From assembly GCF_007859865.1 (NCBI RefSeq), contig NZ_SJPI01000002.1:1694721-1758720 (forward strand): 64,000 bases of DNA, written 5' to 3'. Source of the stretch: Rubripirellula amarantea (GTDB lineage Bacteria; Planctomycetota; Planctomycetia; Pirellulales; Pirellulaceae). Of the stretch, positions 1 through 64,000 are shown piece after piece; the stretch's first letter is position 1, and the number at the start of each line of letters is the position of its first letter. A program made the position numbers and the translations under genes. The notes beneath the pieces are model-generated. The model saw only the letters and a list, made by a program, of their open reading frames with translations, was not told the origin of the DNA and ran no database searches.

Positions 1-16
1 ACAACGGTGACCGACT

Positions 17-370
17 ATGAAATCTTTGAGGCCCTTCGTTGGCTGCGCTGACTTTGCTGTGTCAAAATCTTTTTATTCAGCGATGGGCTTTGAGGAAGTT
101 GTCATATCGCCGGACATGTCGTTGTTCCGATTACCTGGCAGGTTGGCTTTCTACTTGCAGGATGCTTATGTGAAAGACTGGGTCGACAACACGATGTTGT
201 TCCTGGAAGTCGAGGACTTAGACCAACATCACACGGAAACCGTCGCCTTGAACCTTCCTTCTCAGTTCAAAGGCGTTCGCGTCAGCGGGATCCGAACGGA
301 AGAATGGGGGCGTGAGTACTTCATTCACGATCCGTCCGGTGTGCTTTGGCATGTCGGAACGTTTGTGTAG
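17..370 (+). CDS. VOC-fold protein (glyoxalase/bleomycin-resistance family)
   Basis: This 117-residue protein has the size and pattern of a single-domain vicinal-oxygen-chelate protein. It begins with a strand and helix typical of the fold (FVGCADFAVSKSFYSAMGF), has the LFLEVEDLDQ middle strand, and ends with the usual YFIHDPSGVLWHV strand. VOC proteins include metal-dependent lyases, dioxygenases and drug-binding proteins. The metal ligands are not obvious here, so a catalytic role is not assigned. The ATG at 17 is the first available and no strong ribosome binding site precedes it, so the true start could lie elsewhere. The last 55 bp are duplicated at 4673-4727 (see the repeat entries). 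Confidence 0.75.
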   Translation: MKSLRPFVGCADFAVSKSFYSAMGFEEVVISPDMSLFRLPGRLAFYLQDAYVKDWVDNTMLFLEVEDLDQHHTETVALNLPSQFKGVRVSGIRTEEWGREYFIHDPSGVLWHVGTFV

Positions 371-430
371 GTCTGGCCTCACACATCGCGACGCAAAGAC
401 GGTGACCACTTCGCCGTCGTAAGAACCGCT
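316..430 (+). repeat. Direct repeat copy A (3' end of VOC gene and downstream)
   Basis: Bases 316-370 match 4673-4727 with only two mismatches, both in synonymous codon positions. With the same offset of 4357 bp and no gap, similarity fades through 371-407 and returns at 408-430 (matching 4765-4787). The two copies bracket the protease, sigma factor and kinase genes. Confidence 0.85.
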
Positions 431-550
431 GCTGGACGGAGGATCGCCGGCGTCTTCGCAGTCGCTGTCTTGTCGTTGCCAACTGAGATTCAATGCTGGC
501 GATCCCGACGCCTGGGCCGGAGTGTTATCAACGCGTTCGAATGCAAAGCG

Positions 551-1999
551 TTAACGGTCGGCGTGGGTCTCGACAGTTGCCTTTTTCGGTGGCACCATTG
601 GCCCAGTTGCGACGCGAATGTCTCCAAGGTCATACGCCTTGCCGGGAAAGACCGAGAGCGTGCTCTTAAAGGCGGTGTGGTTGCCCTCGTACCACATCAA
701 ATATTTTGACCAACAGGGAACTTTCACCTCAATTCGACCTTCGTCGTCGGTCTTGATCGTTTTGAGTCGGCGGAGATGCTTTTCGTTGGGCCGCACTGAC
801 AAATAGATCGAATCCGATTTCAATGGACGCCCTGAGAGGTCGAACAGACGAGCCTTGATCGTGGCCAGCGGCAGCAGTTGCACCGATCCATTGAGTTCTG
901 CCAGCAGTCGATCATCGAGGCGCACGACTTTGCCGATGGTATTCGCGACGTTGCGAACGACGATGGTTCGTTTTCGATGCTCAGTAATTGGACCTAGCGA
1001 AAACTCGTCCGTCGATTCGTATTGCTTCAGCGTCTCTCCATCTTCTGGTGTTAGGCCGAGCACTGTAAAGTTCTCGACCGACTGGCGTTTTTCGTCGATG
1101 ACTTTCAAGCGAATGGTTTCCGCTTGGCGATTTTCGTCCGCGTAGGACCTTGGATCTTCGATCACGGCATCAATCCAGTCGTTGTGCGATGAAACTCGCA
1201 CTGCGACTCCGATTTCACCGTATGAGTAGGCGGAACCCTTACGGTCGGAACGGCCCGAATCGACTCCGCCGAAGAAAATGCCAGCCAACAACAGTTCTCC
1301 ATCCTGCTCGATGAATAAACCGCCGCCGCTGTCGCCATCAGTCGCTGAATACTCCAAATCAGTTGGGTGCTCGTCTCCCATCATGTTGAGATCACCGCCA
1401 GCGGGGCCATCGAAGTCGTACATTAGCGTCCTGTCCGAAAACAGACTGTACGCGGATTGATCGCCAATCGTGTCGATGACATTCGTACCGGCTAGACGCT
1501 CCTGAATAAGAGGACGGCGAAGTCCTTCCTGGCCATCGCCGATTAGACCATTCCCGACGCACCAAACCGTTTTTCCAACCTCATCGTTGACTCGGTACCG
1601 AATGGCCGGCTCAATCTCATTGATCGGCCGATCCAGTTGAACAATAGCAAGATCGTTTCCGTTGAAGTGCCACCGATCGCGGGCCGATTCTTGATATCCC
1701 TTCAGATGAATCACTCGGACGCCCTTGCGAGCTTGATCGCCAAAGTGCCACGCGTGCTCTTCCGCTTCGGCACTGTTTGCCACGTGGGCGCATGTCAATA
1801 CCAGGCTGGGGTCAATCAGGATTCCGGACGCTTGCTTTTCGCCGCCATTGAACTTGACCCATCCGGCACATGCCAGTCGCGGGTTGGCCGCTGCTTTGCG
1901 ATACTGGTCGATGTCGCGATCGTGCCGAAACGTCCCCGCGGCGGCAGGCGAAGCGATCGTTAGAAGTGCGGTAAAAATGAGTGTCAGTGGCCGGGTCAT
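551..1999 (-). CDS. Secreted trypsin-like serine protease with C-terminal beta-sandwich-like region
   Basis: A chymotrypsin-fold (S1) protease of about 482 residues. The catalytic triad is visible: His in LTCAHVANS, Asp in GNDLAIVQL and Ser in ATDGDSGGGLF. The chosen start, ATG at 1997-1999, gives a clean signal peptide (MTRPLTLIFTALLTIASPAAAG). An in-frame start further upstream at 2092 would bury it behind 31 polar residues. After the protease domain, roughly the last 190 residues form a strand-rich region resembling carboxypeptidase-regulatory or Ig-like domains. The gene diverges from the sigma factor/kinase pair, so export of this protease may be tied to that signalling unit, which is an inference. 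It is not an HtrA: no PDZ domain is seen. Confidence 0.85.
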   Translation of the reverse strand: MTRPLTLIFTALLTIASPAAAGTFRHDRDIDQYRKAAANPRLACAGWVKFNGGEKQASGILIDPSLVLTCAHVANSAEAEEHAWHFGDQARKGVRVIHLKGYQESARDRWHFNGNDLAIVQLDRPINEIEPAIRYRVNDEVGKTVWCVGNGLIGDGQEGLRRPLIQERLAGTNVIDTIGDQSAYSLFSDRTLMYDFDGPAGGDLNMMGDEHPTDLEYSATDGDSGGGLFIEQDGELLLAGIFFGGVDSGRSDRKGSAYSYGEIGVAVRVSSHNDWIDAVIEDPRSYADENRQAETIRLKVIDEKRQSVENFTVLGLTPEDGETLKQYESTDEFSLGPITEHRKRTIVVRNVANTIGKVVRLDDRLLAELNGSVQLLPLATIKARLFDLSGRPLKSDSIYLSVRPNEKHLRRLKTIKTDDEGRIEVKVPCWSKYLMWYEGNHTAFKSTLSVFPGKAYDLGDIRVATGPMVPPKKATVETHADR

Positions 2000-2223
2000 T
2001 TGAGATCTCGCTCTATTGCGAAGGGTGAGTTGAGACTCGGTAGTCGAGCCCCTCGCGAACAGATACAGAGGATTGTTCGTTTTGTAACGCACATCTCTAA
2101 AAGTTTTTTTCCCAAGAATACTTCGTTACGAGCCAAAACGGATCCTGTATTCATCCTTAGCCACAATGCGATCAATTTTCCTCGCCTACCACAAAACGGG
2201 TGATTTAGCCTCACATTTCAGTC

Positions 2224-2973
2224 ATGTCCGATCACAACCAAGCACAGTTCAAGACGACGCAGTGGCAGATCGTCCATGAAGCCGGGCGAGGCGGCTCAAA
2301 CTCGCTCGACAAATTGTGCCAGACGTATTGGAAGCCGCTGTACTTCTACCTGCGTCGCAAAGGACACGGTGTTGAGGAGGCTCAGGACCTGACACAAAGT
2401 TTTATCGTTCACATGCTCGCGGGAGACTTGTTAAGCACTGCCGACGCCAGTCGCGGTAGGTTCAGAAGCTACCTACTAACATCGTTGCATCGGTTCACGA
2501 TCAACCAATGGCGAAAAGAGATTTCCGCTAAACGCGGTGGCGAAGCTCGGGTGATGAACCTCGATTTTGGCACGGCGGAAACGGAATTGAAGTCGGCCCA
2601 GTGGCAGGACCAGACGCCCCAACGTGTCTACGAACGCCAATGGGCTCTTGAAGTCATTCACGTTGCGACCAATCGGGTTCGGAGCGACGCGGAGGAGAAA
2701 CGCAAGCTCGAATTGTTTGACGCTCTGTTGCCCCGACTGCGTCTCGACTCGGATGCGGTTACCTACGACGAACTATCGCAAGAGATGAACATGACGGTCG
2801 ATGCGTTGAAGATGGCTGCGAGTCGCTTTCGGGAAAAGTTACGTACTGCCATCCGGCAAGTGTTACGAGAGACGATCGCACCCGACGAGAGCGTGGACGA
2901 TGAAGTCGCATCGCTGTTCGCTGCACTGCGCGGCGGGGAATCAACACCTATCCATCCCGAGGAGTCGATATGA
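2224..2973 (+). CDS. ECF RNA polymerase sigma factor
   Basis: A 249-residue ECF-type sigma factor of the kind frequent in planctomycetes. Region 2 is seen as TQWQIVHEAG followed by EEAQDLTQSFIVHML and RGRFRSYLLTSLHRFTINQW. Region 4 carries the helix-turn-helix YDELSQEMNMTVDALKMAASRFREKLR. The protein lacks a membrane segment or an extra domain apart from a short acidic tail. Its stop overlaps the start of the kinase gene (ATGA at 2970-2973), so the two are translationally coupled. In this phylum such sigma factors are often controlled by a neighbouring kinase rather than by an anti-sigma factor, and none is seen here. Confidence 0.9.
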   Translation: MSDHNQAQFKTTQWQIVHEAGRGGSNSLDKLCQTYWKPLYFYLRRKGHGVEEAQDLTQSFIVHMLAGDLLSTADASRGRFRSYLLTSLHRFTINQWRKEISAKRGGEARVMNLDFGTAETELKSAQWQDQTPQRVYERQWALEVIHVATNRVRSDAEEKRKLELFDALLPRLRLDSDAVTYDELSQEMNMTVDALKMAASRFREKLRTAIRQVLRETIAPDESVDDEVASLFAALRGGESTPIHPEESI

Positions 2974-4664
2974 CCACCGCGTCTACAAAGGCAAGGCAAA
3001 CTTGCAATCAATGCAGCTTCGCATTCAATGTCCACGAGGCTATCGGTGGAGGCTGTCCGCGATGCTTTGTGCGGCAAGTCGTTTCCGTTGACGATGAACA
3101 TCACTCAGTGGAATCGACGCCGCCGGAGCTGCCCGCCGTCGCAACGCTGCAGCCTCTATTCGATGACTACGAGTTGCTCGACCTAATCGGTGATGGAGGC
3201 ATGAGTGTCGTCTATCGCGCCAAACAGGTCCGCGTGGATCGAGTCGTTGCCTTGAAGATCATGAAGCAAACTGATTCGGATGACTCGCAATGGGACGCTC
3301 GGTTCAAGCGAGAGATTGACGTGCTTGCCCGATTGAATCATCCCGGAATCGTTATGGTGCATGATGCTGGCACCGCTGGCCGGTATCCCTTCATCGCAAT
3401 GGAGTACGTTGAGGGCGTCAATCTTCGGCAATTGATTGGCCAATCGCGGCTGACCAGTCAGGAAATGCTGAAAATCGTTCCTGATATCTGCGACGCGTTG
3501 CAGTACGCCCATGACCGCGGGATCGTCCATCGAGACTTGAAGCCAGAGAACATTCTGATCGACCAACAAGGGCGAGCAAAAATTGCGGACTTTGGATTGT
3601 CGAAGCTGACCGACCAAGCGATTCTCGAAAACGCTGATGCTGCCCTCACAAAGTCCAGCCAGGTTTTCGGGACGCCGCGATACATGGCACCGGAGCAATA
3701 CAAGGGATCGGGCGATGTCGATTCTCGTGCAGACCTGTATTCCTTGGGTGTGGTCCTCTACGAAATGTTGACCGGGGTTATTCCGCAAGCCGGCAGCGAC
3801 CCTCCATCAATTATCAATGAACGACGGGAAATGGATAGTATTCAGGCAAGTCAGTGCTCACATTTTAGCGACGCGATCGAGCTGGATGACAAAGTCTCCA
3901 AACTAATGGCCGCCGAACCATCGCGGCGGTATCAGTCGGCTGCCGAGTTTCGGTCGGACTTCTTGAGAGCATTCACCCAGCGTCCATCGCCGCTTCTCCC
4001 TTCAAGCATTCGATGGCCCGACAAGACAGTTGTCGCGAAGTGGACGTTGGCTGTTTTTACCCTAAGCGTCTTCTTGTTCGGTCTCCCGGTTTTCGCGACC
4101 GCCTTCGACCATGTTTGGAAGAGCATCAACGAAGATTTTCATGGGCAATCGAACTATGCCAAAACGTCCCGCCTGCAAGCCGGCTATTGGACCGTGTGCG
4201 GGCTGATGATCTGGTTCTCCAGCGGCGTGCTCACGCAGGTTGCTCTGTCCGGTGTCAAAGACTGGCGGTCAAGTTCCCTGTCTGAAAAACTGCTTGCTCC
4301 GGTTCACTACATCACTGGCTTGGTATTGCTGTGCTTGGTTTTTCTGTTGCCATTGATCGCCACCGTCCTATGGGCGTCGATTCCTTTTTGGACATCAGTC
4401 CGCGACTGGCAACTGTTTGGCACGTCATTCTCGCCCGGCACTAACGGTCCGTACGGTTGGAAAGCCCTGCAAGTCGGGTTGCTGTTGTCAGCGATCTGGA
4501 TCAGTGTGCTTTTCGCGATCAACGAGTGGAGGACAGCAAACGAAAACGGTTTGGATGCTCGATTGCGATTGCCTGCCATAGCCAGCCGAGCCATATTTTC
4601 TTTCGCTTTCTCAGCTAGCCTGTTCGGGACACTGATCGCGACATTCGTCACCGCAAAACTTTGA
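2970..4664 (+). CDS. Membrane-anchored Ser/Thr protein kinase (Hanks type) with N-terminal zinc ribbon
   Basis: 564 residues. The N-terminus has a CxxC-x13-CxxC zinc-ribbon-like motif (C12, C15, C29, C32). The kinase domain spans about residues 70-330: glycine loop IGDGGMSVVYRA, lysine in VALKIMKQ, catalytic loop HRDLKPEN near residue 187, DFGLSK, and a RYMAPEQY activation segment. From about residue 350 there are five hydrophobic segments, so the C-terminus is a polytopic membrane domain rather than the more common single anchor with an extracellular sensor. The gene overlaps the sigma factor by 4 bp and probably phosphorylates it or an associated protein. The stop codon lies 8 bp before the second copy of the VOC-end repeat. 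Confidence 0.9.
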   Translation: MTTASTKARQTCNQCSFAFNVHEAIGGGCPRCFVRQVVSVDDEHHSVESTPPELPAVATLQPLFDDYELLDLIGDGGMSVVYRAKQVRVDRVVALKIMKQTDSDDSQWDARFKREIDVLARLNHPGIVMVHDAGTAGRYPFIAMEYVEGVNLRQLIGQSRLTSQEMLKIVPDICDALQYAHDRGIVHRDLKPENILIDQQGRAKIADFGLSKLTDQAILENADAALTKSSQVFGTPRYMAPEQYKGSGDVDSRADLYSLGVVLYEMLTGVIPQAGSDPPSIINERREMDSIQASQCSHFSDAIELDDKVSKLMAAEPSRRYQSAAEFRSDFLRAFTQRPSPLLPSSIRWPDKTVVAKWTLAVFTLSVFLFGLPVFATAFDHVWKSINEDFHGQSNYAKTSRLQAGYWTVCGLMIWFSSGVLTQVALSGVKDWRSSSLSEKLLAPVHYITGLVLLCLVFLLPLIATVLWASIPFWTSVRDWQLFGTSFSPGTNGPYGWKALQVGLLLSAIWISVLFAINEWRTANENGLDARLRLPAIASRAIFSFAFSASLFGTLIATFVTAKL

Positions 4665-4672
4665 CCAGGTGT

Positions 4673-4727
4673 GTACTTCATCCACGATCCGTCCGGTGTG
4701 CTTTGGCATGTCGGAACGTTTGTTTAG
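4673..4727 (+). pseudogene. Remnant of the VOC gene 3' end (repeat copy B)
   Basis: The last 18 codons of a VOC gene, encoding YFIHDPSGVLWHVGTFV and a TAG stop, stand without any upstream part. The frame is intact and both differences from copy A (316-370) are synonymous. It follows the kinase stop by 8 bp. Similarity to the region downstream of copy A continues weakly to about 4787. Confidence 0.8.
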
Positions 4728-4921
4728 CTTCGGCTGTTACCAAGGTTCGGCAGAAACTGTTACGACCTCGCCGTCGTAGGAACCGCACTACCTCTTCTCA
4801 GCCCATCGCCTCGGCGCGCAAGAAATGCTGCTGGAAGCGTGCTCGCACTTCAAGTCTCTCGTTCGGCAATGACAGCGAGTCTGAGCGCCCGGTGACAGCC
4901 GCTCGCTCACCTAGGTGATCT

Positions 4922-5737
4922 TTACTCGGCGCAAGCTTTATCGCGGTTACTCTTTGACGACTTGCGAGGTCGTGACTTTTTCGATTGTTTGACATGCTGC
5001 TGAAAAGCGGTGCTAACCTTCAACCATCTCTTTTGGGATTGTCTCAAAACCGAGCCCCAATACGACGATCTTTTCAGGTCATCGCCAGCCAAACTTGGCA
5101 TGAGCGAGCATCGCATGACATCCAGCCAAGCAAGGACGGCGACCTCGGCGAACATGCGGCTTAGTCGATCATCGCCAGCATCTTCTAAGATGGCCGATGT
5201 GTCCGAGTCGATACGCTTCTGCCAGAGCATTGAAGTCTCGGAGGAGGCGGAGCTGACAAATCCAACTAGGTACTCACGTGTGACCGCGATCATGTCGGTA
5301 GCCTCGGCGAGGAGCTCGGGTGATTCGGCGATCCAGGCGTCAAGCAGCTGCTGCGCGTCAGCATCACCATCCTGGGCGCGACGGCAAGTGTCCTTGAACT
5401 TGTGCAGGCCTGGGAGCTCGAGTCTGAACGTGGTCGTTGGTGCTGCCTGTTTGCTGTGCATGTCTTGCTCGTAGATTTGCCGAAGTACTTTCCATTGCGA
5501 TGACCACTGACATAGCCATTCGAGTGACTTACTGGCCTCGATGTCGTCTGCCTTTTCAGCAGCGCAAGCTTCGTGGTAGGCACGCTCGTTTGCTTGTGCG
5601 AGACGTTCGTCCTCTAGGTAGAGTTGCACTACGGGGTCGGAAGCTTTGCCGATATAGCGTTTCTCGAGTTTGCCGCTAATACGCTGAGAGTGAACAACAT
5701 AGTTGTTCGCCGTGCCGTTTCGTTTTTCGATCTGCAT
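4922..5737 (-). CDS. Hypothetical protein, possibly mobile-element associated
   Basis: 271 residues with no family I recognise. The N-terminus (EKRNGTANNYVVHSQRISG followed by KRYIGKASDPVVQ) resembles short DNA- or RNA-contacting N-termini seen in uncharacterised proteins of transposon-rich planctomycete regions. The middle is helical and acidic; the C-terminus is a basic Lys/Arg/Ser tail (KKSRPRKSSKSNRDK). No signal peptide or membrane segment is present. It is the last of several co-oriented orphan genes (8.5 to 4.9 kb). A nucleic-acid-binding role is only a guess. Confidence 0.6.
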   Translation of the reverse strand: MQIEKRNGTANNYVVHSQRISGKLEKRYIGKASDPVVQLYLEDERLAQANERAYHEACAAEKADDIEASKSLEWLCQWSSQWKVLRQIYEQDMHSKQAAPTTTFRLELPGLHKFKDTCRRAQDGDADAQQLLDAWIAESPELLAEATDMIAVTREYLVGFVSSASSETSMLWQKRIDSDTSAILEDAGDDRLSRMFAEVAVLAWLDVMRCSLMPSLAGDDLKRSSYWGSVLRQSQKRWLKVSTAFQQHVKQSKKSRPRKSSKSNRDKACAE

Positions 5738-5773
5738 TTACTTTGTGTAACACATATGTTGTTTTAACAAAAA

Positions 5774-6661
5774 CTACGCGGATTGTTGTTTACCGCCTAC
5801 GTTGATGTGCGAATCATTTTCAGACTGCACAAATGGAAGTGCTACTTTTTCGGCGCTAAGGAACTTGCCGAGCACTTGTGCAGACCTTTTCCCCATCAAG
5901 TCGCTAAGGCTGCTGAATCGCCTAGCCTGTCGCCGCGATAGGTATCCGGTCCGTTTCCCAACCTCAAATAGTCGCTTTGGGGCCTCCCGCTCTATTCGGC
6001 GCAACATCAGCGCGAGCTGCATACGCTTGATCTCACGGCCCCTGGCGGTTGAAAGATCACACTCTTCATCGAGATGCGGAATTGCCGCCAACCAGTATTC
6101 GCAGACCATGGGGCCACCCCGGTAAGATGCGTGGCACACAAAAGCGTGCAGATCGCTGACTGGTCTGTCCTTCGGATCAAAGATATGAACGGCCAGCCAG
6201 GTCTTTGCTTCGAGGTTGTCGAGGATATCGAAGAAGACATCGCAGTAGTCCAGGACGATTTGAGTGGCAACACCGCAGGCTGCAGCGACCGCATCGGGTG
6301 GGAGCCTCGCTAGTAGCCTCGCCTCGACCTGGAGTCGCATCATCGGATCGCAGAAGATTCTCTCTGTCGCCTGAACATCGAGTAGATGATCAACCCGGTC
6401 CTGCGTTCTCGAAACGAACGGAGCTCCTCGCAGGTGATCGAAAACTTGCCAAAACTCCGGTCCGTATCTGACATACGTTTGCACATCGCCGCGTGCAGCC
6501 GCCGATTTCGCTATTAGCCATCTCCACGCCGGCCCTAGTTTAAAACGATGATGCATTCGCAAATCATCGGTAGACATTGTTTTGCGACGAGCAGGTGCAG
6601 ACCAAGACCCAAAAGCCACTGCGATTTTCTCGGTCGTGGGTGCGGTGATTGTTTTGGCCAC
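5774..6661 (-). CDS. Hypothetical protein with internal HTH-like segment
   Basis: 295 residues, cytosolic. The segment from about residue 105 (RLQVEARLLARLPPDAVAA then CGVATQIVLDYCDVFFDI) looks like a helix-turn-helix of the kind used to read DNA or to pair with sigma-like factors, followed by a helical region. The rest is helical and rich in Arg and Leu, with a basic stretch GYLSRRQARRF near the C-terminus. The gene lies 36 bp upstream of the 271-residue gene on the same strand, so they are probably co-transcribed. No function can be named. The setting next to other HTH proteins suggests remains of an integrated element. Confidence 0.6.
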   Translation of the reverse strand: MAKTITAPTTEKIAVAFGSWSAPARRKTMSTDDLRMHHRFKLGPAWRWLIAKSAAARGDVQTYVRYGPEFWQVFDHLRGAPFVSRTQDRVDHLLDVQATERIFCDPMMRLQVEARLLARLPPDAVAAACGVATQIVLDYCDVFFDILDNLEAKTWLAVHIFDPKDRPVSDLHAFVCHASYRGGPMVCEYWLAAIPHLDEECDLSTARGREIKRMQLALMLRRIEREAPKRLFEVGKRTGYLSRRQARRFSSLSDLMGKRSAQVLGKFLSAEKVALPFVQSENDSHINVGGKQQSA

Positions 6662-6720
6662 GAATCTTTCTTTGTAAGGAGACTGAATTTGAGCTGACCA
6701 CTTAGGTAACGTTCACTAAC

Positions 6721-7392
6721 TCAATTTAATTTGGCGCTGGACCGACGGGGTATGTGGTCTTCGCTTAGCTTTAGTGGCAACATGTTCGAATCTAGGCTGT
6801 AACTGTAGGGATAACTCTTGAGTTTCTTAAAAAGCTTGTTCTCGCCTGTGTGGGTGATGCGTGTGAGACAGCAAACCATGGTCGCTTTGTCCCGTCCAGC
6901 GAGGTGATAGTCGTCGATCAAGTCGAGGCGATTTTGGAGCGTCTCGGCAGCAGCATTCTTCTCGAGCATCGTTTGCGGAGGATAGATGGCAGCTGCGAAC
7001 GCGAGTTGGCACCCTACGGTCAGACTTAGCTGAAGCGGTTTGTTAGCCTGCGCTTCTTTGATGTATTTTCCCATCGTGTTGCGATGGAGGCCGAGTCGGT
7101 CGCGAAGCCACTTTGCACTGGGGATGGCACCATCACCCAAAGCAAAAGTTTGTCCTCGTCTTCCAATGAGTCGCAAATAAGCAGCCAAGCGAGTTTCAAT
7201 CGCTAGCCTGCGATTTCTCAGTCGACGCGAGTCCAATCTGCCGTTGTACCAATCGAGATAGCGAGCGTACTCATCGGGGTCTGTGTTGAAGAGTTCGAGA
7301 GTGCTGATGCCGTCCTTTAGACCAGCAATTGAGGTGTAGGCTTCGTCGACGATCGTGGAACTAGTCGGAGTAGGTAGCAGTGAAGCTGGCAA
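6721..7392 (-). CDS. Hypothetical HTH-containing protein
   Basis: 223 residues. A helix-turn-helix is clear in the middle: PSAKWLRDRLGLHRNTMGKYI, the form found in MarR/replication-initiator-like or transposon regulatory proteins. The N-terminal half has an Arg-rich helix (RLDSRRLRNRRLAIETRLA). No catalytic motif is visible. It is the upstream member of the co-oriented set with the 295- and 271-residue genes. Its upstream region has an inverted TGCATGT/ACATGCA pair around 7440-7475 that could be a self-binding site, which is an inference. Confidence 0.55.
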   Translation of the reverse strand: MPASLLPTPTSSTIVDEAYTSIAGLKDGISTLELFNTDPDEYARYLDWYNGRLDSRRLRNRRLAIETRLAAYLRLIGRRGQTFALGDGAIPSAKWLRDRLGLHRNTMGKYIKEAQANKPLQLSLTVGCQLAFAAAIYPPQTMLEKNAAAETLQNRLDLIDDYHLAGRDKATMVCCLTRITHTGENKLFKKLKSYPYSYSLDSNMLPLKLSEDHIPRRSSAKLN

Positions 7393-8037
7393 AATTTTAG
7401 TCCTGGAAGAGGGTGAGCCTTAGTTTTGCACATTGTTACATGCATTTACTAAAACTCAAAAAACATGCACATGAACTCGGGCAGTGACGAATTCTGGACA
7501 TAGGTCTGTCGGACTCACCTGAAGGAAGTGAGAGAACGCTAACTGACTTGGCAGCTGGCGATTCCAGGCATTGGGAAATTAGTCAGCGAGACACGCCACA
7601 CGCGGTCATGGACCAGCCGTCTAGCGTAACGCCCTGTCTATCCGAAAGCGTTTCGTCGAGGGGGGCATGGCAGGATAAACACCCAGTTGCTTACTACACA
7701 CCTTCGAAAAACGTGACCGACTAGCATGCGGCTGCCGGTCAACTGAACCGCTACGAAGTAACAATCGCTCACGCTTCAGCTACGTTAAGTTCATGGCGAT
7801 TTATACGCTGGTTGAGTGACCGCACGAGTTGAGTTCGTAGATCCGCTTCAAGCTGCCACAGACAGTCGCCCAGCTGGTCAATACTGGTGAACTGCAATCG
7901 GACCTGGTGCTAGACGCAAGGTTTGTCGAGACAACATCGCAGCTCATAACCAACTCACATCGACATCCTCAAGTGAGTACCTATTCCGATCTCCAGGAAG
8001 CGATGCTCCGCCCGCAACAGAGCCGCCAAAGCGAGTT
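7393..8037. other. Gene-free stretch
   Basis: About 645 bp between two minus-strand HTH genes. No frame gives a convincing protein on either strand. The only structure noticed is the TGCATGT/ACATGCA inverted pair near 7440-7475, just upstream of the 223-residue gene, and several small AT-rich runs. Confidence 0.5.
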
Positions 8038-8511
8038 CTAAACGCGGCTGCCGGTCTGTTTGCGAGAACGTACACGACTCCGCCTCAACCGATTCCTTTC
8101 CCTGATGCCAACCTTCAATGCATTCATCAACAATTCACCGTCGAACCGTTCTTGATCGTACCAAATCCGTGCATCGTGCAGTCGCTCAACGATCTCTTCG
8201 TCTATCAACTTAGGTGGAGGTGACGGGAGAATCCCGCCGAGTGCATGTAACTTTTCGAGCAGGAAGCGATCCGTGCTCGTTGTATCGCCAGAACGTATCC
8301 TGCTCAGCGTCGACGCCTCACATTCACACAACTTGGAAAGTTCACGCAGCGTTGGCAGGGCTTCATTGCCGGAACCAACGCCACGACTAACACATCGTTC
8401 CAAGAACTCGATCAAACGCTCCGCAGATCCCATCAGCAAACGGCGATCAACCCGCTGGCGATTGAGGTGTTGCCTTCGTCGTCTACTCGATTCGGTTTTG
8501 TCAGTTTGCAT
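8038..8511 (-). CDS. Small HTH (Xre-like) regulator, hypothetical
   Basis: 157 residues from the ATG at 8509-8511, which has a GAAGAG-type ribosome binding site about ten bases upstream; an in-frame ATG at 8604 would add 31 unlike residues. The central part, PTLRELSKLCECEASTLSRI, fits the first two helices of a lambda-repressor-like HTH, followed by a recognition-helix-like SGDTTSTDRFLLEKL. The N-terminus is very basic (SSRRRRQHLNRQRVDRRLL) and the C-terminus ends in another Arg-rich stretch. A DNA-binding regulator of a mobile or defence region is the best guess. There is no close operon partner. Confidence 0.5.
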   Translation of the reverse strand: MQTDKTESSRRRRQHLNRQRVDRRLLMGSAERLIEFLERCVSRGVGSGNEALPTLRELSKLCECEASTLSRIRSGDTTSTDRFLLEKLHALGGILPSPPPKLIDEEIVERLHDARIWYDQERFDGELLMNALKVGIRERNRLRRSRVRSRKQTGSRV

Positions 8512-8852
8512 GACTAGCTGCTCTTCAGAGATACGAAATTGAATAAGCAACAAACCTATCGAAATGTAGACGCGGAACAAAAGCACTTCGCATGTGCATT
8601 CCATGATCGACTGGATCTACGGCTTCTGGTCGCTCTACGACGTTGCAGTTTTCTACATACATCGGCCTCAAAAATCGCCTTCTCAACTCCTCTGCGTAAT
8701 CATCCTCGTACTCGTACTCGTATTTGCTCTCCAGCATTTTCGCACCGCCTGTTGAACCTGAATCTCCTAACGAACTCCAGTTCGGGTTCTATCCAAAACG
8801 CGATTGCGATTCCAACGACTCGAGGTTCACCTCCTTTGAGCGTCACTTCTCG

Positions 8853-8874
8853 GGCCGGGTTTTAAAACCCGGCC
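8853..8874. repeat. 22-bp perfect palindrome, copy 1
   Basis: GGCC-GGGTTTTAAAACCC-GGCC reads the same on both strands. The inner 18 bp recur at 9343-9360. It could be a hairpin, a protein-binding site or an edge of a small repeat element; nothing here decides. Confidence 0.8.
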
Positions 8875-9342
8875 GCACAACGAACGCGTGCCGGGAACTA
8901 ACTCTCGATCTCAACCTCCAAAAAACTAGTTGTACGTATGTTGTTTGATGTCATTTAGTTAATACCAACTAACACTTCACCAAACCAACCAATAACCCAG
9001 CGATTTACGAGGCGAAATGCTCCTCAACCATGCAAAAAACCTGTCTGAAAACTTTTGCCTATCAAACACCATAAAACACACTACTTCCACTTTCCCCACT
9101 TAACCGAAACCACCTCCTATCCACCTATCAATGCTCGCTATCAATGCTCACTGCACACACACCATCCATTACTTCATCACAACAACTCCCCCTACCCAAT
9201 CCGCTTGCTCAACAACTTTGCTCGCTACACGAACAACCGCAACAGCGACTCTCTCCCTTATGACTTCCTCTTTCTACTTGCAGTGTTCCTCTCCCATTTG
9301 TTCCGGTAGTTGGTTAACTACTTTAGGGCATGCAACGCCGTT

Positions 9343-9360
9343 CCGGGTTTTAAAACCCGG
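9343..9360. repeat. 18-bp perfect palindrome, copy 2
   Basis: CCGGGTTTTAAAACCCGG, identical to the core of the palindrome at 8853-8874 and about 490 bp from it. Flanking bases differ (GTT before, CTGC after), so the shared unit is the palindrome itself. Confidence 0.8.
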
Positions 9361-9499
9361 CTGCCGCAAAGGCGATCCACTAACTTCCAACTCGCCACTC
9401 CACAAACCTGGTGAAAAACTTCCCTCCAACTCAACCTCTCCACACACTTGCCGAATCCACCGGCTTACCGTCGTACCTTCCCCCTTCGCCCTGGCCTTC

Positions 9500-9946
9500 T
9501 CACAGAGGCGCAGACGCAACGACATAGCGTTCGGCTACCGCAATCACCTCTTTTCTGGCCAAGAGCTTATCGAGCGTTGCAGAGCCTGCCGCAGAGAAGT
9601 TGTCGGGAACTTCTTGCAACAACATTTTCGACGGTTTTCTGATTACGCACTCTCTCGTCGGTTGCCGAATGCATACAAGCGCACAACGGTAGGCATCCGT
9701 CATCGCTAACTGACCGTGGAACTCTTTCGGAACCTCCTTTTGCATTAACTCCCGAAGGTCGTTCTCAGGAAGACACGGTCGTGAATGGAGACTCGTATTA
9801 GCCAAGCTATGCGTGTCAGCTCTGCGGAAACAAATGCGACCTACCGAAGCACATACTTCAAACATCCCGTTGCCAACGAATATATGGACAACGTCGCAAG
9901 GTACATCGCCGGTTAACTGCTCTCGCCACCGACTATTGCCAGCCAA
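9500..9946 (-). CDS. Doubtful hypothetical protein
   Basis: An open frame of 148 codons in the otherwise gene-poor 8.5-10.0 kb stretch. The part from about residue 58 (CLPENDLRELMQKEVPKEF, later SKMLLQEVPDNFSAAGS) has a normal soluble-protein composition, while the first 50 residues do not look like a native N-terminus. It may be a degraded or partial gene. No family is recognised. Confidence 0.25.
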   Translation of the reverse strand: MAGNSRWREQLTGDVPCDVVHIFVGNGMFEVCASVGRICFRRADTHSLANTSLHSRPCLPENDLRELMQKEVPKEFHGQLAMTDAYRCALVCIRQPTRECVIRKPSKMLLQEVPDNFSAAGSATLDKLLARKEVIAVAERYVVASAPL

Positions 9947-10026
9947 TACTCGTTGGAAGACAAAAAACGCCGGCGTCCCTAATCGGGGCGTCGACGTTTG
10001 TGCAATTCAGGCGTAACGGTTCGTTT

Positions 10027-10359
10027 CTACGATGCCATCGACGAGCAGCTTTCGTGGCATTTACGGCAGCACTTGACACACTTGTCCATGTTGCCGACTT
10101 TCTCGCAACTGTCCGCGCATGCTTTGCAGATTTCTGCGCAGGCTTTGCAGTAGTGGGCGTGGTGATCGCTGTTGCGGCTCATGAAGTCGACGCAGGCTGC
10201 ACAGGCGGCGATGCAGTCGAGCATCAGCTTGACGTGATCTTGGCCGACGTGGTCGCCGCCTTCGGATAGACAGTGGCTGGTAAGCATGTCAGCGCAGGTC
10301 GTTTGGCATTCTTGGCAGTTTTCAATGCACTCTTTCATGGATGCGGTTGCAGTACTCAT
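10027..10359 (-). CDS. csp: Four-helix-bundle copper-storage protein (Csp3-like, DUF326)
   Basis: 110 residues with 18 cysteines in helix-facing CxxxC and CxxC spacing (ECIENCQECQTTC, LDCIAACAACV, CKACAEICKACADSC, CVKCCRKCHESC). This is the signature of the Csp/DUF326 four-helix bundle, whose Cys-lined core binds many Cu(I) ions. There is no signal peptide, so the protein should act in the cytosol as a copper reservoir (Csp3 type). The start at 10359 has a strong AAAGGAG site six bases upstream. It is transcribed divergently from copA with a CsoR-type operator between them, so copper-dependent induction is likely. Confidence 0.92.
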   Translation of the reverse strand: MSTATASMKECIENCQECQTTCADMLTSHCLSEGGDHVGQDHVKLMLDCIAACAACVDFMSRNSDHHAHYCKACAEICKACADSCEKVGNMDKCVKCCRKCHESCSSMAS

Positions 10360-10410
10360 TCGTTTCTCCTTTGAAAATTGTCGATGCGGCCCCGTTGCCG
10401 CTGCCTAAGC

Positions 10411-10429
10411 GGTATGCAACTTGCATACC
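10411..10429. promoter_or_regulatory. Second dyad next to the CsoR-type operator
   Basis: GGTATGCAA-C-TTGCATACC is a perfect inverted repeat with nine-base arms. Its last five bases are shared with the ATACC-N7-GGTAT operator at 10425-10441, so the control region reads GGTA...TACC...GGTA. It may be a second binding site for the same repressor or for another regulator. Confidence 0.45.
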
Positions 10430-10441
10430 ACTACGGGGTAT
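10425..10441. promoter_or_regulatory. CsoR-type operator 1 (csp/copA)
   Basis: ATACC-ACTACGG-GGTAT. This 17-bp C/G-rich dyad has the half-sites and length also found at 13021, 34885 and 37307. It lies between divergent csp and copA, 36 bp before the copA ATG. CsoR/FrmR-family repressors bind such TACC...GGTA sites, and a csoR gene lies 6 kb away. Confidence 0.65.
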
Positions 10442-10476
10442 ATTGGAGAATGACTTTTTGACAGCCTGGAGAAATC

Positions 10477-12924
10477 ATGGACCACGCCAACAAACACGAG
10501 ACTTCATTGCCGGTCGCCGATCCGTCAGTGCAAATCGATCCGGTTTGCGGCATGAAGGTGCCTGCAGACAGTCCCCGTTCGGCGGATTTCGAGGGCAAAC
10601 ACTATGTTTTTTGTAGCGATGGTTGCCTGAAAAAGTTTCAAGATTATCCGGCGGGCGTGCTGGCGAAGCGATCGCAAAAGGAGGCATCGAGCGGTTCGTC
10701 TTTTTGCGGTGGAGAAACGGCGATTCAGATCAGAGAACCCCCGACCGCGTCTTCGTGCTGCGGTGGTCACTCATCGACCAAGGCGAGCGATTCTCCCGCA
10801 GACCCCGAGGCGATCTACACCTGTCCAATGCATCCGGAGATCGAGCAGGTTGGGCCGGGCGATTGCCCGATTTGTGGGATGGACTTGGAGCCGAAGTTCG
10901 TCGCATTGGATGACGAGGGTGAAGATAAACAGTACGCCGACATGAAACTTCGCTTTTGGGTGGGCGTTGCGTTGTCGGTGCCATTGCTCGTGATCGCGAT
11001 GGGGCCGATGGTGGGTTTGCGGGTCGCGGATTGGATGAGTCAAAACGTCTTTGGCTGGTTGCAGTTGGCTCTTGCGACGCCGGTTGTGTTCTGGTGTGGA
11101 TGGCCCTTGTTGGTTCGCGGAGCCAAGTCGTTTCGCACGATGAACTTGAACATGTTCTCGTTGATCGCGGTGGGAACGTTAGCGGCCTATCTGTTCAGCT
11201 TGGTCGTCGTGTTGCTTCCCGGTGTGATCCCAGAGGCGTTCTTCGAGAACGGTGTTCCACCTCTGTACTTTGAAGCGGCAGCAGTGATCATCACGTTGGT
11301 GTTGCTTGGGCAAGTGTTGGAATTGCGAGCACGCCAGCAGACGGGCGGAGCGATTCGCGAACTCATGAAGCTTGCTCCCGATACGGCTCACCGAATCACT
11401 GACGATGGCGAGGAAAATGTCTCGCTCGATGCAGTACACAAGGGCGATCGGCTGCGAGTTCGTCCTGGTGAGAAAGTTCCGGTCGATGGGAAAGTTATTA
11501 GCGGGTCAAGCAGCGTTGACGAGTCGATGTTGACGGGCGAGCCGATGCCGGTGAAGAAGGTGGAAGGTGACGAAATCACGGGCGGGACATTGAACCAGAC
11601 CGGTGCGTTGGTGATGGAAGCCGTCGGTGTTGGCGGCGACACGGTTCTGAACCGCATCGTGCAAATGGTTGCCGACGCTCAGCGAAGTCGCGCTCCGATT
11701 CAGAAACTGGTCGACGTGGTGGCTCGATACTTTGTGCCGGCGGTGATCGTTTGTTCGATTGCGGCGTTCATCGGATGGGCGGTGTTTGGTCCGGAACCGC
11801 AACTGGCTCATGCGTTCGTAGCGGCCGTTGCGGTCTTGATCATCGCTTGCCCGTGTGCGTTAGGGTTGGCAACACCCATGTCGGTGATGGTGGGTGTTGG
11901 CCGCGGTGCAAAGGAAGGCGTGCTGATCAAGAACGCAGAAGTCCTTGAGGTCATGGAGAAGGTCGACACGATCGTCGTCGACAAGACTGGCACACTGACC
12001 CAGGGACGACCGGAAGTGACGGGCGTCGAGACATTTGGTGACTGGAATGAGAACGATGTGTTGACGTTGGCTGCGGCGGTCGAAGCGCAGAGCGAGCACC
12101 CGTTGGCTCAGGCGGTCGTTCGCCGAGCGAAGGCGGATGAGTTGCAGCTTGTGGAGGCAAAAGAATTTGACAGTATCACTGGTGGTGGCGTTCGCGCTCG
12201 CGTCGATGATCATGATGTCTTGATCGGCAAAGCTGACTTGTTGGACGAACAAGGCATCGAGGGCGTCGATGCAGGGCGAGACAAAGCGGGATCGCATCAG
12301 GCCGAGGGTGCGACGGTTGTATTCGTGGCGATCGACAGGAAGTTGGCGGCCATTCTCGCGATCACTGACCCAATCAAGGAGAGCACTCCAGCAGCGCTAA
12401 AGACATTGCATGAACTGGGATTGAAAGTCGTGATGTTGACCGGTGATGCCGAACCGACTGCCAAAGCCGTCGCATCGAAACTGGGGATCGACGAGTTTCA
12501 TGCAGGCGTTTCTCCCGAGGAAAAGCATGACTTCGTTCGTAAGTTGAAGAAGGAAGGCAAGACGGTTGCGATGTGTGGCGATGGGATCAACGACGCTCCG
12601 GCACTCGCCGAAGCGAACGTTGGCATCGCCATGGGCACCGGGACAGGCGTTGCGATTGAGTCGGCGGGTGTCACGCTCGTCGGCGGCGATCTGCGTGGTG
12701 TCGCTGCTGCGGCGAACTTGAGTCGCAAAACGATGAGCAACATTCGTCAGAATCTGTTCTTCGCTTTCATTTACAACGCACTGGGAATCCCGGTCGCTGC
12801 TGGGTTGCTGTATCCGATCTTCGGCATATTGCTCAGCCCTATGATTGCAGCGGCAGCGATGAGTTTTAGCAGTGTGTCGGTGATTGCGAATGCGTTGAGA
12901 TTGCGGGCAGCCAAGCTCACATAG
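10477..12924 (+). CDS. copA: Cu(I)-exporting P1B-1-type ATPase with YHS and heavy-metal-binding domains
   Basis: 815 residues. The N-terminus holds a YHS domain ([10 protein letters not shown] to [13 protein letters not shown], about residues 20-65), a Cys-rich linker (SSCCGGHSS) and a heavy-metal-binding motif ([20 protein letters not shown], about residues 113-135) instead of the usual CxxC ferredoxin-like domains. The ATPase core is complete: TGEPMPV, membrane motif [11 protein letters not shown] near residue 455, DKTGTLTQG near 500, and [12 protein letters not shown] in TM7 and MSFSSVSV in TM8 assign Cu(I) specificity (P1B-1). It pumps Cu+ from the cytosol to the periplasm. The ATG has a GGAG site seven bases upstream, and the operator before it points to CsoR control. 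Confidence 0.93.
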
Positions 12925-13020
12925 TTCCGATTGGTCGATTTGCGACCAGCGCATAAGCTCGGTAGACCGTACGACTGGACCCCTTTTCCGCAAATGACCT
13001 CCAGAAAGTTCACTGCAAAG

Positions 13021-13037
13021 ATACCCCTCGCAGGTAT
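13021..13037. promoter_or_regulatory. CsoR-type operator 2 (before tolC-like gene)
   Basis: ATACC-CCTCGCA-GGTAT, matching the site before copA. It lies 56 bp before the start of the outer-membrane efflux gene and about 100 bp after the copA stop, so the tolC-MCO-csoR set probably has its own copper-regulated promoter. Confidence 0.65.
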
Positions 13038-13093
13038 CTTGCCGATCTGAAACAAGCCGACATGCCGCTGCTCAGATCAAAGGAGTGATTTCA

Positions 13094-14617
13094 GTGCGAT
13101 CGTTTTTGTTTAAGTCCGGACTGTTAGTCATTGCGACTGCCGGAATGTTTTGTTCCACCGCCACTGCCCAAATGCCTTCGATGGGCAGCACGGCTTCGCC
13201 GATCGGTCGCACATATACACCACCACCGCCAGTGCCATCGGCACCGTACGGACTTGATCAACTCGATCCGACCGGGCCACTGTTCCCCGGTGTTCGTATC
13301 GACGGCAGCGACTTCGGTAGCACGCCAGCTCCCGTTTACGTCGACGGCGAAATGATCTCGGAAGCGTTCCCCATGGAAACAGTGGTCCAAGGGTACCAGC
13401 TAGATGATTTCCTGACGTTGGCGGCTCAGAACAATCCCACGATCCGTCAAGCTCAACTGCAGATTTCAGCACAGACCGCCAAGGCATTGCAGGCCGGTCT
13501 ATATCCCAACCCGACCCTGAACTACATCGGCGAACAGATCGGAGTTGATGTCGAAGGCGACAAGGATTCGCCGGGCGAGTTTCAAGGCATGACGGTGAGT
13601 CAGCGTTTTGTAACCGCCGGCAAGTTGAAACTGAGTCGTGAGAAATACATGCGTCGCGCTCACATTTCCGAGCACCTCGCGATGGCTCAACAGTTCCGCG
13701 TGTGCAATGACGTTCGCATCCATTTCTTCCGAGCGCTAGCAGCTCGCGAAATCGTCGAACTGCGAAAGGAATTGTTGAAGACAGCCGAGGACGGAGCCGT
13801 CACTGCTCGCGAGCTTTACAACCAAGGCCAAGCAACACGGCCACAAGTTCGCAAGTCAAGCATTGCACTGCAACGAGCGAGGCTAGACGTGCTGACGGCC
13901 GAGAACCATTACCGCGAATCTTTCCGGCGGTTGGTGGCGATCGTTGGTGTCGATCTGACTGACGGTATTGTTTCGGGCGACTTGATGCCGCAAGGTGATC
14001 CGCTTTCCTATCAAGAAGCGATGTCGTTGGTGTTGACGGAAAGTCCAGAACTTGCCGCCGCCCGAGCGAAACTGGCAGCGGACCGTGTCACCGTCCGACG
14101 CGAACAAGTTGAGTGGGTGCCGGACATCGTTGCCGAAGGCGGAGCCGGATACAACTTTGAGGCCAAGGAAACAACCGCTGCGGCAGGCGTGTCGATCGAG
14201 TTACCCGTGTTCGATCGCAATCAGGGAACGATTCGCCAAGCTCAACTGGATTACCGGCGTCAACAAGAAGAGATTCGCCGTACCGAGTTGATGCTCGGGC
14301 AGCAGATGGCGAACGTCTATCAGCAATATCTGACGGCACTGCAAATCGCAACGGAATACGATCGGGTGATCATTCCCGAAGCCGAATTGGCATACCAAGA
14401 ATTGCTCGAAAGCTACAAAGCCAACCGAGTTGATTGGCCGACGGTTCTGGACGCACAGATGGATTACTTCGACTCACGCCTGACACGTGTGCAACAACTC
14501 GAACAAGTTCGCACCAACGAAGTGCTCGTGCGAGGATACCTACTGCACGGCGGATTGATGGCAGCACCCGGCCCGACGCCGCCGGGTCACATCGACGCGG
14601 TTGCCAAACCTCGTTAG
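13094..14617 (+). CDS. TolC-family outer-membrane efflux protein (copper cluster)
   Basis: About 507 residues. The GTG at 13094 is chosen because AAAGGAG (13079-13085) stands eight bases upstream; the earlier in-frame GTG at 13085 overlaps that site. A signal peptide follows (MRSFLFKSGLLVIATAGMF then CSTATAQ). The body has the two TolC/OEP repeats: FLTLAAQNNPTIRQAQLQI with ANPTL-like YPNPTLNYIGEQIG, and SYQEAMSLVLTESPELAAA followed by ELPVFDRNQGTIRQAQ. It forms trimeric channels through the outer membrane for RND or other pumps. No RND pump is adjacent, so it may serve the distant Cus set or act with the multicopper oxidase. Confidence 0.88.
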   Translation: MRSFLFKSGLLVIATAGMFCSTATAQMPSMGSTASPIGRTYTPPPPVPSAPYGLDQLDPTGPLFPGVRIDGSDFGSTPAPVYVDGEMISEAFPMETVVQGYQLDDFLTLAAQNNPTIRQAQLQISAQTAKALQAGLYPNPTLNYIGEQIGVDVEGDKDSPGEFQGMTVSQRFVTAGKLKLSREKYMRRAHISEHLAMAQQFRVCNDVRIHFFRALAAREIVELRKELLKTAEDGAVTARELYNQGQATRPQVRKSSIALQRARLDVLTAENHYRESFRRLVAIVGVDLTDGIVSGDLMPQGDPLSYQEAMSLVLTESPELAAARAKLAADRVTVRREQVEWVPDIVAEGGAGYNFEAKETTAAAGVSIELPVFDRNQGTIRQAQLDYRRQQEEIRRTELMLGQQMANVYQQYLTALQIATEYDRVIIPEAELAYQELLESYKANRVDWPTVLDAQMDYFDSRLTRVQQLEQVRTNEVLVRGYLLHGGLMAAPGPTPPGHIDAVAKPR

Positions 14618-14671
14618 CCCAAGTCATCGCCATTCAACATCCATCACACACTCAATTGCAACTACATCACC

Positions 14672-16186
14672 ATGACCAGTCCAGAAGATCGCCGGAAGTT
14701 TCTCAAAGCAGGCTCCATCGCCGCGGCCACCGGTTTCGTCGGAAACTTGCTTGGCCGAAATGCGTCAGCTCAACAGCCCATGAACCATCAGGAAATGAAT
14801 CACGGTTCGGCGATGCCCGCTCCAATCGGCAACGCATCGGCTGAACCAAACATCCCGGACTCATCGAACGTGCAAACCGAGTACGACGGTTTCTCGCGGT
14901 TCAAGCCCAGTCGCGGGCTTGATCCAGACTCGGACTATTACATCGGCAAGCTGGTTCCAGGGTTTCGCAACGCCGAGGATGGCCCGGCACCGTTCGAGGC
15001 TCCCGACATTCCGAAGCTGCCTTACAAAATTGATGGCGGCGTGAAGGTGTTTGAACTTGTGCCGATGGCGGTTCAGCAAGAGTTTCATCCTGGCGTGAAA
15101 ATGAACGTCTACGGCTACAACGGCAGCATGCCTGGCCCGACGATCGAAGTCACGCAAGGCGATCGTGTTCGCATCATCGTGACCAATGAATTGCCGGAAG
15201 ATACGTTCGTGCATTGGCACGGTTTTGAGCTGCCCGTTCAGTATGACGGAGCCGCGACGCTGACACAGAACCCCATCAAGCCTGGAAAGACGAAAGTATT
15301 TGAGTTCGACATCCATGAAGAAGGCACGTTCTTCTATCACTCGCATGTTGCGATGCAAGAAGCGTTTGGACAAGTCGGATGGTTTATCGTCCATCCCAAG
15401 AAAGTCTTCGACCCACCAGTGGATCGCGATTTCGGATTGCTGTTTCAGAACTTTCATATTCCGCCGACGCACACGATCAGCGATTCGTGGTCGATGGACT
15501 GGAATTGGCACACGATCAACGGCAAGAGTGGCCCCTACACGACTCCGCTGGTATGCAAACATGGCGAGCGCGTTCGTGTGCGACTGTTGAACTTTGCCCC
15601 AATGCAACACCATCCGATTCACCTGCATGGGCACACGTTTTGGGTGACCGGTCACGAAGGGGCTCGCATACCCAAGAGTGCCTGGGTTCCACGCAACAAC
15701 GAATTGGTCGGTGTCGCTCAGGCTTCAAGCTTCGAGTTCATCGCCAACAACCCCGGCGATTGGATTTTCCATTGTCACATGATTCATCACATGATGAACC
15801 ATATGGTCAAACAAGTGGGACCGCGAATGCGCGATGACGCTTCGGTCGATCAGTACCTCGCGAATCTCAGTAGCCGTCCGCAGGTCGACGCTTCACGAAG
15901 CGACAAATTCGCGACGCCTGGCTACCCACAGAAGATGCAGGGCATGGAGATGTCCGAGGAATTTATGAAAGCGATTTGGAGTCGAAAAGAAGTCCGCGGA
16001 ATGCGAGCGAATTACGCGATGTCGGTCAAGGGATTGATGACCGTGCTGCGAGTTCTGCCAGACGACCTGTATGAGTTGGTAATGAACAGCGACCGGCCAG
16101 TTGAAAAAGGTGCGGTATTTGCTGAAATCGTTCGTCGTTTCGGTGACCCTGGTAAATACGAAGCTGCGCCCAAGATGATGATGTGA
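14672..16186 (+). CDS. Tat-exported multicopper oxidase
   Basis: 504 residues. The N-terminus is Tat-like (RRKFLKAGSIAAATGFVG), followed by a Met/His stretch (QQPMNHQEMNHGSAM). All four copper-ligand motifs of multicopper oxidases are present: HWHGFELP, FYHSHVAMQEA, HHPIHLHGHTF and HCHMIHHMMNHM, the last with the type-1 Cys and an axial Met. Such enzymes oxidise Cu(I) to the less toxic Cu(II) in the periplasm. The gene follows the TolC gene by 54 bp and precedes csoR by 77 bp, so it is probably in one transcript with them. The C-terminal 100 residues (after the fourth copper motif) are an unassigned helical tail. Confidence 0.92.
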   Translation: MTSPEDRRKFLKAGSIAAATGFVGNLLGRNASAQQPMNHQEMNHGSAMPAPIGNASAEPNIPDSSNVQTEYDGFSRFKPSRGLDPDSDYYIGKLVPGFRNAEDGPAPFEAPDIPKLPYKIDGGVKVFELVPMAVQQEFHPGVKMNVYGYNGSMPGPTIEVTQGDRVRIIVTNELPEDTFVHWHGFELPVQYDGAATLTQNPIKPGKTKVFEFDIHEEGTFFYHSHVAMQEAFGQVGWFIVHPKKVFDPPVDRDFGLLFQNFHIPPTHTISDSWSMDWNWHTINGKSGPYTTPLVCKHGERVRVRLLNFAPMQHHPIHLHGHTFWVTGHEGARIPKSAWVPRNNELVGVAQASSFEFIANNPGDWIFHCHMIHHMMNHMVKQVGPRMRDDASVDQYLANLSSRPQVDASRSDKFATPGYPQKMQGMEMSEEFMKAIWSRKEVRGMRANYAMSVKGLMTVLRVLPDDLYELVMNSDRPVEKGAVFAEIVRRFGDPGKYEAAPKMMM

Positions 16187-16263
16187 AGCGGACTAACCGC
16201 GGAGCCGTTTAGAGGGTAAAATCGGGTACTCCGCGAAACCAACCTGACTAAAAGTCTCCACGA

Positions 16264-16542
16264 ATGCTCTCAGACGACGAGAAAAAGAAGCTCAACAACC
16301 GACTTCGACGTGTCATCGGACAAGTCGAAGCGGTTGGTCGTATGATCGAGGATGAGGAATACTGCGTCGATATCTTGATGCAATTGTCCGCCGCGACGGG
16401 AGCACTCAACAAAGTCGGCCAAATTGTCTTGGAGCAGCACATCCGCACCTGCGTCAGCGAGGCGATCAAGAGCGGCAGTGCCAAAGACCGTGACGAGAAG
16501 ATCGAAGAGCTGATGACGGTCTTTCGGAAGTACGGCGAGTGA
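16264..16542 (+). CDS. csoR: CsoR-family copper-sensing repressor
   Basis: 92 residues, all-helical CsoR/FrmR (DUF156) fold: RLRRVIGQVEAVGRMIEDEE. The copper ligands of CsoR are in place: Cys34 (EYCVDIL), His59 and Cys63 (EQHIRTC), with the same 25- and 4-residue spacing as the mycobacterial CsoR trio. In the absence of Cu(I) it should bind operators; copper releases it. Four ATACC-N7-GGTA dyads in this window are the likely targets. No such dyad precedes csoR itself, only a CGCGGAG/CTCCGCG inverted repeat at 16198-16235, so it is probably expressed from the tolC promoter with the multicopper oxidase. Confidence 0.93.
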   Translation: MLSDDEKKKLNNRLRRVIGQVEAVGRMIEDEEYCVDILMQLSAATGALNKVGQIVLEQHIRTCVSEAIKSGSAKDRDEKIEELMTVFRKYGE

Positions 16543-16554
16543 AAAATTAGCGTG

Positions 16555-17586
16555 ATGAATTGGTTCTTGACTACTGGCGGGTTTCTGATGACCTGCCTTG
16601 GCGTCTGGGAAACCTTCATGGCAGTTCTGCATCCTCGTGCAACGGTTGGCCCAATCACGAAAGGCATCAATCGTGGCTTTCACTTTTTAGTCCGAACGCG
16701 AATGTTCGCTCATCCGCGAGTTTTGGTTTACTGCGGACCGGCGTTGATCGTGACGCAAGTGTTGTGTTGGGCGACGTTGCTGTTGATTGGCATCAGCCTG
16801 GTCGTGTGGCCTCAACTCGGCACGGGCATTACGGCTACCGGATCGACACCGACGGATACTGGTTTTGCGAGCGCGGTGTACTACGCTGGCTTCACGATCA
16901 CCACATTGGGTGTGGGCGACTTGGTGCCGCGAACGCCAGCGATGCAGTTCTTGACAATCACTGCTGCTGGCTTGGGGTTCAGCTTCTTTACGCTCGTTCT
17001 CGCCTATGTCATTTCGGTCTATTCAACCCTGGCCCGTCGCAACCAGTTTGCCAACGAAATTGAGTATCGCACCGGACGAACGGGCGACAGCCTTGGCTAT
17101 TTGCGAGCGTATCTGACCGAGAGCGATCCTTCGTTGGTCAACCAAGACCTATACACGATGTCGTCGAACATGGCGGACTTGTTGGAGTCGCATCATTTCT
17201 ATCCGGTCCTGCATTACTTTCGATTCAGCGAACCGCGGTATGCGATGAGCCGAATGCTGCGATTCTGTTTGGAGGTTTCTTCAATGATGCGAGCTGCGCG
17301 GCAGGTCGATACTGCCAAGCCCGCCGCCAGTGCCGAGGCTGTCGATCGGCTTTGGCACGCTAGCATGCAGATGCTGGAGGAGACCAAACGGCATTTCGTG
17401 ATCTGTCACTCGACGCATGACGTTCCCGACCCACGGTTGGCGATCGAGATTTCGCGGTCAATCGGCGACTCTGACGACTTATTGGACAAGCTAAAAGCCG
17501 CCTTTGTCGATCAGCAATCCGAGTGGCTTCACGACCTGAACGCGCTTGCCGTTTGCACCAGAAGCGAACCCCTAAAAGAATCCTGA
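16555..17586 (+). CDS. Two-TM/pore potassium-channel-like protein
   Basis: 343 residues, start ATG at 16555 preceded directly by a GTG that could also serve. Three hydrophobic segments frame a pore loop, YYAGFTITTLGVGDLVPRTP, with TLGVGD in place of the K+ channel TVGYGD filter. A long cytosolic C-terminal domain (about residues 160-343) has no recognised RCK motif. This matches the bacterial two-pore-type ion-channel family. It starts 12 bp after csoR, so it is likely part of the copper operon. A role in restoring membrane potential under metal stress is a guess. Confidence 0.75.
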   Translation: MNWFLTTGGFLMTCLGVWETFMAVLHPRATVGPITKGINRGFHFLVRTRMFAHPRVLVYCGPALIVTQVLCWATLLLIGISLVVWPQLGTGITATGSTPTDTGFASAVYYAGFTITTLGVGDLVPRTPAMQFLTITAAGLGFSFFTLVLAYVISVYSTLARRNQFANEIEYRTGRTGDSLGYLRAYLTESDPSLVNQDLYTMSSNMADLLESHHFYPVLHYFRFSEPRYAMSRMLRFCLEVSSMMRAARQVDTAKPAASAEAVDRLWHASMQMLEETKRHFVICHSTHDVPDPRLAIEISRSIGDSDDLLDKLKAAFVDQQSEWLHDLNALAVCTRSEPLKES

Positions 17587-17694
17587 AATCTTTTCGCGAA
17601 GTCGTGAAGAAACGTCGGGGCCGTGCATCCAAAGAGCATCAAAGAAGAGATTCCCTCAGTGCGAGTCCTTTAAAAGCTCTTGGAACTGTCCGCC

Positions 17695-18075
17695 ATGAAC
17701 CGTCGTCACACCAACCCTGCCACTCGATTGTTTGCTGCTTTTGCAGTAATCGCGGTGCTGTTGGCGTCCTCGCCGGCCGCTCGGGCAGGATCACACGACG
17801 CGAAGCCTTGCCCTCATGCGTGCTGCCAATCGCAGCCGGTCGGGCACAGTTGCTGTGACGGCGAAACGTCGAACGAATGCCCTGCGATGGCTTCGTGTGA
17901 GACCAAAGTCTGGTTGCCGCCGCGAACTTCTGGCGACGATCCGTCGCCTCGCGGCTTGGAACGCAGCGACTTCTTGCGGATCAGTTGGAAGACCGAATCG
18001 GTCGCCTTTGGTCGACCGGATTCTTTTGTCCGTCCCAACTCTCTGATTGATTGGCACGTTCGTCTTCAGATTTAG
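17695..18075 (+). CDS. Small exported Cys-rich protein
   Basis: 126 residues from the ATG at 17695; an in-frame TTG at 17680 is less likely. The signal peptide is clear (FAAFAVIAVLLASSPAARAG). The mature N-terminus has a dense Cys/His cluster (CPHACCQSQPVGHSCCD and NECPAMASC), followed by a neutral tail ending WHVRLQI. The layout, signal peptide then Cys cluster then a short Trp/Arg tail, is shared with the exported proteins at 34312-34866 and 51692-52234, each of which heads a metal-efflux set. No known family is recognised. A periplasmic metal-binding role is inferred. Confidence 0.6.
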   Translation: MNRRHTNPATRLFAAFAVIAVLLASSPAARAGSHDAKPCPHACCQSQPVGHSCCDGETSNECPAMASCETKVWLPPRTSGDDPSPRGLERSDFLRISWKTESVAFGRPDSFVRPNSLIDWHVRLQI

Positions 18076-18191
18076 CGGTTGGCTCTGCTTCGACCTGCGA
18101 AGCCAGACCCAATTCAAAAAACGAAGATGTTTCTGTTTCCCAATCGGTGCATGTCGATGTCGGCTGCGCCATCAATCCTGGAGTTTCCAAA

Positions 18192-18602
18192 ATGTTAGCG
18201 ACTGTATTCTCTGCTGTTCTGTTCGCCGTTTCCTTCGTCCCCGCTGGCAATGTTGACACTGCCGCCTCGGCTGGGCCGACGTGTTGTGCGAAGCACGCAT
18301 ACTGCTGCACCGTCCAAGCGGCGTGCTGCGGCAAGCAAGCTGAAACGACAGCAACCACTGACGAAGTGGCGAACGCGACTTCCCAACCCACGTGCTGTGC
18401 CAAGCGTGCCTATTGCTGCTCGGTGAACGCACGATGCTGTGCGAAGCACGCTGGAACGAACACTGCAACCAGCGACGTCGTCAGCGCGGCCGGTCAACCG
18501 ACCTGTTGTGCAAAGCGAGCGTACTGCTGCAGCGTTGGTGCTGCCTGCTGCGGAAATGGATCGGCAAATGCAACAGAAGTCGAGCCTGCTGAACTCAGCT
18601 AA
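18192..18602 (+). CDS. Exported metallothionein-like protein with three CC-x5-CC-x5-CC repeats
   Basis: 136 residues from the ATG at 18192, which directly opens a signal peptide (MLATVFSAVLFAVSFVPAG). The in-frame upstream extension lacks such a feature. The mature protein is three units of 37, 37 and about 34 residues (residues 29, 66 and 103), each with the pattern PTCCAK(H/R)AYCC(T/S)V-x-A-x-CC, 18 Cys in all. Linkers are Thr/Ala/Asp rich. Paired cysteines at fixed spacing outside the cytosol suggest Cu(I) or Zn binding. I do not recognise a described family. It follows the other Cys-rich gene by 116 bp and ends just before a strong terminator. Confidence 0.75.
   Translation: MLATVFSAVLFAVSFVPAGNVDTAASAGPTCCAKHAYCCTVQAACCGKQAETTATTDEVANATSQPTCCAKRAYCCSVNARCCAKHAGTNTATSDVVSAAGQPTCCAKRAYCCSVGAACCGNGSANATEVEPAELS
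18276..18554 (+). repeat. 111-bp tandem coding repeat (2.5 units)
   Basis: Units start at 18276, 18387 and 18498, period 111 bp (37 codons). The Cys core is conserved at protein level; the linkers diverge in sequence but not in length, so the duplication is not very recent. Confidence 0.8.
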
Positions 18603-18631
18603 TCGCTTCTGATTGCGTTCGATCCCACATC

Positions 18632-18670
18632 AGCCGGGCGAGCCTGAACACTCGCCCGGCTTCTCTGTTT
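18632..18670 (+). terminator. Intrinsic terminator
   Basis: AGCCGGGCGAG (18632-18642), an eight-base loop, then the perfect complement CTCGCCCGGCT (18651-18661), followed by TCTCTGTTT. It closes the copper transcript after the Cys-repeat gene. Confidence 0.85.
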
Positions 18671-18681
18671 AAGGTGCCATC

Positions 18682-20130
18682 ATGGACACATTCAAACACC
18701 GATGGCATCAGTTGCCGATTAGCCGGCAACTGCTTGTCCTCGTCAATGCGATTCTCTTTGGGTTTGTCGTTCTGTTTCTTGTCGTTGACTACCGCGTGAG
18801 GATGGATCGGCATTTGAACGAGAAGCAGATCGCGTTGACCGAAGAAGCTAAAACTATGTACGAGTCGCTACTGGTCGCTGAACCCCACGGCGGCGAGGCG
18901 ATTCAAAATCTGGTCGACAACGTCTGCGCTCGAATGAATACCGACGATTCGCCGGGTCACCATATTGCTGCGGATTGGCGTGGGCTTCCGTACCAGGCCG
19001 TCTCACACGGGCATGCTTCCGACGAAATGCTCCTGGCAATGCGGTCGGCAGCTGATTCAACCGTCGCCAGATCAAACGCCACCGGCGCGCTCGTTGTCGG
19101 GTCTTTCACTGGACCAGCGGGCACTGTTTACATATCCGAGAAACGTTCAGCAGTTGTGGGCGCAACACGCCGCTCGTTGTTGATCCAGATGTTCGGAGTC
19201 CTATTGCTGGGAGGGATTACCGCCTTCGTGGTCAGCGCGGTATTGCGGCAATTGATCGCCCAACCGATCCAAGGCTTTGTTTCGGCGCTGCGGAGTGTTG
19301 CCGCCGGAGACCTAAGCGTGATTGCACGTACTCGAAGCTGTCGAGAACTGAGTTATCTCGCCGATCAAATCAATTCGATGACCGAGGCACTGGACCACGC
19401 TCAGCGCGACCATCGCGTTCACATGGAAAAGGCACGCCAGATTCAACAGAACTTACGACCGACGGTGAATGGATTGGTTGGAATCGACGTCGCTGAACTG
19501 TTCGAGCCGGCCGACGATGTTGGCGGTGACTACTACGATGTGATTCCATTGTCCGATGGGCAATATCTACTCTGTGTCGCGGATGTATCGGGACACGGCG
19601 TGCCAGCCGCGATGGCGGCGACGTTGTTGAAGGCGTTTGTGTCGGAAGCGGCAAAGAAGTCATCCAGCCCTGCCCAAATTCTGACAGATGTCAACGAACG
19701 CTACTGTGAGTACGTGATGATGGGACACTTTGCGACCATGACGCTACTGGTCGTTGACCCAAAAAGGCGACAACTGACCTACGCAAATGCAGGCCATGAA
19801 TTTCCGTTCTTGCAGATTGGACGCGAAGCACCGGTGCGATTGAATGTGGGCGACCTGATCTTGGGCGTGGAGGACGATACCCACTACAGCGAAGAAACAA
19901 TCCAGCTCGGCGATACGGCCCGTTTAGTCCTTGTTAGCGACGGAGTGACTGAAGCGTTTGATCCAAGTGATGAGCAATACGGCACCGAACGCATCGAACA
20001 ACTGATGAGCAACGTTCTGACCACGAACGCGCGCGAACTGATCCAAGAGTTCGAGGCATCGCTCGAAACATTTCGCGAAGGTCGCAAAGCGTTCGATGAC
20101 ACGACGCTCTTGGTCGCGCAACTAACGTAG
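18682..20130 (+). CDS. Membrane-bound SpoIIE-type PP2C phosphatase with HAMP domain
   Basis: 482 residues. TM1 is at about residues 18-40 (LLVLVNAILFGFVVLFLVV), an extracytoplasmic sensor region of about 125 residues follows, then TM2 (GVLLLGGITAFVVSAVL) and a HAMP linker (IAQPIQGFVSALRSVAAGDL). The C-terminal 230 residues are a PP2C/SpoIIE phosphatase: metal-binding DDVGGDYYDVI, CVADVSGHGVPAAMAATLL, NAGHEFPFL, VSDGVTEAFD and FDDTTLLV. Enzymes of this type dephosphorylate anti-anti-sigma (STAS) proteins in partner-switching pathways. No partner gene is adjacent. The gene starts 12 bp after the terminator at 18632-18670, so it needs a promoter inside or overlapping that region, or partial read-through. 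Confidence 0.88.
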   Translation: MDTFKHRWHQLPISRQLLVLVNAILFGFVVLFLVVDYRVRMDRHLNEKQIALTEEAKTMYESLLVAEPHGGEAIQNLVDNVCARMNTDDSPGHHIAADWRGLPYQAVSHGHASDEMLLAMRSAADSTVARSNATGALVVGSFTGPAGTVYISEKRSAVVGATRRSLLIQMFGVLLLGGITAFVVSAVLRQLIAQPIQGFVSALRSVAAGDLSVIARTRSCRELSYLADQINSMTEALDHAQRDHRVHMEKARQIQQNLRPTVNGLVGIDVAELFEPADDVGGDYYDVIPLSDGQYLLCVADVSGHGVPAAMAATLLKAFVSEAAKKSSSPAQILTDVNERYCEYVMMGHFATMTLLVVDPKRRQLTYANAGHEFPFLQIGREAPVRLNVGDLILGVEDDTHYSEETIQLGDTARLVLVSDGVTEAFDPSDEQYGTERIEQLMSNVLTTNARELIQEFEASLETFREGRKAFDDTTLLVAQLT

Positions 20131-20408
20131 TGCGAGTCGCCAAGGTTTGCGGATAGCCTACGGTGCGGTCGATTGTGGAGTCAACGCGGGCGATCTAGGT
20201 CGCGAACATCGGCGTTCGCGATAGGTTAGATCAACGCGAGGAAGGCAAACGCGTTTGTCTCGGACAATTCGCAAATGAGAGTTGAACATGTCTTCGTTTC
20301 GCAGGATGATGTGGTCGCCGAAAATCGTGAATGTTATTTGTCCGCAGATGCAAATTGAGTCCACTATTCTTGGAAAATAGTCACCGAGGGGTTGGCTTGC
20401 ACCAGCGA

Positions 20409-23400
20409 TCAAAGGTCAGCAATCCGCTGCTGTAGCTCGATTGCCATCGCGTCTTCTGATCTCGCAACCTTTGAGACGAGGTCAAAGAACTCTTTTTGGT
20501 ATTCTCCAGTCATGGCGTTCGTATGCTCGCGATAGGCCACATCCAAGAACATCACAAGCGACTGAACCTGCCAGGTGTTCGCATCTGATGACTCGCACCG
20601 TTTCCCAATTTCTTGGCACCAGCAGGTGGCTTGCGGAAGAAAACAAGATCCGACTTTGCGGCTGATCCATCGAAGAGCAGACGCTGCGGTGGTTGGATCC
20701 TCAACCACCTCTCGGAGAAATGGCTCGATCGATTCTCTCATTGAATTGATCAGTTCAGCATGAAAATCACTCCAAAAGCTCTCGTACGACTGGTCCACGC
20801 ACAGCAGCGATGCTAGCAATTCGGCACGAGCAGGTTTCCAACCTTCACCGACCTTTGGATCTTTCCAACCGTCGTGGTTTTCAACGTACCGGAGCATTAA
20901 CAGCCAGGTCTGAGCGAACTTTGCGGCATCGACCGGCTCAGCAATAATCGGTCCCATCCAGGAATGAATGAGTTGCTCAATCCATTTCGGAGATCTAACG
21001 CCGAGATCAAAAACTTGCCGCCATAGCAACGCAGCGTGTTCTGGATCGACGGTGTATTTGAGCTCCGCTCCGATGCGTTCCAGTATCGCGCGTTGACCAT
21101 ACATCGTTGGATAATCGTCATCCTGTCGGACAATGAGCTCGCCTTCCGTCGAATATGCTCTCAGAATCTCGAGTTCGTAGTCGAGCAGAACTTGGACCGT
21201 TGCCATTCTGGCTGACCGCTGGTCCTCACTTTCTGCGCGGACACATAGAGGTGTGTTCCTGACAATAGTCTCAAGAATCGTCTCCTCGACGGGCAGCTGC
21301 TTGTAGCACTGTTCATCATCATCAAACCGACGCGAAGTTCTCCAGTTGGCCCAAAAAAACTTCGGCGGCGTGAGTGACAATTCGTCCAAAACGGGAATGC
21401 TGGCCTCGTATGTACCAGCCAAAAACTGTTCTTCGCGGCTCGTCAGCCAAGCATCCCTATCAAATCCGGCCGAGTCCCGCGGCAGCGTCGGATAGCCGGG
21501 TGGCGAATACCAGAAAGCGGATGCGGTGTCGAACATCAGTCGGATGATCCGCGGCCCCCACGGGCCAAGTCGCGTCCAACGCCCCCATGCCGCGCGAGTG
21601 ATCGCACCATGCAAGTGACCGCGATGACTCACGATGCACTGAAATACCCACTTTCTGTAATCTATGTTGCCAGCATCTCTCGCGAGCAAGTAGACAGAAA
21701 ATTCGGCCAGTTGATCTAAGAACTGAGGAATTGCTCCGGCTTCGATCAATTCATCTGGCAGCTCGATCATTGGCTTTTGTACCAACGTCAGAATCGCCGA
21801 GACAGTCTCATCCTCGAGTCCATTCTCAACGAGCCACTGCTCATGCCGTAACAGAAGAAGCAAAAGCAATCCGAATCGGTTGTTGCTTTGGACCGCGGCA
21901 ACGACCGGGTCATCCGATTCCACGCGTTGAGCCAGAAGTTCTTTGGCAAGACTAGATAGTTCGGATTCCGGAAACTGGTTGTTCAGGTAAAACCAATGTT
22001 CAATCGCCTGAGCCTCAGCAATTGCATCCTGCAATAGTTTCCGCTCAATAGCCGGCGGCTCGCTTTCGGTTTCGACAAGTTTCGGATCGACCGTTTCGTC
22101 AAGGACGATAGGTTGTCCGACTCCTCGTCTTGCCGCTAGGGCGGATATCGCATTGAAAACATCGCTCATGCGATCGGTCGAATTCACCAGGCGCTTCAGA
22201 TTTTCAGTTGCCGGATCACTCCAGTCCAATTCACCAATATCAAGAACCGATTCCGCGATTTCGACAATGCTCTTTGACCGAAATCCTGCGAGAAGCCACG
22301 CTTTATGCTCGTCAAAGAACCATTCGCCATAGTCCAGCGACACATTGCAAAAACCTGGCTGTTTTGGGTTGGCCGAAATGGTTTCCGCCCACAACAAAAG
22401 AACAGGCGAAGTGAGCAGCGGTTTCAGGGGGCCTTGAAAAAGCAATGGGTGACGCCGCCCAAGGTCAAACAGGACGCCAGCTATCGCGACACACTCGCAT
22501 TGTTGCAACAGCTGTGTTATCAGCTGATCGACGTTTTTGCCCGACTCCATCTGATCGCCAAGATACTTTTCCAAGGCAGATAACGCTGGCACCATGGACT
22601 CGCACGCCGACATGAGCCCTCGATTCCAGTGAAAGCTGTGTTCGTCTCCTTGCCAATCGACGCCGTGTTTCAGCGGAGATCGCACACGCGACAGTACCGC
22701 GTCTGATCCGCTACTATCAATGCTTGCCAATTGACGGGAAGCAGCGAAATTTGCAAACTCGCAGATCAGCTTGATGGCAGCTTTTGGGTTGACTGCTAAG
22801 AACGATAGGTACGGCCCTTGGCGATAGTGCTTTCCAGTCGTCGAGAAGAAAAGTCTCTCGATGCCATTTTCGTTGTAGCCTACGCCACCAGCGTGATACC
22901 CCTCGTCGACATCTTCCGATCGGACCTTAATCGAAACGGCGAGAATAAGGCGTGTCGCCAGATCAGGGGCGTCCTTGAAAATTGGCCACATCGCGTCGCC
23001 ATCCAGGCAAGCTTTTCGGAACGCAGCGTGAGGAGGATATGCCGGACCATTGGGCCATGGGGTTAGATCGCGAACAGGTTCGTTAAGAATCTCACTACGT
23101 TCTTTCTCCCACTCCAATGCTCTCTCTCGCGCACGTCTCGCTTGATGGTGATCTGGGTTCAAACCGGCAGCATCGAGCAGAAGTGGAGTCACTCTCTGTG
23201 GATCCTCTTCAAATGCAAAAAAGACAGACTTGAAGATGTCTTCGCGTTCCTCATCATCTGATCTAAACCATCGTCTTTCACTCGCAATCTGGCTTTCACA
23301 CACAGCGATAGCGATCTTGCTTGCTTCAGCGCGGAAGTCCCAGTGTGTAGGGGTCATTTCAAGCCACATCTGCGATATTTTCGCGGCATCATGTGACATG

Positions 23401-25610
23401 TGTTCGACGACGGCCCCAACATGCCGCTCCAAAAACTGCAGTAGTGAACCGAACGCGGCTAAATATGGCTTAGGATCACGCTGTATCGTTCGGAGTACTG
23501 AGGTCAGCTCTTCGCCAGCTGCCTCTTTACGGGCTGCGAGCAATCCGGGGACCGAGCAAATCACCATGGCGCGCCGTACAAGACGTTTTGCGAGCAGCGC
23601 ATCTGAATCAAACAATGGTTCGGACAGGTTTTCCAGAAGCTCGTCCGGATTTGCAGAGAAAACAACGGCATCGAGGAACAGGTCTGACACAGCGGTTCCT
23701 TTCCCTACATACCGGAGCCACGTTTCTGTCGATGTATCCTGTTCCAGGAAGTGAATGCCAGCCATTCGGATGGCTCGATACCATTTCGGCCGCGAGCTTT
23801 TTGCTTCCAGGGCGTCCGACATCGTTCGCCCCTGGTCGAGAAGCCACAGCATCCGAGCCCAATCTGCGTAGATGTCGTGAGCAAACCGAAGCTTCATTTG
23901 GTTCCGCACCAAAAGCGATCCGTTCACTGCCGCGTCAATCGGACTGGCAAACGCTGGGAGGAGAGATTGAGTTGTTTCCAACTCCGACTCGTCTCCCTGT
24001 CGTCGACCAAGCTCCAGTAGCAAGTTACTGACATCCGTTCCATGTTCGGCCGAAATGCGGTGCTCCCAAACCCAATGAATCAGGTGGGATTCACCAATTG
24101 CGTTCAGATGACTGACATCTTGATCGCTCGCTATCCGCAAGAATGCGTCAAGAATGATGGGGCGTCGATAAAGTGACGGAAGGTTTGGTGAGAGATAAAG
24201 ACGTATCAATGATGGCCGTGACTTGATCGCTGCGAGAGCCTCCGTGGTCGAAAAGCTATCGACGATAATGCGTTTCCAAGTCTTCGCATCAACGTTGTTG
24301 TCATCAAGAAATCGCAACACGCGTTGGTATTGCTCTCGCTGGCAAACCAAGACAACACGCAAAGTTGAAAGATGCTGTGCTGCTAGAACAAATTTCGCCA
24401 AGTTTCTGATCTGACTGCGATTTGCCGCTTGTTCGATGCCGTCGATCACAATGACCTTGGATCGCTCGGACGTTCCCGAAAATATCTCGCGAATCGTATA
24501 AGGCGCGAACAATGTTGATTCATTGTCTGCAATCTCGCACGCGGTTTCGAGTCGGAAAAAGAATGACTCAGTGAGTGAAAAACTTTTGTCGATTGCGTTT
24601 GCAACCGCCGTGGACTTGCCAACTCCTGAATCACCGAGGACAAATGCGTTGATTGGATCCTGAGACCCCAAGTAGTCGTCGATTAAAGTGTCAACCTCGG
24701 TGCGGGCGACTTCGACATCCCCACCAAGTCTTCTTGGTTGTAGCTGTAGGTCGTCATTAGATTTTGAACGTAAAATCCGAAACGCAGCGTTGAATCTTGG
24801 TGATGCCTTCAATTGGATGGTAGTTTTCAAACAATGGATCAATTTGCCTCGATCCATGTCGCCGCCGGACAATCGAAGCGTCTTCGCAATATCCCAGATG
24901 TCTCGCCACAGCTGTATTCCCGAGGCAGCTTCTTCTCGCTCGCACATTAGGCGGCAATGTTCTTGCACAGTCTGCAACGAGAGAGATGTTGTGGATCCGA
25001 AGTCAAAGTTTCGGACGTGCAAGGACGCTACGAAGTTCTGCAGCGAATCCTTGCCGTCCGGAGCAACATCTGCGAGCGAGGCTGGTAGTTCAAGCCATTG
25101 CAGCCACTTTTCTGCATCCTGCAGATTTCCTGGTTCTACAATACGCGTTGGAAAGCTGTCGTTCTGCTCGCGTGCTTTCTCGACCAAGGTTTCAATTTGG
25201 GTTAGCCGTGGAGAACCATCGAACTTGGCGAACAGTCCAAGGCGGTCGCGCCGAAGATCGAATGTTCGAGGCCTTCGTTCTGTCGCAATGAGGTCTGACC
25301 ACGCATGATGAACGAACTCGCGTCGTTCCGCAGTTCTTGAAAACAGCGGAAAACTCTTCACGCTCACCGGAATCAACCACTCTTCGGCCCCATCCGACTC
25401 ATATTGCAACAAGAGGTCGTCGAGCTTCCATCGGTCATCTTGCTTCTGAACGCTAACCTGCACCAGCCGCGTACCTTGCTGGTTCTGAAACGCTTGCTCC
25501 GCTAGAAGTTCGACTAGACATGCAGCGACGACGTCGACTTCAAAGAATGTACCTTTGCCAGCCGTTAAACTGGTAGGAGAGACATCAGATGCTAGTTTGG
25601 CTTGACTCAT
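20409..25610 (-). CDS. Giant STAND-type NTPase with N-terminal nuclease-like domain (Avs-like defence protein)
   Basis: 1733 residues, soluble. The first about 170 residues fit a PD-(D/E)XK nuclease of the Cap4/DUF4297 kind: GTFFE (Glu24), LDDLLLQYE (Asp63/64) and PVSVKSF (Lys84). A P-loop NTPase follows, with Walker A GDSGVGKST at about residue 325 and Walker B KVIVIDGIEQ at about 385, then a winged-helix-like part and about 1200 helical residues that could form a repeat-type sensor. Nuclease-STAND-repeat is the architecture of AVAST (Avs) anti-phage proteins, which bind conserved phage proteins and then cut DNA. No accessory gene is adjacent, as for single-gene Avs types. Assignment to Avs is inferred from architecture; a sequence match could not be tested. 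Confidence 0.7.
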   Translation of the reverse strand: MSQAKLASDVSPTSLTAGKGTFFEVDVVAACLVELLAEQAFQNQQGTRLVQVSVQKQDDRWKLDDLLLQYESDGAEEWLIPVSVKSFPLFSRTAERREFVHHAWSDLIATERRPRTFDLRRDRLGLFAKFDGSPRLTQIETLVEKAREQNDSFPTRIVEPGNLQDAEKWLQWLELPASLADVAPDGKDSLQNFVASLHVRNFDFGSTTSLSLQTVQEHCRLMCEREEAASGIQLWRDIWDIAKTLRLSGGDMDRGKLIHCLKTTIQLKASPRFNAAFRILRSKSNDDLQLQPRRLGGDVEVARTEVDTLIDDYLGSQDPINAFVLGDSGVGKSTAVANAIDKSFSLTESFFFRLETACEIADNESTLFAPYTIREIFSGTSERSKVIVIDGIEQAANRSQIRNLAKFVLAAQHLSTLRVVLVCQREQYQRVLRFLDDNNVDAKTWKRIIVDSFSTTEALAAIKSRPSLIRLYLSPNLPSLYRRPIILDAFLRIASDQDVSHLNAIGESHLIHWVWEHRISAEHGTDVSNLLLELGRRQGDESELETTQSLLPAFASPIDAAVNGSLLVRNQMKLRFAHDIYADWARMLWLLDQGRTMSDALEAKSSRPKWYRAIRMAGIHFLEQDTSTETWLRYVGKGTAVSDLFLDAVVFSANPDELLENLSEPLFDSDALLAKRLVRRAMVICSVPGLLAARKEAAGEELTSVLRTIQRDPKPYLAAFGSLLQFLERHVGAVVEHMSHDAAKISQMWLEMTPTHWDFRAEASKIAIAVCESQIASERRWFRSDDEEREDIFKSVFFAFEEDPQRVTPLLLDAAGLNPDHHQARRARERALEWEKERSEILNEPVRDLTPWPNGPAYPPHAAFRKACLDGDAMWPIFKDAPDLATRLILAVSIKVRSEDVDEGYHAGGVGYNENGIERLFFSTTGKHYRQGPYLSFLAVNPKAAIKLICEFANFAASRQLASIDSSGSDAVLSRVRSPLKHGVDWQGDEHSFHWNRGLMSACESMVPALSALEKYLGDQMESGKNVDQLITQLLQQCECVAIAGVLFDLGRRHPLLFQGPLKPLLTSPVLLLWAETISANPKQPGFCNVSLDYGEWFFDEHKAWLLAGFRSKSIVEIAESVLDIGELDWSDPATENLKRLVNSTDRMSDVFNAISALAARRGVGQPIVLDETVDPKLVETESEPPAIERKLLQDAIAEAQAIEHWFYLNNQFPESELSSLAKELLAQRVESDDPVVAAVQSNNRFGLLLLLLLRHEQWLVENGLEDETVSAILTLVQKPMIELPDELIEAGAIPQFLDQLAEFSVYLLARDAGNIDYRKWVFQCIVSHRGHLHGAITRAAWGRWTRLGPWGPRIIRLMFDTASAFWYSPPGYPTLPRDSAGFDRDAWLTSREEQFLAGTYEASIPVLDELSLTPPKFFWANWRTSRRFDDDEQCYKQLPVEETILETIVRNTPLCVRAESEDQRSARMATVQVLLDYELEILRAYSTEGELIVRQDDDYPTMYGQRAILERIGAELKYTVDPEHAALLWRQVFDLGVRSPKWIEQLIHSWMGPIIAEPVDAAKFAQTWLLMLRYVENHDGWKDPKVGEGWKPARAELLASLLCVDQSYESFWSDFHAELINSMRESIEPFLREVVEDPTTAASALRWISRKVGSCFLPQATCWCQEIGKRCESSDANTWQVQSLVMFLDVAYREHTNAMTGEYQKEFFDLVSKVARSEDAMAIELQQRIADL

Positions 25611-25785
25611 TTACACAGTTTATCAGGCCGCTAAGTATCCGAAAACGAGACAACCTCGTTTGGTTGGCGTTAGCTCTGGCGATGTGCAAAACAAGAATCC
25701 GGCCCGTTGGTTTAGATGTCACTCTCCGTGTTGGACCGATTGAGAGCAAAGTGGTTCGTGCAAGGTGTCGTACCGGCCGCGGTTG

Positions 25786-26442
25786 TCAATGTTTATCGCC
25801 AACATATCGGCCAAGTTTGAAGCCGCTTGTTTCTGAGAGTGTTGGGTACGTTGCTCGGCATAACGGGCCAAGCCGAAGAAGTGATGCTTGGGCGACGTTT
25901 TGGAAACCCATGCGGTCGACTGCTTTCAATGCTCGTTGGTTGGAGCCTTCGGTGGTTAGCACCAGCGTTTGGATTCCATCGGTTTGCAACTGATCGGCCA
26001 TTTGGCTCATGATTGCTGCGTAAAGGCGACGGCCTCGGTAGGCGGGCAAGACCAGCACTTGGAATACGAGCGCGGCATCGTCGGAGAGCTGGATTGGCAG
26101 ACCCGTTTCGGGCTTGCCGTCGTGGTTCATCTGGCCGGGAATGTCTCCGAAGGCGACCCAAGCGAATCCGGCGAGCGAATTGGCTTGGAACGCTGTGAAG
26201 CACCGGGCATGCCCAGCATCTAGCATCTCAAAGTCACGTTCTGGAATTTGATATTCCAGTTCGTGCGCGTGCGAGCGAAGGCGATCGGAGGAACACGAGT
26301 CGATCGTGTATCCATCGGGGATGGGTGTTCGCGGCATCTGGTCAATGGGCGATTGATAAAATTGACAGATATTCGCAATCGCTATTCGCCGCATCGCTCG
26401 GTACGGCAACCACCGTAGCGAGCGTGAAGATGTAATTTTCAC
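25786..26442 (-). CDS. GNAT-family N-acetyltransferase
   Basis: 218 residues. The acetyl-CoA-binding motif A is seen as VFQVLVLPAYRGRRLYAAIM (the R/Q-x-x-G-x-A type loop, here YRGRRL), followed by TEGSNQRALKAVDRMGF, the usual motif B end of GNAT proteins. The N-terminal about 30 residues are basic. A GTG at 26442 is the open start. The substrate is not predictable. It lies between the STAND gene and the small lipoprotein gene, all on the minus strand but with gaps that do not show an operon. Confidence 0.8.
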   Translation of the reverse strand: MKITSSRSLRWLPYRAMRRIAIANICQFYQSPIDQMPRTPIPDGYTIDSCSSDRLRSHAHELEYQIPERDFEMLDAGHARCFTAFQANSLAGFAWVAFGDIPGQMNHDGKPETGLPIQLSDDAALVFQVLVLPAYRGRRLYAAIMSQMADQLQTDGIQTLVLTTEGSNQRALKAVDRMGFQNVAQASLLRLGPLCRATYPTLSETSGFKLGRYVGDKH

Positions 26443-26460
26443 AGTGGGAATCCGCCAGCG

Positions 26461-26736
26461 TTAGTGGCAGCAGCTTCCGCCGCCCGACGAAGGGCGGGGC
26501 GATGCTGAAGTGGAAGCAGCGGAGAACGAGGTTGCTACTGGCGGTTGATAGTCAGTTTCGTGGTCAACCGCCGTGTCGTATTGAATGTTGGCAGCGGCCT
26601 GTTCGGAATATTGCTGAGCAGTCATAGACGGCTCGTCCTTTCGATTGCCAATCCAGGGCAGCGATTGGCATCCGGCAGACAGCGAGAGGGTGCAGATGAA
26701 CGCAGCGGTAGCGCAGGATTTCCATAGCGATTTCAT
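26461..26736 (-). CDS. Small lipoprotein with C-terminal GGGSCCH
   Basis: 91 residues with a lipobox (LSLSAGC, Cys23) after a basic N-terminus and hydrophobic core. AGGAAG stands just upstream of the ATG at 26736. The mature part is short, Ser/Ala/Pro rich, and ends in SSGGGSCCH, a possible metal-binding tail. It lies downstream of the CusBA/TRASH genes on the same strand and may be the last gene of that transcript. Confidence 0.65.
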   Translation of the reverse strand: MKSLWKSCATAAFICTLSLSAGCQSLPWIGNRKDEPSMTAQQYSEQAAANIQYDTAVDHETDYQPPVATSFSAASTSASPRPSSGGGSCCH

Positions 26737-26880
26737 GACGACTTCCTTGTCGTGAGTCGAAACAAAAAAGGCAGGGACGGCGTGGTGACGTCATCACTTG
26801 CGTGAATCAGACGCGACACCGCCCCCGCGTGAGTCAGAGGGGAAGCGAGGAGCCAATTTGCAAACTCGCTCCCGAGTTGA

Positions 26881-28269
26881 TTAACGAATTGTTGGAGCTT
26901 CGACTCCTTGTGATTTCAGGACAGCTAACCACTTGTGCGGCTCGGCTGCGATCTTCTTCGCGCATCCAGGGCAACAGATGTAGATTGCTTTCCCGGCCGC
27001 GTTGACCTTGTACGGTCCCCCCATCGCATCGAGCGGTTCGTCCATCACGGGGCATTTATTCTGGGCAGCGATAAATGGAACATCGGCAGAAACTACTTTG
27101 AAAATGCCGTCGCGTACTTGCTCGGTTCCGGCGGGGACGGACGCTTGATCGCCGTTCCCATAAACCATGGCGAGGTACTTCGCTGGTTCAGCTTGAATCT
27201 TCTTGATGCAGCCTTTGCAGCAAAGATAGATCGGTTTGTCGCCAACCATCACCTTGATCGGTGTGCCCATGCCACCGAGAGGCTCATCCATCACTGGGCA
27301 AACCTTTTGAGCCGCAATGGCCGCTGCGTCGGCTTGCGTTGATGTTGAGACAGTAATCTTTGCCGCCGTCGTGACAGCGGGCTGGCCACTGTTTTGCGGA
27401 CCGTTGCCATAAACCATGGCGAGGTACTTCGCTGGTTCAGCTTGAATCTTTTTGATGCAACCTTTGCAGCACAGATAAATCGGCTTGTCACCAACCATCA
27501 CCTTGATCGGTGTGCCCATGCCACCGAGAGGCTCATCCATCACGGGACAGACCTTTTGGGCGGCAATCGCGGCAGCGTCGGCTTGTGTCGCTGTGGTGAC
27601 CGTTATTTGCGGGCGACCGGCAGCATATTTAGCCGGGTCTGACTTGACCGCGTTCACACAGCCGGCACAACAAACGTAGAGTTTCTGTCCGTTCACATCG
27701 ACTGCCACGGGATCGCCCATACTGCCGAGCGGCTTTCCGCTGACGGGACATATCTTTTGACGGCCAATTGCGGCGGCGGCCAGTTGTTGCTCGCTGGCGG
27801 GAACCGTTGCGACCTCGTTGAAACTGACGACATTTCCGCCCGAAGCCGTCATGCCGACCAACTGAATATCGACGTCGATTTGCCGACCAGCAAGCTGCGA
27901 AAGATTCACTGGAGCCGTTAGCGCTCCTTTGCCGTCGGGAAGCAAGTCGTAGCGATAGCGTTTCGCGTTGCCTTCAACGCGCACTGAGACAGCACCGCGT
28001 CCCTGGTCGACCGAGACTGGCTGGCCCGTGCGATCGTAGACGAACATTTGCAGCCCGCCTTGGGAAACAATTGTTTCGATTTTCAGGTTGCCGGTTTGTT
28101 TCAGACTGCCGCCATGCGGCCCCACTTGAGTTGCTTCTCGAGCCTGGGTCATGCCGGGCATCGCGTGGTTGCGTCCAGCGTGGTCGTGCTGCGATTGAAT
28201 CGTTTGCCCAAACACAGACGATGTGAACATCGCGAGCGAGAAAGCAGTGATAATGAGTGTTCGTTTCAT
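26881..28269 (-). CDS. Exported protein with four TRASH/YHS-like metal-binding repeats
   Basis: 462 residues with a signal peptide (MKRTLIITAFSLAMFTSSVFG) and a His/Met-rich start (HDHAGRNHAMPGM). The first about 130 mature residues form a PHGG domain (VGPHGGSLKQTG) also seen in the lipoprotein at 45357-45887. Four units follow, each with a CPV motif, then CC-x2-C: KICPVSGKPLG/YVCCAGC, twice KVCPVMDEPLGGMG/YLCCKGC, and NKCPVMDEPLDAMG/YICCPGC. Units two and three are identical over about 63 residues. Such CPx...CCxxC units are TRASH/YHS-type heavy-metal sites. The gene follows cusA by about 110 bp on the same strand, suggesting a periplasmic copper chaperone or buffer for that pump. Confidence 0.8.
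   Translation of the reverse strand: MKRTLIITAFSLAMFTSSVFGQTIQSQHDHAGRNHAMPGMTQAREATQVGPHGGSLKQTGNLKIETIVSQGGLQMFVYDRTGQPVSVDQGRGAVSVRVEGNAKRYRYDLLPDGKGALTAPVNLSQLAGRQIDVDIQLVGMTASGGNVVSFNEVATVPASEQQLAAAAIGRQKICPVSGKPLGSMGDPVAVDVNGQKLYVCCAGCVNAVKSDPAKYAAGRPQITVTTATQADAAAIAAQKVCPVMDEPLGGMGTPIKVMVGDKPIYLCCKGCIKKIQAEPAKYLAMVYGNGPQNSGQPAVTTAAKITVSTSTQADAAAIAAQKVCPVMDEPLGGMGTPIKVMVGDKPIYLCCKGCIKKIQAEPAKYLAMVYGNGDQASVPAGTEQVRDGIFKVVSADVPFIAAQNKCPVMDEPLDAMGGPYKVNAAGKAIYICCPGCAKKIAAEPHKWLAVLKSQGVEAPTIR
27155..27594 (-). repeat. 249-bp tandem coding duplication
   Basis: Two adjacent units (about 27155-27345 and 27404-27594, period 249 bp or 83 codons) encode the identical TRASH-like repeat. DNA differences between them are nearly all at third codon positions, so the protein sequence has been kept while the DNA drifted. 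Confidence 0.85.
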
Positions 28270-28382
28270 GGGAGAACTCCGTTGTGAAAGTTAGGACGCC
28301 ATCCGTTGGGTCCGTCGATCTTGGTGAGGTTGATTGATTGGATGCCCGAGTCGTGAATTCCTTCACGGGCAAATGAAGAAAT

Positions 28383-31300
28383 TTATGCCGCTTTCATGAG
28401 TTCCTCCTCCGGCATCGCTTCGGTTCCTTCCCAAAGCTCGTCTTGAAATCCAAATCGCATTTTCAATTCCAGATAGCCGCAATAGAGCGTCGGCACGATG
28501 AATGAAGTGAATGGTTCGGCTAGCATTCCTCCGAACACTGGAATCGCCATCGCTCGGGCAACGTCAGCCCCACGACCTGTCGCGATCAACACCGGAATCA
28601 ATGCGGCCAGCGTCGTCACCGTGGTCATCATGCAAGGCCGAATGCGTTTGAGTCCCGCTTCGTAAACCACGATGCGAATGTCTTCGACCGATTCGATCTT
28701 GCGTTTCTTGAGAAGTTGATGGATGTAGGTCGCCATCACGACGCCATCGTCGACCGCGAGACCGAACAACGCGATGAAACCAACCCAAACTGCCGTGTTG
28801 AGTTCCACGCCCATCGTTGCAACTGCGATCATGCCACCAGCGAAGGCGACTGGGATACCGGAGAACACGGCTAACGAAATCGAGAGATTTCGGAACTCCA
28901 TGTAAAGCAACATCAGATTGATGCAGATCACCATCGGAATGATCCACATCAAGCGTCGATTGGCTTCGATTTGATTACGGAAGCTGCCCACGGCTTCGAG
29001 GGAATAACCGGCTGGCAATGACAACCGATTCGGGTCGGACGAAGGCAGCGACTGTGCCACGCGAAGCTGTTCTTCGATCGCGGAGACCGATTCCAAATCG
29101 CCCTTGCTGCCATTGGTCATGAAAGAAACGTGTGCGACGAGTCGACCGTTTTCGCTGTTGATTGCACCTGGCCCCCAAGTCGTTTCCAGCGTTGCGAGTT
29201 CTTCTAATGGCACAACGGCCCCCGAGTGCGTGACGACGGGCAATCGTTTCAGACCGTCGATCTGTTCGCGGAGGTCGCGGTTGTACCGAAGCCGCACGGG
29301 ATAACGTTCTCTCCCCTCGACCGTTTTAATCAGGTTCATTCCGCCGAGGGCTGTTTCGATGACTTGGTTCACCATCGACGAACTCATCCCGTACCGCGAT
29401 GCCGCCTCACGATCGACGGTGAACTCGACGTAGGGTTTGCCAAGCACAATATCGGGATTGACGGTGCCGGCGTTGATCAGTGGCGACTTTTTCAATTCAG
29501 CCGAAACATTCATTGCCGCGTCAGCCAATTCGTCAAGCTGGTTGCCGTAAACTCGAATGGCCATCGGTGCCTTGATGCCAGACTGCAACATCACCACGCG
29601 GCCCTCGATCGGTTGTAGCGCCGAGGCGGGCGTGACACCTGGCAACGTAGCGACTCGGTTGATTTCGTCCCACACGTCGCGAGCAGTGACGCCTTCTCGC
29701 CACTCGTTTTCGGGTTTGAGCATCACGTAGGTTTCGACCATCGCTGCGGGCGCGGGATCGAGCGCCGATTCCACGCGGCCTATCTTGCCGAGCACATCTT
29801 TGACTTCGGGAATCTGGCCGATCAGCACGTCCTGGGTTTGTAAGACCTGCATCGCTTGCGAGAAGCTCGCCGCCGGGTACAGCGTCGGCATGTAGAACCA
29901 ACTTCCCTCGTCCAAGGCGATCCAGTCGTCACTTTGCAAACCCGTGAAGACGTGCTTGGCGTCGACGTAGCCGGGGAAATCATTCAGCTCGGCACCAAAT
30001 AGGTTCGCGAACTTCTCGATCGGACGCATCACTGTCGGCATTCCGATGTAGGCTCCTACACCGATGAACAGCAGCACTAGCGGAAACGAGAGTGCGAATG
30101 CTTTGTGATTGAGCGCATGTCGCAGTCGCGCCGCGTAAATCCAGCGAACGAAGCGGCTCGACGGAATTTCTTCGATGGGTCGAATTCGTTCTCGCATCAA
30201 CTGCCAACCGCCAATGAAGCCGATCATGGCTGCGACTGCGGTCACAATCCAAGTATCCAGGCCAAAGCGTTCTGCCAGTCGCGATCCCCAAAGGAAATGT
30301 GATACGGCACCTAGCAAACCGGAGAGCGACAACGCAGAAACCAACGCGGTTGATTTGCGACGTACATTGCTTCGCAGCATCAATCGACATAAAGCCGGCA
30401 CGATCGTGACGGCAGCGATCATTGCTGCAGCAATCGCAAATGTCTTGGTATAAGCCAGCGGCGAAAATAGCTTGTAATCGCGACCGGTCAAAAAGAAGAC
30501 CGGCAGAAAGCTGACGATGGTTGTCGCCACGGCAGTTACGACGGCTGGTGCGACTTCGACCGTTGCTTCGTAGACAACTTCCGCACGAGGTTGCTTGATT
30601 CTCGCCTCTGCGCTTCCTGATTCCCAATCAGAAAGGTGTTGGTAAATGTTCTCCGAAACGATGATTGCCATGTCGACCATCGTGCCGATCGCGATCGCGA
30701 TGCCGGCGAGCGACATGATGTTCGCACCGACGCCGACCACCCGCATCGCGATGAACGACATCAGTACGGCGGCAGGCAAACAAATTGCGACGACAAAACT
30801 GCTGCGAATGTGCAGTAAGAACAACAGGATGATGATCGCCGTGATGATGATCTCGTCACGTAACGCATGCGTCAGCGTCGCCATCGTCTCGTCAATCAGT
30901 CCGCTGCGATCATAGACGCCATGGATGGTTACGCCTTGCAGCGATGGTGTGATCGCGGCGATCTTCTCTTTCACGCGGTCAATGACGACTCGCGGATTTT
31001 CGCCATATCGCATCACGACCACGCCGCCGACCGCTTCGGCTCCGTTGTAGTCCAGCGCACCGCGCCGAAAGTCAGGACCAATCTGCACAGCGGCAATGTC
31101 ACGGACGCGAACGGGAACGCCGTCACGCTGCATGATGACGGTGTCCTCGATGTCCTCGACCGCCTTGTCCTTGTCACCACCCGAGCCGAGGAAGCCCGTA
31201 CTACGGACGATAAACTCCATGCCAGTCGTTTCGACGGTTTTCGCTCCGACGTCAACGTTCGATCCCTTGATCGCCATCGCCAATTTGTCCAGCGACACGT

Positions 31301-31898
31301 TATGGAATCGCAGCTTGTCGGGATCCACTTCGATCTGATACTGGCGAACGTAACCGCCGATCGAAGCAACCTCGCTAACGCCCTCGACGGCTTGCAACTC
31401 ATACTTCACGACGAAGTCTTGCATGCTGCGAAGTTCCGCTAGACCCATGCCTTCATCAGGTGGCTGCAATGTGTAGTAGTAGACCTGCCCTAGGCCCGTC
31501 GCGTCTGGCCCAAGTTGTGGCACAACGCCGTCGGGCAACTGAGACGCCGCACTGCCGAGTTGCTCGGAAACTCGGCTTCGTGCCCAATAGAAGTCGATCT
31601 CGTCTTTGAACGTGACCTGCACAAAGCTGTAACCGAACATGCTCTTGCCGCGCACCGATTCGGCACCCGGCACAGCCAGTAACGAAACGCTGAGCGGATA
31701 CGTCACTTGGTCTTCGATGTCCTTCGGCGAGCGACCCGGCCAAGGCGTCAACACGATGACTTGGTTCTCGCCAATGTTAGGAATCGCGTCGATCGGAATC
31801 GACTTGAAACTGATCCAGCCGGCAACGCTCAAGCCGATCGTCAGCAGTACGACCAGCCAAGGTTCTTTGACGCAAAAGCGAATGATTAGATTTAACAT
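28383..31898 (-). CDS. cusA: Cu/Ag-type heavy-metal RND efflux pump (CusA family)
   Basis: 1171 residues, longer than the usual about 1040 because of an extra segment with added hydrophobic helices near residues 505-590. It has the inner-membrane RND layout, two sets of TM helices with large periplasmic loops. HME-RND motifs include IAIGTMVDMAIIVSENIY in TM4. The three methionines that bind Cu(I)/Ag(I) in CusA are conserved in context: SWFYMPT, AAMVETYVML and RVVMLQSGIKAPM. This supports copper or silver export coupled to proton influx. It lies 11 bp after cusB, with AAGGAAA before the ATG, and forms a tripartite system with CusB and probably the TolC protein at 35000. Confidence 0.92.
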   Translation of the reverse strand: MLNLIIRFCVKEPWLVVLLTIGLSVAGWISFKSIPIDAIPNIGENQVIVLTPWPGRSPKDIEDQVTYPLSVSLLAVPGAESVRGKSMFGYSFVQVTFKDEIDFYWARSRVSEQLGSAASQLPDGVVPQLGPDATGLGQVYYYTLQPPDEGMGLAELRSMQDFVVKYELQAVEGVSEVASIGGYVRQYQIEVDPDKLRFHNVSLDKLAMAIKGSNVDVGAKTVETTGMEFIVRSTGFLGSGGDKDKAVEDIEDTVIMQRDGVPVRVRDIAAVQIGPDFRRGALDYNGAEAVGGVVVMRYGENPRVVIDRVKEKIAAITPSLQGVTIHGVYDRSGLIDETMATLTHALRDEIIITAIIILLFLLHIRSSFVVAICLPAAVLMSFIAMRVVGVGANIMSLAGIAIAIGTMVDMAIIVSENIYQHLSDWESGSAEARIKQPRAEVVYEATVEVAPAVVTAVATTIVSFLPVFFLTGRDYKLFSPLAYTKTFAIAAAMIAAVTIVPALCRLMLRSNVRRKSTALVSALSLSGLLGAVSHFLWGSRLAERFGLDTWIVTAVAAMIGFIGGWQLMRERIRPIEEIPSSRFVRWIYAARLRHALNHKAFALSFPLVLLFIGVGAYIGMPTVMRPIEKFANLFGAELNDFPGYVDAKHVFTGLQSDDWIALDEGSWFYMPTLYPAASFSQAMQVLQTQDVLIGQIPEVKDVLGKIGRVESALDPAPAAMVETYVMLKPENEWREGVTARDVWDEINRVATLPGVTPASALQPIEGRVVMLQSGIKAPMAIRVYGNQLDELADAAMNVSAELKKSPLINAGTVNPDIVLGKPYVEFTVDREAASRYGMSSSMVNQVIETALGGMNLIKTVEGRERYPVRLRYNRDLREQIDGLKRLPVVTHSGAVVPLEELATLETTWGPGAINSENGRLVAHVSFMTNGSKGDLESVSAIEEQLRVAQSLPSSDPNRLSLPAGYSLEAVGSFRNQIEANRRLMWIIPMVICINLMLLYMEFRNLSISLAVFSGIPVAFAGGMIAVATMGVELNTAVWVGFIALFGLAVDDGVVMATYIHQLLKKRKIESVEDIRIVVYEAGLKRIRPCMMTTVTTLAALIPVLIATGRGADVARAMAIPVFGGMLAEPFTSFIVPTLYCGYLELKMRFGFQDELWEGTEAMPEEELMKAA

Positions 31899-31909
31899 GG
31901 TTCGTTTCC

Positions 31910-34033
31910 TTACTGCACGGTGCGAGCGATCGAGGGAACTTCGCCAACCGGCATCGCCATGTCACGAACGACTTCGCCGCAGGTCAGCATCTCGCTACCC
32001 CAGTACGGGTTCTGCAAATCGCCGCCGGGCTGCATCCAGTCGCCACCTCCACCGGGAACCATCGGACAGTAGTAATGCGTTAGCTTCACGGCCGTCTTCG
32101 GGCCACGAGCAACCGTCGCCGCTTTCAACATCGCGTGACTGACGCCGCGGTAAGCTTCGCGAGCGGTTTCCAACGATCCATCCATGCGAGACGCCGCACG
32201 GCGGGCGATTGCGAACTTACGTTGGGCATCGTCGGGGACGCCGGCCGACATTTCCAGTTCGCGGAGTCCTTCTATTAGCGTGTTCAATGCGACGGGCGGA
32301 GGCGTTTGGTCGGCCGCCATCGCACATTGAATCTCGAAGTAGGCGTCGTAGGTGCGATCAAGCGCTTTGCCAGCGTCGGTCGCCAACATGACCGGAATGG
32401 AATTGGGAAGCTCAAGCGGTCCTGGCGAATAGCTCGGTGCCTTCGTCGGGTCCATCAATGAGGGGTTACCGGCAAGCTGCATCTGTGAGTCGATCAAGAA
32501 GTTGCCTCCAGTGGCGACCGTCTCGCCAGCCGAAAGCCCTTCGACGATCACGGCTTCTTTGCGATTCATCGGGCCAACCGTGACTCGGCGAATCTCAAAA
32601 CGTCCCGGTTCAGTTTCGACATAGATCACACTGTTCTCGCCGGCCAACAGCACGGCGTCGCGAGGAACGGTGACGACCTGCTGCATCGGCAACGGCTCCG
32701 CCGCGAATCCAAGCTGCGATGTCGGCACCAAATCCATATCGCAAAGCGGGCACTTGCCCGGCTGGTCGCGGATGACTTGCGGGTGCATCGGGCTGATGAA
32801 CTTGTTCGCAAGTGCCGGATCGTAAACTTGGTCCATGGGTATCGCGGGAACGGTGACGCGAGCGGTCGCGTAGTCGCCTGGTCGCAGCTTGCCGTCGAAG
32901 TTCATGATCTCGACACGGACGCGTACCGTTCGAGTCCTCGGGTTCACGGTGGGGTCAATGAAAGCGACGCGGCCCGTGAATACTTCGCCCGGCATCGACT
33001 GAATTTCCGCTTCAACTTGTTGGCCGAATCGAACCGCCGATGCGTCGTCGGGAAACAGGTCAAGCATCAACCAAACACTGCTCAGGTCGGCGACTCGATA
33101 GAGCTTGTGTCCTGTTTTGACATAGTCGCCTTCGACCGCCGACTTCTCGATTACCGTTCCACTCTGCGGTGACTTGATGCGGATTCGCGACATTGGTTTT
33201 CCGGACTGCCCCAGCTGGTCGATCTGACCCTGCGTCATGCCAAGCTCAGCCAAATTCTCGCGTGCCATCTTGTTCAGATCGCCGCCAGAGATTTGAAAGC
33301 GTCCGATTTTGCCGTCGCTGTTCATGCTCATGATGAACTCGGTTTGGGCGGTATAGAGCTGGGGGCTGTAGATCAACGCCAGATCGTCGCCTTCGTTAAC
33401 CTTCACGCCGGCGTAGTTGGCGTACATCTTTTCCAAACGGCCGTCGATGTACGCACTGATGGTCGACAGTTGGCTTTCATCGAAGTCGATCGAGCCGATG
33501 GTGCGGATGGTTCGATTGACTTCACCCATCGTGGACATGGCGGTTTGAATGCCAACGAGTCGACGGGCCGAGGCCTCAATCGTGACCGAGATACCGTCGC
33601 CGCCTCCGCCGCCGGTCGCTTCGACCAATTCCATCGCACAAACCGGGCAACGACCCGGTTCCGTTGATGGCGGCGTACACATCATCGGACAGATGTATCG
33701 CTTGTCTTCGCCACCGCCAGCTTCCGCCACGGCTTCGCCTTTGCTGCCCGAAAATCCGTCAGCGGTCAACCACTTCGTTCGCTGTGCGATACCGAGTAGG
33801 AAAAACACGAGGCCGGCGACGGTGACGATAGTTGCGGCTTGCACGCCTGTGCGCATGAGCCACTTCATTCCGCCACCACTTTGTGGAACGCTCGGTTGAG
33901 CTTCAACTGGCGGTATTGTTGCTTCCGTCGCAGTCTCGACTGGCTCGCTATCGGTCGGCGCATCCGCATCCACGTTGCTGACTTGGTCGTCAACGTCGGC
34001 TTCATCGGGCTTGATTGGTTCGTCCTGATTCAT
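31910..34033 (-). CDS. cusB: RND periplasmic adaptor (CusB-like) with two heavy-metal-binding domains and DUF3347-like tail
   Basis: About 707 residues from the ATG at 34033 (a GTG at 34060 is in frame). A Glu/Asp-rich cytosolic start leads to one TM helix (VQAATIVTVAGLVFFLLGI). The membrane-fusion core has the barrel-sandwich and beta-barrel parts (MSRIRIKSPQSGTVIEKSA, GEVFTGRVAFIDPTVNPRTR). Two Cys-x2-Cys heavy-metal-binding motifs are inserted: YICPMMCTPPSTEPGRCPVC at about residue 125 and ISPMHPQVIRDQPGKCPLC at about 425. The C-terminal about 150 residues resemble DUF3347 (HYYCPMVPGG to NPYWGSEMLTCGEV). It hands metal to CusA and links it to the outer-membrane channel. The doubled metal domains are unusual. 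Confidence 0.88.
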   Translation of the reverse strand: MNQDEPIKPDEADVDDQVSNVDADAPTDSEPVETATEATIPPVEAQPSVPQSGGGMKWLMRTGVQAATIVTVAGLVFFLLGIAQRTKWLTADGFSGSKGEAVAEAGGGEDKRYICPMMCTPPSTEPGRCPVCAMELVEATGGGGGDGISVTIEASARRLVGIQTAMSTMGEVNRTIRTIGSIDFDESQLSTISAYIDGRLEKMYANYAGVKVNEGDDLALIYSPQLYTAQTEFIMSMNSDGKIGRFQISGGDLNKMARENLAELGMTQGQIDQLGQSGKPMSRIRIKSPQSGTVIEKSAVEGDYVKTGHKLYRVADLSSVWLMLDLFPDDASAVRFGQQVEAEIQSMPGEVFTGRVAFIDPTVNPRTRTVRVRVEIMNFDGKLRPGDYATARVTVPAIPMDQVYDPALANKFISPMHPQVIRDQPGKCPLCDMDLVPTSQLGFAAEPLPMQQVVTVPRDAVLLAGENSVIYVETEPGRFEIRRVTVGPMNRKEAVIVEGLSAGETVATGGNFLIDSQMQLAGNPSLMDPTKAPSYSPGPLELPNSIPVMLATDAGKALDRTYDAYFEIQCAMAADQTPPPVALNTLIEGLRELEMSAGVPDDAQRKFAIARRAASRMDGSLETAREAYRGVSHAMLKAATVARGPKTAVKLTHYYCPMVPGGGGDWMQPGGDLQNPYWGSEMLTCGEVVRDMAMPVGEVPSIARTVQ

Positions 34034-34311
34034 GACAGTTCTCACAGCGTTTTCCGGCACGCGATTGTGGATCCATCCACGAACGTCAGCTCAAGAGTTG
34101 ACTGGCCGATGAAGCGACGGGGGGATCGTATCATCGACCAGTCATCGCCTCCAGGCTGTGACCGGTTCATTGTTTCGGGTGACGCGAATCAAATCGCGTA
34201 GGGATTGCATCTGGAAAGACTCCACTGGGAATGAGCGTGCAGCACCATTCACGTGAAAGCCAACTTGAAACCGAAGAGCTACGAGCGCGCAGCTCTCCTA
34301 TCGAGACGACG

Positions 34312-34866
34312 CTAGATGCGCCAGATGCAAAGAAACCGCTGAGAGAAATGCGGTGAGTGATCGCCATGCGGCAATCGTGAAACCAGTTGATCTGGACGAA
34401 TCGAAAGCCCAGCGTCTGAGGCGACGTGATCCAGGTACGCGATCACGACCAATTCACGAACTTGCGGAACAGGAACGCGATGAGGTGCTGGTGCAATCGG
34501 TTCCGAGCGAATTCCACACATACACGATGACAATGCAACCCGGTCTTGAACCAAGTTCTCGTCGTCGGGTTTCGGTGGCTCAGGCACGACATCGGAGATT
34601 TCTCCGAACAACTCATCGTGCTTTGGCCGTTCGGATTTCTTCTTGCAGCAACTGCCGGCGTCTTCTTCGTTGCCACTACAGCAGCCGCACAGATCACCGT
34701 CTGTTTTCACTTCACAGCATTTGCAAGCTTGGCAGACCGTTTCGGCCTCGCAGCACTGACCTTGAGCACATGTTCCCTGCGCAGCAACGATCGCCATCGG
34801 CTGAATCACTATTGCAGCGATCAGACAAAGATTAACGGCGGCGCGAATTAGGGGGGAGTTACTCAC
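34312..34866 (-). CDS. Exported Cys-rich protein heading the Cus operon
   Basis: 184 residues from the GTG at 34866, chosen because GGAAGG stands five bases upstream; the in-frame ATG at 34896 lies inside the operator. A signal peptide (AAVNLCLIAAIVIQPMAIVAAQ) is followed by a Cys cluster (CAQGQCCE, CQACKCCE, DLCGCCSG, GSCCKKK) with 13-14 Cys in about 50 residues, then an acidic Pro-rich linker and a tail ending RFLCIWRI. It is first in the cusB-cusA direction. The layout matches two other exported Cys-rich proteins in this window. A periplasmic Cu(I) buffer is inferred; no described family is recognised. Confidence 0.6.
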   Translation of the reverse strand: MSNSPLIRAAVNLCLIAAIVIQPMAIVAAQGTCAQGQCCEAETVCQACKCCEVKTDGDLCGCCSGNEEDAGSCCKKKSERPKHDELFGEISDVVPEPPKPDDENLVQDRVALSSCMCGIRSEPIAPAPHRVPVPQVRELVVIAYLDHVASDAGLSIRPDQLVSRLPHGDHSPHFSQRFLCIWRI

Positions 34867-34884
34867 TGTGACCTTCCGAAAAGG

Positions 34885-34901
34885 ATACCCATACACGGTA
34901 T
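34885..34901. promoter_or_regulatory. CsoR-type operator 3 (Cus set)
   Basis: ATACC-CATACAC-GGTAT, same half-sites and spacing as the copA operator. It lies 19 bp before the start of the Cys-rich gene and 99 bp before the divergent outer-membrane gene, so it can control both halves of the Cus set. Confidence 0.65.
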
Positions 34902-34999
34902 ATGAACTGTATCGGAAATTTGGCCGAAGAGTTCAATAGGAATTAGCCGGTTAGGCAAACTTTGACAGATCAATTATAGCTCATTAGGACCTGAACGCC

Positions 35000-36712
35000 A
35001 TGGATCGGCATTCTTCGAGACCCGGAAGAACCCAAGCGAAGCGCCTGCTGCTAGCAGCATTGGTTGCCGCGTCGGGGTCCGGTTGTGCCTCCCAGCGTGG
35101 TGTTCATGTAGCAAAAGTCACCACTGCGTCCGCCGAGTCGAACCCGACTTTGGTCGCGACCAGCGATGTCGATTGGCAGCAAGTCCTTAGCGAACCGGAA
35201 CCTGGGGCCATTCAGCCCGCCGGCTACAACGACGGGGTGGTGATCGCATCGCCCGCCGTCTTCGCACAGCCCCCCAAGGAAGACGGCAAACGAAGTTTCG
35301 GAGACTTTCTGCAACTCGATCCGCCCAAGGAAGATGGGGAGAAAAGTAGTCAGGGAGATGGGGAGAAGGAAAATGAACCGGACGTGAAAGATGAAGGTGA
35401 CGACGGCACTAGAGAGAAGAAGACCGAGAACGACGATTCAGAGAAAGACAAGAACGAGTCCAAAGACGACACAAACAACTCCCTGACTCCCGCTCTCTCT
35501 GGCTCTCAACCTTCCTACGGCCAACCCGTCGAGTATTTTGTTGGCACCGCACTCGCACGCCACCTAAAAATCCTCGCCGCCAAGCAACGTGTTGCTGCAG
35601 CGACCAACGTGATCCCGCAAGCCAAAGCGTTGCCTGACCCGACATTCAACAACACCTTCTGGCCTTTGCACGACAACGCCATTCAAACTGCGGCCGGCCG
35701 AGTCGCCAATCAGATGTCGGTCAACCAGATGGTGCCGTTTCCTGACAAGCTGAAAACCAAAGCGGTGATCGCCAGCCGTGAAGTGCAAATCGCTCAAACG
35801 GAAGTCGATGCGATTGCCCGCGAGATTACCGAGTCCGTTCGTCTCGCCTACTACGAAGTCTGGTTCGCGACCCGAGCGATCGACATCATCGAGGAAACCA
35901 AAGGCCTCGTCGCTGACCTGACGGATGTCGCCGAGGCACGCTACCGCAGCGGCGGTTCTCAACAAGACGTGTTGCGAGCACAACTCGAAACCGATCGGCT
36001 CGACGAACAGCTCATCACGCTTGCGAAACAAAAGCTGGTTGCCCAAGCCGACCTCGCCACTTTGCTACAGCAACCCGTCGGTATACTTCCCGAAGCGACC
36101 GATTCACTTGGCATCACAGACACTCCACAGCAAATTGAAGAGCTGATCGCGTTAGCCGAGCAGTGCAACCCGAAGCTACGCGGCCTCGCATGGGAAATTC
36201 AACGCGATCGCGACAAAGAACGCTTGGCTTGCTTGCAGCAGTATCCAGACTTCAGTGTCGGATTGAATTGGGGATTGGTCAGCGACAACCACGACGTTCT
36301 TAGCCCGGTGGCAAACGGGAACGATCAACTCAGCGTCAGCTTCGGAACGACATTGCCGATCTGGCGAGAGAAGATCAACGCCGGAGTCCGCGAAGCTGCT
36401 CACCGTCGCAGTAGCACGACTCGACGCCTGGAAGCCGAACGCGATGAACTGTACGGGAAAATCCGTCGCTTGATCGTTCAGGCCGACGCCCTGGTCGAGC
36501 AACGCAACATCTACGAAGAACGAATCATCCCACGCACCGAAGACACACTCAAGCTGTCGATCGCCGACTACCGAGGCAAACGCACGGACTTCTTCACGCT
36601 GATCGAAACCTACCGCGAGCTATTGATGTTCGAGACCCAACTCGCCCGCATCGACGCCACACTGGCCGGCACCATCGCTCAATTGGATCGGACAGTCGGC
36701 TGCCCCTATTGA
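35000..36712 (+). CDS. TolC-family outer-membrane lipoprotein (CusC-like) with acidic insert
   Basis: 570 residues, with AGGAC before the ATG. A lipobox-like AASGSGCAS follows the basic N-terminus. Between about residues 95 and 160 there is a highly charged low-complexity stretch (PPKEDGEKSSQGDGEKENE, then EKKTENDDSEKDKNESKDD), which is not part of the OEP fold. The remaining 400 residues are two OEP repeats: VGTALARHLKILAAKQRVAA with PQAKALPDPTF, and IEELIALAEQCNPKLRGLAW with FGTTLPIWREKINAGVREA. It should form the outer-membrane channel of the CusBA pump transcribed divergently. The acidic stretch may bind metal or act as a flexible spacer. Confidence 0.88.
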   Translation: MDRHSSRPGRTQAKRLLLAALVAASGSGCASQRGVHVAKVTTASAESNPTLVATSDVDWQQVLSEPEPGAIQPAGYNDGVVIASPAVFAQPPKEDGKRSFGDFLQLDPPKEDGEKSSQGDGEKENEPDVKDEGDDGTREKKTENDDSEKDKNESKDDTNNSLTPALSGSQPSYGQPVEYFVGTALARHLKILAAKQRVAAATNVIPQAKALPDPTFNNTFWPLHDNAIQTAAGRVANQMSVNQMVPFPDKLKTKAVIASREVQIAQTEVDAIAREITESVRLAYYEVWFATRAIDIIEETKGLVADLTDVAEARYRSGGSQQDVLRAQLETDRLDEQLITLAKQKLVAQADLATLLQQPVGILPEATDSLGITDTPQQIEELIALAEQCNPKLRGLAWEIQRDRDKERLACLQQYPDFSVGLNWGLVSDNHDVLSPVANGNDQLSVSFGTTLPIWREKINAGVREAAHRRSSTTRRLEAERDELYGKIRRLIVQADALVEQRNIYEERIIPRTEDTLKLSIADYRGKRTDFFTLIETYRELLMFETQLARIDATLAGTIAQLDRTVGCPY

Positions 36713-36735
36713 AATAGCGTGGGGTAAGACACTCG

Positions 36736-37290
36736 CTACTCCCCACTCTCTTCGATCAGCCTCCGCAACTCCCGCCTTGCCCGGTTCAATCGTGACCCAA
36801 CGGTGCCTTCGGGAATGCCGAGCGTTGCCGCAATATCTTGGTACGACAAACCGCTTTCTTCTTTGAGCGTGAAGATCGCCCGTAGCTCTGGATCGAGTTG
36901 ATCGAGAGCGTGGCGAACCATTTCGACGCGTTCGTCTTGTTCGACTTGGTCGGTTGCCTCCATCGCAGGCTCGACGATCAACTCCTTCGTCCGGCGACGC
37001 TTCTTGCGTCGCAGATGCTGCAACGCTTCGTTAGTTGCTAGCCGATACAACCAGGTCTCAAACTTCGAGTCGCCGCTGAACTGGCTGAGCTTCGAGAACG
37101 CTCGCACGTAAACCTGCTGGGTCAGGTCGTCAGCATCTTGGATGCCGACCATCCGCACCATCAACCGATACACCCGATCGCTGGTCGCCTCGTAGATGTC
37201 GCGCAGCGCACGTCGATCACCGACCGAAGCGGCTTGCACCGTCGGTTCGTCAATCGAATTCTGAGCTGTGTATTCATGCGAAGGCTCCAT
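36736..37290 (-). CDS. ECF sigma factor (RpoE-like)
   Basis: 184 residues from the ATG at 37290. The frame is open further upstream, but that part overlaps the ATPase gene and lacks protein character. Region 2: LRDIYEATSDRVYRLMVRMV and DADDLTQQVYVRAFSKLSQF with FETWLYRLATNEALQHLRRK. Region 4: LDPELRAIFTLKEESGLSYQ, then DIAATLGIPEGTVGSRLNRA. It follows the P1B-4 ATPase gene on the same strand. The usual adjacent anti-sigma factor is absent: the next gene is the convergent tolC. A CsoR-type operator stands 17 bp upstream, so copper may control this sigma factor at transcription. Confidence 0.9.
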   Translation of the reverse strand: MEPSHEYTAQNSIDEPTVQAASVGDRRALRDIYEATSDRVYRLMVRMVGIQDADDLTQQVYVRAFSKLSQFSGDSKFETWLYRLATNEALQHLRRKKRRRTKELIVEPAMEATDQVEQDERVEMVRHALDQLDPELRAIFTLKEESGLSYQDIAATLGIPEGTVGSRLNRARRELRRLIEESGE

Positions 37291-37306
37291 TATCGCAATT
37301 CTACAC

Positions 37307-37323
37307 ATACCCACCGGGGGTAA
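37307..37323. promoter_or_regulatory. CsoR-type operator 4 (sigma factor)
   Basis: ATACC-CACCGGG-GGTAA (one outer base off the other three sites). It lies between the P1B-4 ATPase stop and the sigma factor ATG, over the likely promoter of the latter (TAGAAT on the minus strand at about 37295-37300). Confidence 0.6.
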
Positions 37324-37366
37324 ACAGCGCGGCTCATCAATCTGACTTTGCGAGGAATACTTGGGA

Positions 37367-39844
37367 CTATTGCTTGTACGCGAGTAGTCGCAGGGCGTTG
37401 AAGACGACGACGAGGGTGCTGCCTTCGTGCAGCGCAACTGCGGGGCCGATGTTGAGGCCAAGCAATGTCGCGGGGACGAGGAAGGCGACCATGCCGAGAC
37501 TCATCCATAGGTTTTGACGGATGATGCGGCGGGTGGCTCGGCTCAGGCCGATGGCGAGTGGTAGGTGGTCGAGGTTGTCGGCCATCAGTGCAACGTCGGC
37601 GGTTTCGAGGGCGACATCGCTTCCGGCGGCTCCCATGGCGATGCCGACGGACGCAGATGCCATAGCGGGGGCGTCGTTGACTCCGTCACCTACCATCGCA
37701 ACGCCGCCTTCGCTTTGCAGCTTCTTGATTTCGGCGACCTTGTCGTCGGGCATCAGGTCGCCACGTGCTTCATCAAGTCCGACTTCCTTGGCGACCGCGT
37801 CGGCGACTTGTTGGTTGTCGCCGGAAATCATAATCATTCGTTGGATGCCAAGTTCACGCAGCCGAGCAATCGTTCGTTTGGATGCTTCGCGTGGTGTGTC
37901 CATCAGTCCGATGACGCCGAGGTAACGGTCGCCGCGACGTACGATCATCGTGGTGCGTCCATTCTGTTCGAGCGACTCGACGATTGAACGCACGCTATCG
38001 GGAAGCGGTGGACCATCGACCTCTGTGAATAGGTCGTCTTTGCCAATGTGAACCAAGTCGCCTTCAACGGTCGCCTGAATCCCGCGTCCGGTGATGCTGT
38101 TCAGATCGGTCGCTTCTGGGACACTTCCCCCTCTCCCGTTCTCACCTTCTTCCAACTTCTTCTTCCCGTCGCGAACGACGGCTTTGGCGAGCGGGTGTTT
38201 GCTGAGGTCTTCAACGGCTATGGCGAATCGCAAGAGTTCTGACTCGTCGACGCCATCGGCCGTGCGAACGTCGGTGACTTTGGGTTCGCCTTCGGTCAGT
38301 GTTCCCGTTTTGTCGAATGCGATCGCGTCGATACTGCCAAGACTCTCCAGTGGCCCGCCGCCTTTAACAAGGATTCCGCCACGAGCTGCTCGGGCGACTC
38401 CGCTCAGAACTGCACTGGGTGTTGCGATCGCCAAGGCACAGGGGCTTGCCGCGACCAAGACAGCCATCGCTCGATAAAATGAGTCGCTGAAACTTTCGTC
38501 GATGACCAACGGTGCGAACATCAGAAGCACTACTCCAGTGATGACCGATGGAACAAAGTAGCGTTCAAACTTCTTCGTGAACTTTTGTGTCGGAGAAACT
38601 CGCGTTTCTGCTTCGCTGACCATCGTGACAACGCGGGCGAGCGTGTTTTCCGCCGCCGTCTTCGTTACTTGGATCTCGATGGAGCCGGATTGATTGATGG
38701 TGCCAGCGAAGGCACGATATTCAGCGGAAAGTGATTCGGGATCGGCCCCTGCGGCTTCGACATCGTCTACTGGGCGTTTATCGACGGGAACGCTTTCGCC
38801 CGTAATTGGTGCTTGGTTGACGCTGGATTCCCCAGCGATCACGAAGCCATCGGCGGGAACTCGTTCATCAGGCTTGATGACGACGACGTCGCCAACGACC
38901 AGCTCTTCAACCGGAACTTCGGTTTCCGCTGAATCGCGTCGAACGCGTGCAGTGCGTGGTGCGAGTTCGGACAGGGCTTCGATGGCACGCTTGGCTTTGC
39001 CCATTGCGTAGCCTTCCAGAGCGTGGCCGATGCTGAATAGGAATAGTAGCAATGCTCCTTCGGCCCAAGCACCGAGTGACGCTGCACCGGCCGCTGCGAC
39101 GATCATCAAGAAGTCGATCTCGAACTTTCCAGCTCGAATCTTTTCAATCGCTTCGGTGACCGTGTAGTAACCGCCAAACACATAGGCTGCAACGTAACAA
39201 CCCAGCGAAATCCATTCGTTAAGATCTGCAAACGTTTCGATCAGCCATCCGACCAACAAGAACACGCCGCAGAGAATTGCGAAGATCAGTTCTGACTTGG
39301 GACCGAAGATGCCGCCGTGAGCATGATCGTGTCCCGCGTGGTCGTATTCGGCTTCGTGACCTTCATCGTCGTGGTCATGCCCTGCGTGGTCGTCGCCAAC
39401 CTCTGCTGTTTCGCCGGTCCATTCGCTCAGAGCGCCGGCGATCGCAGAATCGTCGATGATCTGTTTATCGTACTCGACGCGAACAGCGCCATCGGGTGAC
39501 ACAACTGCCTCGAGAACTCCATCCATGCGTCCCAGTCGCGACTCGATCGCCGAGGCACGGCGGGCGTGGGTAGAACGCGACTTGCTGAGCCAATGACCGT
39601 ATCGCTGATCTAATTCGACACCGGCACGTTTTGCCAATTCTCGCACTTCGCCAGTCGAAACCACATTCGGATCGTAGTGAACGCAGATCTGCCCAGCCGT
39701 ATCGTCCTCCGACTGAATTGCATGTGCCGAGTCGATGCCCATCTTTGCAGTGAGCAGGGCCGCCAAACGATTGACACAGGAATCGCCTGAGTCGGTTACC
39801 GTTGGCAGAAGCAATTTCAGTTCAATTTTTTCCTTTTCCATCAT
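37367..39844 (-). CDS. P1B-4-type metal-transporting ATPase with His-rich N-terminus
   Basis: 825 residues. The N-terminal about 150 residues contain two HMA-like folds without clear CxxC motifs, followed by a His/Asp loop (DDHAGHDHDDEGHEAEYDH and HAGHDHAHGG). Core motifs: ITGESVPVDK, membrane motif AASPCALAIATP, DKTGTLTEG, GDGVNDAPAM, and HEGSTLVVVFNALRLL in the last TM. SPC instead of CPC and the HEG-type last helix place it in subgroup P1B-4 (Co, Zn, Cd, Ni or Fe exporters), different from CopA. The first 23 bp overlap the end of the HtrA-like gene, so the two are translated together. Confidence 0.88.
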   Translation of the reverse strand: MMEKEKIELKLLLPTVTDSGDSCVNRLAALLTAKMGIDSAHAIQSEDDTAGQICVHYDPNVVSTGEVRELAKRAGVELDQRYGHWLSKSRSTHARRASAIESRLGRMDGVLEAVVSPDGAVRVEYDKQIIDDSAIAGALSEWTGETAEVGDDHAGHDHDDEGHEAEYDHAGHDHAHGGIFGPKSELIFAILCGVFLLVGWLIETFADLNEWISLGCYVAAYVFGGYYTVTEAIEKIRAGKFEIDFLMIVAAAGAASLGAWAEGALLLFLFSIGHALEGYAMGKAKRAIEALSELAPRTARVRRDSAETEVPVEELVVGDVVVIKPDERVPADGFVIAGESSVNQAPITGESVPVDKRPVDDVEAAGADPESLSAEYRAFAGTINQSGSIEIQVTKTAAENTLARVVTMVSEAETRVSPTQKFTKKFERYFVPSVITGVVLLMFAPLVIDESFSDSFYRAMAVLVAASPCALAIATPSAVLSGVARAARGGILVKGGGPLESLGSIDAIAFDKTGTLTEGEPKVTDVRTADGVDESELLRFAIAVEDLSKHPLAKAVVRDGKKKLEEGENGRGGSVPEATDLNSITGRGIQATVEGDLVHIGKDDLFTEVDGPPLPDSVRSIVESLEQNGRTTMIVRRGDRYLGVIGLMDTPREASKRTIARLRELGIQRMIMISGDNQQVADAVAKEVGLDEARGDLMPDDKVAEIKKLQSEGGVAMVGDGVNDAPAMASASVGIAMGAAGSDVALETADVALMADNLDHLPLAIGLSRATRRIIRQNLWMSLGMVAFLVPATLLGLNIGPAVALHEGSTLVVVFNALRLLAYKQ

Positions 39845-41318
39845 TCTCTTTCCGGCTCATATGAAGCATGACAAGATGCTTTCCCTGGTCTGATTGAAGG
39901 AGCAAGAGAACCCGTTTTTCTGGAGCCAACTTGCTTGTCACTTCGCGATATTCGTCAACGTCATGGATGGTCGTATCGTTGACACAAGCAATTGCCATAC
40001 CAGCGGCAACTCCCTCGCGATACGCATCACTATCGAGCGCCACCTGCGTGATCATGACACCGTGTGCGTCGCCGGGAAGCTCCAATTCGTTGATTATGGA
40101 CATGTTTAGATGTGAAAGCCCCAGGCCGAGCGACGAATCCAAATACTCGAACGATCCGTTGGGTGATATCTCTGATTGAATCGGTCCAACTTCCCGAGGT
40201 GGTTGTTGCATCCGCATTTCAATCTCGACGACTTTGTGTTCGCGAAGAACCGTCATGACATGGCTCTTCCCCGGTTCGGCATCGGCAGTCAAAGTGGCTG
40301 GATCGAAGGATTGGTTGATCGGTTCGCCATCGAACTTGGTCACTACGTCACCTTCACGCAGACCTGCATGATTGGCCGGTGAGTTTCTCTGGACATCTTT
40401 GACATACAGACCAGCGTTCACAGAGGAATCAATCAGAGATGCCATTTCGGGAGTCAGTGGTTGGGTTTCAAATCCGAAATATCCCCGTTCGACATAGCCC
40501 TTGGTTTGCAGTTGCTCGGCGATATCCCTGGCGATGTTGATGGGTGTTGCAAAGCCGATGCCCTGAAACTCGCCGGAAGTCGTGAATGCTCCTTCGATAA
40601 TTCCGATCACCTCGCCTCGCAGGTTCAACAACGCGCCTCCCGAGCTGCCTGGGTTTGTCGCTGCGTCATTCTGAATCAACGGGTGCGGCGAGCTTGCGAC
40701 CCAGCGCTGCGTCGAACTGATGATCCCGGCACTGACACTGCGTTGCAGGTCGTAGGGCGATGCAAGTGAGACGACCCAATCGCCGACCGAGAGATCATCT
40801 GAGTCGGCCAGCTTAGCTTCCGGCAGGTTTTCAGCACTTTCGAGCTTGATGATTGCGATGTCGGATTGCGGATCACAGATCACGGCTTCGGCGTGGAGTT
40901 TCCGACCATCGGCGGTTCGCACGAAAACGGCATCGGCATTTTCAACCACATGGCTGCATGTCAGAACACAACCGCGACAGTCGATGATGACGCCTGATCC
41001 TTGGTCGTCAGCCGAATGGCTGTTGGACGACGCCGCGTGCTGGTGGTTCGGCGAGTGAAATGGCTGCGGCAACTTTGCTTCTTCACGCCATCGCATCGGA
41101 GCCGTCATGCGTGGGCCGCGAAGTGCGTAGACTGTCACAATCGAAGGTGAAACGTCATCAGCAACCTGGCGGACCACACTCGACAGGCTGTTTGCCGACA
41201 GGATCTCCGTCGTTCGGTCGCGCGTTTTAGTTTCTACTGCTACCAGTGTTGACATCGCCAGTGATGCTGACAATCCTAACACTGCAAGACTCACAAGCTT
41301 GCTGAAATGATTCCGCAT
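39822..41318 (-). CDS. HtrA/DegP-like periplasmic serine protease with two PDZ domains
   Basis: 498 residues. A signal sequence (LVSLAVLGLSASLAMSTLVA) precedes an S1C protease domain with His in LTCSHVVENAD, Asp in SDIAIIKLE and Ser in TNPGSSGGALL. A His/Ser-rich insert (HSPNHQHAASSNSHSADD) precedes the first strand. Two PDZ domains follow (GYFGFETQPLTPE to AGLREGDVVTKFDGE, and LELPGDAHGVMITQVALDSD). GGAG lies nine bases before the ATG. HtrA proteases remove misfolded envelope proteins. Its overlap with a metal ATPase gene suggests a response to metal damage in the periplasm. Confidence 0.9.
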   Translation of the reverse strand: MRNHFSKLVSLAVLGLSASLAMSTLVAVETKTRDRTTEILSANSLSSVVRQVADDVSPSIVTVYALRGPRMTAPMRWREEAKLPQPFHSPNHQHAASSNSHSADDQGSGVIIDCRGCVLTCSHVVENADAVFVRTADGRKLHAEAVICDPQSDIAIIKLESAENLPEAKLADSDDLSVGDWVVSLASPYDLQRSVSAGIISSTQRWVASSPHPLIQNDAATNPGSSGGALLNLRGEVIGIIEGAFTTSGEFQGIGFATPINIARDIAEQLQTKGYVERGYFGFETQPLTPEMASLIDSSVNAGLYVKDVQRNSPANHAGLREGDVVTKFDGEPINQSFDPATLTADAEPGKSHVMTVLREHKVVEIEMRMQQPPREVGPIQSEISPNGSFEYLDSSLGLGLSHLNMSIINELELPGDAHGVMITQVALDSDAYREGVAAGMAIACVNDTTIHDVDEYREVTSKLAPEKRVLLLLQSDQGKHLVMLHMSRKENDGKGKN

Positions 41319-41383
41319 GATGATGGAACTCCGTTATGTTTATGTGGTTTCCGCACTCAGTCGCATTTGATTATTGCCATCGG

Positions 41384-42145
41384 TCATCTTGCCGCCGCGT
41401 ACAGAATTCGTTCATACTTCAACCAGCGTCGCAGTTGACGCTTCATCACGCGGGCGACCGCGTACAACACAGCACCCGATGCCAAAAGGGCGTACCACGA
41501 GTTCTCAATCGCGACGCTACCTTCGGTTGCATGGTGCATGACAAATTCCAATGCCGGAAATGCGAACGTGATCACGGCGACTGCCGCAGACTCGGCACGG
41601 ATGACTTTCGGGAAGTCCATGGGAACCTCAGCCTTCTTCCATTGACGCAATCGCGGAAGAAAAGCTGGCGTTTGAGTTGACCAAGCCATGAAGTCACGAC
41701 CAAACTTACGCCGCAGGAACGCTTCCTCGGCAAACATGATGCGTTCGTAGTACAACGCGAACGCCATGATGTAGATCACGACCAGCCACGGTGCCAACGA
41801 GTGCATCACGATCCCAAGTGCAATCAGGAAATTGCCCAGGTACAGCGGATGCCTCACGACCGAGTAGAAACCGGTTGTGTTGAGTGACTCGGCGACTTGC
41901 GATTTCGTGTTTCGACCGGAGGTGCCTTCGGCGGCGTGGCCGATCGCATGGCAACGGACGAATAACCCGATCAACGACACGCAGAGGCTAAAGAGACTCC
42001 ACGCAAAATGCAGATTTGGATACGACTCAATGACCGGATAGCGCATCGCCGCGACCAGGATCAATGGCAGCAAAACGAATGGCAAATAGCTCCGCCAGCG
42101 GAACAGCCATGATCCCGAACGGACAAATTCTTCACTGAGGGGCAT
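41384..42145 (-). CDS. Membrane methyltransferase-like protein (ICMT/PEMT family)
   Basis: 253 residues from the ATG at 42145 (AAGG nine bases upstream; an in-frame ATG at 42190 is less likely). Several TM helices surround the family motif TTGFYSVVRHPLYLGNFLI and a later EEAFLRRKFGRDFMAW, as in isoprenylcysteine carboxyl methyltransferase and phospholipid methyltransferase relatives. These use S-adenosylmethionine at the membrane face. The substrate is unknown in bacteria of this kind. Such genes often sit in metal-resistance clusters. It lies between the HtrA gene and the ABC transporter, separated by a hairpin spacer. Confidence 0.78.
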   Translation of the reverse strand: MPLSEEFVRSGSWLFRWRSYLPFVLLPLILVAAMRYPVIESYPNLHFAWSLFSLCVSLIGLFVRCHAIGHAAEGTSGRNTKSQVAESLNTTGFYSVVRHPLYLGNFLIALGIVMHSLAPWLVVIYIMAFALYYERIMFAEEAFLRRKFGRDFMAWSTQTPAFLPRLRQWKKAEVPMDFPKVIRAESAAVAVITFAFPALEFVMHHATEGSVAIENSWYALLASGAVLYAVARVMKRQLRRWLKYERILYAAAR

Positions 42146-42193
42146 TGAGTTTAACCTTGCGTTTTTAGTAGTCGGCAGTGCTGTGTACAAAAC

Positions 42194-42236
42194 GGTTCCC
42201 GGTGCATCGGCTGGTGAGTGACGCGGTCCGGGAACC
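42194..42236. other. Intergenic hairpin between ABC transporter and methyltransferase genes
   Basis: GGTTCCCGG (42194-42202) and its complement CCGGGAACC (42228-42236) enclose a 25-base loop. No T-run follows on the minus strand, so it is more likely an mRNA structure or weak terminator than a standard intrinsic terminator. Confidence 0.5.
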
Positions 42237-42280
42237 TAGCTGACGGCTGAATGGCAGCCGGCAGTGTTTGATTGCAGACT

Positions 42281-42352
42281 GAAGATTGGCGATTAAAGAT
42301 TTCTAAATTCGATAGTGTGCACGCAATCTTCAATCTCCAATCGACAATCTTC
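42281..42352. repeat. Degenerate intergenic repeat, copy 1
   Basis: GAAGATTG (42281-42288) faces CAATCTTC (42324-42331), followed by CAATCTCCAATC. The last 12 bases recur at 45326-45337, and GAAGATTGG-x-(G/A)ATT-AAAG recurs near 45909. These are short repeated spacers within the same minus-strand gene run. Confidence 0.5.
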
Positions 42353-42358
42353 ATTTCG

Positions 42359-43042
42359 TTAAGCGGCTTTTGCCATTGAAACCTCATGGGTAACTCCAGC
42401 GACGAGCCGTATCGTGCGGTGCGCGAACGCGGCGGTGTCGGCGTCGTGGGTGACCATCACGATCGTGCGTCCGTCTTGGTGAAATTCATTCAGATAACTC
42501 ATTACCTGCTGGCGGGTTTCTGAATCGAGGTTTCCGGTCGGTTCGTCGGCCAGGATGATTTGCGGGTCGTTGGCGAGTGTCCGTGCCAACGCGACTCGTT
42601 GTTGCTGTCCTTGGCTCATTTCCGACGGACGGTGATCGGTTCGATCGGACAAGCCGACGCGGTCGAGCATCTCCATCGCACGTTCTTCTTGTTGCTTGGC
42701 AGTTTTGCCAGACAACATCAGTGGGATTTGCACGTTTTCGCGAGCGGTCAGCCACGAGATTAAATTGAACGACTGAAAGACGAATCCGATCTTTTGGCCT
42801 CGCAACGCCGTGCGTTCTTCCACTGACAGGTCATACAACGATTCGCCATCGAGCATCACGTCGCCGGTTGACGGTGCGAGCATTCCACCGAGGACGGACA
42901 GCAGTGTGGTCTTACCACTGCCGCTGGGGCCAACGATTGCGATGAAGTCGTTGTCAGGAATCGTGAGGTCGGCGTTGTCGAGTGCCGTGACAATCTGGCC
43001 TCGACGTTCGTAGGTCTGGGTAACGGAACTGAGTTGATACAT
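42359..43042 (-). CDS. ABC transporter ATP-binding protein (MacB/LolD type)
   Basis: 227 residues from the ATG at 43042, where homology to the family begins ([15 protein letters not shown]). Walker A is [11 protein letters not shown], the Q-loop lies in FVFQSFNLI, the signature is [17 protein letters not shown], and Walker B is [15 protein letters not shown]. These are the features of LolD/MacB-type ATPases that power mechanotransmission rather than transport through the membrane. It is encoded next to the FtsX-type permease, with the permease upstream. The pair probably exports or extracts a periplasmic substrate; its place among metal-efflux genes suggests a metal- or envelope-stress role. 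Confidence 0.9.
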
Positions 43043-43110
43043 GTTTTGGTTCGATTTGGAATGTGATTTTGATATTGGAAGCACGACTTGTCGATCACGC
43101 GACGCAGCGA

Positions 43111-44340
43111 TCAGGCGTCGTTGAAAACAAGGCACGGATCGAGGCCAGCGGCTCGGCGGGCGGGCAGTAGGCTGGCGAGGACCGCGACGATGGTTGCTGT
43201 GGCCATCCCCACGCCCAGCAGCATCGGCATCGGGCGTACATGAATCCCCAACAACTGTGGTCCCAGTACTGCCGCGACGATCGTGCCAACGACGAAGCCC
43301 GCCGCACCACCCGAGAGGCCCAAGATCGCGGCTTTACCAAGAAACATCTGTGTCACAAAATTGCGACTGGCCCCGATCGCCATCAGCGTTCCGATTTCTT
43401 TGCGTCGCTCGGTCACGTTGGCATACATCACACTGGCAATGCTCGCTCCACCGACCAAAAGCAGGATCGACAGAAAGACCCAAGACAAACGCGACATCAA
43501 TCCATTGACGGCAATTTGTGTTTGAACAACTTGCGCGATCGTCACGATTCGCGTTTCGGGAAGTTCGGCGGACAGGTTCGTGATTAAACCGCCAGCGGCG
43601 TCTTCACAGCAGGCCATGATTTCGATGACGTTCACCACTGGCCCCGCACCCGACAAGTCTTGGACGCTGTGCAAGTGAGCGAACATGCGTCCGTCGTCGA
43701 TCGTGCCGGTCGAAGGCAACACAGTGAGAACAGTGAAATCTTCACCGAGTAGCGGCAACGTATCGCCAGTTTTCGCACCAAGTTGGCTGGCGAGATCGCG
43801 TCCGAGGATCACATCGCGATCGCCTAATTCGGCGATGGTGCGTGTGGTTGCCAGTGAGTTCGGATCGTTGTCGCCTTCGCCGGTGTCAGCGGCGGTGGCA
43901 CAACAACCGCGATCGCTGCCGACCGCATTGCCCAACATTCCGAGACCCTGCCAAGCGGCCTTGGCTTGGAATTCACTGCGTGGCAGGATGCCGGCCAGTG
44001 TGACAGGAATCGTGTCCACTTCCGCTTCGACGCACAACTTGGGAGCAAGATTTTCAACGCCAGGCAATCGAGCGAGCGCGAGACGCGTGACGTATTCCTC
44101 GGGCATCGTATGCCCGTGCATGGCGGCACCATAATAGTCCTGCAGTGTTACGCTGGGTGGCAACACCAAGACATTCGCACCGAGGGACTCCATGTCACCA
44201 GCGATCTTGCGTTCTGAGAACACGGTGATGTTCTGAATCGCAACAAGGGCTGTGACGCCAAGCGTGACGGCCAGCAAACTGGTGAGCATCGGCGTCGGCC
44301 GTTGCCAGAGTTCTTTCCAAATCATGTGTCGAAGTTTCAT
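43111..44340 (-). CDS. FtsX/MacB-type ABC permease with paired cysteines in the periplasmic domain
   Basis: 409 residues. One N-terminal TM helix ([20 protein letters not shown]), a periplasmic domain of about 220 residues, and three C-terminal TM helices ([19 protein letters not shown] and two more) fit a MacB/FtsX permease. [15 protein letters not shown] is the conserved coupling helix. The periplasmic domain has two CC pairs ([11 protein letters not shown] at about residue 145 and [11 protein letters not shown] at about 245), which are not usual in this family and suggest metal or thiol binding. It lies upstream of the ATPase gene and downstream of the thioredoxin-like gene. Confidence 0.88.
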
Positions 44341-44408
44341 AGAATCCGTTCCTTTGACTTCTATTGGTTGAGAGATGTGTGGGTTATTGGAGAGCGGAGA
44401 GTGTCGAG

Positions 44409-44430
44409 CCCGGATCTCTTTCGATCCGGG
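44409..44430. other. Intergenic hairpin before the permease gene
   Basis: CCCGGATC (44409-44416), six-base loop, GATCCGGG (44423-44430). It lies between the thioredoxin-like gene and the permease gene with no T-run on the minus strand. It may tune expression within the operon. Confidence 0.45.
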
Positions 44431-44463
44431 CGCTCAACTCTCAGCTCCCTCTTTGAATTACTG

Positions 44464-45246
44464 CTAACGTCTTGCGGGCGTTGCCGCCTGTGCCGACTTG
44501 TGGTGCTTGCAGTTTTCGTCGTCGCAACATTTGCCAGCGGCGGCTAACTTCTCGGCCAACACATCGAAGCTGACGTTGGCGTTGAAGGTGCCGACCATGA
44601 CGCCTGGAGGTGCCATGAATGCAACAACGGGTGTCGATTGGCCTGGTTTCACTCCGATCTTGGTCAAGAACTCAGCCTCGGCAGGATCGTTCGCCAACAC
44701 GGTGACGACTTCGGTTCGATTGCTGTAAAGCTTGTCGGCTTGAAATTGTTGAACACCAACGGGGACCGTGGCACCGGCGGTGGGTTGAGCACACAGCAAC
44801 ACGAGCTTGCGGTCTTGCAGCGCCTTTAGAATTTGCGTCTGTCCAGGCGAAACGATTGCAGCGGCAAGTTGTTGCTCCGTCACCCGTCGTGGGAAAACGC
44901 TGCATACCGCACCGTTGGGAGCGAGGGTGGCGACCGCTGGCATCGGCATTCGGGTTGCGTCGAACTTTTTGACCAAGGCTTGCTCGGCGACGTTACCAAT
45001 TTGCACGGGCACGACCACGGCGTCTTGCCGGTCGGCCAGTGTTGACTGCAGCGTGCCGTGCATCGTTTTTGTCGCCGCGTCGTTGCCGCGATAGAACAGC
45101 ACGAAGGCAAACTGGTGGTTGGCTTCGGCCGCTTGAATCGCTTGCTCAGCAGGACTTGCCGCGTGAGCGGTTTGGGCCATCGCGAAGCAAGCGGTTACCA
45201 GCGTTATCGTCAGTGCGATTGTCGTTTGATTGAAAATCCGTTTCAT
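44464..45246 (-). CDS. Exported thioredoxin-like protein with Cys/His tail
   Basis: About 260 residues from the ATG at 45246; a second ATG at 45255 is in frame. A signal peptide (TTIALTITLVTACFAMAQTA) precedes a thioredoxin-like fold (FAFVLFYRGNDAATKTMHG, PVQIGNVAEQALVKKFDAT, then RMPMPAVATLAPNG with the cis-proline context). A second similar half follows. The CxxC active site is absent, so redox activity is unlikely. The C-terminus has GKCCDDENCKHHKSA, a likely metal site. Exported and placed inside the efflux run, it may bind copper or other thiophilic metals in the periplasm. Confidence 0.65.
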   Translation of the reverse strand: MKRIFNQTTIALTITLVTACFAMAQTAHAASPAEQAIQAAEANHQFAFVLFYRGNDAATKTMHGTLQSTLADRQDAVVVPVQIGNVAEQALVKKFDATRMPMPAVATLAPNGAVCSVFPRRVTEQQLAAAIVSPGQTQILKALQDRKLVLLCAQPTAGATVPVGVQQFQADKLYSNRTEVVTVLANDPAEAEFLTKIGVKPGQSTPVVAFMAPPGVMVGTFNANVSFDVLAEKLAAAGKCCDDENCKHHKSAQAATPARR

Positions 45247-45265
45247 CGTTGTCATTCCCTTGGTA

Positions 45266-45337
45266 ATTGGAGATCGAAAATTTGGGGGTCGCAGATCAAC
45301 GAAAGCAGATTGGAGAGTTGGATTTCAATCTCCAATC
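45266..45337. repeat. Degenerate intergenic repeat, copy 2
   Basis: ATTGGAGAT (45266-45274) faces ATCTCCAAT (45328-45336). The segment CAATCTCCAATC at 45326-45337 is identical to one at 42331-42342. Confidence 0.5.
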
Positions 45338-45356
45338 TACGATCATCATTCGTAAA

Positions 45357-45887
45357 TCATTCGTGGTCGTGACCTTCGTGGTCATGGTCGTGTGCGATCG
45401 TTCCTCGGAACGATTTGCCGTTGATCGTTAGGACGAGTTTTGGGTCGGCTCCTTCTTCATCTAGGTGCTCGCCGAGTTCCGCGTCTGTCGAAACAAAACG
45501 CGACGACTTGCCTTGTGGGTCATTTGCATCAGGCGAAGCGGCCAGCTTGAATTGTTCCGGCTTGCCGTCATGTTTGACATTGATCGTGATCTCGGTCGAT
45601 TCGATCGGGATTTGCTCAGTCGCGGCTGCGTTGAGTACATAAATCGTCACCGAACCAGTGTCTTCGTCGTGAACGAGTTCGGCGTGGTATTCCTCGTTGC
45701 CTAATTCGATCAATCCGCCGTGATGCGGTCCTTCGCTGGGGTGTGCGTGTTCGTCATGGTCGTCATGCGTATCGACGGTTGCCGGAGGTGCCGCTGTTTC
45801 AACGGTCGTACCGGATTCCTTGCAGCCGACGAAGCCGAAGGTTGCCGATGCCAGAACGAGTGTGAAGAATTTGCTTGAAAGTTTCAT
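45357..45887 (-). CDS. His-rich exported lipoprotein with PHGG-type domain
   Basis: 176 residues. A lipobox-like end of the signal sequence (TFGFVGC, Cys22) is followed by a His/Asp stretch (DTHDDHDEHAHPSEGPHH). The core, GPHHGGLIELGNEEYHAELV, is the same domain as in the TRASH-repeat protein at 26881-28269. The C-terminus ends in HDHDHEGHDHE. Proteins of this type are common beside CusA/CzcA pumps and probably hold metal at the outer face of the inner membrane or the inner face of the outer membrane. It is the second gene after the CzcA-like pump. Confidence 0.75.
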   Translation of the reverse strand: MKLSSKFFTLVLASATFGFVGCKESGTTVETAAPPATVDTHDDHDEHAHPSEGPHHGGLIELGNEEYHAELVHDEDTGSVTIYVLNAAATEQIPIESTEITINVKHDGKPEQFKLAASPDANDPQGKSSRFVSTDAELGEHLDEEGADPKLVLTINGKSFRGTIAHDHDHEGHDHE

Positions 45888-45934
45888 TGGTTTTCTCAGT
45901 GGGGGGTGAAGATTGGGAATTGAAAGTCGTCCGA

Positions 45935-45977
45935 CCGCTCCGCCGGTCGGTCTCGAACATACGAACCGGCGGAGCGG
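45935..45977. other. Long intergenic hairpin
   Basis: CCGCTCCGCCGGT (45935-45947) pairs fully with ACCGGCGGAGCGG (45965-45977), extended by four more pairs around one bulged base. It stands between the His-linker protein gene and the lipoprotein gene. No T-run follows on the minus strand, so it may be a partial terminator or an mRNA stabiliser. Confidence 0.55.
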
Positions 45978-45992
45978 TTCGGCGACAATTCG

Positions 45993-46652
45993 CTAGTGAC
46001 TGTGCTTGACCTCGAAGCCGGTCTTGGCGAGCCATTGTTCCCAAGTCGTTGCGACCTCATGGGAACCCACTTCGATGTGCTTCCATTGCGGACAACGGAA
46101 ACTCAAGTCGGCGTGGCCGGAATGTTGCTTGCTGTTCAATTCGCAGCCGAGTCCTTTTAGCATTGCTGTCAGCTCTGCGAGTTGTTCTTGGTTTTCAAGG
46201 TGCAGTGTTTTCCACTCGGTGATGCGGTAATTAACCTCTTCGACTTGGCCGGCCGCGTGACTGTGCCCGGCGTGATCGTGTGCCGCGTGGTCGTGACCTT
46301 CATGCCCAGCGTGATCGTCGCCGTGGTCCGCCGCGTGACCGTGCAGGGTCTCGAATCCTGCTTTCTTGAGCCACGATTCCCATTGGTGAGCTAGCTTGTC
46401 GTCGGCGACTTCCATGCTCTTCCATTTTGGTGAACGATAAACGACATCGGTGTGCCCACCGTGGTTGTCGATCTTGGCTTCACAGCCCAGTTTCTGTACG
46501 GCAGCAAGGTGCTGTTGCGCCTTGGCTGAATCGTCGAAGTGCATCTCTTTCCACTCGGGCAAGCAGAATGCGATCGACTCTTCGGCACTGGCAACGCTGC
46601 CAACCGATGTGAGTGCGACGAAGCACAGTAGTCTTGAAATTCGTTTCAACAT
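45993..46652 (-). CDS. Exported two-repeat protein joined by a His-rich linker
   Basis: 219 residues with a signal peptide (RLLCFVALTSVGSVASAEE) and AAAGGAAA before the ATG. Two homologous units of about 80 residues: LPEWKEMHFDDSAKAQQHLA to WESWLKKAGFETLHGH, and ITEWKTLHLENQEQLAELTA to WEQWLAKTGFEVKHSH. Shared motifs are EWK-x-(M/L)H, KLGCE/GLGCEL, and W(E/K)SW-like with GFE-x-x-H. The linker (DHGDDHAGHEGHDHAAHDHA) carries about 13 His. No described family is recognised. It follows the CzcA-like pump by 41 bp and is likely co-transcribed, so a periplasmic metal carrier for that pump is inferred. Confidence 0.65.
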   Translation of the reverse strand: MLKRISRLLCFVALTSVGSVASAEESIAFCLPEWKEMHFDDSAKAQQHLAAVQKLGCEAKIDNHGGHTDVVYRSPKWKSMEVADDKLAHQWESWLKKAGFETLHGHAADHGDDHAGHEGHDHAAHDHAGHSHAAGQVEEVNYRITEWKTLHLENQEQLAELTAMLKGLGCELNSKQHSGHADLSFRCPQWKHIEVGSHEVATTWEQWLAKTGFEVKHSH

Positions 46653-46693
46653 AAAACTTTCCTTTTTGGAAAATGATCCGTTCGCTTCCTGTC

Positions 46694-49600
46694 TTAGGTT
46701 GCGGGTTCGGAAAGGGGTTGGGAGGTCTCTGTCGTCCTTGACCGAGATTGGTTGAGTGGTTGGTGAGATTCCTCGTCTTCGGACTCTTCAAACAGAGGAA
46801 TGTCGGTTTTCGATTCGTTGACAACTCGCTCAGCCGATTTCAGTCCGATCAGCCAGAACAACGCGGGGTGAACGAAGAAGTCGAGTAGCGTCGAGCTAAT
46901 CAGTCCGCCGAGAATCACGGTCGCGACTGGATAGAGGATTTCTTTGCCGGGTTCGCCAGCCGCCATGACCAACGGGACCAAGCCGATGCCGGAGGTAAGT
47001 GCGGTCATCAACACGGGAGCGAGTCGTTCCAGACCCGCCCGAACGATCATTTCTTTTGTCCAGTCTTCGCCTTCGTGCTGGACCAAGTGCAAATAGTGGT
47101 TGATCAGCAAGATTCCGTTTCGCGATGCGATTCCGGCCAGCGAGATGAAGCCGACCATTGCGGCAACGGTCAGCGTTTGGCCAGTGACGACCAACGCGAT
47201 CACCGAACCGATGAACGCCATTGGCAGGGCCATCATCACTTGCAGCGAGAGATTGACGCTGCGGAACATCGTGTACAGAACCAAGAACACGCCCACTAGC
47301 GAGACCGCGAACAGGATGCCGATGACTCGAGATGCCGATTGCTGGCTTTCAAATTGTCCGCTGTACTGAACGAAGTATCCCGGCGGCAACGACTCGACAA
47401 TGGGTTGGAACTTCTTTTGAATATCCTGCACCACGTCGACCACACCACGCTCGGATACGTTGCATTGCAACACGATTCGGCGACGAACGTCTTCGCGATT
47501 GATTGTGTTCGGGCCGCCTGATTCATAAATATTCGCAACTGATTCCAAAGGCACCTTGCCACCGTCAGCGAGGTCAATCGTCAACCGCTTGAGCGTTTGC
47601 AAGTTCTCACGGTAATCCTCATCGAGACGCAGCATCAAATCGAACGTGCGTTGGCCGATTAAGATTTCGGAAACGACCTGTCCGTTGAGAGCCGTTTGGA
47701 TGAACTCGTTGACTTCGACGGCACTGAGTCCGTAAAGCAACAGCTTGTCGCGGTCGAGTTCGATCCGTAATTGCGGAATGATGACTTGGGGTTCGACCAG
47801 CACATCCTTCGTTCCGGACACCGTCTTCATTACCGCTTCCATCTCGCCCGCTTTGCGACGCAACAGATCGAGATCGTCGCCATAGATTTTGATTCCAATT
47901 TGAGCCTTCACACCGGAGATCATGTGCGAGATCAAGTGAGCGATTGGTTGCTCGACCGCCGTGACGATGCCGGGAATGTCGGCCATCGCCTCGCGAATTT
48001 CTTCGAGCTGTTCTTCGCGGGATCGCGGCGATTCGGGATCGAGTTCCAAGATGAACTCGCTCATATTCACGCCCTCGGCGTGTTCGTCTAACTCGGCGCG
48101 GCCGGTACGTCGAATGAATCCTTCGATGTCTTCAATCTCTCGCAATCGAGTTTCGACGCGGCTAGAAATGTCGTTGGAAGTAGCCAGTGAAGTGCCCGGC
48201 GGCAACACGACGTTTAGTTGAACCGCACCTTCATTAAATGGCGGCAGGAAGTCGCGTTCGAGACTCATCAGGAACATCCCGGACAGGACGACCAGAACCG
48301 CTGTCACGGCCAAGTTAAAACGCGGAACCGTCAGACTGAAGCGAATAACCTTGTCGCCGACCCATTTGATCGCTCGCAAGATAATGCCGTCTTTCTCGTG
48401 CCCCTCTGATTTCACGCTGCCGAGCAACCAGTACGACAACACCGGTGTCACAGTCAGCGAAACCAATAGCGACGACAGGATCGAAACGATGTAGGCGATA
48501 CCGAGCGGAGCGAACAGACGTCCTTCCATGCCTGAGAGTGCGAACAGCGGTAGAAATACGAGGATCACGATCATCGTGCCGAACACGATCGAATTGCGAA
48601 TCTCGATACTGGCACGGAATACAACCAGCAACGGATGCTTGGGGTTATCGCTGGCCCTGTTCTCTTTGAGTCGCCGATAGATGTTCTCGACATCCACGAT
48701 GGCGTCATCGACCAGTTCGCCAATCGCAACGGCCAAACCACCCAGCGTCATCGTGTTGATCGACAAATCGAAGATCGAAAACACGATCGCTGTCATTACT
48801 AGCGACAACGGAATCGCGGTCAGCGTGATGAATGTCGTGCGGACGTTCATCAGGAACAGGAACAAGATAATGACGACTAAGATGCCGCCGTCACGAAGTG
48901 CCTCGGCAACATTTTCAATGGCACGGTCGATGAATGACTTTTGCGTGTAGAGTGGTTCGATGCGGAGGTCACCCGGCAAAGAAGGTCGCAACTCATCAAT
49001 TGCCGCAATCACATCTTCGGTCACTCGCCGCGTGTCGGCTCCCGGTTGCTTATTGATCGTAAGAATGACCGCAGGTCCACCGCTGTAATTTCTGTCCTCA
49101 TCGCGTACCCAGGCTGAACTGTCGCCGCGTTTGACCTGCGCTCCTTCGACGACGCGTGCGATCTGGCCCAGCGCAATGGGGCGGCCGTCCTTCATCGTGA
49201 CGACGACCTTTTGCAGGTCTTCAATGCTCTGGACACGGCCCAGGCCACGAACCAGCAATTCGTTCGGGCCTTGTTCATCCAAGTAGCCGCCCGTGGCGTT
49301 GTCATTGCTGTTCTGAACGGCTTGCTTGACCTCATGCAACGAAATTCCAAATCGCAACATCGCATCGGGGTCGACCAACACTTGAAACTGCTTGCGTCCA
49401 CCGCCCATCGTGAAGACTTGCGAAACGCCAGGGATCGTCAGCAATCGCTGCCGCACAACCCAATCGCCGAGCGTTCGCAGTTCAAGCGGTTCGGTCGCTC
49501 CGTCGTCGCTCCACATTCCCAACATCAGGATTTGCCCCATGATGGAAGAGATCGGTGCAAGCGTTGGCTTCACGCCCTTCGGCATCCGTTCTTGAACGAG

Positions 49601-49945
49601 TTGCAGTCGTTCATTGACGATTTGTCGGTCGTTGTAAATGTCCGTGTTCCAATCGAACTCGACATAAATGACCGAGATACCAACGCCCGACGAACTGCGG
49701 ACGGCTTGAACGCCGTTCGCGCCATTGACCGCCGTTTCAATCGGAAACGTAATCAGTGTTTCAACTTCCTCCGGTGCCAATCCCGGTGCCTCGGTCATGA
49801 TGACCACGCGAGGCCGGTTCAGGTCGGGGAAGACGTCGATCGGGGCCAGCATCGCCTGCCAAGTCCCGAATCCCACCAGGAACAAGGCAACGGCGATGAC
49901 GAGCAAACGCTGCTTGAGCGCAAATCGAATGATTGAATTAAGCAT
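46694..49945 (-). CDS. Heavy-metal RND efflux pump (CzcA-like)
   Basis: 1083 residues with the full HME-RND layout (two TM blocks, two periplasmic loops). TM4 carries VAIGELVDDAIVDVENIYRR. Unlike the pump at 28383, the CusA methionine positions are changed: FNEGAVQLNVVLPPGTSL in place of the YMP segment, and HMISGVKAQIGIKIYG in place of the ML-x-SGIK-x-P segment. It therefore probably exports another ion (Zn, Cd, Co or Ni) or handles copper differently. AAGGAG lies nine bases before the ATG. The adaptor gene ends 11 bp upstream. The last 40 residues are acidic and Ser-rich. Confidence 0.9.
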   Translation of the reverse strand: MLNSIIRFALKQRLLVIAVALFLVGFGTWQAMLAPIDVFPDLNRPRVVIMTEAPGLAPEEVETLITFPIETAVNGANGVQAVRSSSGVGISVIYVEFDWNTDIYNDRQIVNERLQLVQERMPKGVKPTLAPISSIMGQILMLGMWSDDGATEPLELRTLGDWVVRQRLLTIPGVSQVFTMGGGRKQFQVLVDPDAMLRFGISLHEVKQAVQNSNDNATGGYLDEQGPNELLVRGLGRVQSIEDLQKVVVTMKDGRPIALGQIARVVEGAQVKRGDSSAWVRDEDRNYSGGPAVILTINKQPGADTRRVTEDVIAAIDELRPSLPGDLRIEPLYTQKSFIDRAIENVAEALRDGGILVVIILFLFLMNVRTTFITLTAIPLSLVMTAIVFSIFDLSINTMTLGGLAVAIGELVDDAIVDVENIYRRLKENRASDNPKHPLLVVFRASIEIRNSIVFGTMIVILVFLPLFALSGMEGRLFAPLGIAYIVSILSSLLVSLTVTPVLSYWLLGSVKSEGHEKDGIILRAIKWVGDKVIRFSLTVPRFNLAVTAVLVVLSGMFLMSLERDFLPPFNEGAVQLNVVLPPGTSLATSNDISSRVETRLREIEDIEGFIRRTGRAELDEHAEGVNMSEFILELDPESPRSREEQLEEIREAMADIPGIVTAVEQPIAHLISHMISGVKAQIGIKIYGDDLDLLRRKAGEMEAVMKTVSGTKDVLVEPQVIIPQLRIELDRDKLLLYGLSAVEVNEFIQTALNGQVVSEILIGQRTFDLMLRLDEDYRENLQTLKRLTIDLADGGKVPLESVANIYESGGPNTINREDVRRRIVLQCNVSERGVVDVVQDIQKKFQPIVESLPPGYFVQYSGQFESQQSASRVIGILFAVSLVGVFLVLYTMFRSVNLSLQVMMALPMAFIGSVIALVVTGQTLTVAAMVGFISLAGIASRNGILLINHYLHLVQHEGEDWTKEMIVRAGLERLAPVLMTALTSGIGLVPLVMAAGEPGKEILYPVATVILGGLISSTLLDFFVHPALFWLIGLKSAERVVNESKTDIPLFEESEDEESHQPLNQSRSRTTETSQPLSEPAT

Positions 49946-49956
49946 GATGTGGCTCC

Positions 49957-51444
49957 TTAGTGGTTGTGGCCCGCGTGTGGATCAACTCCACCGCCAGACT
50001 TGTTTTTGAGAGCCATTTGCATTTGATGAGCGCCACGCATTGCGATGACGTCACCGGGGAACAACGATCCGTCGTTGTCGATCACGGCGGAATACTGATC
50101 GCGGTACTTCACATGTACCGGCACGCGATCAAAGTGACTGCCATTCTGCTGAAACACGAACGTTTCCGCTCCTTCGCTCGCCACGGCCTCGACAGGCACC
50201 ACGATTTGTTCCGGCATTTCTTCGACCGGTACTCGCAACTGCATCCGTTGACCGGGGACGTAAAGCCATTCGACGTAGCGATTGCCGTCGGCGCGATGAT
50301 CTTTGGCGACTTCGTTGGGAAGGCGAACGTAGAAATTCAAGGTTCGCGACTGGGCATCGACTTGATTGGCGAGGTACGCCATTTCCAAGCCCTCGATCAC
50401 ACGGGATTTGGAGCCTGGTTCTTCCAGGATCGCGTCAACCGCCCAGCCATTTTGAGATGCTTTGCGAAGTTGCTTGATGTCTTGCTCGAACGCGAGTCCT
50501 TCGATGAACAGTTCCTCGTAGTCGGTTAGGATGCAAAGCGTTTCGCCCGCATTGATGGATTGGCCTTTGTGCACGGCCAAGTCTTGTAGGATCAACGGGC
50601 CAGTGTGTTTGGGCTGGTCATCTTTGACGTAACCCGCTTGAATGACATGCTGGGTCAATCGCAATTCATCTTCGCCGTGGCTGTCGACGCTCGGTGCGAA
50701 CACTTGTAGCTCACGGAGCAACCGTCGCTCACGCTCGATTTGATCAACCTGGTTATCCGACAATCCGTGCAGCCGCAGCGATTCACGCATTGCGCTCAAG
50801 TTGGCGTTCAGTTTGTCGCGGGCGTATTGCCGTTCCAGCAAGACCTTGCCCGCGATCGCACCGCTACTGGTGACCTGTTGCAAGCGAGCGACCTCGCGTT
50901 GTTCAACATCGAGTTCCCCAAGCGTGCGAAGGAAATCCGTCTGTGCATTCACGAGGTCTTCGTGCGTCAAGCGGATCTGAAACAGAAGGCTTCCCGGCTC
51001 GACCGCTTCGCCTTGCACCGCATGAACATGCGTGACGACACCCGTCATCGGCGTTGCGACTTGAACTCGCGATCGTCCTGGTCGCTCGACGACGACAGCT
51101 GGCACCGTGATTGATCGGCGGAAGGTTTCCAGCTTGATCGGGCGGATCGTTTCGTCGGACAATCCAATGTTGCGGATCGCTTGCTTTGACAGTTCTAACG
51201 AAGTCGCTGCGTCATGCCCGGCGTGGGCAGCCTGATCGTGTCCAGCATGAGGATCAGCTTCGCCAGCCGCCTCACCTTCGTGCGATTCGCTGCCGCCACT
51301 TCGGAACGAAACAGCGGTTCGATCGACCCACGCCTTCGTGGCCGGGAACCAATGCTGCCAAGTGAAACCACCGACGATCACAACGATCAGCGTGGCGACT
51401 AACCAAACCCACTTCATGGGCATTTTGGGCATACGGATTTTCAT
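49957..51444 (-). CDS. RND periplasmic adaptor (CzcB-like), His-rich ends
   Basis: 495 residues. One N-terminal TM helix (WVWLVATLIVVIVGGFTW) is followed by a His/Glu-rich stretch (HEGEAAGEADPHAGHDQAAH and AGHDAATS) and the membrane-fusion fold: RVQVATPMTGVVTHVHAVQG, a long helical hairpin (residues about 160-225), and the beta-barrel RTLNFYVRLPNEV. The C-terminus ends VDPHAGHNH. No DUF3347 or Cys-x2-Cys inserts are present, in contrast to the other adaptor. It bridges the CzcA-like pump and the TolC-type channel encoded upstream at 52489-54120. The His clusters could collect metal in the periplasm. Confidence 0.88.
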   Translation of the reverse strand: MKIRMPKMPMKWVWLVATLIVVIVGGFTWQHWFPATKAWVDRTAVSFRSGGSESHEGEAAGEADPHAGHDQAAHAGHDAATSLELSKQAIRNIGLSDETIRPIKLETFRRSITVPAVVVERPGRSRVQVATPMTGVVTHVHAVQGEAVEPGSLLFQIRLTHEDLVNAQTDFLRTLGELDVEQREVARLQQVTSSGAIAGKVLLERQYARDKLNANLSAMRESLRLHGLSDNQVDQIERERRLLRELQVFAPSVDSHGEDELRLTQHVIQAGYVKDDQPKHTGPLILQDLAVHKGQSINAGETLCILTDYEELFIEGLAFEQDIKQLRKASQNGWAVDAILEEPGSKSRVIEGLEMAYLANQVDAQSRTLNFYVRLPNEVAKDHRADGNRYVEWLYVPGQRMQLRVPVEEMPEQIVVPVEAVASEGAETFVFQQNGSHFDRVPVHVKYRDQYSAVIDNDGSLFPGDVIAMRGAHQMQMALKNKSGGGVDPHAGHNH

Positions 51445-51691
51445 GGTAACGAAACCAACGGAACAACTGCCGGAGAAACCAACCCACGATTCAATGTGTG
51501 TGGATCAGAGAAAGGTCAACGCGAAGAAGCGTCCGTGGCAGATGACCGGCGAATGCAGGCTGAATCAATCAGCGCAAACGAAATTCGCCAAGAGTGTCGG
51601 AGCCGATGCACGAGGATCGAAAGTCTTGACGACTTCCGCTACGGCATAGAGGCACAGTCACTCTCATCCAATCACGGACGAGAGCGGACCA

Positions 51692-52234
51692 TTACAGACG
51701 CCAGACTTGCGTCTTGACGCGGAGAGGCGGATGCACCGAGTGCGGATCGGGCGGCGAACCGTACTCCGTCCGCAGTGCAGAGAGTTCTTGCGACGACAGT
51801 GACAATGAGTCCGTCAGCAAGGGCGACCAATCATAGGTCAAGATCAACGAAATATCGTTGTCTCGTTGATCGGCAACGATGTTGCAGTCGGCTTCGTCAC
51901 AGGATTCATGCGGGCCATGGGAACCCGAACAAGGCGATTCTGAACAAGGCTGTTCGGAACCAACTTCAGCCGTTTCCTCATCAAAGCAATCGCAAGCGAT
52001 CGAGCCATCAGCATTTTGCTGATGTTGGCACGAAGCTTTGTGACCTTCGTGGGAATGTCCGTCGTGTTCGTAGTCACCGTCGCAAAGACCGACCACGTGC
52101 GGGACGTCCACCATCACCTGGTCAACATCGTGACTGTGCGTGTGACCCGCATGAGCGTGATGCACACAACAACCCAGCAGTGCGTGAAGCACTACGGCAG
52201 TCATCGTCGAATAGGTGAGGAGTTTGTGAAACAT
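51692..52234 (-). CDS. Exported Cys/His-rich protein heading the CzcBA genes
   Basis: 180 residues. A signal-like start (YSTMTAVVLHALLGCCVHHA) leads to a His/Cys domain (HAGHTHSHD, DYEHDGHSHEGHKASCQHQ, CDCFDEE, CSESPCSGSHGPHESCDEAD) and a neutral tail with VHPPLRVKTQVWRL at the end. It sits between the outer-membrane gene and the adaptor gene. The layout matches the Cys-rich proteins at 34312-34866 and 17695-18075, with more His here. A metal buffer matched to the CzcA-like pump is inferred. No described family is recognised. Confidence 0.6.
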   Translation of the reverse strand: MFHKLLTYSTMTAVVLHALLGCCVHHAHAGHTHSHDVDQVMVDVPHVVGLCDGDYEHDGHSHEGHKASCQHQQNADGSIACDCFDEETAEVGSEQPCSESPCSGSHGPHESCDEADCNIVADQRDNDISLILTYDWSPLLTDSLSLSSQELSALRTEYGSPPDPHSVHPPLRVKTQVWRL

Positions 52235-52488
52235 GGTCGCTTTGTTAGGACACGGACAATCGGCGCATTGCGCCTAATCGTCGCAGTATTTCTATCGGCT
52301 TTCTCGATTGAGGGCTATACCGAAATCTTCAGCGGTCAGGTATTGCACGAGTCGTGCCAATCAAAGATTGACTGCGAATCGTTGGGAAATATCGCAAAAC
52401 CGACGTCTGACAAATTTTTGAAACGTTGTCAATCTGACGTCGACACCGTCCCATCCTGAGACAGTTTCCAGCGGAATCGGCATTCAAC

Positions 52489-54120
52489 CTAATGCTGGCT
52501 GAGCGTCAATCCTCGCAAACTATCGTCGCCGCTGTTGTCGATCACGGCATCCAAAGCACCAGTTAGGACGAAGCCATCAACTCGTGCGCGGGCTTGAGCC
52601 AGTTGCTGCTGCGACACGATATATTGCAGGTTCGTATCGAAGTAGGTTCGGCGGGACACCAGGACTTGAACGAAGCTCGTTTCGCCGGCTTTGTAGGCAA
52701 GCTCAGCGAGATTCAAACCGTCTTCCGCATTGGGCAGGATGTCAGTGGCGTACTGCTCGACAGCGACCAATGAAGAATCGTAGTCTCGCGAAACTTGAGC
52801 CAAGCGTGCTTTGATCGAGTTTTCGATCCGCTGGAGTTCGCGTGATGCACGCACGTACTCGGCACGGGCTGCCGAGATGTTGCCTTGGTTTTTGTTGAAG
52901 ACCGGGATCGGTGCGCCAACTTGAAAGTTGATCATGCCGTTGTCCGTTCCGTTGTCATACCCGGATGCGAGCTGCAAATCTAAGTTCGGAATCGGTTGAG
53001 CCTGTTGGCGGCAAAGATTGGCTCTGGCTTGATTGATTCGTGCCTGTGCCGACTGCACTTCGGGACTGGATGCGATCATGGTGGATGCAACGATCGACCA
53101 GTCCAAAGCGGTTTCCGCGCCCGGCAGTGTGCCTTGTAGTGGAACGGGCATCATGTCGGGATTGCCAGCCAAGGCGGCCATCTCTCGCCACGCGGCGTCG
53201 AAACGAATCTGGGCTTGTCGGAGGGCCAAGTCAATCTCGTTCTTTTGAACTTTTGCTTGAACGATTTCCAGTTGCGAGCCTTCTTGCGCTTCTTTGAGTT
53301 GCTCGGCGATCTCGACACCCTTGTCAGCGACCGACTGGAAATCGCGGATTAAATTCACTCGTTGCTGTGCCGCCAAGGCATCGTAGAACGTGATACGAAT
53401 GTCAGTCGCGATGCGATATTTCTGGGCTTCCAGCTGCATCAGTTGCGCACGCAAGGCTTCGTTGAGCACGGCGCGATTGAGCGCAAGTTTGTCGCCGGTA
53501 ATGATCGTTTGTGAGATGAACACCGAGTGCTGATCGGTACCTTGGTCGGCGAGCTGGACAGCGCTGTAGCCGAGTACAGGGTTGGCACGCAGCCCGACTT
53601 GGCATTTGAAACCAGCGGCCTTTTGCGTTGTCGCGACCAATTCAGCGATGGTCGGATTGTTCGCCAAAGCCATCGACTCGATCGCTTCGAGCGTCAATCC
53701 GGCGGGTTGTTCGCTGAGGTAGTACTCATTGCCGGTTGAAAATGGCACAACGGCGACTTCGCTGAGCGACTGTTCGGACGAATTCAACGCCATGATGTCT
53801 CGCAAGGAACCGGCGGACTCCTCATCGGAATCATCCTCTTCCGTTGCAACGGGTTTGTCGTCATCCGACTTGTCGTTGTACGCGACCGTGATCACAGGTG
53901 CCGCAACGATGGCCGTCGCCGGTGTTGAGGCGACGTTCGCTTCGCTCGATTGAAGCATTGTGGGATTGTGAGCTGATGTCGCAACGTGATTGCCAACACT
54001 CTGGCAACCGGCCGTGAAACTCATCGCTGAACCCAGCATCAATGTCATACTCAAAGCCGCACGCAACCGCCGACGTCGCGATTGACGAGAACGATTGCTG
54101 GTCGGTTGTGTTGCGATCAC
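52489..54120 (-). CDS. TolC-family outer-membrane lipoprotein (CzcC-like)
   Basis: 543 residues. The GTG at 54120 has GGAGG upstream. A basic Arg-rich start and hydrophobic stretch end in a lipobox (MSFTAGC). A linker rich in Ala, Asp and Glu (DDKPVATEEDDSDEESAG) precedes the OEP repeats: TLEAIESMALANNPTIAELV with GLRANPVLGYSAVQL, and AAREMAAL-like DAAWREMAALAGNP with PNLDLQLASGYD and GAPIPVFNKNQGNISAARAE. It is first of the set outer membrane - Cys/His protein - adaptor - pump, all on the minus strand, and provides the channel for that tripartite system. Confidence 0.88.
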   Translation of the reverse strand: MIATQPTSNRSRQSRRRRLRAALSMTLMLGSAMSFTAGCQSVGNHVATSAHNPTMLQSSEANVASTPATAIVAAPVITVAYNDKSDDDKPVATEEDDSDEESAGSLRDIMALNSSEQSLSEVAVVPFSTGNEYYLSEQPAGLTLEAIESMALANNPTIAELVATTQKAAGFKCQVGLRANPVLGYSAVQLADQGTDQHSVFISQTIITGDKLALNRAVLNEALRAQLMQLEAQKYRIATDIRITFYDALAAQQRVNLIRDFQSVADKGVEIAEQLKEAQEGSQLEIVQAKVQKNEIDLALRQAQIRFDAAWREMAALAGNPDMMPVPLQGTLPGAETALDWSIVASTMIASSPEVQSAQARINQARANLCRQQAQPIPNLDLQLASGYDNGTDNGMINFQVGAPIPVFNKNQGNISAARAEYVRASRELQRIENSIKARLAQVSRDYDSSLVAVEQYATDILPNAEDGLNLAELAYKAGETSFVQVLVSRRTYFDTNLQYIVSQQQLAQARARVDGFVLTGALDAVIDNSGDDSLRGLTLSQH

Positions 54121-54367
54121 CGCGTTTTCCTCCGTGAAAAATAAGACCAGCCGGAGTTTTCGATCGGTTCAGCATCAGTGAGATATTACGTCGAATCGTT
54201 GTAGTCGGACCTTCCCCAACTCTTTCGAGTCCGGTGGTGACGGTTGTGCGGAAGAAACCCGCAGAAGTGCCTGCACACGAGGCCAAATAACGCCGGAGTC
54301 CGTTCCGGCATGATTCATTCCAACAATTCAATGCCTCAGCGAGGACCTTTGTTTAATGGCACTTCGT

Positions 54368-54919
54368 TCAGTGCCCACCATGAACGTGCGTGGTCGTATG
54401 AGGAACGGCGTCCATGTGCGTTGTCGTGTGAGGGACAGCGTGCAGATGATTGCCATGTCGTTGGTAATCAATGTGTGTCTGAGTGTGAGGTACGTAGTCG
54501 GTATGCGTTTGCGTATGTAGATACGGTTGCTGATATGACGGTCGGTACGACTGATACGGTTGGGTGTAAGTCTGGCGAATGCCGTTTCGGTAAATGACAC
54601 GTCCTTGTTGAGGATACACCTGACCCTGAATCACCGGACGACCCGAGCGGTATTGTTGCTGATACGGCTGCGTAACAGTCGGATAGCGGTTGTAGGGCGT
54701 AACCTGATCGAAATGCGTGGTGGTGTGAGGAACGCTGTCGATGTGCGTCGTTGTATGAGGCACAGCATCGACATGGTTGCCATGCTGGACATAGTCGATG
54801 TGTGTGGTCGTGTGCGGCACATTGTGTAGATGCGTGGTCGTGTGCGGTACGACCCATTGGGCCTGAGCGGTGGTCATTAGGGCCAAGACGGCAACGGCGA
54901 CTGGGAGGAAACGTCTCAT
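54368..54919 (-). CDS. Exported PHTTTH-repeat protein
   Basis: 183 residues from the ATG at 54919 with GGAG eight bases upstream. A signal peptide (RRFLPVAVAVLALMTTAQAQ) is followed by units of about ten residues, VPHTTTH-x-D-x, seen six times with close variants (PHTQTH, QHGNHVD). The units form an N-terminal block and a C-terminal block around a Tyr/Gln/Pro-rich middle (TQPYQQQYRSG and QTYTQPYQSYRPSYQQPY). Regular His-Thr spacing suggests Cu(II), Ni or Zn binding in the periplasm or at the cell surface. I recognise no described family. It follows no close upstream gene. Confidence 0.65.
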   Translation of the reverse strand: MRRFLPVAVAVLALMTTAQAQWVVPHTTTHLHNVPHTTTHIDYVQHGNHVDAVPHTTTHIDSVPHTTTHFDQVTPYNRYPTVTQPYQQQYRSGRPVIQGQVYPQQGRVIYRNGIRQTYTQPYQSYRPSYQQPYLHTQTHTDYVPHTQTHIDYQRHGNHLHAVPHTTTHMDAVPHTTTHVHGGH

Positions 54920-55138
54920 CAAACCAACTCCATACTAGCGGGATTTCGTGTGGGACAATCACGATCCGTCGGATCATTCGCATCGCCCAACAAGCGTCAG
55001 TCTAACAAACCAGGCGAGGGGGAGGGAAAGAAAATCGATCTTCCATGATTCTCGGCCTGTCATCTCATTCGCGTCACCTAGTCATCAATAAGACAACTCG
55101 ACGTACTGCAAAACTGAGTTAATGAATGGTTTTTCAGT

Positions 55139-55154
55139 TTGGCACATGCAATGC
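55139..55154 (+). promoter_or_regulatory. Possible sigma-54-type promoter
   Basis: TTGGCAC-ATGCAA-TGC has the GG and GC pairs of a -24/-12 promoter with the required ten-base spacing. It lies about 60 bp before the ATG of the Gly/His-rich gene. A single example without an adjacent activator gene; treat as a hint. Confidence 0.3.
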
Positions 55155-55216
55155 GTTAGGAGGCTATCCAGCGGTACTTGCCGTGAACCTCCCCTCGAAT
55201 GTCAGGACTGAACCTT

Positions 55217-55582
55217 ATGAATCGTGCCTTCGCAATTGCCGCCCTCGCAGCAGGATTGTTCGCCTTTGCCGGAAATACTGGTGCCACCGCTAGCGACTAC
55301 TTTCATGGTGGTCACGGCGGACACCACGCCTACTCCGTCGGCCATCACGGTGGCGGTCACCATGGTGGCTACGGTCAAGCACCCGTTCAAACGTATGGCA
55401 ATTACGGCTATTCATCGAACTACGGCGGTAACGGATACGGCCAGACTTACCAACCGAGATATCAACCGCGATACCAGCAGCAGTACGCTCCCAGCTACCG
55501 ATCGCAACCCTATCGCCAGCGAGGTGGCTTGCACCTTGATATCGGACGCTTTCACGTTCTAGGTGTTGGCGGCCATCACTAA
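55217..55582 (+). CDS. Exported Gly/His/Tyr-rich small protein
   Basis: 121 residues from the ATG at 55217 (AGGA twelve bases upstream); an in-frame ATG at 55199 has no ribosome binding site. The signal peptide (NRAFAIAALAAGLFAFAGN) is followed by HGGHGGHHAYSVGHHGGGHH and a Tyr/Gln-rich part (YQPRYQPRYQQQYAP). The short C-terminus (LHLDIGRFHVLGVGGHH) is shared in style with other exported small proteins of planctomycetes. Metal binding is likely from composition only. A terminator follows. Confidence 0.6.
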   Translation: MNRAFAIAALAAGLFAFAGNTGATASDYFHGGHGGHHAYSVGHHGGGHHGGYGQAPVQTYGNYGYSSNYGGNGYGQTYQPRYQPRYQQQYAPSYRSQPYRQRGGLHLDIGRFHVLGVGGHH

Positions 55583-55600
55583 ACATTAAGCGACGCGAAG

Positions 55601-55635
55601 GGCTGGAAGTTGGATCGGCTTCCAGCCTTTCATTT
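55601..55635 (+). terminator. Intrinsic terminator
   Basis: GGCTGGAAG (55601-55609), nine-base loop, CTTCCAGCC (55619-55627), then TTTCATTT. It closes the Gly/His-rich gene. Confidence 0.75.
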
Positions 55636-55701
55636 GCGCATTGGCAGCCCTGAAAACTACCCGACTTTTCCCTATGCAAACATTACAACGGATTTGAAAA
55701 C

Positions 55702-56421
55702 ATGCCGAAGCCAATCATCGCCGTAGCTTGTCTCGTCGCCGCCTGCTCTGCACAGCCCACATTCGCCCAACACTTCCACGCTTACCATGGCCACCATCAT
55801 CTCGACCATGGTCACGAACACGTATACCACTACGGCAGTCATCACGGCACAGATCGTTTTCATGAACACAACGACTATCAACACGGTCACGCACCTCACT
55901 CACTGCGCTACGTTGATTTACCAGTCCCTGATGTTTACTCCGTGCCGATTGCGGGATCATCATTCGACCAAGGCTACAGCAACTTTGACACCGTCTGTCC
56001 CAATGCGGTCGCTTGTCCGTTGCAGTACCAAAACCCTGCACCGCTTGCACCGATGTATCAGCCAAGGACACCCTACGCCGCCATCCCCAATCAGCGTTCA
56101 ATTCCAAACGACCACATGAACCCCAACGATCACGCGGGGCACGATCATAGCGAACACGCCCACAGCGATCATTCACATGACGGCCACAAGCACGAAAACC
56201 CTAGTTTGCCGCCGAGCAATTTACCGGGAACATTCGATGGACCTGATCGTCAACCGATGACCGCACCCACTCTTCCCAACCGAGGCCGACTGTCCGAGCC
56301 ACCTATCCGAGGTTCGGTTCCCAGAACTCCCGAAACAAACAATGGCTCAATTCGGATGAATGAGCCGCCACCGCCAAGCTTGACCTTTAGCGCTGGTAAA
56401 CCAAGTATCGCCCGTTCATAA
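55702..56421 (+). CDS. Exported His-rich protein
   Basis: 239 residues with a signal peptide (IIAVACLVAACSAQPTFAQ). Two His clusters: HFHAYHGHHHLDHGHEHVYH near the N-terminus and NDHAGHDHSEHAHSDHSHDG near residue 155. Between them is a Pro/Tyr-rich segment (VCPNAVACPLQYQNPAP) with two Cys. The C-terminal 70 residues are Pro-rich and disordered. It belongs with the other exported His-rich proteins in 54-62 kb; no family is recognised. Confidence 0.6.
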   Translation: MPKPIIAVACLVAACSAQPTFAQHFHAYHGHHHLDHGHEHVYHYGSHHGTDRFHEHNDYQHGHAPHSLRYVDLPVPDVYSVPIAGSSFDQGYSNFDTVCPNAVACPLQYQNPAPLAPMYQPRTPYAAIPNQRSIPNDHMNPNDHAGHDHSEHAHSDHSHDGHKHENPSLPPSNLPGTFDGPDRQPMTAPTLPNRGRLSEPPIRGSVPRTPETNNGSIRMNEPPPPSLTFSAGKPSIARS

Positions 56422-56442
56422 CTAACGATGAGGCGATCAGCT

Positions 56443-57327
56443 TCATGAAAAGTTTCCAGCCGCACCGCCGACGGAGAGCGACATCTGAAAGTTTGCGGAC
56501 ACTGCGTCCGCAATCGTCTGTGGCGTGAACAACTGCGAGTCTTCGGTATGCCTTTCGGTCAGCAATGCGGCGAGCCGCAATCCGACCCGTCTGTTCGTCA
56601 GATCTGCTGTTTCGACCAGGAAGCGTTTGACATATCGAAGATCGCGTAAGTCGGGATTGATCGACACACCTGCATCAACTTGTTCCTTGACCATCAAGGT
56701 CAGTCGCCTCGCATCCGAGTCAGTCAACAACCCAGTGTTGTGTGTGATATTGTGGCGAAGCTGCCACAGGATGGCAAGCGTTTTCGCTCGTTCTTGTTCT
56801 GCGTTGGGCTGCTGCTTGACGTTGGGAAAGAGGTTCTCCCAGGGCTGCTCAGCGAAATGTGATTTCAGGAGCTGACGAAAACGCTCGTTAATCGAATGGT
56901 TGCTGAGCCAAGTATCGGATTCGCACATTGCTTTTCAGACCGATCCTGCGCCGAATTGAATGGCAAGCAAACCGGGACTCGCGGTAAATTGGTCGAACCG
57001 ATTGTCAATCGTGATCGGCGCAATTGCATCGACGCAAACGACAGCAAGCTCTTTGATGAACCTTTCAAATGCTTCGATCAAACTCACTAACACCATGCGG
57101 TGCAGCAACGCCATGTGTCGATCATAGACAGCCTGATACACCGACTGATTGGCAACGTGATCGTCAATGTATTTTATCAGAGCAAGACTGCTGTTAGCAC
57201 GACGGTCAAAATTGCGAATCGGCGCATCCTCACCTGTCGCATTGGCTTCGGTATGTTGGAGTAAGTCCCGAACCTTCTGGTCGAGGTCGATCGGGGGACG
57301 CCCAGGCGTACTTGTTCCGGTGCTCAC
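56443..57327 (-). pseudogene. HEPN-like gene split by an in-frame TGA
   Basis: Two minus-strand frames, 56935-57327 (130 codons) and 56443-56928 (161 codons), are in the same register and separated only by TGA, AAA and GCA. Read through, they give one protein of about 294 residues. The first part has a long amphipathic helix (LLHRMVLVSLIEAFERFIKE), as at the start of RiboL-PSP-type HEPN proteins. The second part has the R-x4-H HEPN motif (LWQLRHNITHNTG, R58 and H63). HEPN proteins are often RNases in toxin or defence systems. Either a nonsense mutation has broken the gene, or it now makes two pieces. The first frame starts at a GTG overlapping the upstream gene stop. Confidence 0.55.
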
Positions 57328-57689
57328 GCCGCGTCACCGGCTGCCTCGGGGTCTTCGGCCAGCAGCCATTGAACCTCGCCACCTTCCCATCGCAACAGAA
57401 AAGTGCGTGCATGGGAGTTGTTTTCGGTGTTCGCCAATTCGTCCAGTTGCTTTGGGTCTATTGGCTCGCCATTTGGATGAGCGTCCTCGCGCGGATCAAA
57501 TACACGAGCAGTTCGTTCCAGCATGCCAACTGCTTCCGCGATCTCGCCCGAGGGGCACGGAAAGTCAACCAGCGATGTGAGAACCGGATCGCCATCGACG
57601 TTCCACCAACAATCCGGCTGCTGCGACAACCACTGAGCCAAGTCAGCCGCGCCAATTGTGTAATAGGGAAGTTGCAGTTCGTTTGGCAT
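57324..57689 (-). CDS. Hypothetical protein coupled to the HEPN-like gene
   Basis: 121 residues, soluble, acidic (LAEDPEAAGDAA at the end). Trp-rich N-terminal part (AQWLSQQPDCWWNVDGDP). Its stop overlaps the start of the HEPN-like frame as GTGA (57324-57327), so the two are translationally coupled. No family is recognised. By position it may be the partner (antitoxin or adaptor) of the HEPN protein, which is an inference. Confidence 0.55.
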   Translation of the reverse strand: MPNELQLPYYTIGAADLAQWLSQQPDCWWNVDGDPVLTSLVDFPCPSGEIAEAVGMLERTARVFDPREDAHPNGEPIDPKQLDELANTENNSHARTFLLRWEGGEVQWLLAEDPEAAGDAA

Positions 57690-57802
57690 CGTCGAAAACA
57701 GAACTCAGATAAAGAAGGATTGTTTCGTCCATTCGTTATTGTAGCAAAGCATTCACGTAGTAGCGGCTTTCCACGAGAAGTTGCCGCTGCTTTTAAGGGA
57801 CG

Positions 57803-57839
57803 AAAAAAGACCGCCATGCCTGTTTGGGCGGGCGGTCTT
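57803..57839 (-). terminator. Intrinsic terminator for the Gly/His-rich gene
   Basis: On the minus strand AAGACCGCC (57839-57831) pairs with GGCGGTCTT (57815-57807) and is followed by a run of six T. It lies 31 bp downstream of the stop of the gene ending at 57870. Confidence 0.85.
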
Positions 57840-57869
57840 CAAATGCAACGCGTCCTCTAAACGACAAAC

Positions 57870-58223
57870 TCAGTGCCAGTGGCCGGTTTGGTGAACGTCG
57901 TAGTGGCCCGGTTGGTAGTGGAAATGGTTTCCGTGACGTTGTAGCGATGGGGCGTGATAATCCAAATGTGTCGTGTCGTGGTACTGGTGTCCGAATCCCG
58001 GCGTTGGATAGCTTGGGTAGCTCGGGACGTGCGGTTGGGGATAGACGTGGTGCCCGCCACCATTGTGAATTCCGCCATGATGAAAGCCTCCACCGTGATG
58101 AACACCGCCGTGATGGCTGCCATGATGGAAGCCGTGTTGGGCCTGGGCTTCGCCGCCAAGGGCGAACGTGAACAGGGCCGCGAGGGCGAAGACAGGGACG
58201 ATTTTCTTTGCGATTGACGACAT
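57870..58223 (-). CDS. Exported Gly/His-rich protein related to the PHTTTH protein
   Basis: 117 residues from the ATG at 58223, which opens a signal peptide (KKIVPVFALAALFTFALGG); an in-frame upstream ATG at 58292 adds unlike residues. The mature start is GFHHGSHHGGVHHGGGFHHG; the C-terminal half contains HDTTHLDYH and QRHGNHFHYQPGHYD, close to HTTTHIDYV and QRHGNHLHAV of the PHTTTH protein at 54368-54919. It is probably metal-binding and exported. A strong terminator follows. Confidence 0.65.
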   Translation of the reverse strand: MSSIAKKIVPVFALAALFTFALGGEAQAQHGFHHGSHHGGVHHGGGFHHGGIHNGGGHHVYPQPHVPSYPSYPTPGFGHQYHDTTHLDYHAPSLQRHGNHFHYQPGHYDVHQTGHWH

Positions 58224-58332
58224 GACTTTTTTCCTTGGATCTGTTGTGAAAGGCGTTTCATCCGGCTTCAGTAAGCCGCACAACAAGGACAAGTCGAAAG
58301 CGATCCGTCAGCGGAAAGAAATCCGAAAAGTT

Positions 58333-60180
58333 TTAATCAGCATGCGAAAAAGCAATGATTTCCACACTAACGCCTTGTGCGGTCAGTTCTTCGGATGCCT
58401 GCCGAAGGTGCTTTTGGACAATTGCCGAGGGGGCTTCAATCTCCTGGGGCGATCCGAATGACCGACCGTCTTGCTCGACACTCAACGAGCCATCAACCAG
58501 CCGAAACACCATCGCGTCGTCGATTGACGGCCATTTCTCGCTTGGCCGCAGAGTTTTCGATAGTTGGCGCAGTGATTCGTCCCCGCGAGTCTGATGATGG
58601 TTGGGGAACTCAAGCCAAACAACTGCTTCAGTTCCAGCGGGACCAGTCAAAGGAACGGCTCGGTCAAGTTCGGCCGGGTAGTGTACCCACCGAGATTCGT
58701 CCTCGACGGGGAAGCTCGCAAGACGTTCCGCATTCCCTTCGCTTGAAACAAGCCACAACTCGCCGCGTCGCCCGCCGCGAAGCGGTGCGTTGATTTGCAC
58801 GCCTTCGCCAGAACGCACGGGAACTCGATGGACTAATTCAAACGCGCGGTCTTCGGACCAAATCTTGACATCCAATGACCCGAGCTGATCTACCGAAGCT
58901 GTTGCTACGGGCAGAGTGACCAGAGGCAATGGAGCTGTCGATCCGGTTGTGCCCGGTCGCCAAGCAATCCAGCCGATGAGTCCCAATGAGACAATTGCGA
59001 CAGCAATGATGGTTTTTGTACGCAGCGGCTGACTGTCCTGCCGCTGGAGCCAATGTTGCAACTCCGTAGCGAACAGACCAGCCGATTCAGTTCGTTCGTT
59101 TGGCGTGACAACCATCGCCGCTTCGCAAAGCTCGATCAGCTTCTTTGGCGCACCGGAGGCATGAAGTGCTTCTCGATTCCATTTGCCAGTCGCGACTCGT
59201 TCGACAATGTCCCGCGACGACGCGGAAGCATAGGGATGATCGCCGACAAGAGCGAAATAAAGCAGACTGCCCAATGAGAACACGTCCGATACTGGTTGTC
59301 GCGAATGATGACGCCCCGTACCAGTTGTTGAACTGAACAACTCCGGTGCCATGTAAACAAGCGTGCCACCTGAATGATCGCCTCGATTGACGGCATTTTG
59401 ATCCCAAGCATCGACGCTGCGATTGATAGCCAAACCAAAGTCCACCAACTTCGGATTGCCCGCCGTATCGACCAGCACATTGGTTGACTTGATATCGCAA
59501 TGCACGATTCCAGCCGAATGAAGGCTTTCGACAGTGCGTGCCAGTCGCATCACGATCTCTGCAGACTCCCGATGGCTGAGTGCCCGGTTATCCACTCGTT
59601 GTTTAAGCGTGACGCCGCGAATCAGTTCCGAAACGATGAACGGTCGATCTTGCCACAACCCGGCGTCGATGACTCGTGCGATCCCTGAATCGTTGACCGT
59701 GACCAGCAACCGTCCTTCATCGAGAATGCGGTCAGCCGCTTCGGTCGGACACTTGCCAACCTTCATGGCCAGCTCGCAACGAAGCATGGGATGGATTACA
59801 CGATAAACCTCTGCCTGCGAACCCTCGCCGATCTTCTCAACGACCGTGTACTCACCGATCTTATCCGGCGTTGCTGGTTGGTCGATGCTTGGCGAATCCA
59901 AGTCAGCGTCGTCATCGAGCCGCGATAACTCGGTATCAACTTCGGCCTGCCGTTTTAGTTTCGTGGCGGTTTCCGGGTAACGTTGACACAGATCGTCGAG
60001 CACATTCGTGTCGCCATCCGATGATCGAGTCAAGTATTCGAGATACAGCAAGTCCACTCGCTGCCGGTCGCTGAGTTGGTCTCCATGCTTGGCAATTTCC
60101 TCGCCGACTCGCGATTGAACCTCGGTCGCTGCGATCCCCTCTGTCTCGCATAGCAGTCGCTCAAATTGATCGTCATTCAT
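58333..60180 (-). CDS. Ser/Thr protein kinase with TM anchor and extracytoplasmic domain
   Basis: 615 residues from the ATG at 60180, which overlaps the sigma factor stop (ATGA). The first about 105 residues are helical. Kinase domain: IGEGSQAEVYRV, lysine in LAMKVGK, catalytic loop VHCDIKSTNVLV, DFGLA, and TLVYMAPELF. Asn replaces the expected Arg-Asp context only slightly (HCD instead of HRD), so it is likely active but not RD-type. A TM helix (TIIAVAIVSLGLIGWIAW) separates it from about 200 extracytoplasmic residues with no known fold. The pair with the sigma factor repeats the layout at 2224-4664. Confidence 0.88.
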   Translation of the reverse strand: MNDDQFERLLCETEGIAATEVQSRVGEEIAKHGDQLSDRQRVDLLYLEYLTRSSDGDTNVLDDLCQRYPETATKLKRQAEVDTELSRLDDDADLDSPSIDQPATPDKIGEYTVVEKIGEGSQAEVYRVIHPMLRCELAMKVGKCPTEAADRILDEGRLLVTVNDSGIARVIDAGLWQDRPFIVSELIRGVTLKQRVDNRALSHRESAEIVMRLARTVESLHSAGIVHCDIKSTNVLVDTAGNPKLVDFGLAINRSVDAWDQNAVNRGDHSGGTLVYMAPELFSSTTGTGRHHSRQPVSDVFSLGSLLYFALVGDHPYASASSRDIVERVATGKWNREALHASGAPKKLIELCEAAMVVTPNERTESAGLFATELQHWLQRQDSQPLRTKTIIAVAIVSLGLIGWIAWRPGTTGSTAPLPLVTLPVATASVDQLGSLDVKIWSEDRAFELVHRVPVRSGEGVQINAPLRGGRRGELWLVSSEGNAERLASFPVEDESRWVHYPAELDRAVPLTGPAGTEAVVWLEFPNHHQTRGDESLRQLSKTLRPSEKWPSIDDAMVFRLVDGSLSVEQDGRSFGSPQEIEAPSAIVQKHLRQASEELTAQGVSVEIIAFSHAD

Positions 60181-60809
60181 GTTTTGTCGTCGCCAAGCAG
60201 TCGGTTCTTGATTCCATTGAGTGCCGTTTGCAAACGTTTGCGTAGAGTGTCTGGCAAAAGGTCTTGTTCCGCAGCTACCTCCTTCCACGTGCGACCGTCA
60301 AGCCGTTGCATAACAGCCTTCCAGTCATCAGTTCCAACGATGGATCGCACTTCATTCATCAATTCGTTCTCTGCGATGTCGTCGGCGGGATCGCGTTGAT
60401 CGTCGTCGATCTGTCCAAGTTCAAAACGCGAGTCCTCCTCGACGAATGTGGCACTGCGTTTTGCCGCCGAATGGCTTCGTTTCAACTCCCGTACGCGGTT
60501 CTTGGCGAGCGTAAACAAATAGCCACGCAACTCATCCTCATTTGCGAGGGCGAGCTTGCCGGTCGAAGCACGTTGAAAGAAACGTCGAAAGACGGACTGC
60601 TCTACATCAATGGAATCGTGGAGCCGCCGAAGAACGGAATCTCGCATTCGGAAGCGAATAAACCGATGTATCTCTTCGCCGTACATCTCCATAACACGAT
60701 TCAAAGCACCTGAATCGCTCTGCGACAACGCGGCCAACAGGTCAGAAAGACTTGCGTTCGTCGTGGTTTTCCCAACAAACGTCAAAACGTCATCACGTTG
60801 CCGGACCAT
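60177..60809 (-). CDS. ECF sigma factor
   Basis: 210 residues. Region 2: ALNRVMEMYGEEIHRFIRFR and DSIDVEQSVFRRFFQRASTG, with ELRGYLFTLAKNRVRELKRS. Region 4: DDWKAVMQRLDGRTWKEVAA and EQDLLPDTLRKRLQTALNGI. It belongs to the sigma factors typical of planctomycetes whose genes precede a kinase gene. Its stop overlaps the kinase start by 4 bp, so they are translationally coupled. Confidence 0.88.
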   Translation of the reverse strand: MVRQRDDVLTFVGKTTTNASLSDLLAALSQSDSGALNRVMEMYGEEIHRFIRFRMRDSVLRRLHDSIDVEQSVFRRFFQRASTGKLALANEDELRGYLFTLAKNRVRELKRSHSAAKRSATFVEEDSRFELGQIDDDQRDPADDIAENELMNEVRSIVGTDDWKAVMQRLDGRTWKEVAAEQDLLPDTLRKRLQTALNGIKNRLLGDDKT

Positions 60810-61103
60810 TTAGGAAGCCTATCCCACGTTTTGACAAAAACTCCATCGTGAAAACTCCCGGATTCCTTTCCGCATTGGTCATCGAACTGCATTGGTTGTG
60901 AGTGTGAAGTTTATGAGAGTTGTTCTCATGCCACCCACCGATTGATTGTATCCCAGCCGAGGGGGTCGTACAATCTCCAGGCGGCGGGTTGCCTTGGTAC
61001 GGATGTTGGTGCCGAGACCAACGGTCGAACTTCACACCAGGATGTTCCATTTATCGACGGATTGACCACTCCCACTTTGCCTACACGGCATGAGGTACAG
61101 ACG
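60810..61103. other. Divergent intergenic region
   Basis: About 290 bp between the sigma factor and the His-rich exported gene. It must hold both promoters. No dyad like the CsoR operator and no small gene was found. Confidence 0.5.
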
Positions 61104-61820
61104 ATGCAAAAACTACTTTCCCTTTCAATGGTCGCGGTCTTGTTCGCGATGGCGTCGATCGCCAGCGCCGACGACGCTACAACTCAGAAAACCAAGCTCG
61201 AAACGGATGCTGAAACCCAAACACCACCCAGTTCGATCGACTTCGGTCGCGAGCTTGGTGTTTCGTTGCAAGCACTTTCCCACTTGGGACGTTCAATCGA
61301 AGACGCCCAAGAAGAAGCCGATCCGATCTGCATCGCATCTGCTGCAAACATTCTCGCAGTCGCCGAATCGTTGTCCGATGGCAAGAAAGCGTCCTTAACG
61401 AGCGAGCAATTGTGGGACGAAGCGATCCTGTTGGCCGAGATGCGGAAGTCGTCGACAGAGCTTGCGGCGTTGGCGAAGATGACGTCGGGCGAAAAAGCTG
61501 CTGATCTGATGGAACGCAGCGAATCGGCAAAAACTGGCGAACAGGCAGCAGCGAAGGCCGACGAGGCCGGAGAGACCAGTCGAGAATTGGACGGTGATCT
61601 CCATGTCATTAACCGCTCGCATGATTGGGTTAGGATTTACGTCGATGGACGCTACTTGGGACGGATTGGTCCGCACCAATCAGGCGAGGTTCATCTGCAC
61701 GACGCTCACCACCTCGTCGGTCGAGGCCAATACGGTCACTACTGGCATGAGGACATTCATGGTCACCGACACCACTACGACTGGGTGCTGCGTGATCCTC
61801 ACGATCCGCATCACCACTGA
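61104..61820 (+). CDS. Exported protein with His-rich C-terminal domain
   Basis: 238 residues from the ATG at 61104, which directly opens a signal peptide (QKLLSLSMVAVLFAMASIAS). The first half is helical (ELGVSLQALSHLGRSIEDAQ and SLTSEQLWDEAILLAEMRK). The last about 75 residues form a compact His-rich unit: WVRIYVDGRYLGRIGPHQSG, EVHLHDAHHLVGRG, HYWHEDIHGHRHHYDWVL, DPHDPHHH. A PEGA-like strand pattern (VYVDGRYLG) is visible in it. It stands 142 bp before the metacaspase gene on the same strand. No described family is recognised. Confidence 0.65.
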   Translation: MQKLLSLSMVAVLFAMASIASADDATTQKTKLETDAETQTPPSSIDFGRELGVSLQALSHLGRSIEDAQEEADPICIASAANILAVAESLSDGKKASLTSEQLWDEAILLAEMRKSSTELAALAKMTSGEKAADLMERSESAKTGEQAAAKADEAGETSRELDGDLHVINRSHDWVRIYVDGRYLGRIGPHQSGEVHLHDAHHLVGRGQYGHYWHEDIHGHRHHYDWVLRDPHDPHHH

Positions 61821-61962
61821 TAGTCGTCGTGTTCCGAGGCTTCTGTTTCGCAGCGACCAGTTCGCTGCAACGATCCTCGCAAGTCCAAGCCACTGGGCAT
61901 CAGCTCGTGGCTTTCGGAGCCTATCATTCTGCGAATCGCCTCGCACATAAGGTTGAAGAACC

Positions 61963-64000
61963 ATGAAAAAGTTGCTGGCAGTTGTCGTCACCACACTGCT
62001 TCTTACCCTGTGGTCGTCAGACATCCTCGCTTCGGATTCTCAGCCTCATCGAAGAGCATTGCTGATTGCATGTTCGGATTTTCCCAACGCGCCTTGGGTC
62101 AAGCCACTGCCGGGAGCACGCAACGATGTTGCTCGTTTCGCGGAATTACTGGGCAGTCCAAAATACAATTTTCGCGACGTTGATACGTTGGCAGGTTGGG
62201 TCGAAGGAAGCGACCGCAATCCGACGGCGGACAATATCGAGTCAGCGTTCAAGCAACTGATCTCAAAGTCTGGCCGCGACGATCAAGTTTTCATCCTACT
62301 TAGCGGTCACGGCATTCAGGTAGACGCTCTACCGAACGTCGAAGGCACGCTTGGCCTAAGCGAAGAACCGGACGGTATGGACGAAGCCTTCATCGCCGCC
62401 GACTACGGCCCAGATGAACGAGTCATTCGAGACGACACCATCGGCAGTTGGCTGGATCAACTCAAAAGCAAAGGCGCGCATGTTTGGATCGTGTTTGATT
62501 GTTGCCATTCAGGCTCGTTAACACGTGGCGATGGCGACGAGGAGCCGCGAGGATTGCTCAGTGAAGAAGCTCGTCAAGCGAACCAAAACAGTCCGCGAAA
62601 TGATTCACATGATACTGGCATCGTTGATCTTGTTCTAAACGAAAACGAACAAGGCAAAGACGATCCGACGCAGGGCAGTTTGGTTGCCCTGTTCGCGGCT
62701 CAGAACTACGAAACCACGCCAGAGATGACTCGTCCGGTTGGTGCCGTCGCTTCGTCAGAAAATCGTCGCGGTCTGCTCAGCTATCACCTGGAATACTTGC
62801 TGAACAATGTCGCTGGCAAAACTACCTATCGCGATCTCGAAAACGCATTGGCCGGTCGCTACTACGCCGAACGCGGCATGAGCGGCCCCAATCCCTACGC
62901 AGAGGGTGATCTGGATCGGACCTTGTTTGGCTTGGAAACGATTGAACGAAACAAATCGCTAGGATTGTCACGCAAGAAGGATCAGTACGAACTGCTTGGC
63001 GGAGTGATGGATGGTGTCACAGTGGGCACGATTCTTGATGTTACATCGAATGATGAATTGATCGGAACGGTCGAAGCCACAGAGGTCGGCATAAGTCGTT
63101 CGGTCGTTCGCTGGATCGAACCCCCGCCAGAAGACGTAGCGTCAAACTTAACATCGCTCAATGAGCTAACTTGTGAGATCACGAAGCAACCCGTCATGCC
63201 CTGGAAAGTTGCCGTGCAATGGTTGTCGGTGTCTGATGCCGCAACACCCGTATCAAATCAGTTGAAGACTTGGATTGCAACGCAACAAGAACTGGATTCG
63301 TCCTCGATCATCGCGGGCACAGATTCCTCTGCTCGAAAATGGAGTGTATGCGTCGCAACGCCTGAAACAGCGCGGCGGCGTTTTGGCATCGAGATCAAGG
63401 ACACGTCGATCCTGCTGCTCAACAGTATCGCTGTCCAGTATGATCCAACGGCACCGCCCAGCGGAAACGAAGTCTCGGTGATTTATCCTGCCAGCGATCT
63501 TGAAAAGATCCAGCGAGATTTAACCACCGACTTCGAGCGACTGTTTCGGATGCAGCGGCTGTTTCAACTCGCCGGGTTGTACGGCGATAGCGGTCCGATG
63601 CTTAGCTCTCGTGGCGTAGCCGTCGAGTTCGTTCCATTGGCTCCCGACGAATCTCCGCGTAACCTCAAGCCGCTCAATCGTGGCGATCTTCAGGCGGGCC
63701 AGGAAATTGCGGTTAAGCTGTCTAACAAGAAATCAAAAACGCTCTGGTACACAGTCTTGCTCGTACAGAGCAATGGACTGATCGCTCCTATTCATTCGGG
63801 TTCGATTCCTGCCGCCGCGTACTCGTCCCGGCCAACCGTTCTCGAAATTGAGAAAATACGGCTGCGACCCACTCGTGGAAACGCTGCCTACGTCGCCGTG
63901 ACTGTCCCTGTATTGGATCAACGCAAGCCCGCAGACTTCTCCTACTTGGCGCAACTTCCTATCGGCGTCCATCGAGTTGGCGAAAACTCAGCAACTCGCT
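61963..64000 (+). CDS. Exported metacaspase (C14-like), cut by the window end
   Basis: The frame is open from the ATG at 61963 to the end of the window (679 codons, no stop). A signal peptide (KKLLAVVVTTLLLTLWSSD) precedes a caspase-fold domain: RRALLIACSDFPN, LPGARNDVARFAELLG, catalytic His in FILLSGHGIQV and catalytic Cys in VWIVFDCCHSGS. After about residue 330 comes a region without an assigned family. Planctomycetes encode many such exported metacaspases, of unknown substrate. Its neighbour upstream is the His-rich exported protein; the sigma factor/kinase pair is divergent, 1.1 kb away. Confidence 0.9.
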   Translation, partial: MKKLLAVVVTTLLLTLWSSDILASDSQPHRRALLIACSDFPNAPWVKPLPGARNDVARFAELLGSPKYNFRDVDTLAGWVEGSDRNPTADNIESAFKQLISKSGRDDQVFILLSGHGIQVDALPNVEGTLGLSEEPDGMDEAFIAADYGPDERVIRDDTIGSWLDQLKSKGAHVWIVFDCCHSGSLTRGDGDEEPRGLLSEEARQANQNSPRNDSHDTGIVDLVLNENEQGKDDPTQGSLVALFAAQNYETTPEMTRPVGAVASSENRRGLLSYHLEYLLNNVAGKTTYRDLENALAGRYYAERGMSGPNPYAEGDLDRTLFGLETIERNKSLGLSRKKDQYELLGGVMDGVTVGTILDVTSNDELIGTVEATEVGISRSVVRWIEPPPEDVASNLTSLNELTCEITKQPVMPWKVAVQWLSVSDAATPVSNQLKTWIATQQELDSSSIIAGTDSSARKWSVCVATPETARRRFGIEIKDTSILLLNSIAVQYDPTAPPSGNEVSVIYPASDLEKIQRDLTTDFERLFRMQRLFQLAGLYGDSGPMLSSRGVAVEFVPLAPDESPRNLKPLNRGDLQAGQEIAVKLSNKKSKTLWYTVLLVQSNGLIAPIHSGSIPAAAYSSRPTVLEIEKIRLRPTRGNAAYVAVTVPVLDQRKPADFSYLAQLPIGVHRVGENSATR

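Follow-up and report, generated by a model that had tools for sequence, protein, structure and literature searches.

What is the role of the short cysteine-rich protein that is encoded among copper-handling genes of the planctomycete Rubripirellula amarantea? The window analysed here is a stretch of 64 kb of this genome, and the gene, the repeat units of its product (the CC protein) and the adjacent non-coding elements lie in it as follows.

18192..18602, plus strand: gene of the CC-unit protein, ATG to stop, 136 amino acids (open reading frame list and unit survey)
18276..18335, plus strand: unit 1, PTCCAKHAYCCTVQAACCGK (unit survey, profile A1)
18387..18446, plus strand: unit 2, PTCCAKRAYCCSVNARCCAK (unit survey, profile A1)
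18498..18557, plus strand: unit 3, PTCCAKRAYCCSVGAACCGN (unit survey, profile A1)
18076..18191, plus strand: intergenic leader; a stretch near 18085-18109 is invariant and can form a hairpin, and GGAG lies ahead of the ATG
18632..18661, plus strand: terminator-like hairpin with an 11-bp stem and a poor T tract (TCTCTGTTTA), fold z of -2.37

The CC protein is composed of a hydrophobic N-terminus (residues 1-27), three units (residues 29-48, 66-85 and 103-122), two linkers of 17 residues each and a tail of 14 residues. The preliminary description had proposed three CC-x5-CC-x5-CC units, and this was confirmed: the spacing is exact, the period is 37 and 37, and no Cys is present elsewhere in the protein. 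The Cys residues are located at positions 31, 32, 38, 39, 45 and 46, at 68, 69, 75, 76, 82 and 83, and at 105, 106, 112, 113, 119 and 120; all 18 are within residues 28-136, inside the units and in CC pairs. When the window was translated in all six frames, the motif was found three times, always in the CC protein, and unit profile A1 detected in the own genome (E up to 0.001) the three units of this protein and nothing more. When residues 28-136 were shuffled 200,000 times, at least one unit arose in 180 shuffles and at least two in 3.

The CC gene is a real gene, since its changes are biased to the third codon position and its pN/pS values follow the units. Changes at codon positions 1, 2 and 3 were 0.067, 0.037 and 0.160, respectively, in 17 loci (15 distinct). 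Among 15 distinct orthologs, a count that excludes L018 and L019 because a unit is broken or missing there, pN/pS was lowest at the Cys codons (0.01), followed by the remaining codons of the units (0.15), the first 27 codons (0.22) and the linkers (0.52). The sole non-Cys residue at any Cys codon of this set was one Arg, from Neorhodopirellula pilleata. One copy in Planctomycetes bacterium TBK1r (L042) has lost one Cys and sits amid fragments of the genes that surround the CC gene elsewhere. The frame is open upstream of the ATG; a longer start was rejected, the upstream frame being shifted in L016 and stopping closer to the ATG in L017. Because these upstream frames disagree and GGAG precedes it, the ATG at 18192 was kept as the start.

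The 150 bases upstream of this ATG are more conserved than the CC reading frame (mean minor share of 0.041 vs 0.088). Given this strong conservation, 18076-18191 may hold a leader peptide or an RNA element, but neither a convincing reading frame nor an Rfam match was found at that place. The transcript had been thought to end at a strong terminator. The 11-bp hairpin is indeed present, but its T tract is poor and the number of such sites is near expectation. Because four terminator-like sites were found in the scan vs 3.3 expected, the hairpin at 18632..18661 is a plausible terminator, short of a proven one.

The unit profile search that had been proposed as a check revealed an unnamed family, and no characterised non-metal family appeared above cut-off. 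The CC protein itself had no match above cut-off in Pfam, NCBIfam, PHROGs or PDB sequences, and no paper on the CC-unit family was among the matches listed from the open-licence PMC literature. The commonest form of the unit is PTCCAKRAYCCSV-x3-CCGK. It occurs 80 times across 30 loci, 47 of the occurrences being distinct, and among these 47 Lys is found at position 6 in 44 and Tyr at position 9 in 43. This prevalence of Lys and Tyr suggests that the unit may have a partner or a fold and may not be a plain thiol sponge. The period is exactly 37 residues in close relatives, 35-47 in distant ones and 21 in L025. Among the loci surveyed for the unit, three units are the commonest form; L019 has two, and L047, L048 and L049 have four. 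In single-unit proteins such as L053, L055-L060 and L032, the unit is at or near the C-terminus after a linker, and a minimal single-unit form of 57 amino acids is encoded in L062-L069 (four distinct proteins). A longer run of CC-x5 pairs was seen in L076.

The unit is carried by 46 of the 241 genomes of the Pirellulaceae, the family of the window, and by 2 of 392 genomes sampled evenly over the phylum, namely the own genome and one from another family. Among the 27 named loci are ones from Neorhodopirellula, Stieleria, Rhodopirellula, Rubripirellula, Aporhodopirellula, other Planctomycetes and MAGs; these loci overlap the 241-genome set, and the counts must therefore not be summed. Two of the names are non-planctomycete. 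The neighbours of the locus in the Anaerolineaceae MAG (L053) are of planctomycete type, and the locus may be misbinned. The other is a rumen Bacteroidales MAG, in which a protein at 10001-10204 of L054 has a C-terminal run of CC-x5 repeats; as a family member it was rejected, since the match is weak and it is a different protein with a CC-x5 run. A phage or plasmid origin of the CC gene was also rejected, no relative being found in viral contigs or PLSDB plasmids at the sensitivity of those searches.

According to the preliminary description, the units follow a signal peptide directly. The N-terminus does have a hydrophobic core (Kyte-Doolittle mean of 2.58 over the best 12 residues) and an ASA site at residues 25-27, but no Lys or Arg precedes the core. 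Because this N-terminus is a weak signal peptide, the case for export leans on relatives: in 11 of the 17 family N-termini examined there is a net charge of +1 to +4 ahead of the core, and in 6 it is absent. Judged from these sequences, export of the family outside the cytoplasm is likely, and that of the CC protein in the window is probable.

The CC gene lies in a copper island, whose other parts in the window are listed here.

10027..10359, minus strand: Csp-like Cys-rich protein (TIGR04401, E of 5.7e-5, 23 bits, below the cut-off of 100)
10477..12924, plus strand: Cu-translocating P-type ATPase (TIGR01511, 596 bits, cut-off 397)
13085..14617, plus strand: outer-membrane efflux protein (PF02321)
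14672..16186, plus strand: multicopper oxidase with a Tat signal (Pfam and NCBIfam searches)
16264..16542, plus strand: CsoR-type repressor (PF02583), with Cys34-His59-Cys63 counted on the sequence
16552..17586, plus strand: ion-channel-like protein (PF07885), missing from some islands
17695..18075, plus strand: small Cys-rich protein of 126 amino acids, with a signal-like N-terminus by eye
18682..20130, plus strand: SpoIIE-type phosphatase, the next gene after the CC gene (PF07228; HAMP-like stretch below cut-off)
26881..36712, mixed strands: RND part of the island (profile searches), made up of the next five genes
26881-28269, minus strand: Cys-rich protein
28383-31898, minus strand: CusA/CzcA (866 bits, cut-off 701)
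31910-34060, minus strand: CusB-type adaptor
34312-34896, minus strand: small Cys protein, without an NCBIfam match
35000-36712, plus strand: TolC-like protein (match below cut-off)

The Cys34-His59-Cys63 spacing of the CsoR-type protein is presumably that of a Cu site. The small Cys-rich protein upstream of the CC gene had no match in Pfam or NCBIfam; we take it to resemble CopL-type proteins. In the SpoIIE-type phosphatase a His-containing stretch (GHH, HGH) lies between two likely membrane spans, and this phosphatase may tie copper to a partner-switch signal.

The order Csp-like gene, Cu ATPase, (TolC, multicopper oxidase), CsoR, (ion channel), small Cys gene, CC gene, SpoIIE-type gene recurs, with gaps, in L035-L046. 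In these 12 named close loci, the small Cys gene adjoins the CC gene in 12 and the SpoIIE-type gene is present in 12. With fragments counted, CsoR is present in 11 (L039 is without it and L040 has a 40-aa piece) and the Cu ATPase in 10, none being found in the locus DNA examined for L039 and L042. We counted 27 genomes as multi-unit because a single frame holds at least two units; G083 was included although its further units are degenerate. Of these 27, 23 also have the small Cys gene (not G014, G078, G101 and G120), and its gap to the CC match is 102-120 bp in the 20 pairs measured. CsoR (E up to 1e-30) occurs somewhere in 21 of these 23 genomes; in G106 it is on a different contig, and in G155 the distance is about 23 kb. 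In 2 of the 29 genomes with the small Cys gene there is no unit at all (G091 and, weakly, G175), and four further ones have only a single-unit CC gene elsewhere (G112 weakly, G166, G178 and G179). G091, G166 and G178 have CsoR and the small Cys gene but no CC gene next to them. Since the small Cys gene thus also occurs without an adjoining CC gene, the island often, but not always, includes the CC gene. In raw counts over the 241 genomes, without correction for relatedness, 28 have both the CC gene and CsoR, 18 the CC gene only, 16 CsoR only and 179 neither. The CC gene had been assigned to a CsoR/CopA transcript, a claim that stands as far as strand and gene order are concerned. Production of the CC protein is probably controlled jointly with the CsoR genes and the Cys-rich upstream neighbour. 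Copies farther off keep similar company: L073, a more distant three-unit copy, is near an adaptor gene and a CusA/CzcA gene (1244 bits), and the four-unit copy L049 has CsoR, CusA/CzcA (718.8 bits, cut-off 701) and a heavy-metal ATPase nearby.

Six hand-picked loci (L035, L037, L044, L074, L078 and L079) were compared with the window as far as each reaches, matches over 300 bases being listed. Parts of 10-20.1 kb and 25.8-34.9 kb matched in all six at about 78-98% DNA identity, and no such match was found for 20.4-25.6 kb. G103, a genome of another genus, encodes a CC protein with 99% identity to that of the window. This identity and the patchy matching suggest that the island may have been transferred horizontally. 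A minus-strand gene at 20409-25610 (1733 aa) inside the island is unmatched in the six relatives and has an 82% identical copy in L043. No tRNA was found in the 64-kb window.

What, then, does the CC protein do? It had been proposed to be a metallothionein-like protein of the periplasm. The part of this claim with the best support is extracytoplasmic handling of copper, because constraint is strongest at the Cys residues and copper genes surround the CC gene, but no metallothionein family was matched. We consider it slightly better than an even bet that the CC protein is an extracytoplasmic, thiol-based buffer that holds Cu(I) as Cu(I)-thiolate. Its hydrophobic N-terminus would carry it across the inner membrane, where it would take up Cu(I) pumped into the periplasm by the P-type ATPase. 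Six thiols suit a Cu4S6-type cluster. Each six-Cys unit could wrap about one such polynuclear cluster of Cu(I) and thiolates, with flexible linkers between the units; from the number of ligands, a molecule would hold about 12 Cu(I). Free thiols outside the cytoplasm are prone to oxidation, and the bound metal would protect those of the CC protein while Cu(I) is held. The held Cu(I) would later be handled by the CusA/CusB-type pump or the multicopper oxidase.

Bacterial metallothioneins such as SmtA, PmtA and MymT are small and Cys-rich, as is the CC protein. The latter differs from them in its modular CC-x5-CC-x5-CC build, mostly with Lys and Tyr, after a signal-like N-terminus. A passage in PMC10141476 describes MymT as regulated by RicR, a CsoR homolog, and PmtA is reported in part of PMC11237414 to have no signal peptide and yet to be observed on the cell surface. 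Exported thiol-based storage of Cu(I) is an established kind in Csp1, a four-helix bundle with a Tat signal according to an excerpt of PMC7558416. A Csp-like gene shares the island with the CC gene, whereas the CC protein itself is a string of short units. The metallothionein profiles of Pfam and NCBIfam did not match the CC protein at E up to 1, nor did any NCBIfam profile, including the Csp profile TIGR04401 (four-helix bundle). Because both kinds of profile were run and neither matched, we file the protein as neither metallothionein nor Csp1; the best reading is that it would work like one of them without belonging to either family. No paper in the open-licence PMC literature was found for "periplasmic metallothionein".

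The CC pairs might instead be structural disulfides, in a granulin-like ladder or in cross-links of the planctomycete cell wall, which is rich in protein; the copper neighbours would then reflect envelope stress. Granulins have CC pairs at similar gaps, and the Pfam Granulin profile (PF00396) matches residues 101-123 of the CC protein at E 0.07. Repeated CC pairs are common to both, but granulin has further Cys spacings and the match of 13.8 bits is below the cut-off of 20.9. YTV-domain cell-wall proteins, described for Rhodopirellula in a portion of PMC8567305, likewise are cysteine-rich, lineage-restricted and of the envelope, but Pfam listed no YTV-type domain for the CC protein at E up to 1. 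The repeated company with CsoR, the Cu ATPase and CusA/B also argues against disulfides, and this reading seems improbable to us.

Single-unit relatives raise another question. In all eight loci L062-L069 (four distinct proteins), the 57-aa gene has a small Cys protein before it and an ECF sigma gene directly after it. Next in an operon-like array, in 7 of 8, come a zf-HC2 anti-sigma gene, a protein of 154 aa whose TRASH-like stretches score below cut-off, one of 301 aa and a CusB/CzcB-type adaptor, L064 ending before the zf-HC2 gene (lengths and families as in L068). A divergent CopZ-like protein and a P-type ATPase accompany 6 of the 8 (in L062, where these were checked, CopZ-like with 79 bits, cut-off 85, and Cu ATPase with 573 bits, cut-off 397). 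Sigma genes are also near L048, L060 and L061/L070. It is conceivable, therefore, that the unit is an extracytoplasmic metal or redox sensor or ligand whose partners are SpoIIE-type phosphatases and pairs of ECF sigma and anti-sigma factors; the multi-unit form would be an amplified version. The SpoIIE-type gene after the CC gene in 12 of 12 loci fits this, as does one with 33% identity to it in L057 and L058, at a distance of about 6 kb from the CC gene. On the other hand, no sigma or anti-sigma factor is among the seven window proteins checked (13085-20130, including the CC protein), a sensor would not need as many as 18 Cys in three units, and a gene beside a sigma factor may be merely its target. 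We regard a sensor role as improbable.

The other single-unit genes (L032, L053 and L055-L060) are near BON and glycogen-phosphorylase genes (families checked on L058), and several of their loci also have V-ATPase (checked on L056), zf-HC2 or heavy-metal-type ATPase genes. Single-unit relatives in such regulatory and energy-metabolism clusters are not explained by a simple sponge. MerTP/CopZ-like genes lie near L051 (three units) and L059 (one unit), so copper is not the sole candidate metal. Mercury handling is hinted at by two fusions near the three-unit gene, at L051:7073-9638, one of them MerR-MerB-like and the other CopZ-MerTP-like. Among the neighbours checked, no heavy-metal gene was found for L050/L052 (TPR, FG-GAP and LeuA-type genes, checked on L050), for L061/L070, which is one locus (Mn-type superoxide dismutase, sigma and zf-HC2 genes), or for the four-unit L047, whose ATPase is of the calcium type; none was seen by eye in L053, L056 and L075, which have V-ATPase or glycogen genes. 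In view of the Mer-type neighbours and these loci, the data do not support copper as the only metal of all members, and related members may serve other soft metals. A bolder and unlikely proposal takes CC-x-K-x-A-Y-CC-x5-CC as a new lineage-restricted extracytoplasmic metal-thiolate unit, whose heptad spacing could stack six thiols on one helix face. Strung in three or four units it would be a periplasmic copper store beside CopA- or CusA-type pumps, and as a single unit it would report a soft metal to the neighbouring ECF sigma/anti-sigma pair.

That the unit is a chaperone, handing Cu(I) to the multicopper oxidase, CusB or other proteins, is very unlikely, for although multicopper oxidase and CusA/CusB-type genes share the island and single-unit copies exist, L038, L041, L043 and L045 keep the CC gene while neither multicopper oxidase nor TolC was found in the locus DNA examined, and three to four units point to capacity over delivery. 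AlphaFold2 gave no usable fold of the CC protein (mean pLDDT 38.1; 52.6 in a second job, also low confidence), and with such confidence the models cannot choose between buffer, disulfide, sensor and chaperone.

If the CC protein is a Cu(I) buffer as proposed, its family would gain a name, Pfam and NCBIfam having no model that matches the member in the window above cut-off, and its 20-residue unit would be a minimal module for biochemical study. Beside the Csp1 type outlined in the excerpt of PMC7558416, a second thiol-based copper store outside the cytoplasm, modular and unrelated to the first, would then be known from Planctomycetes. This would be another way of using thiols in an oxidising compartment.
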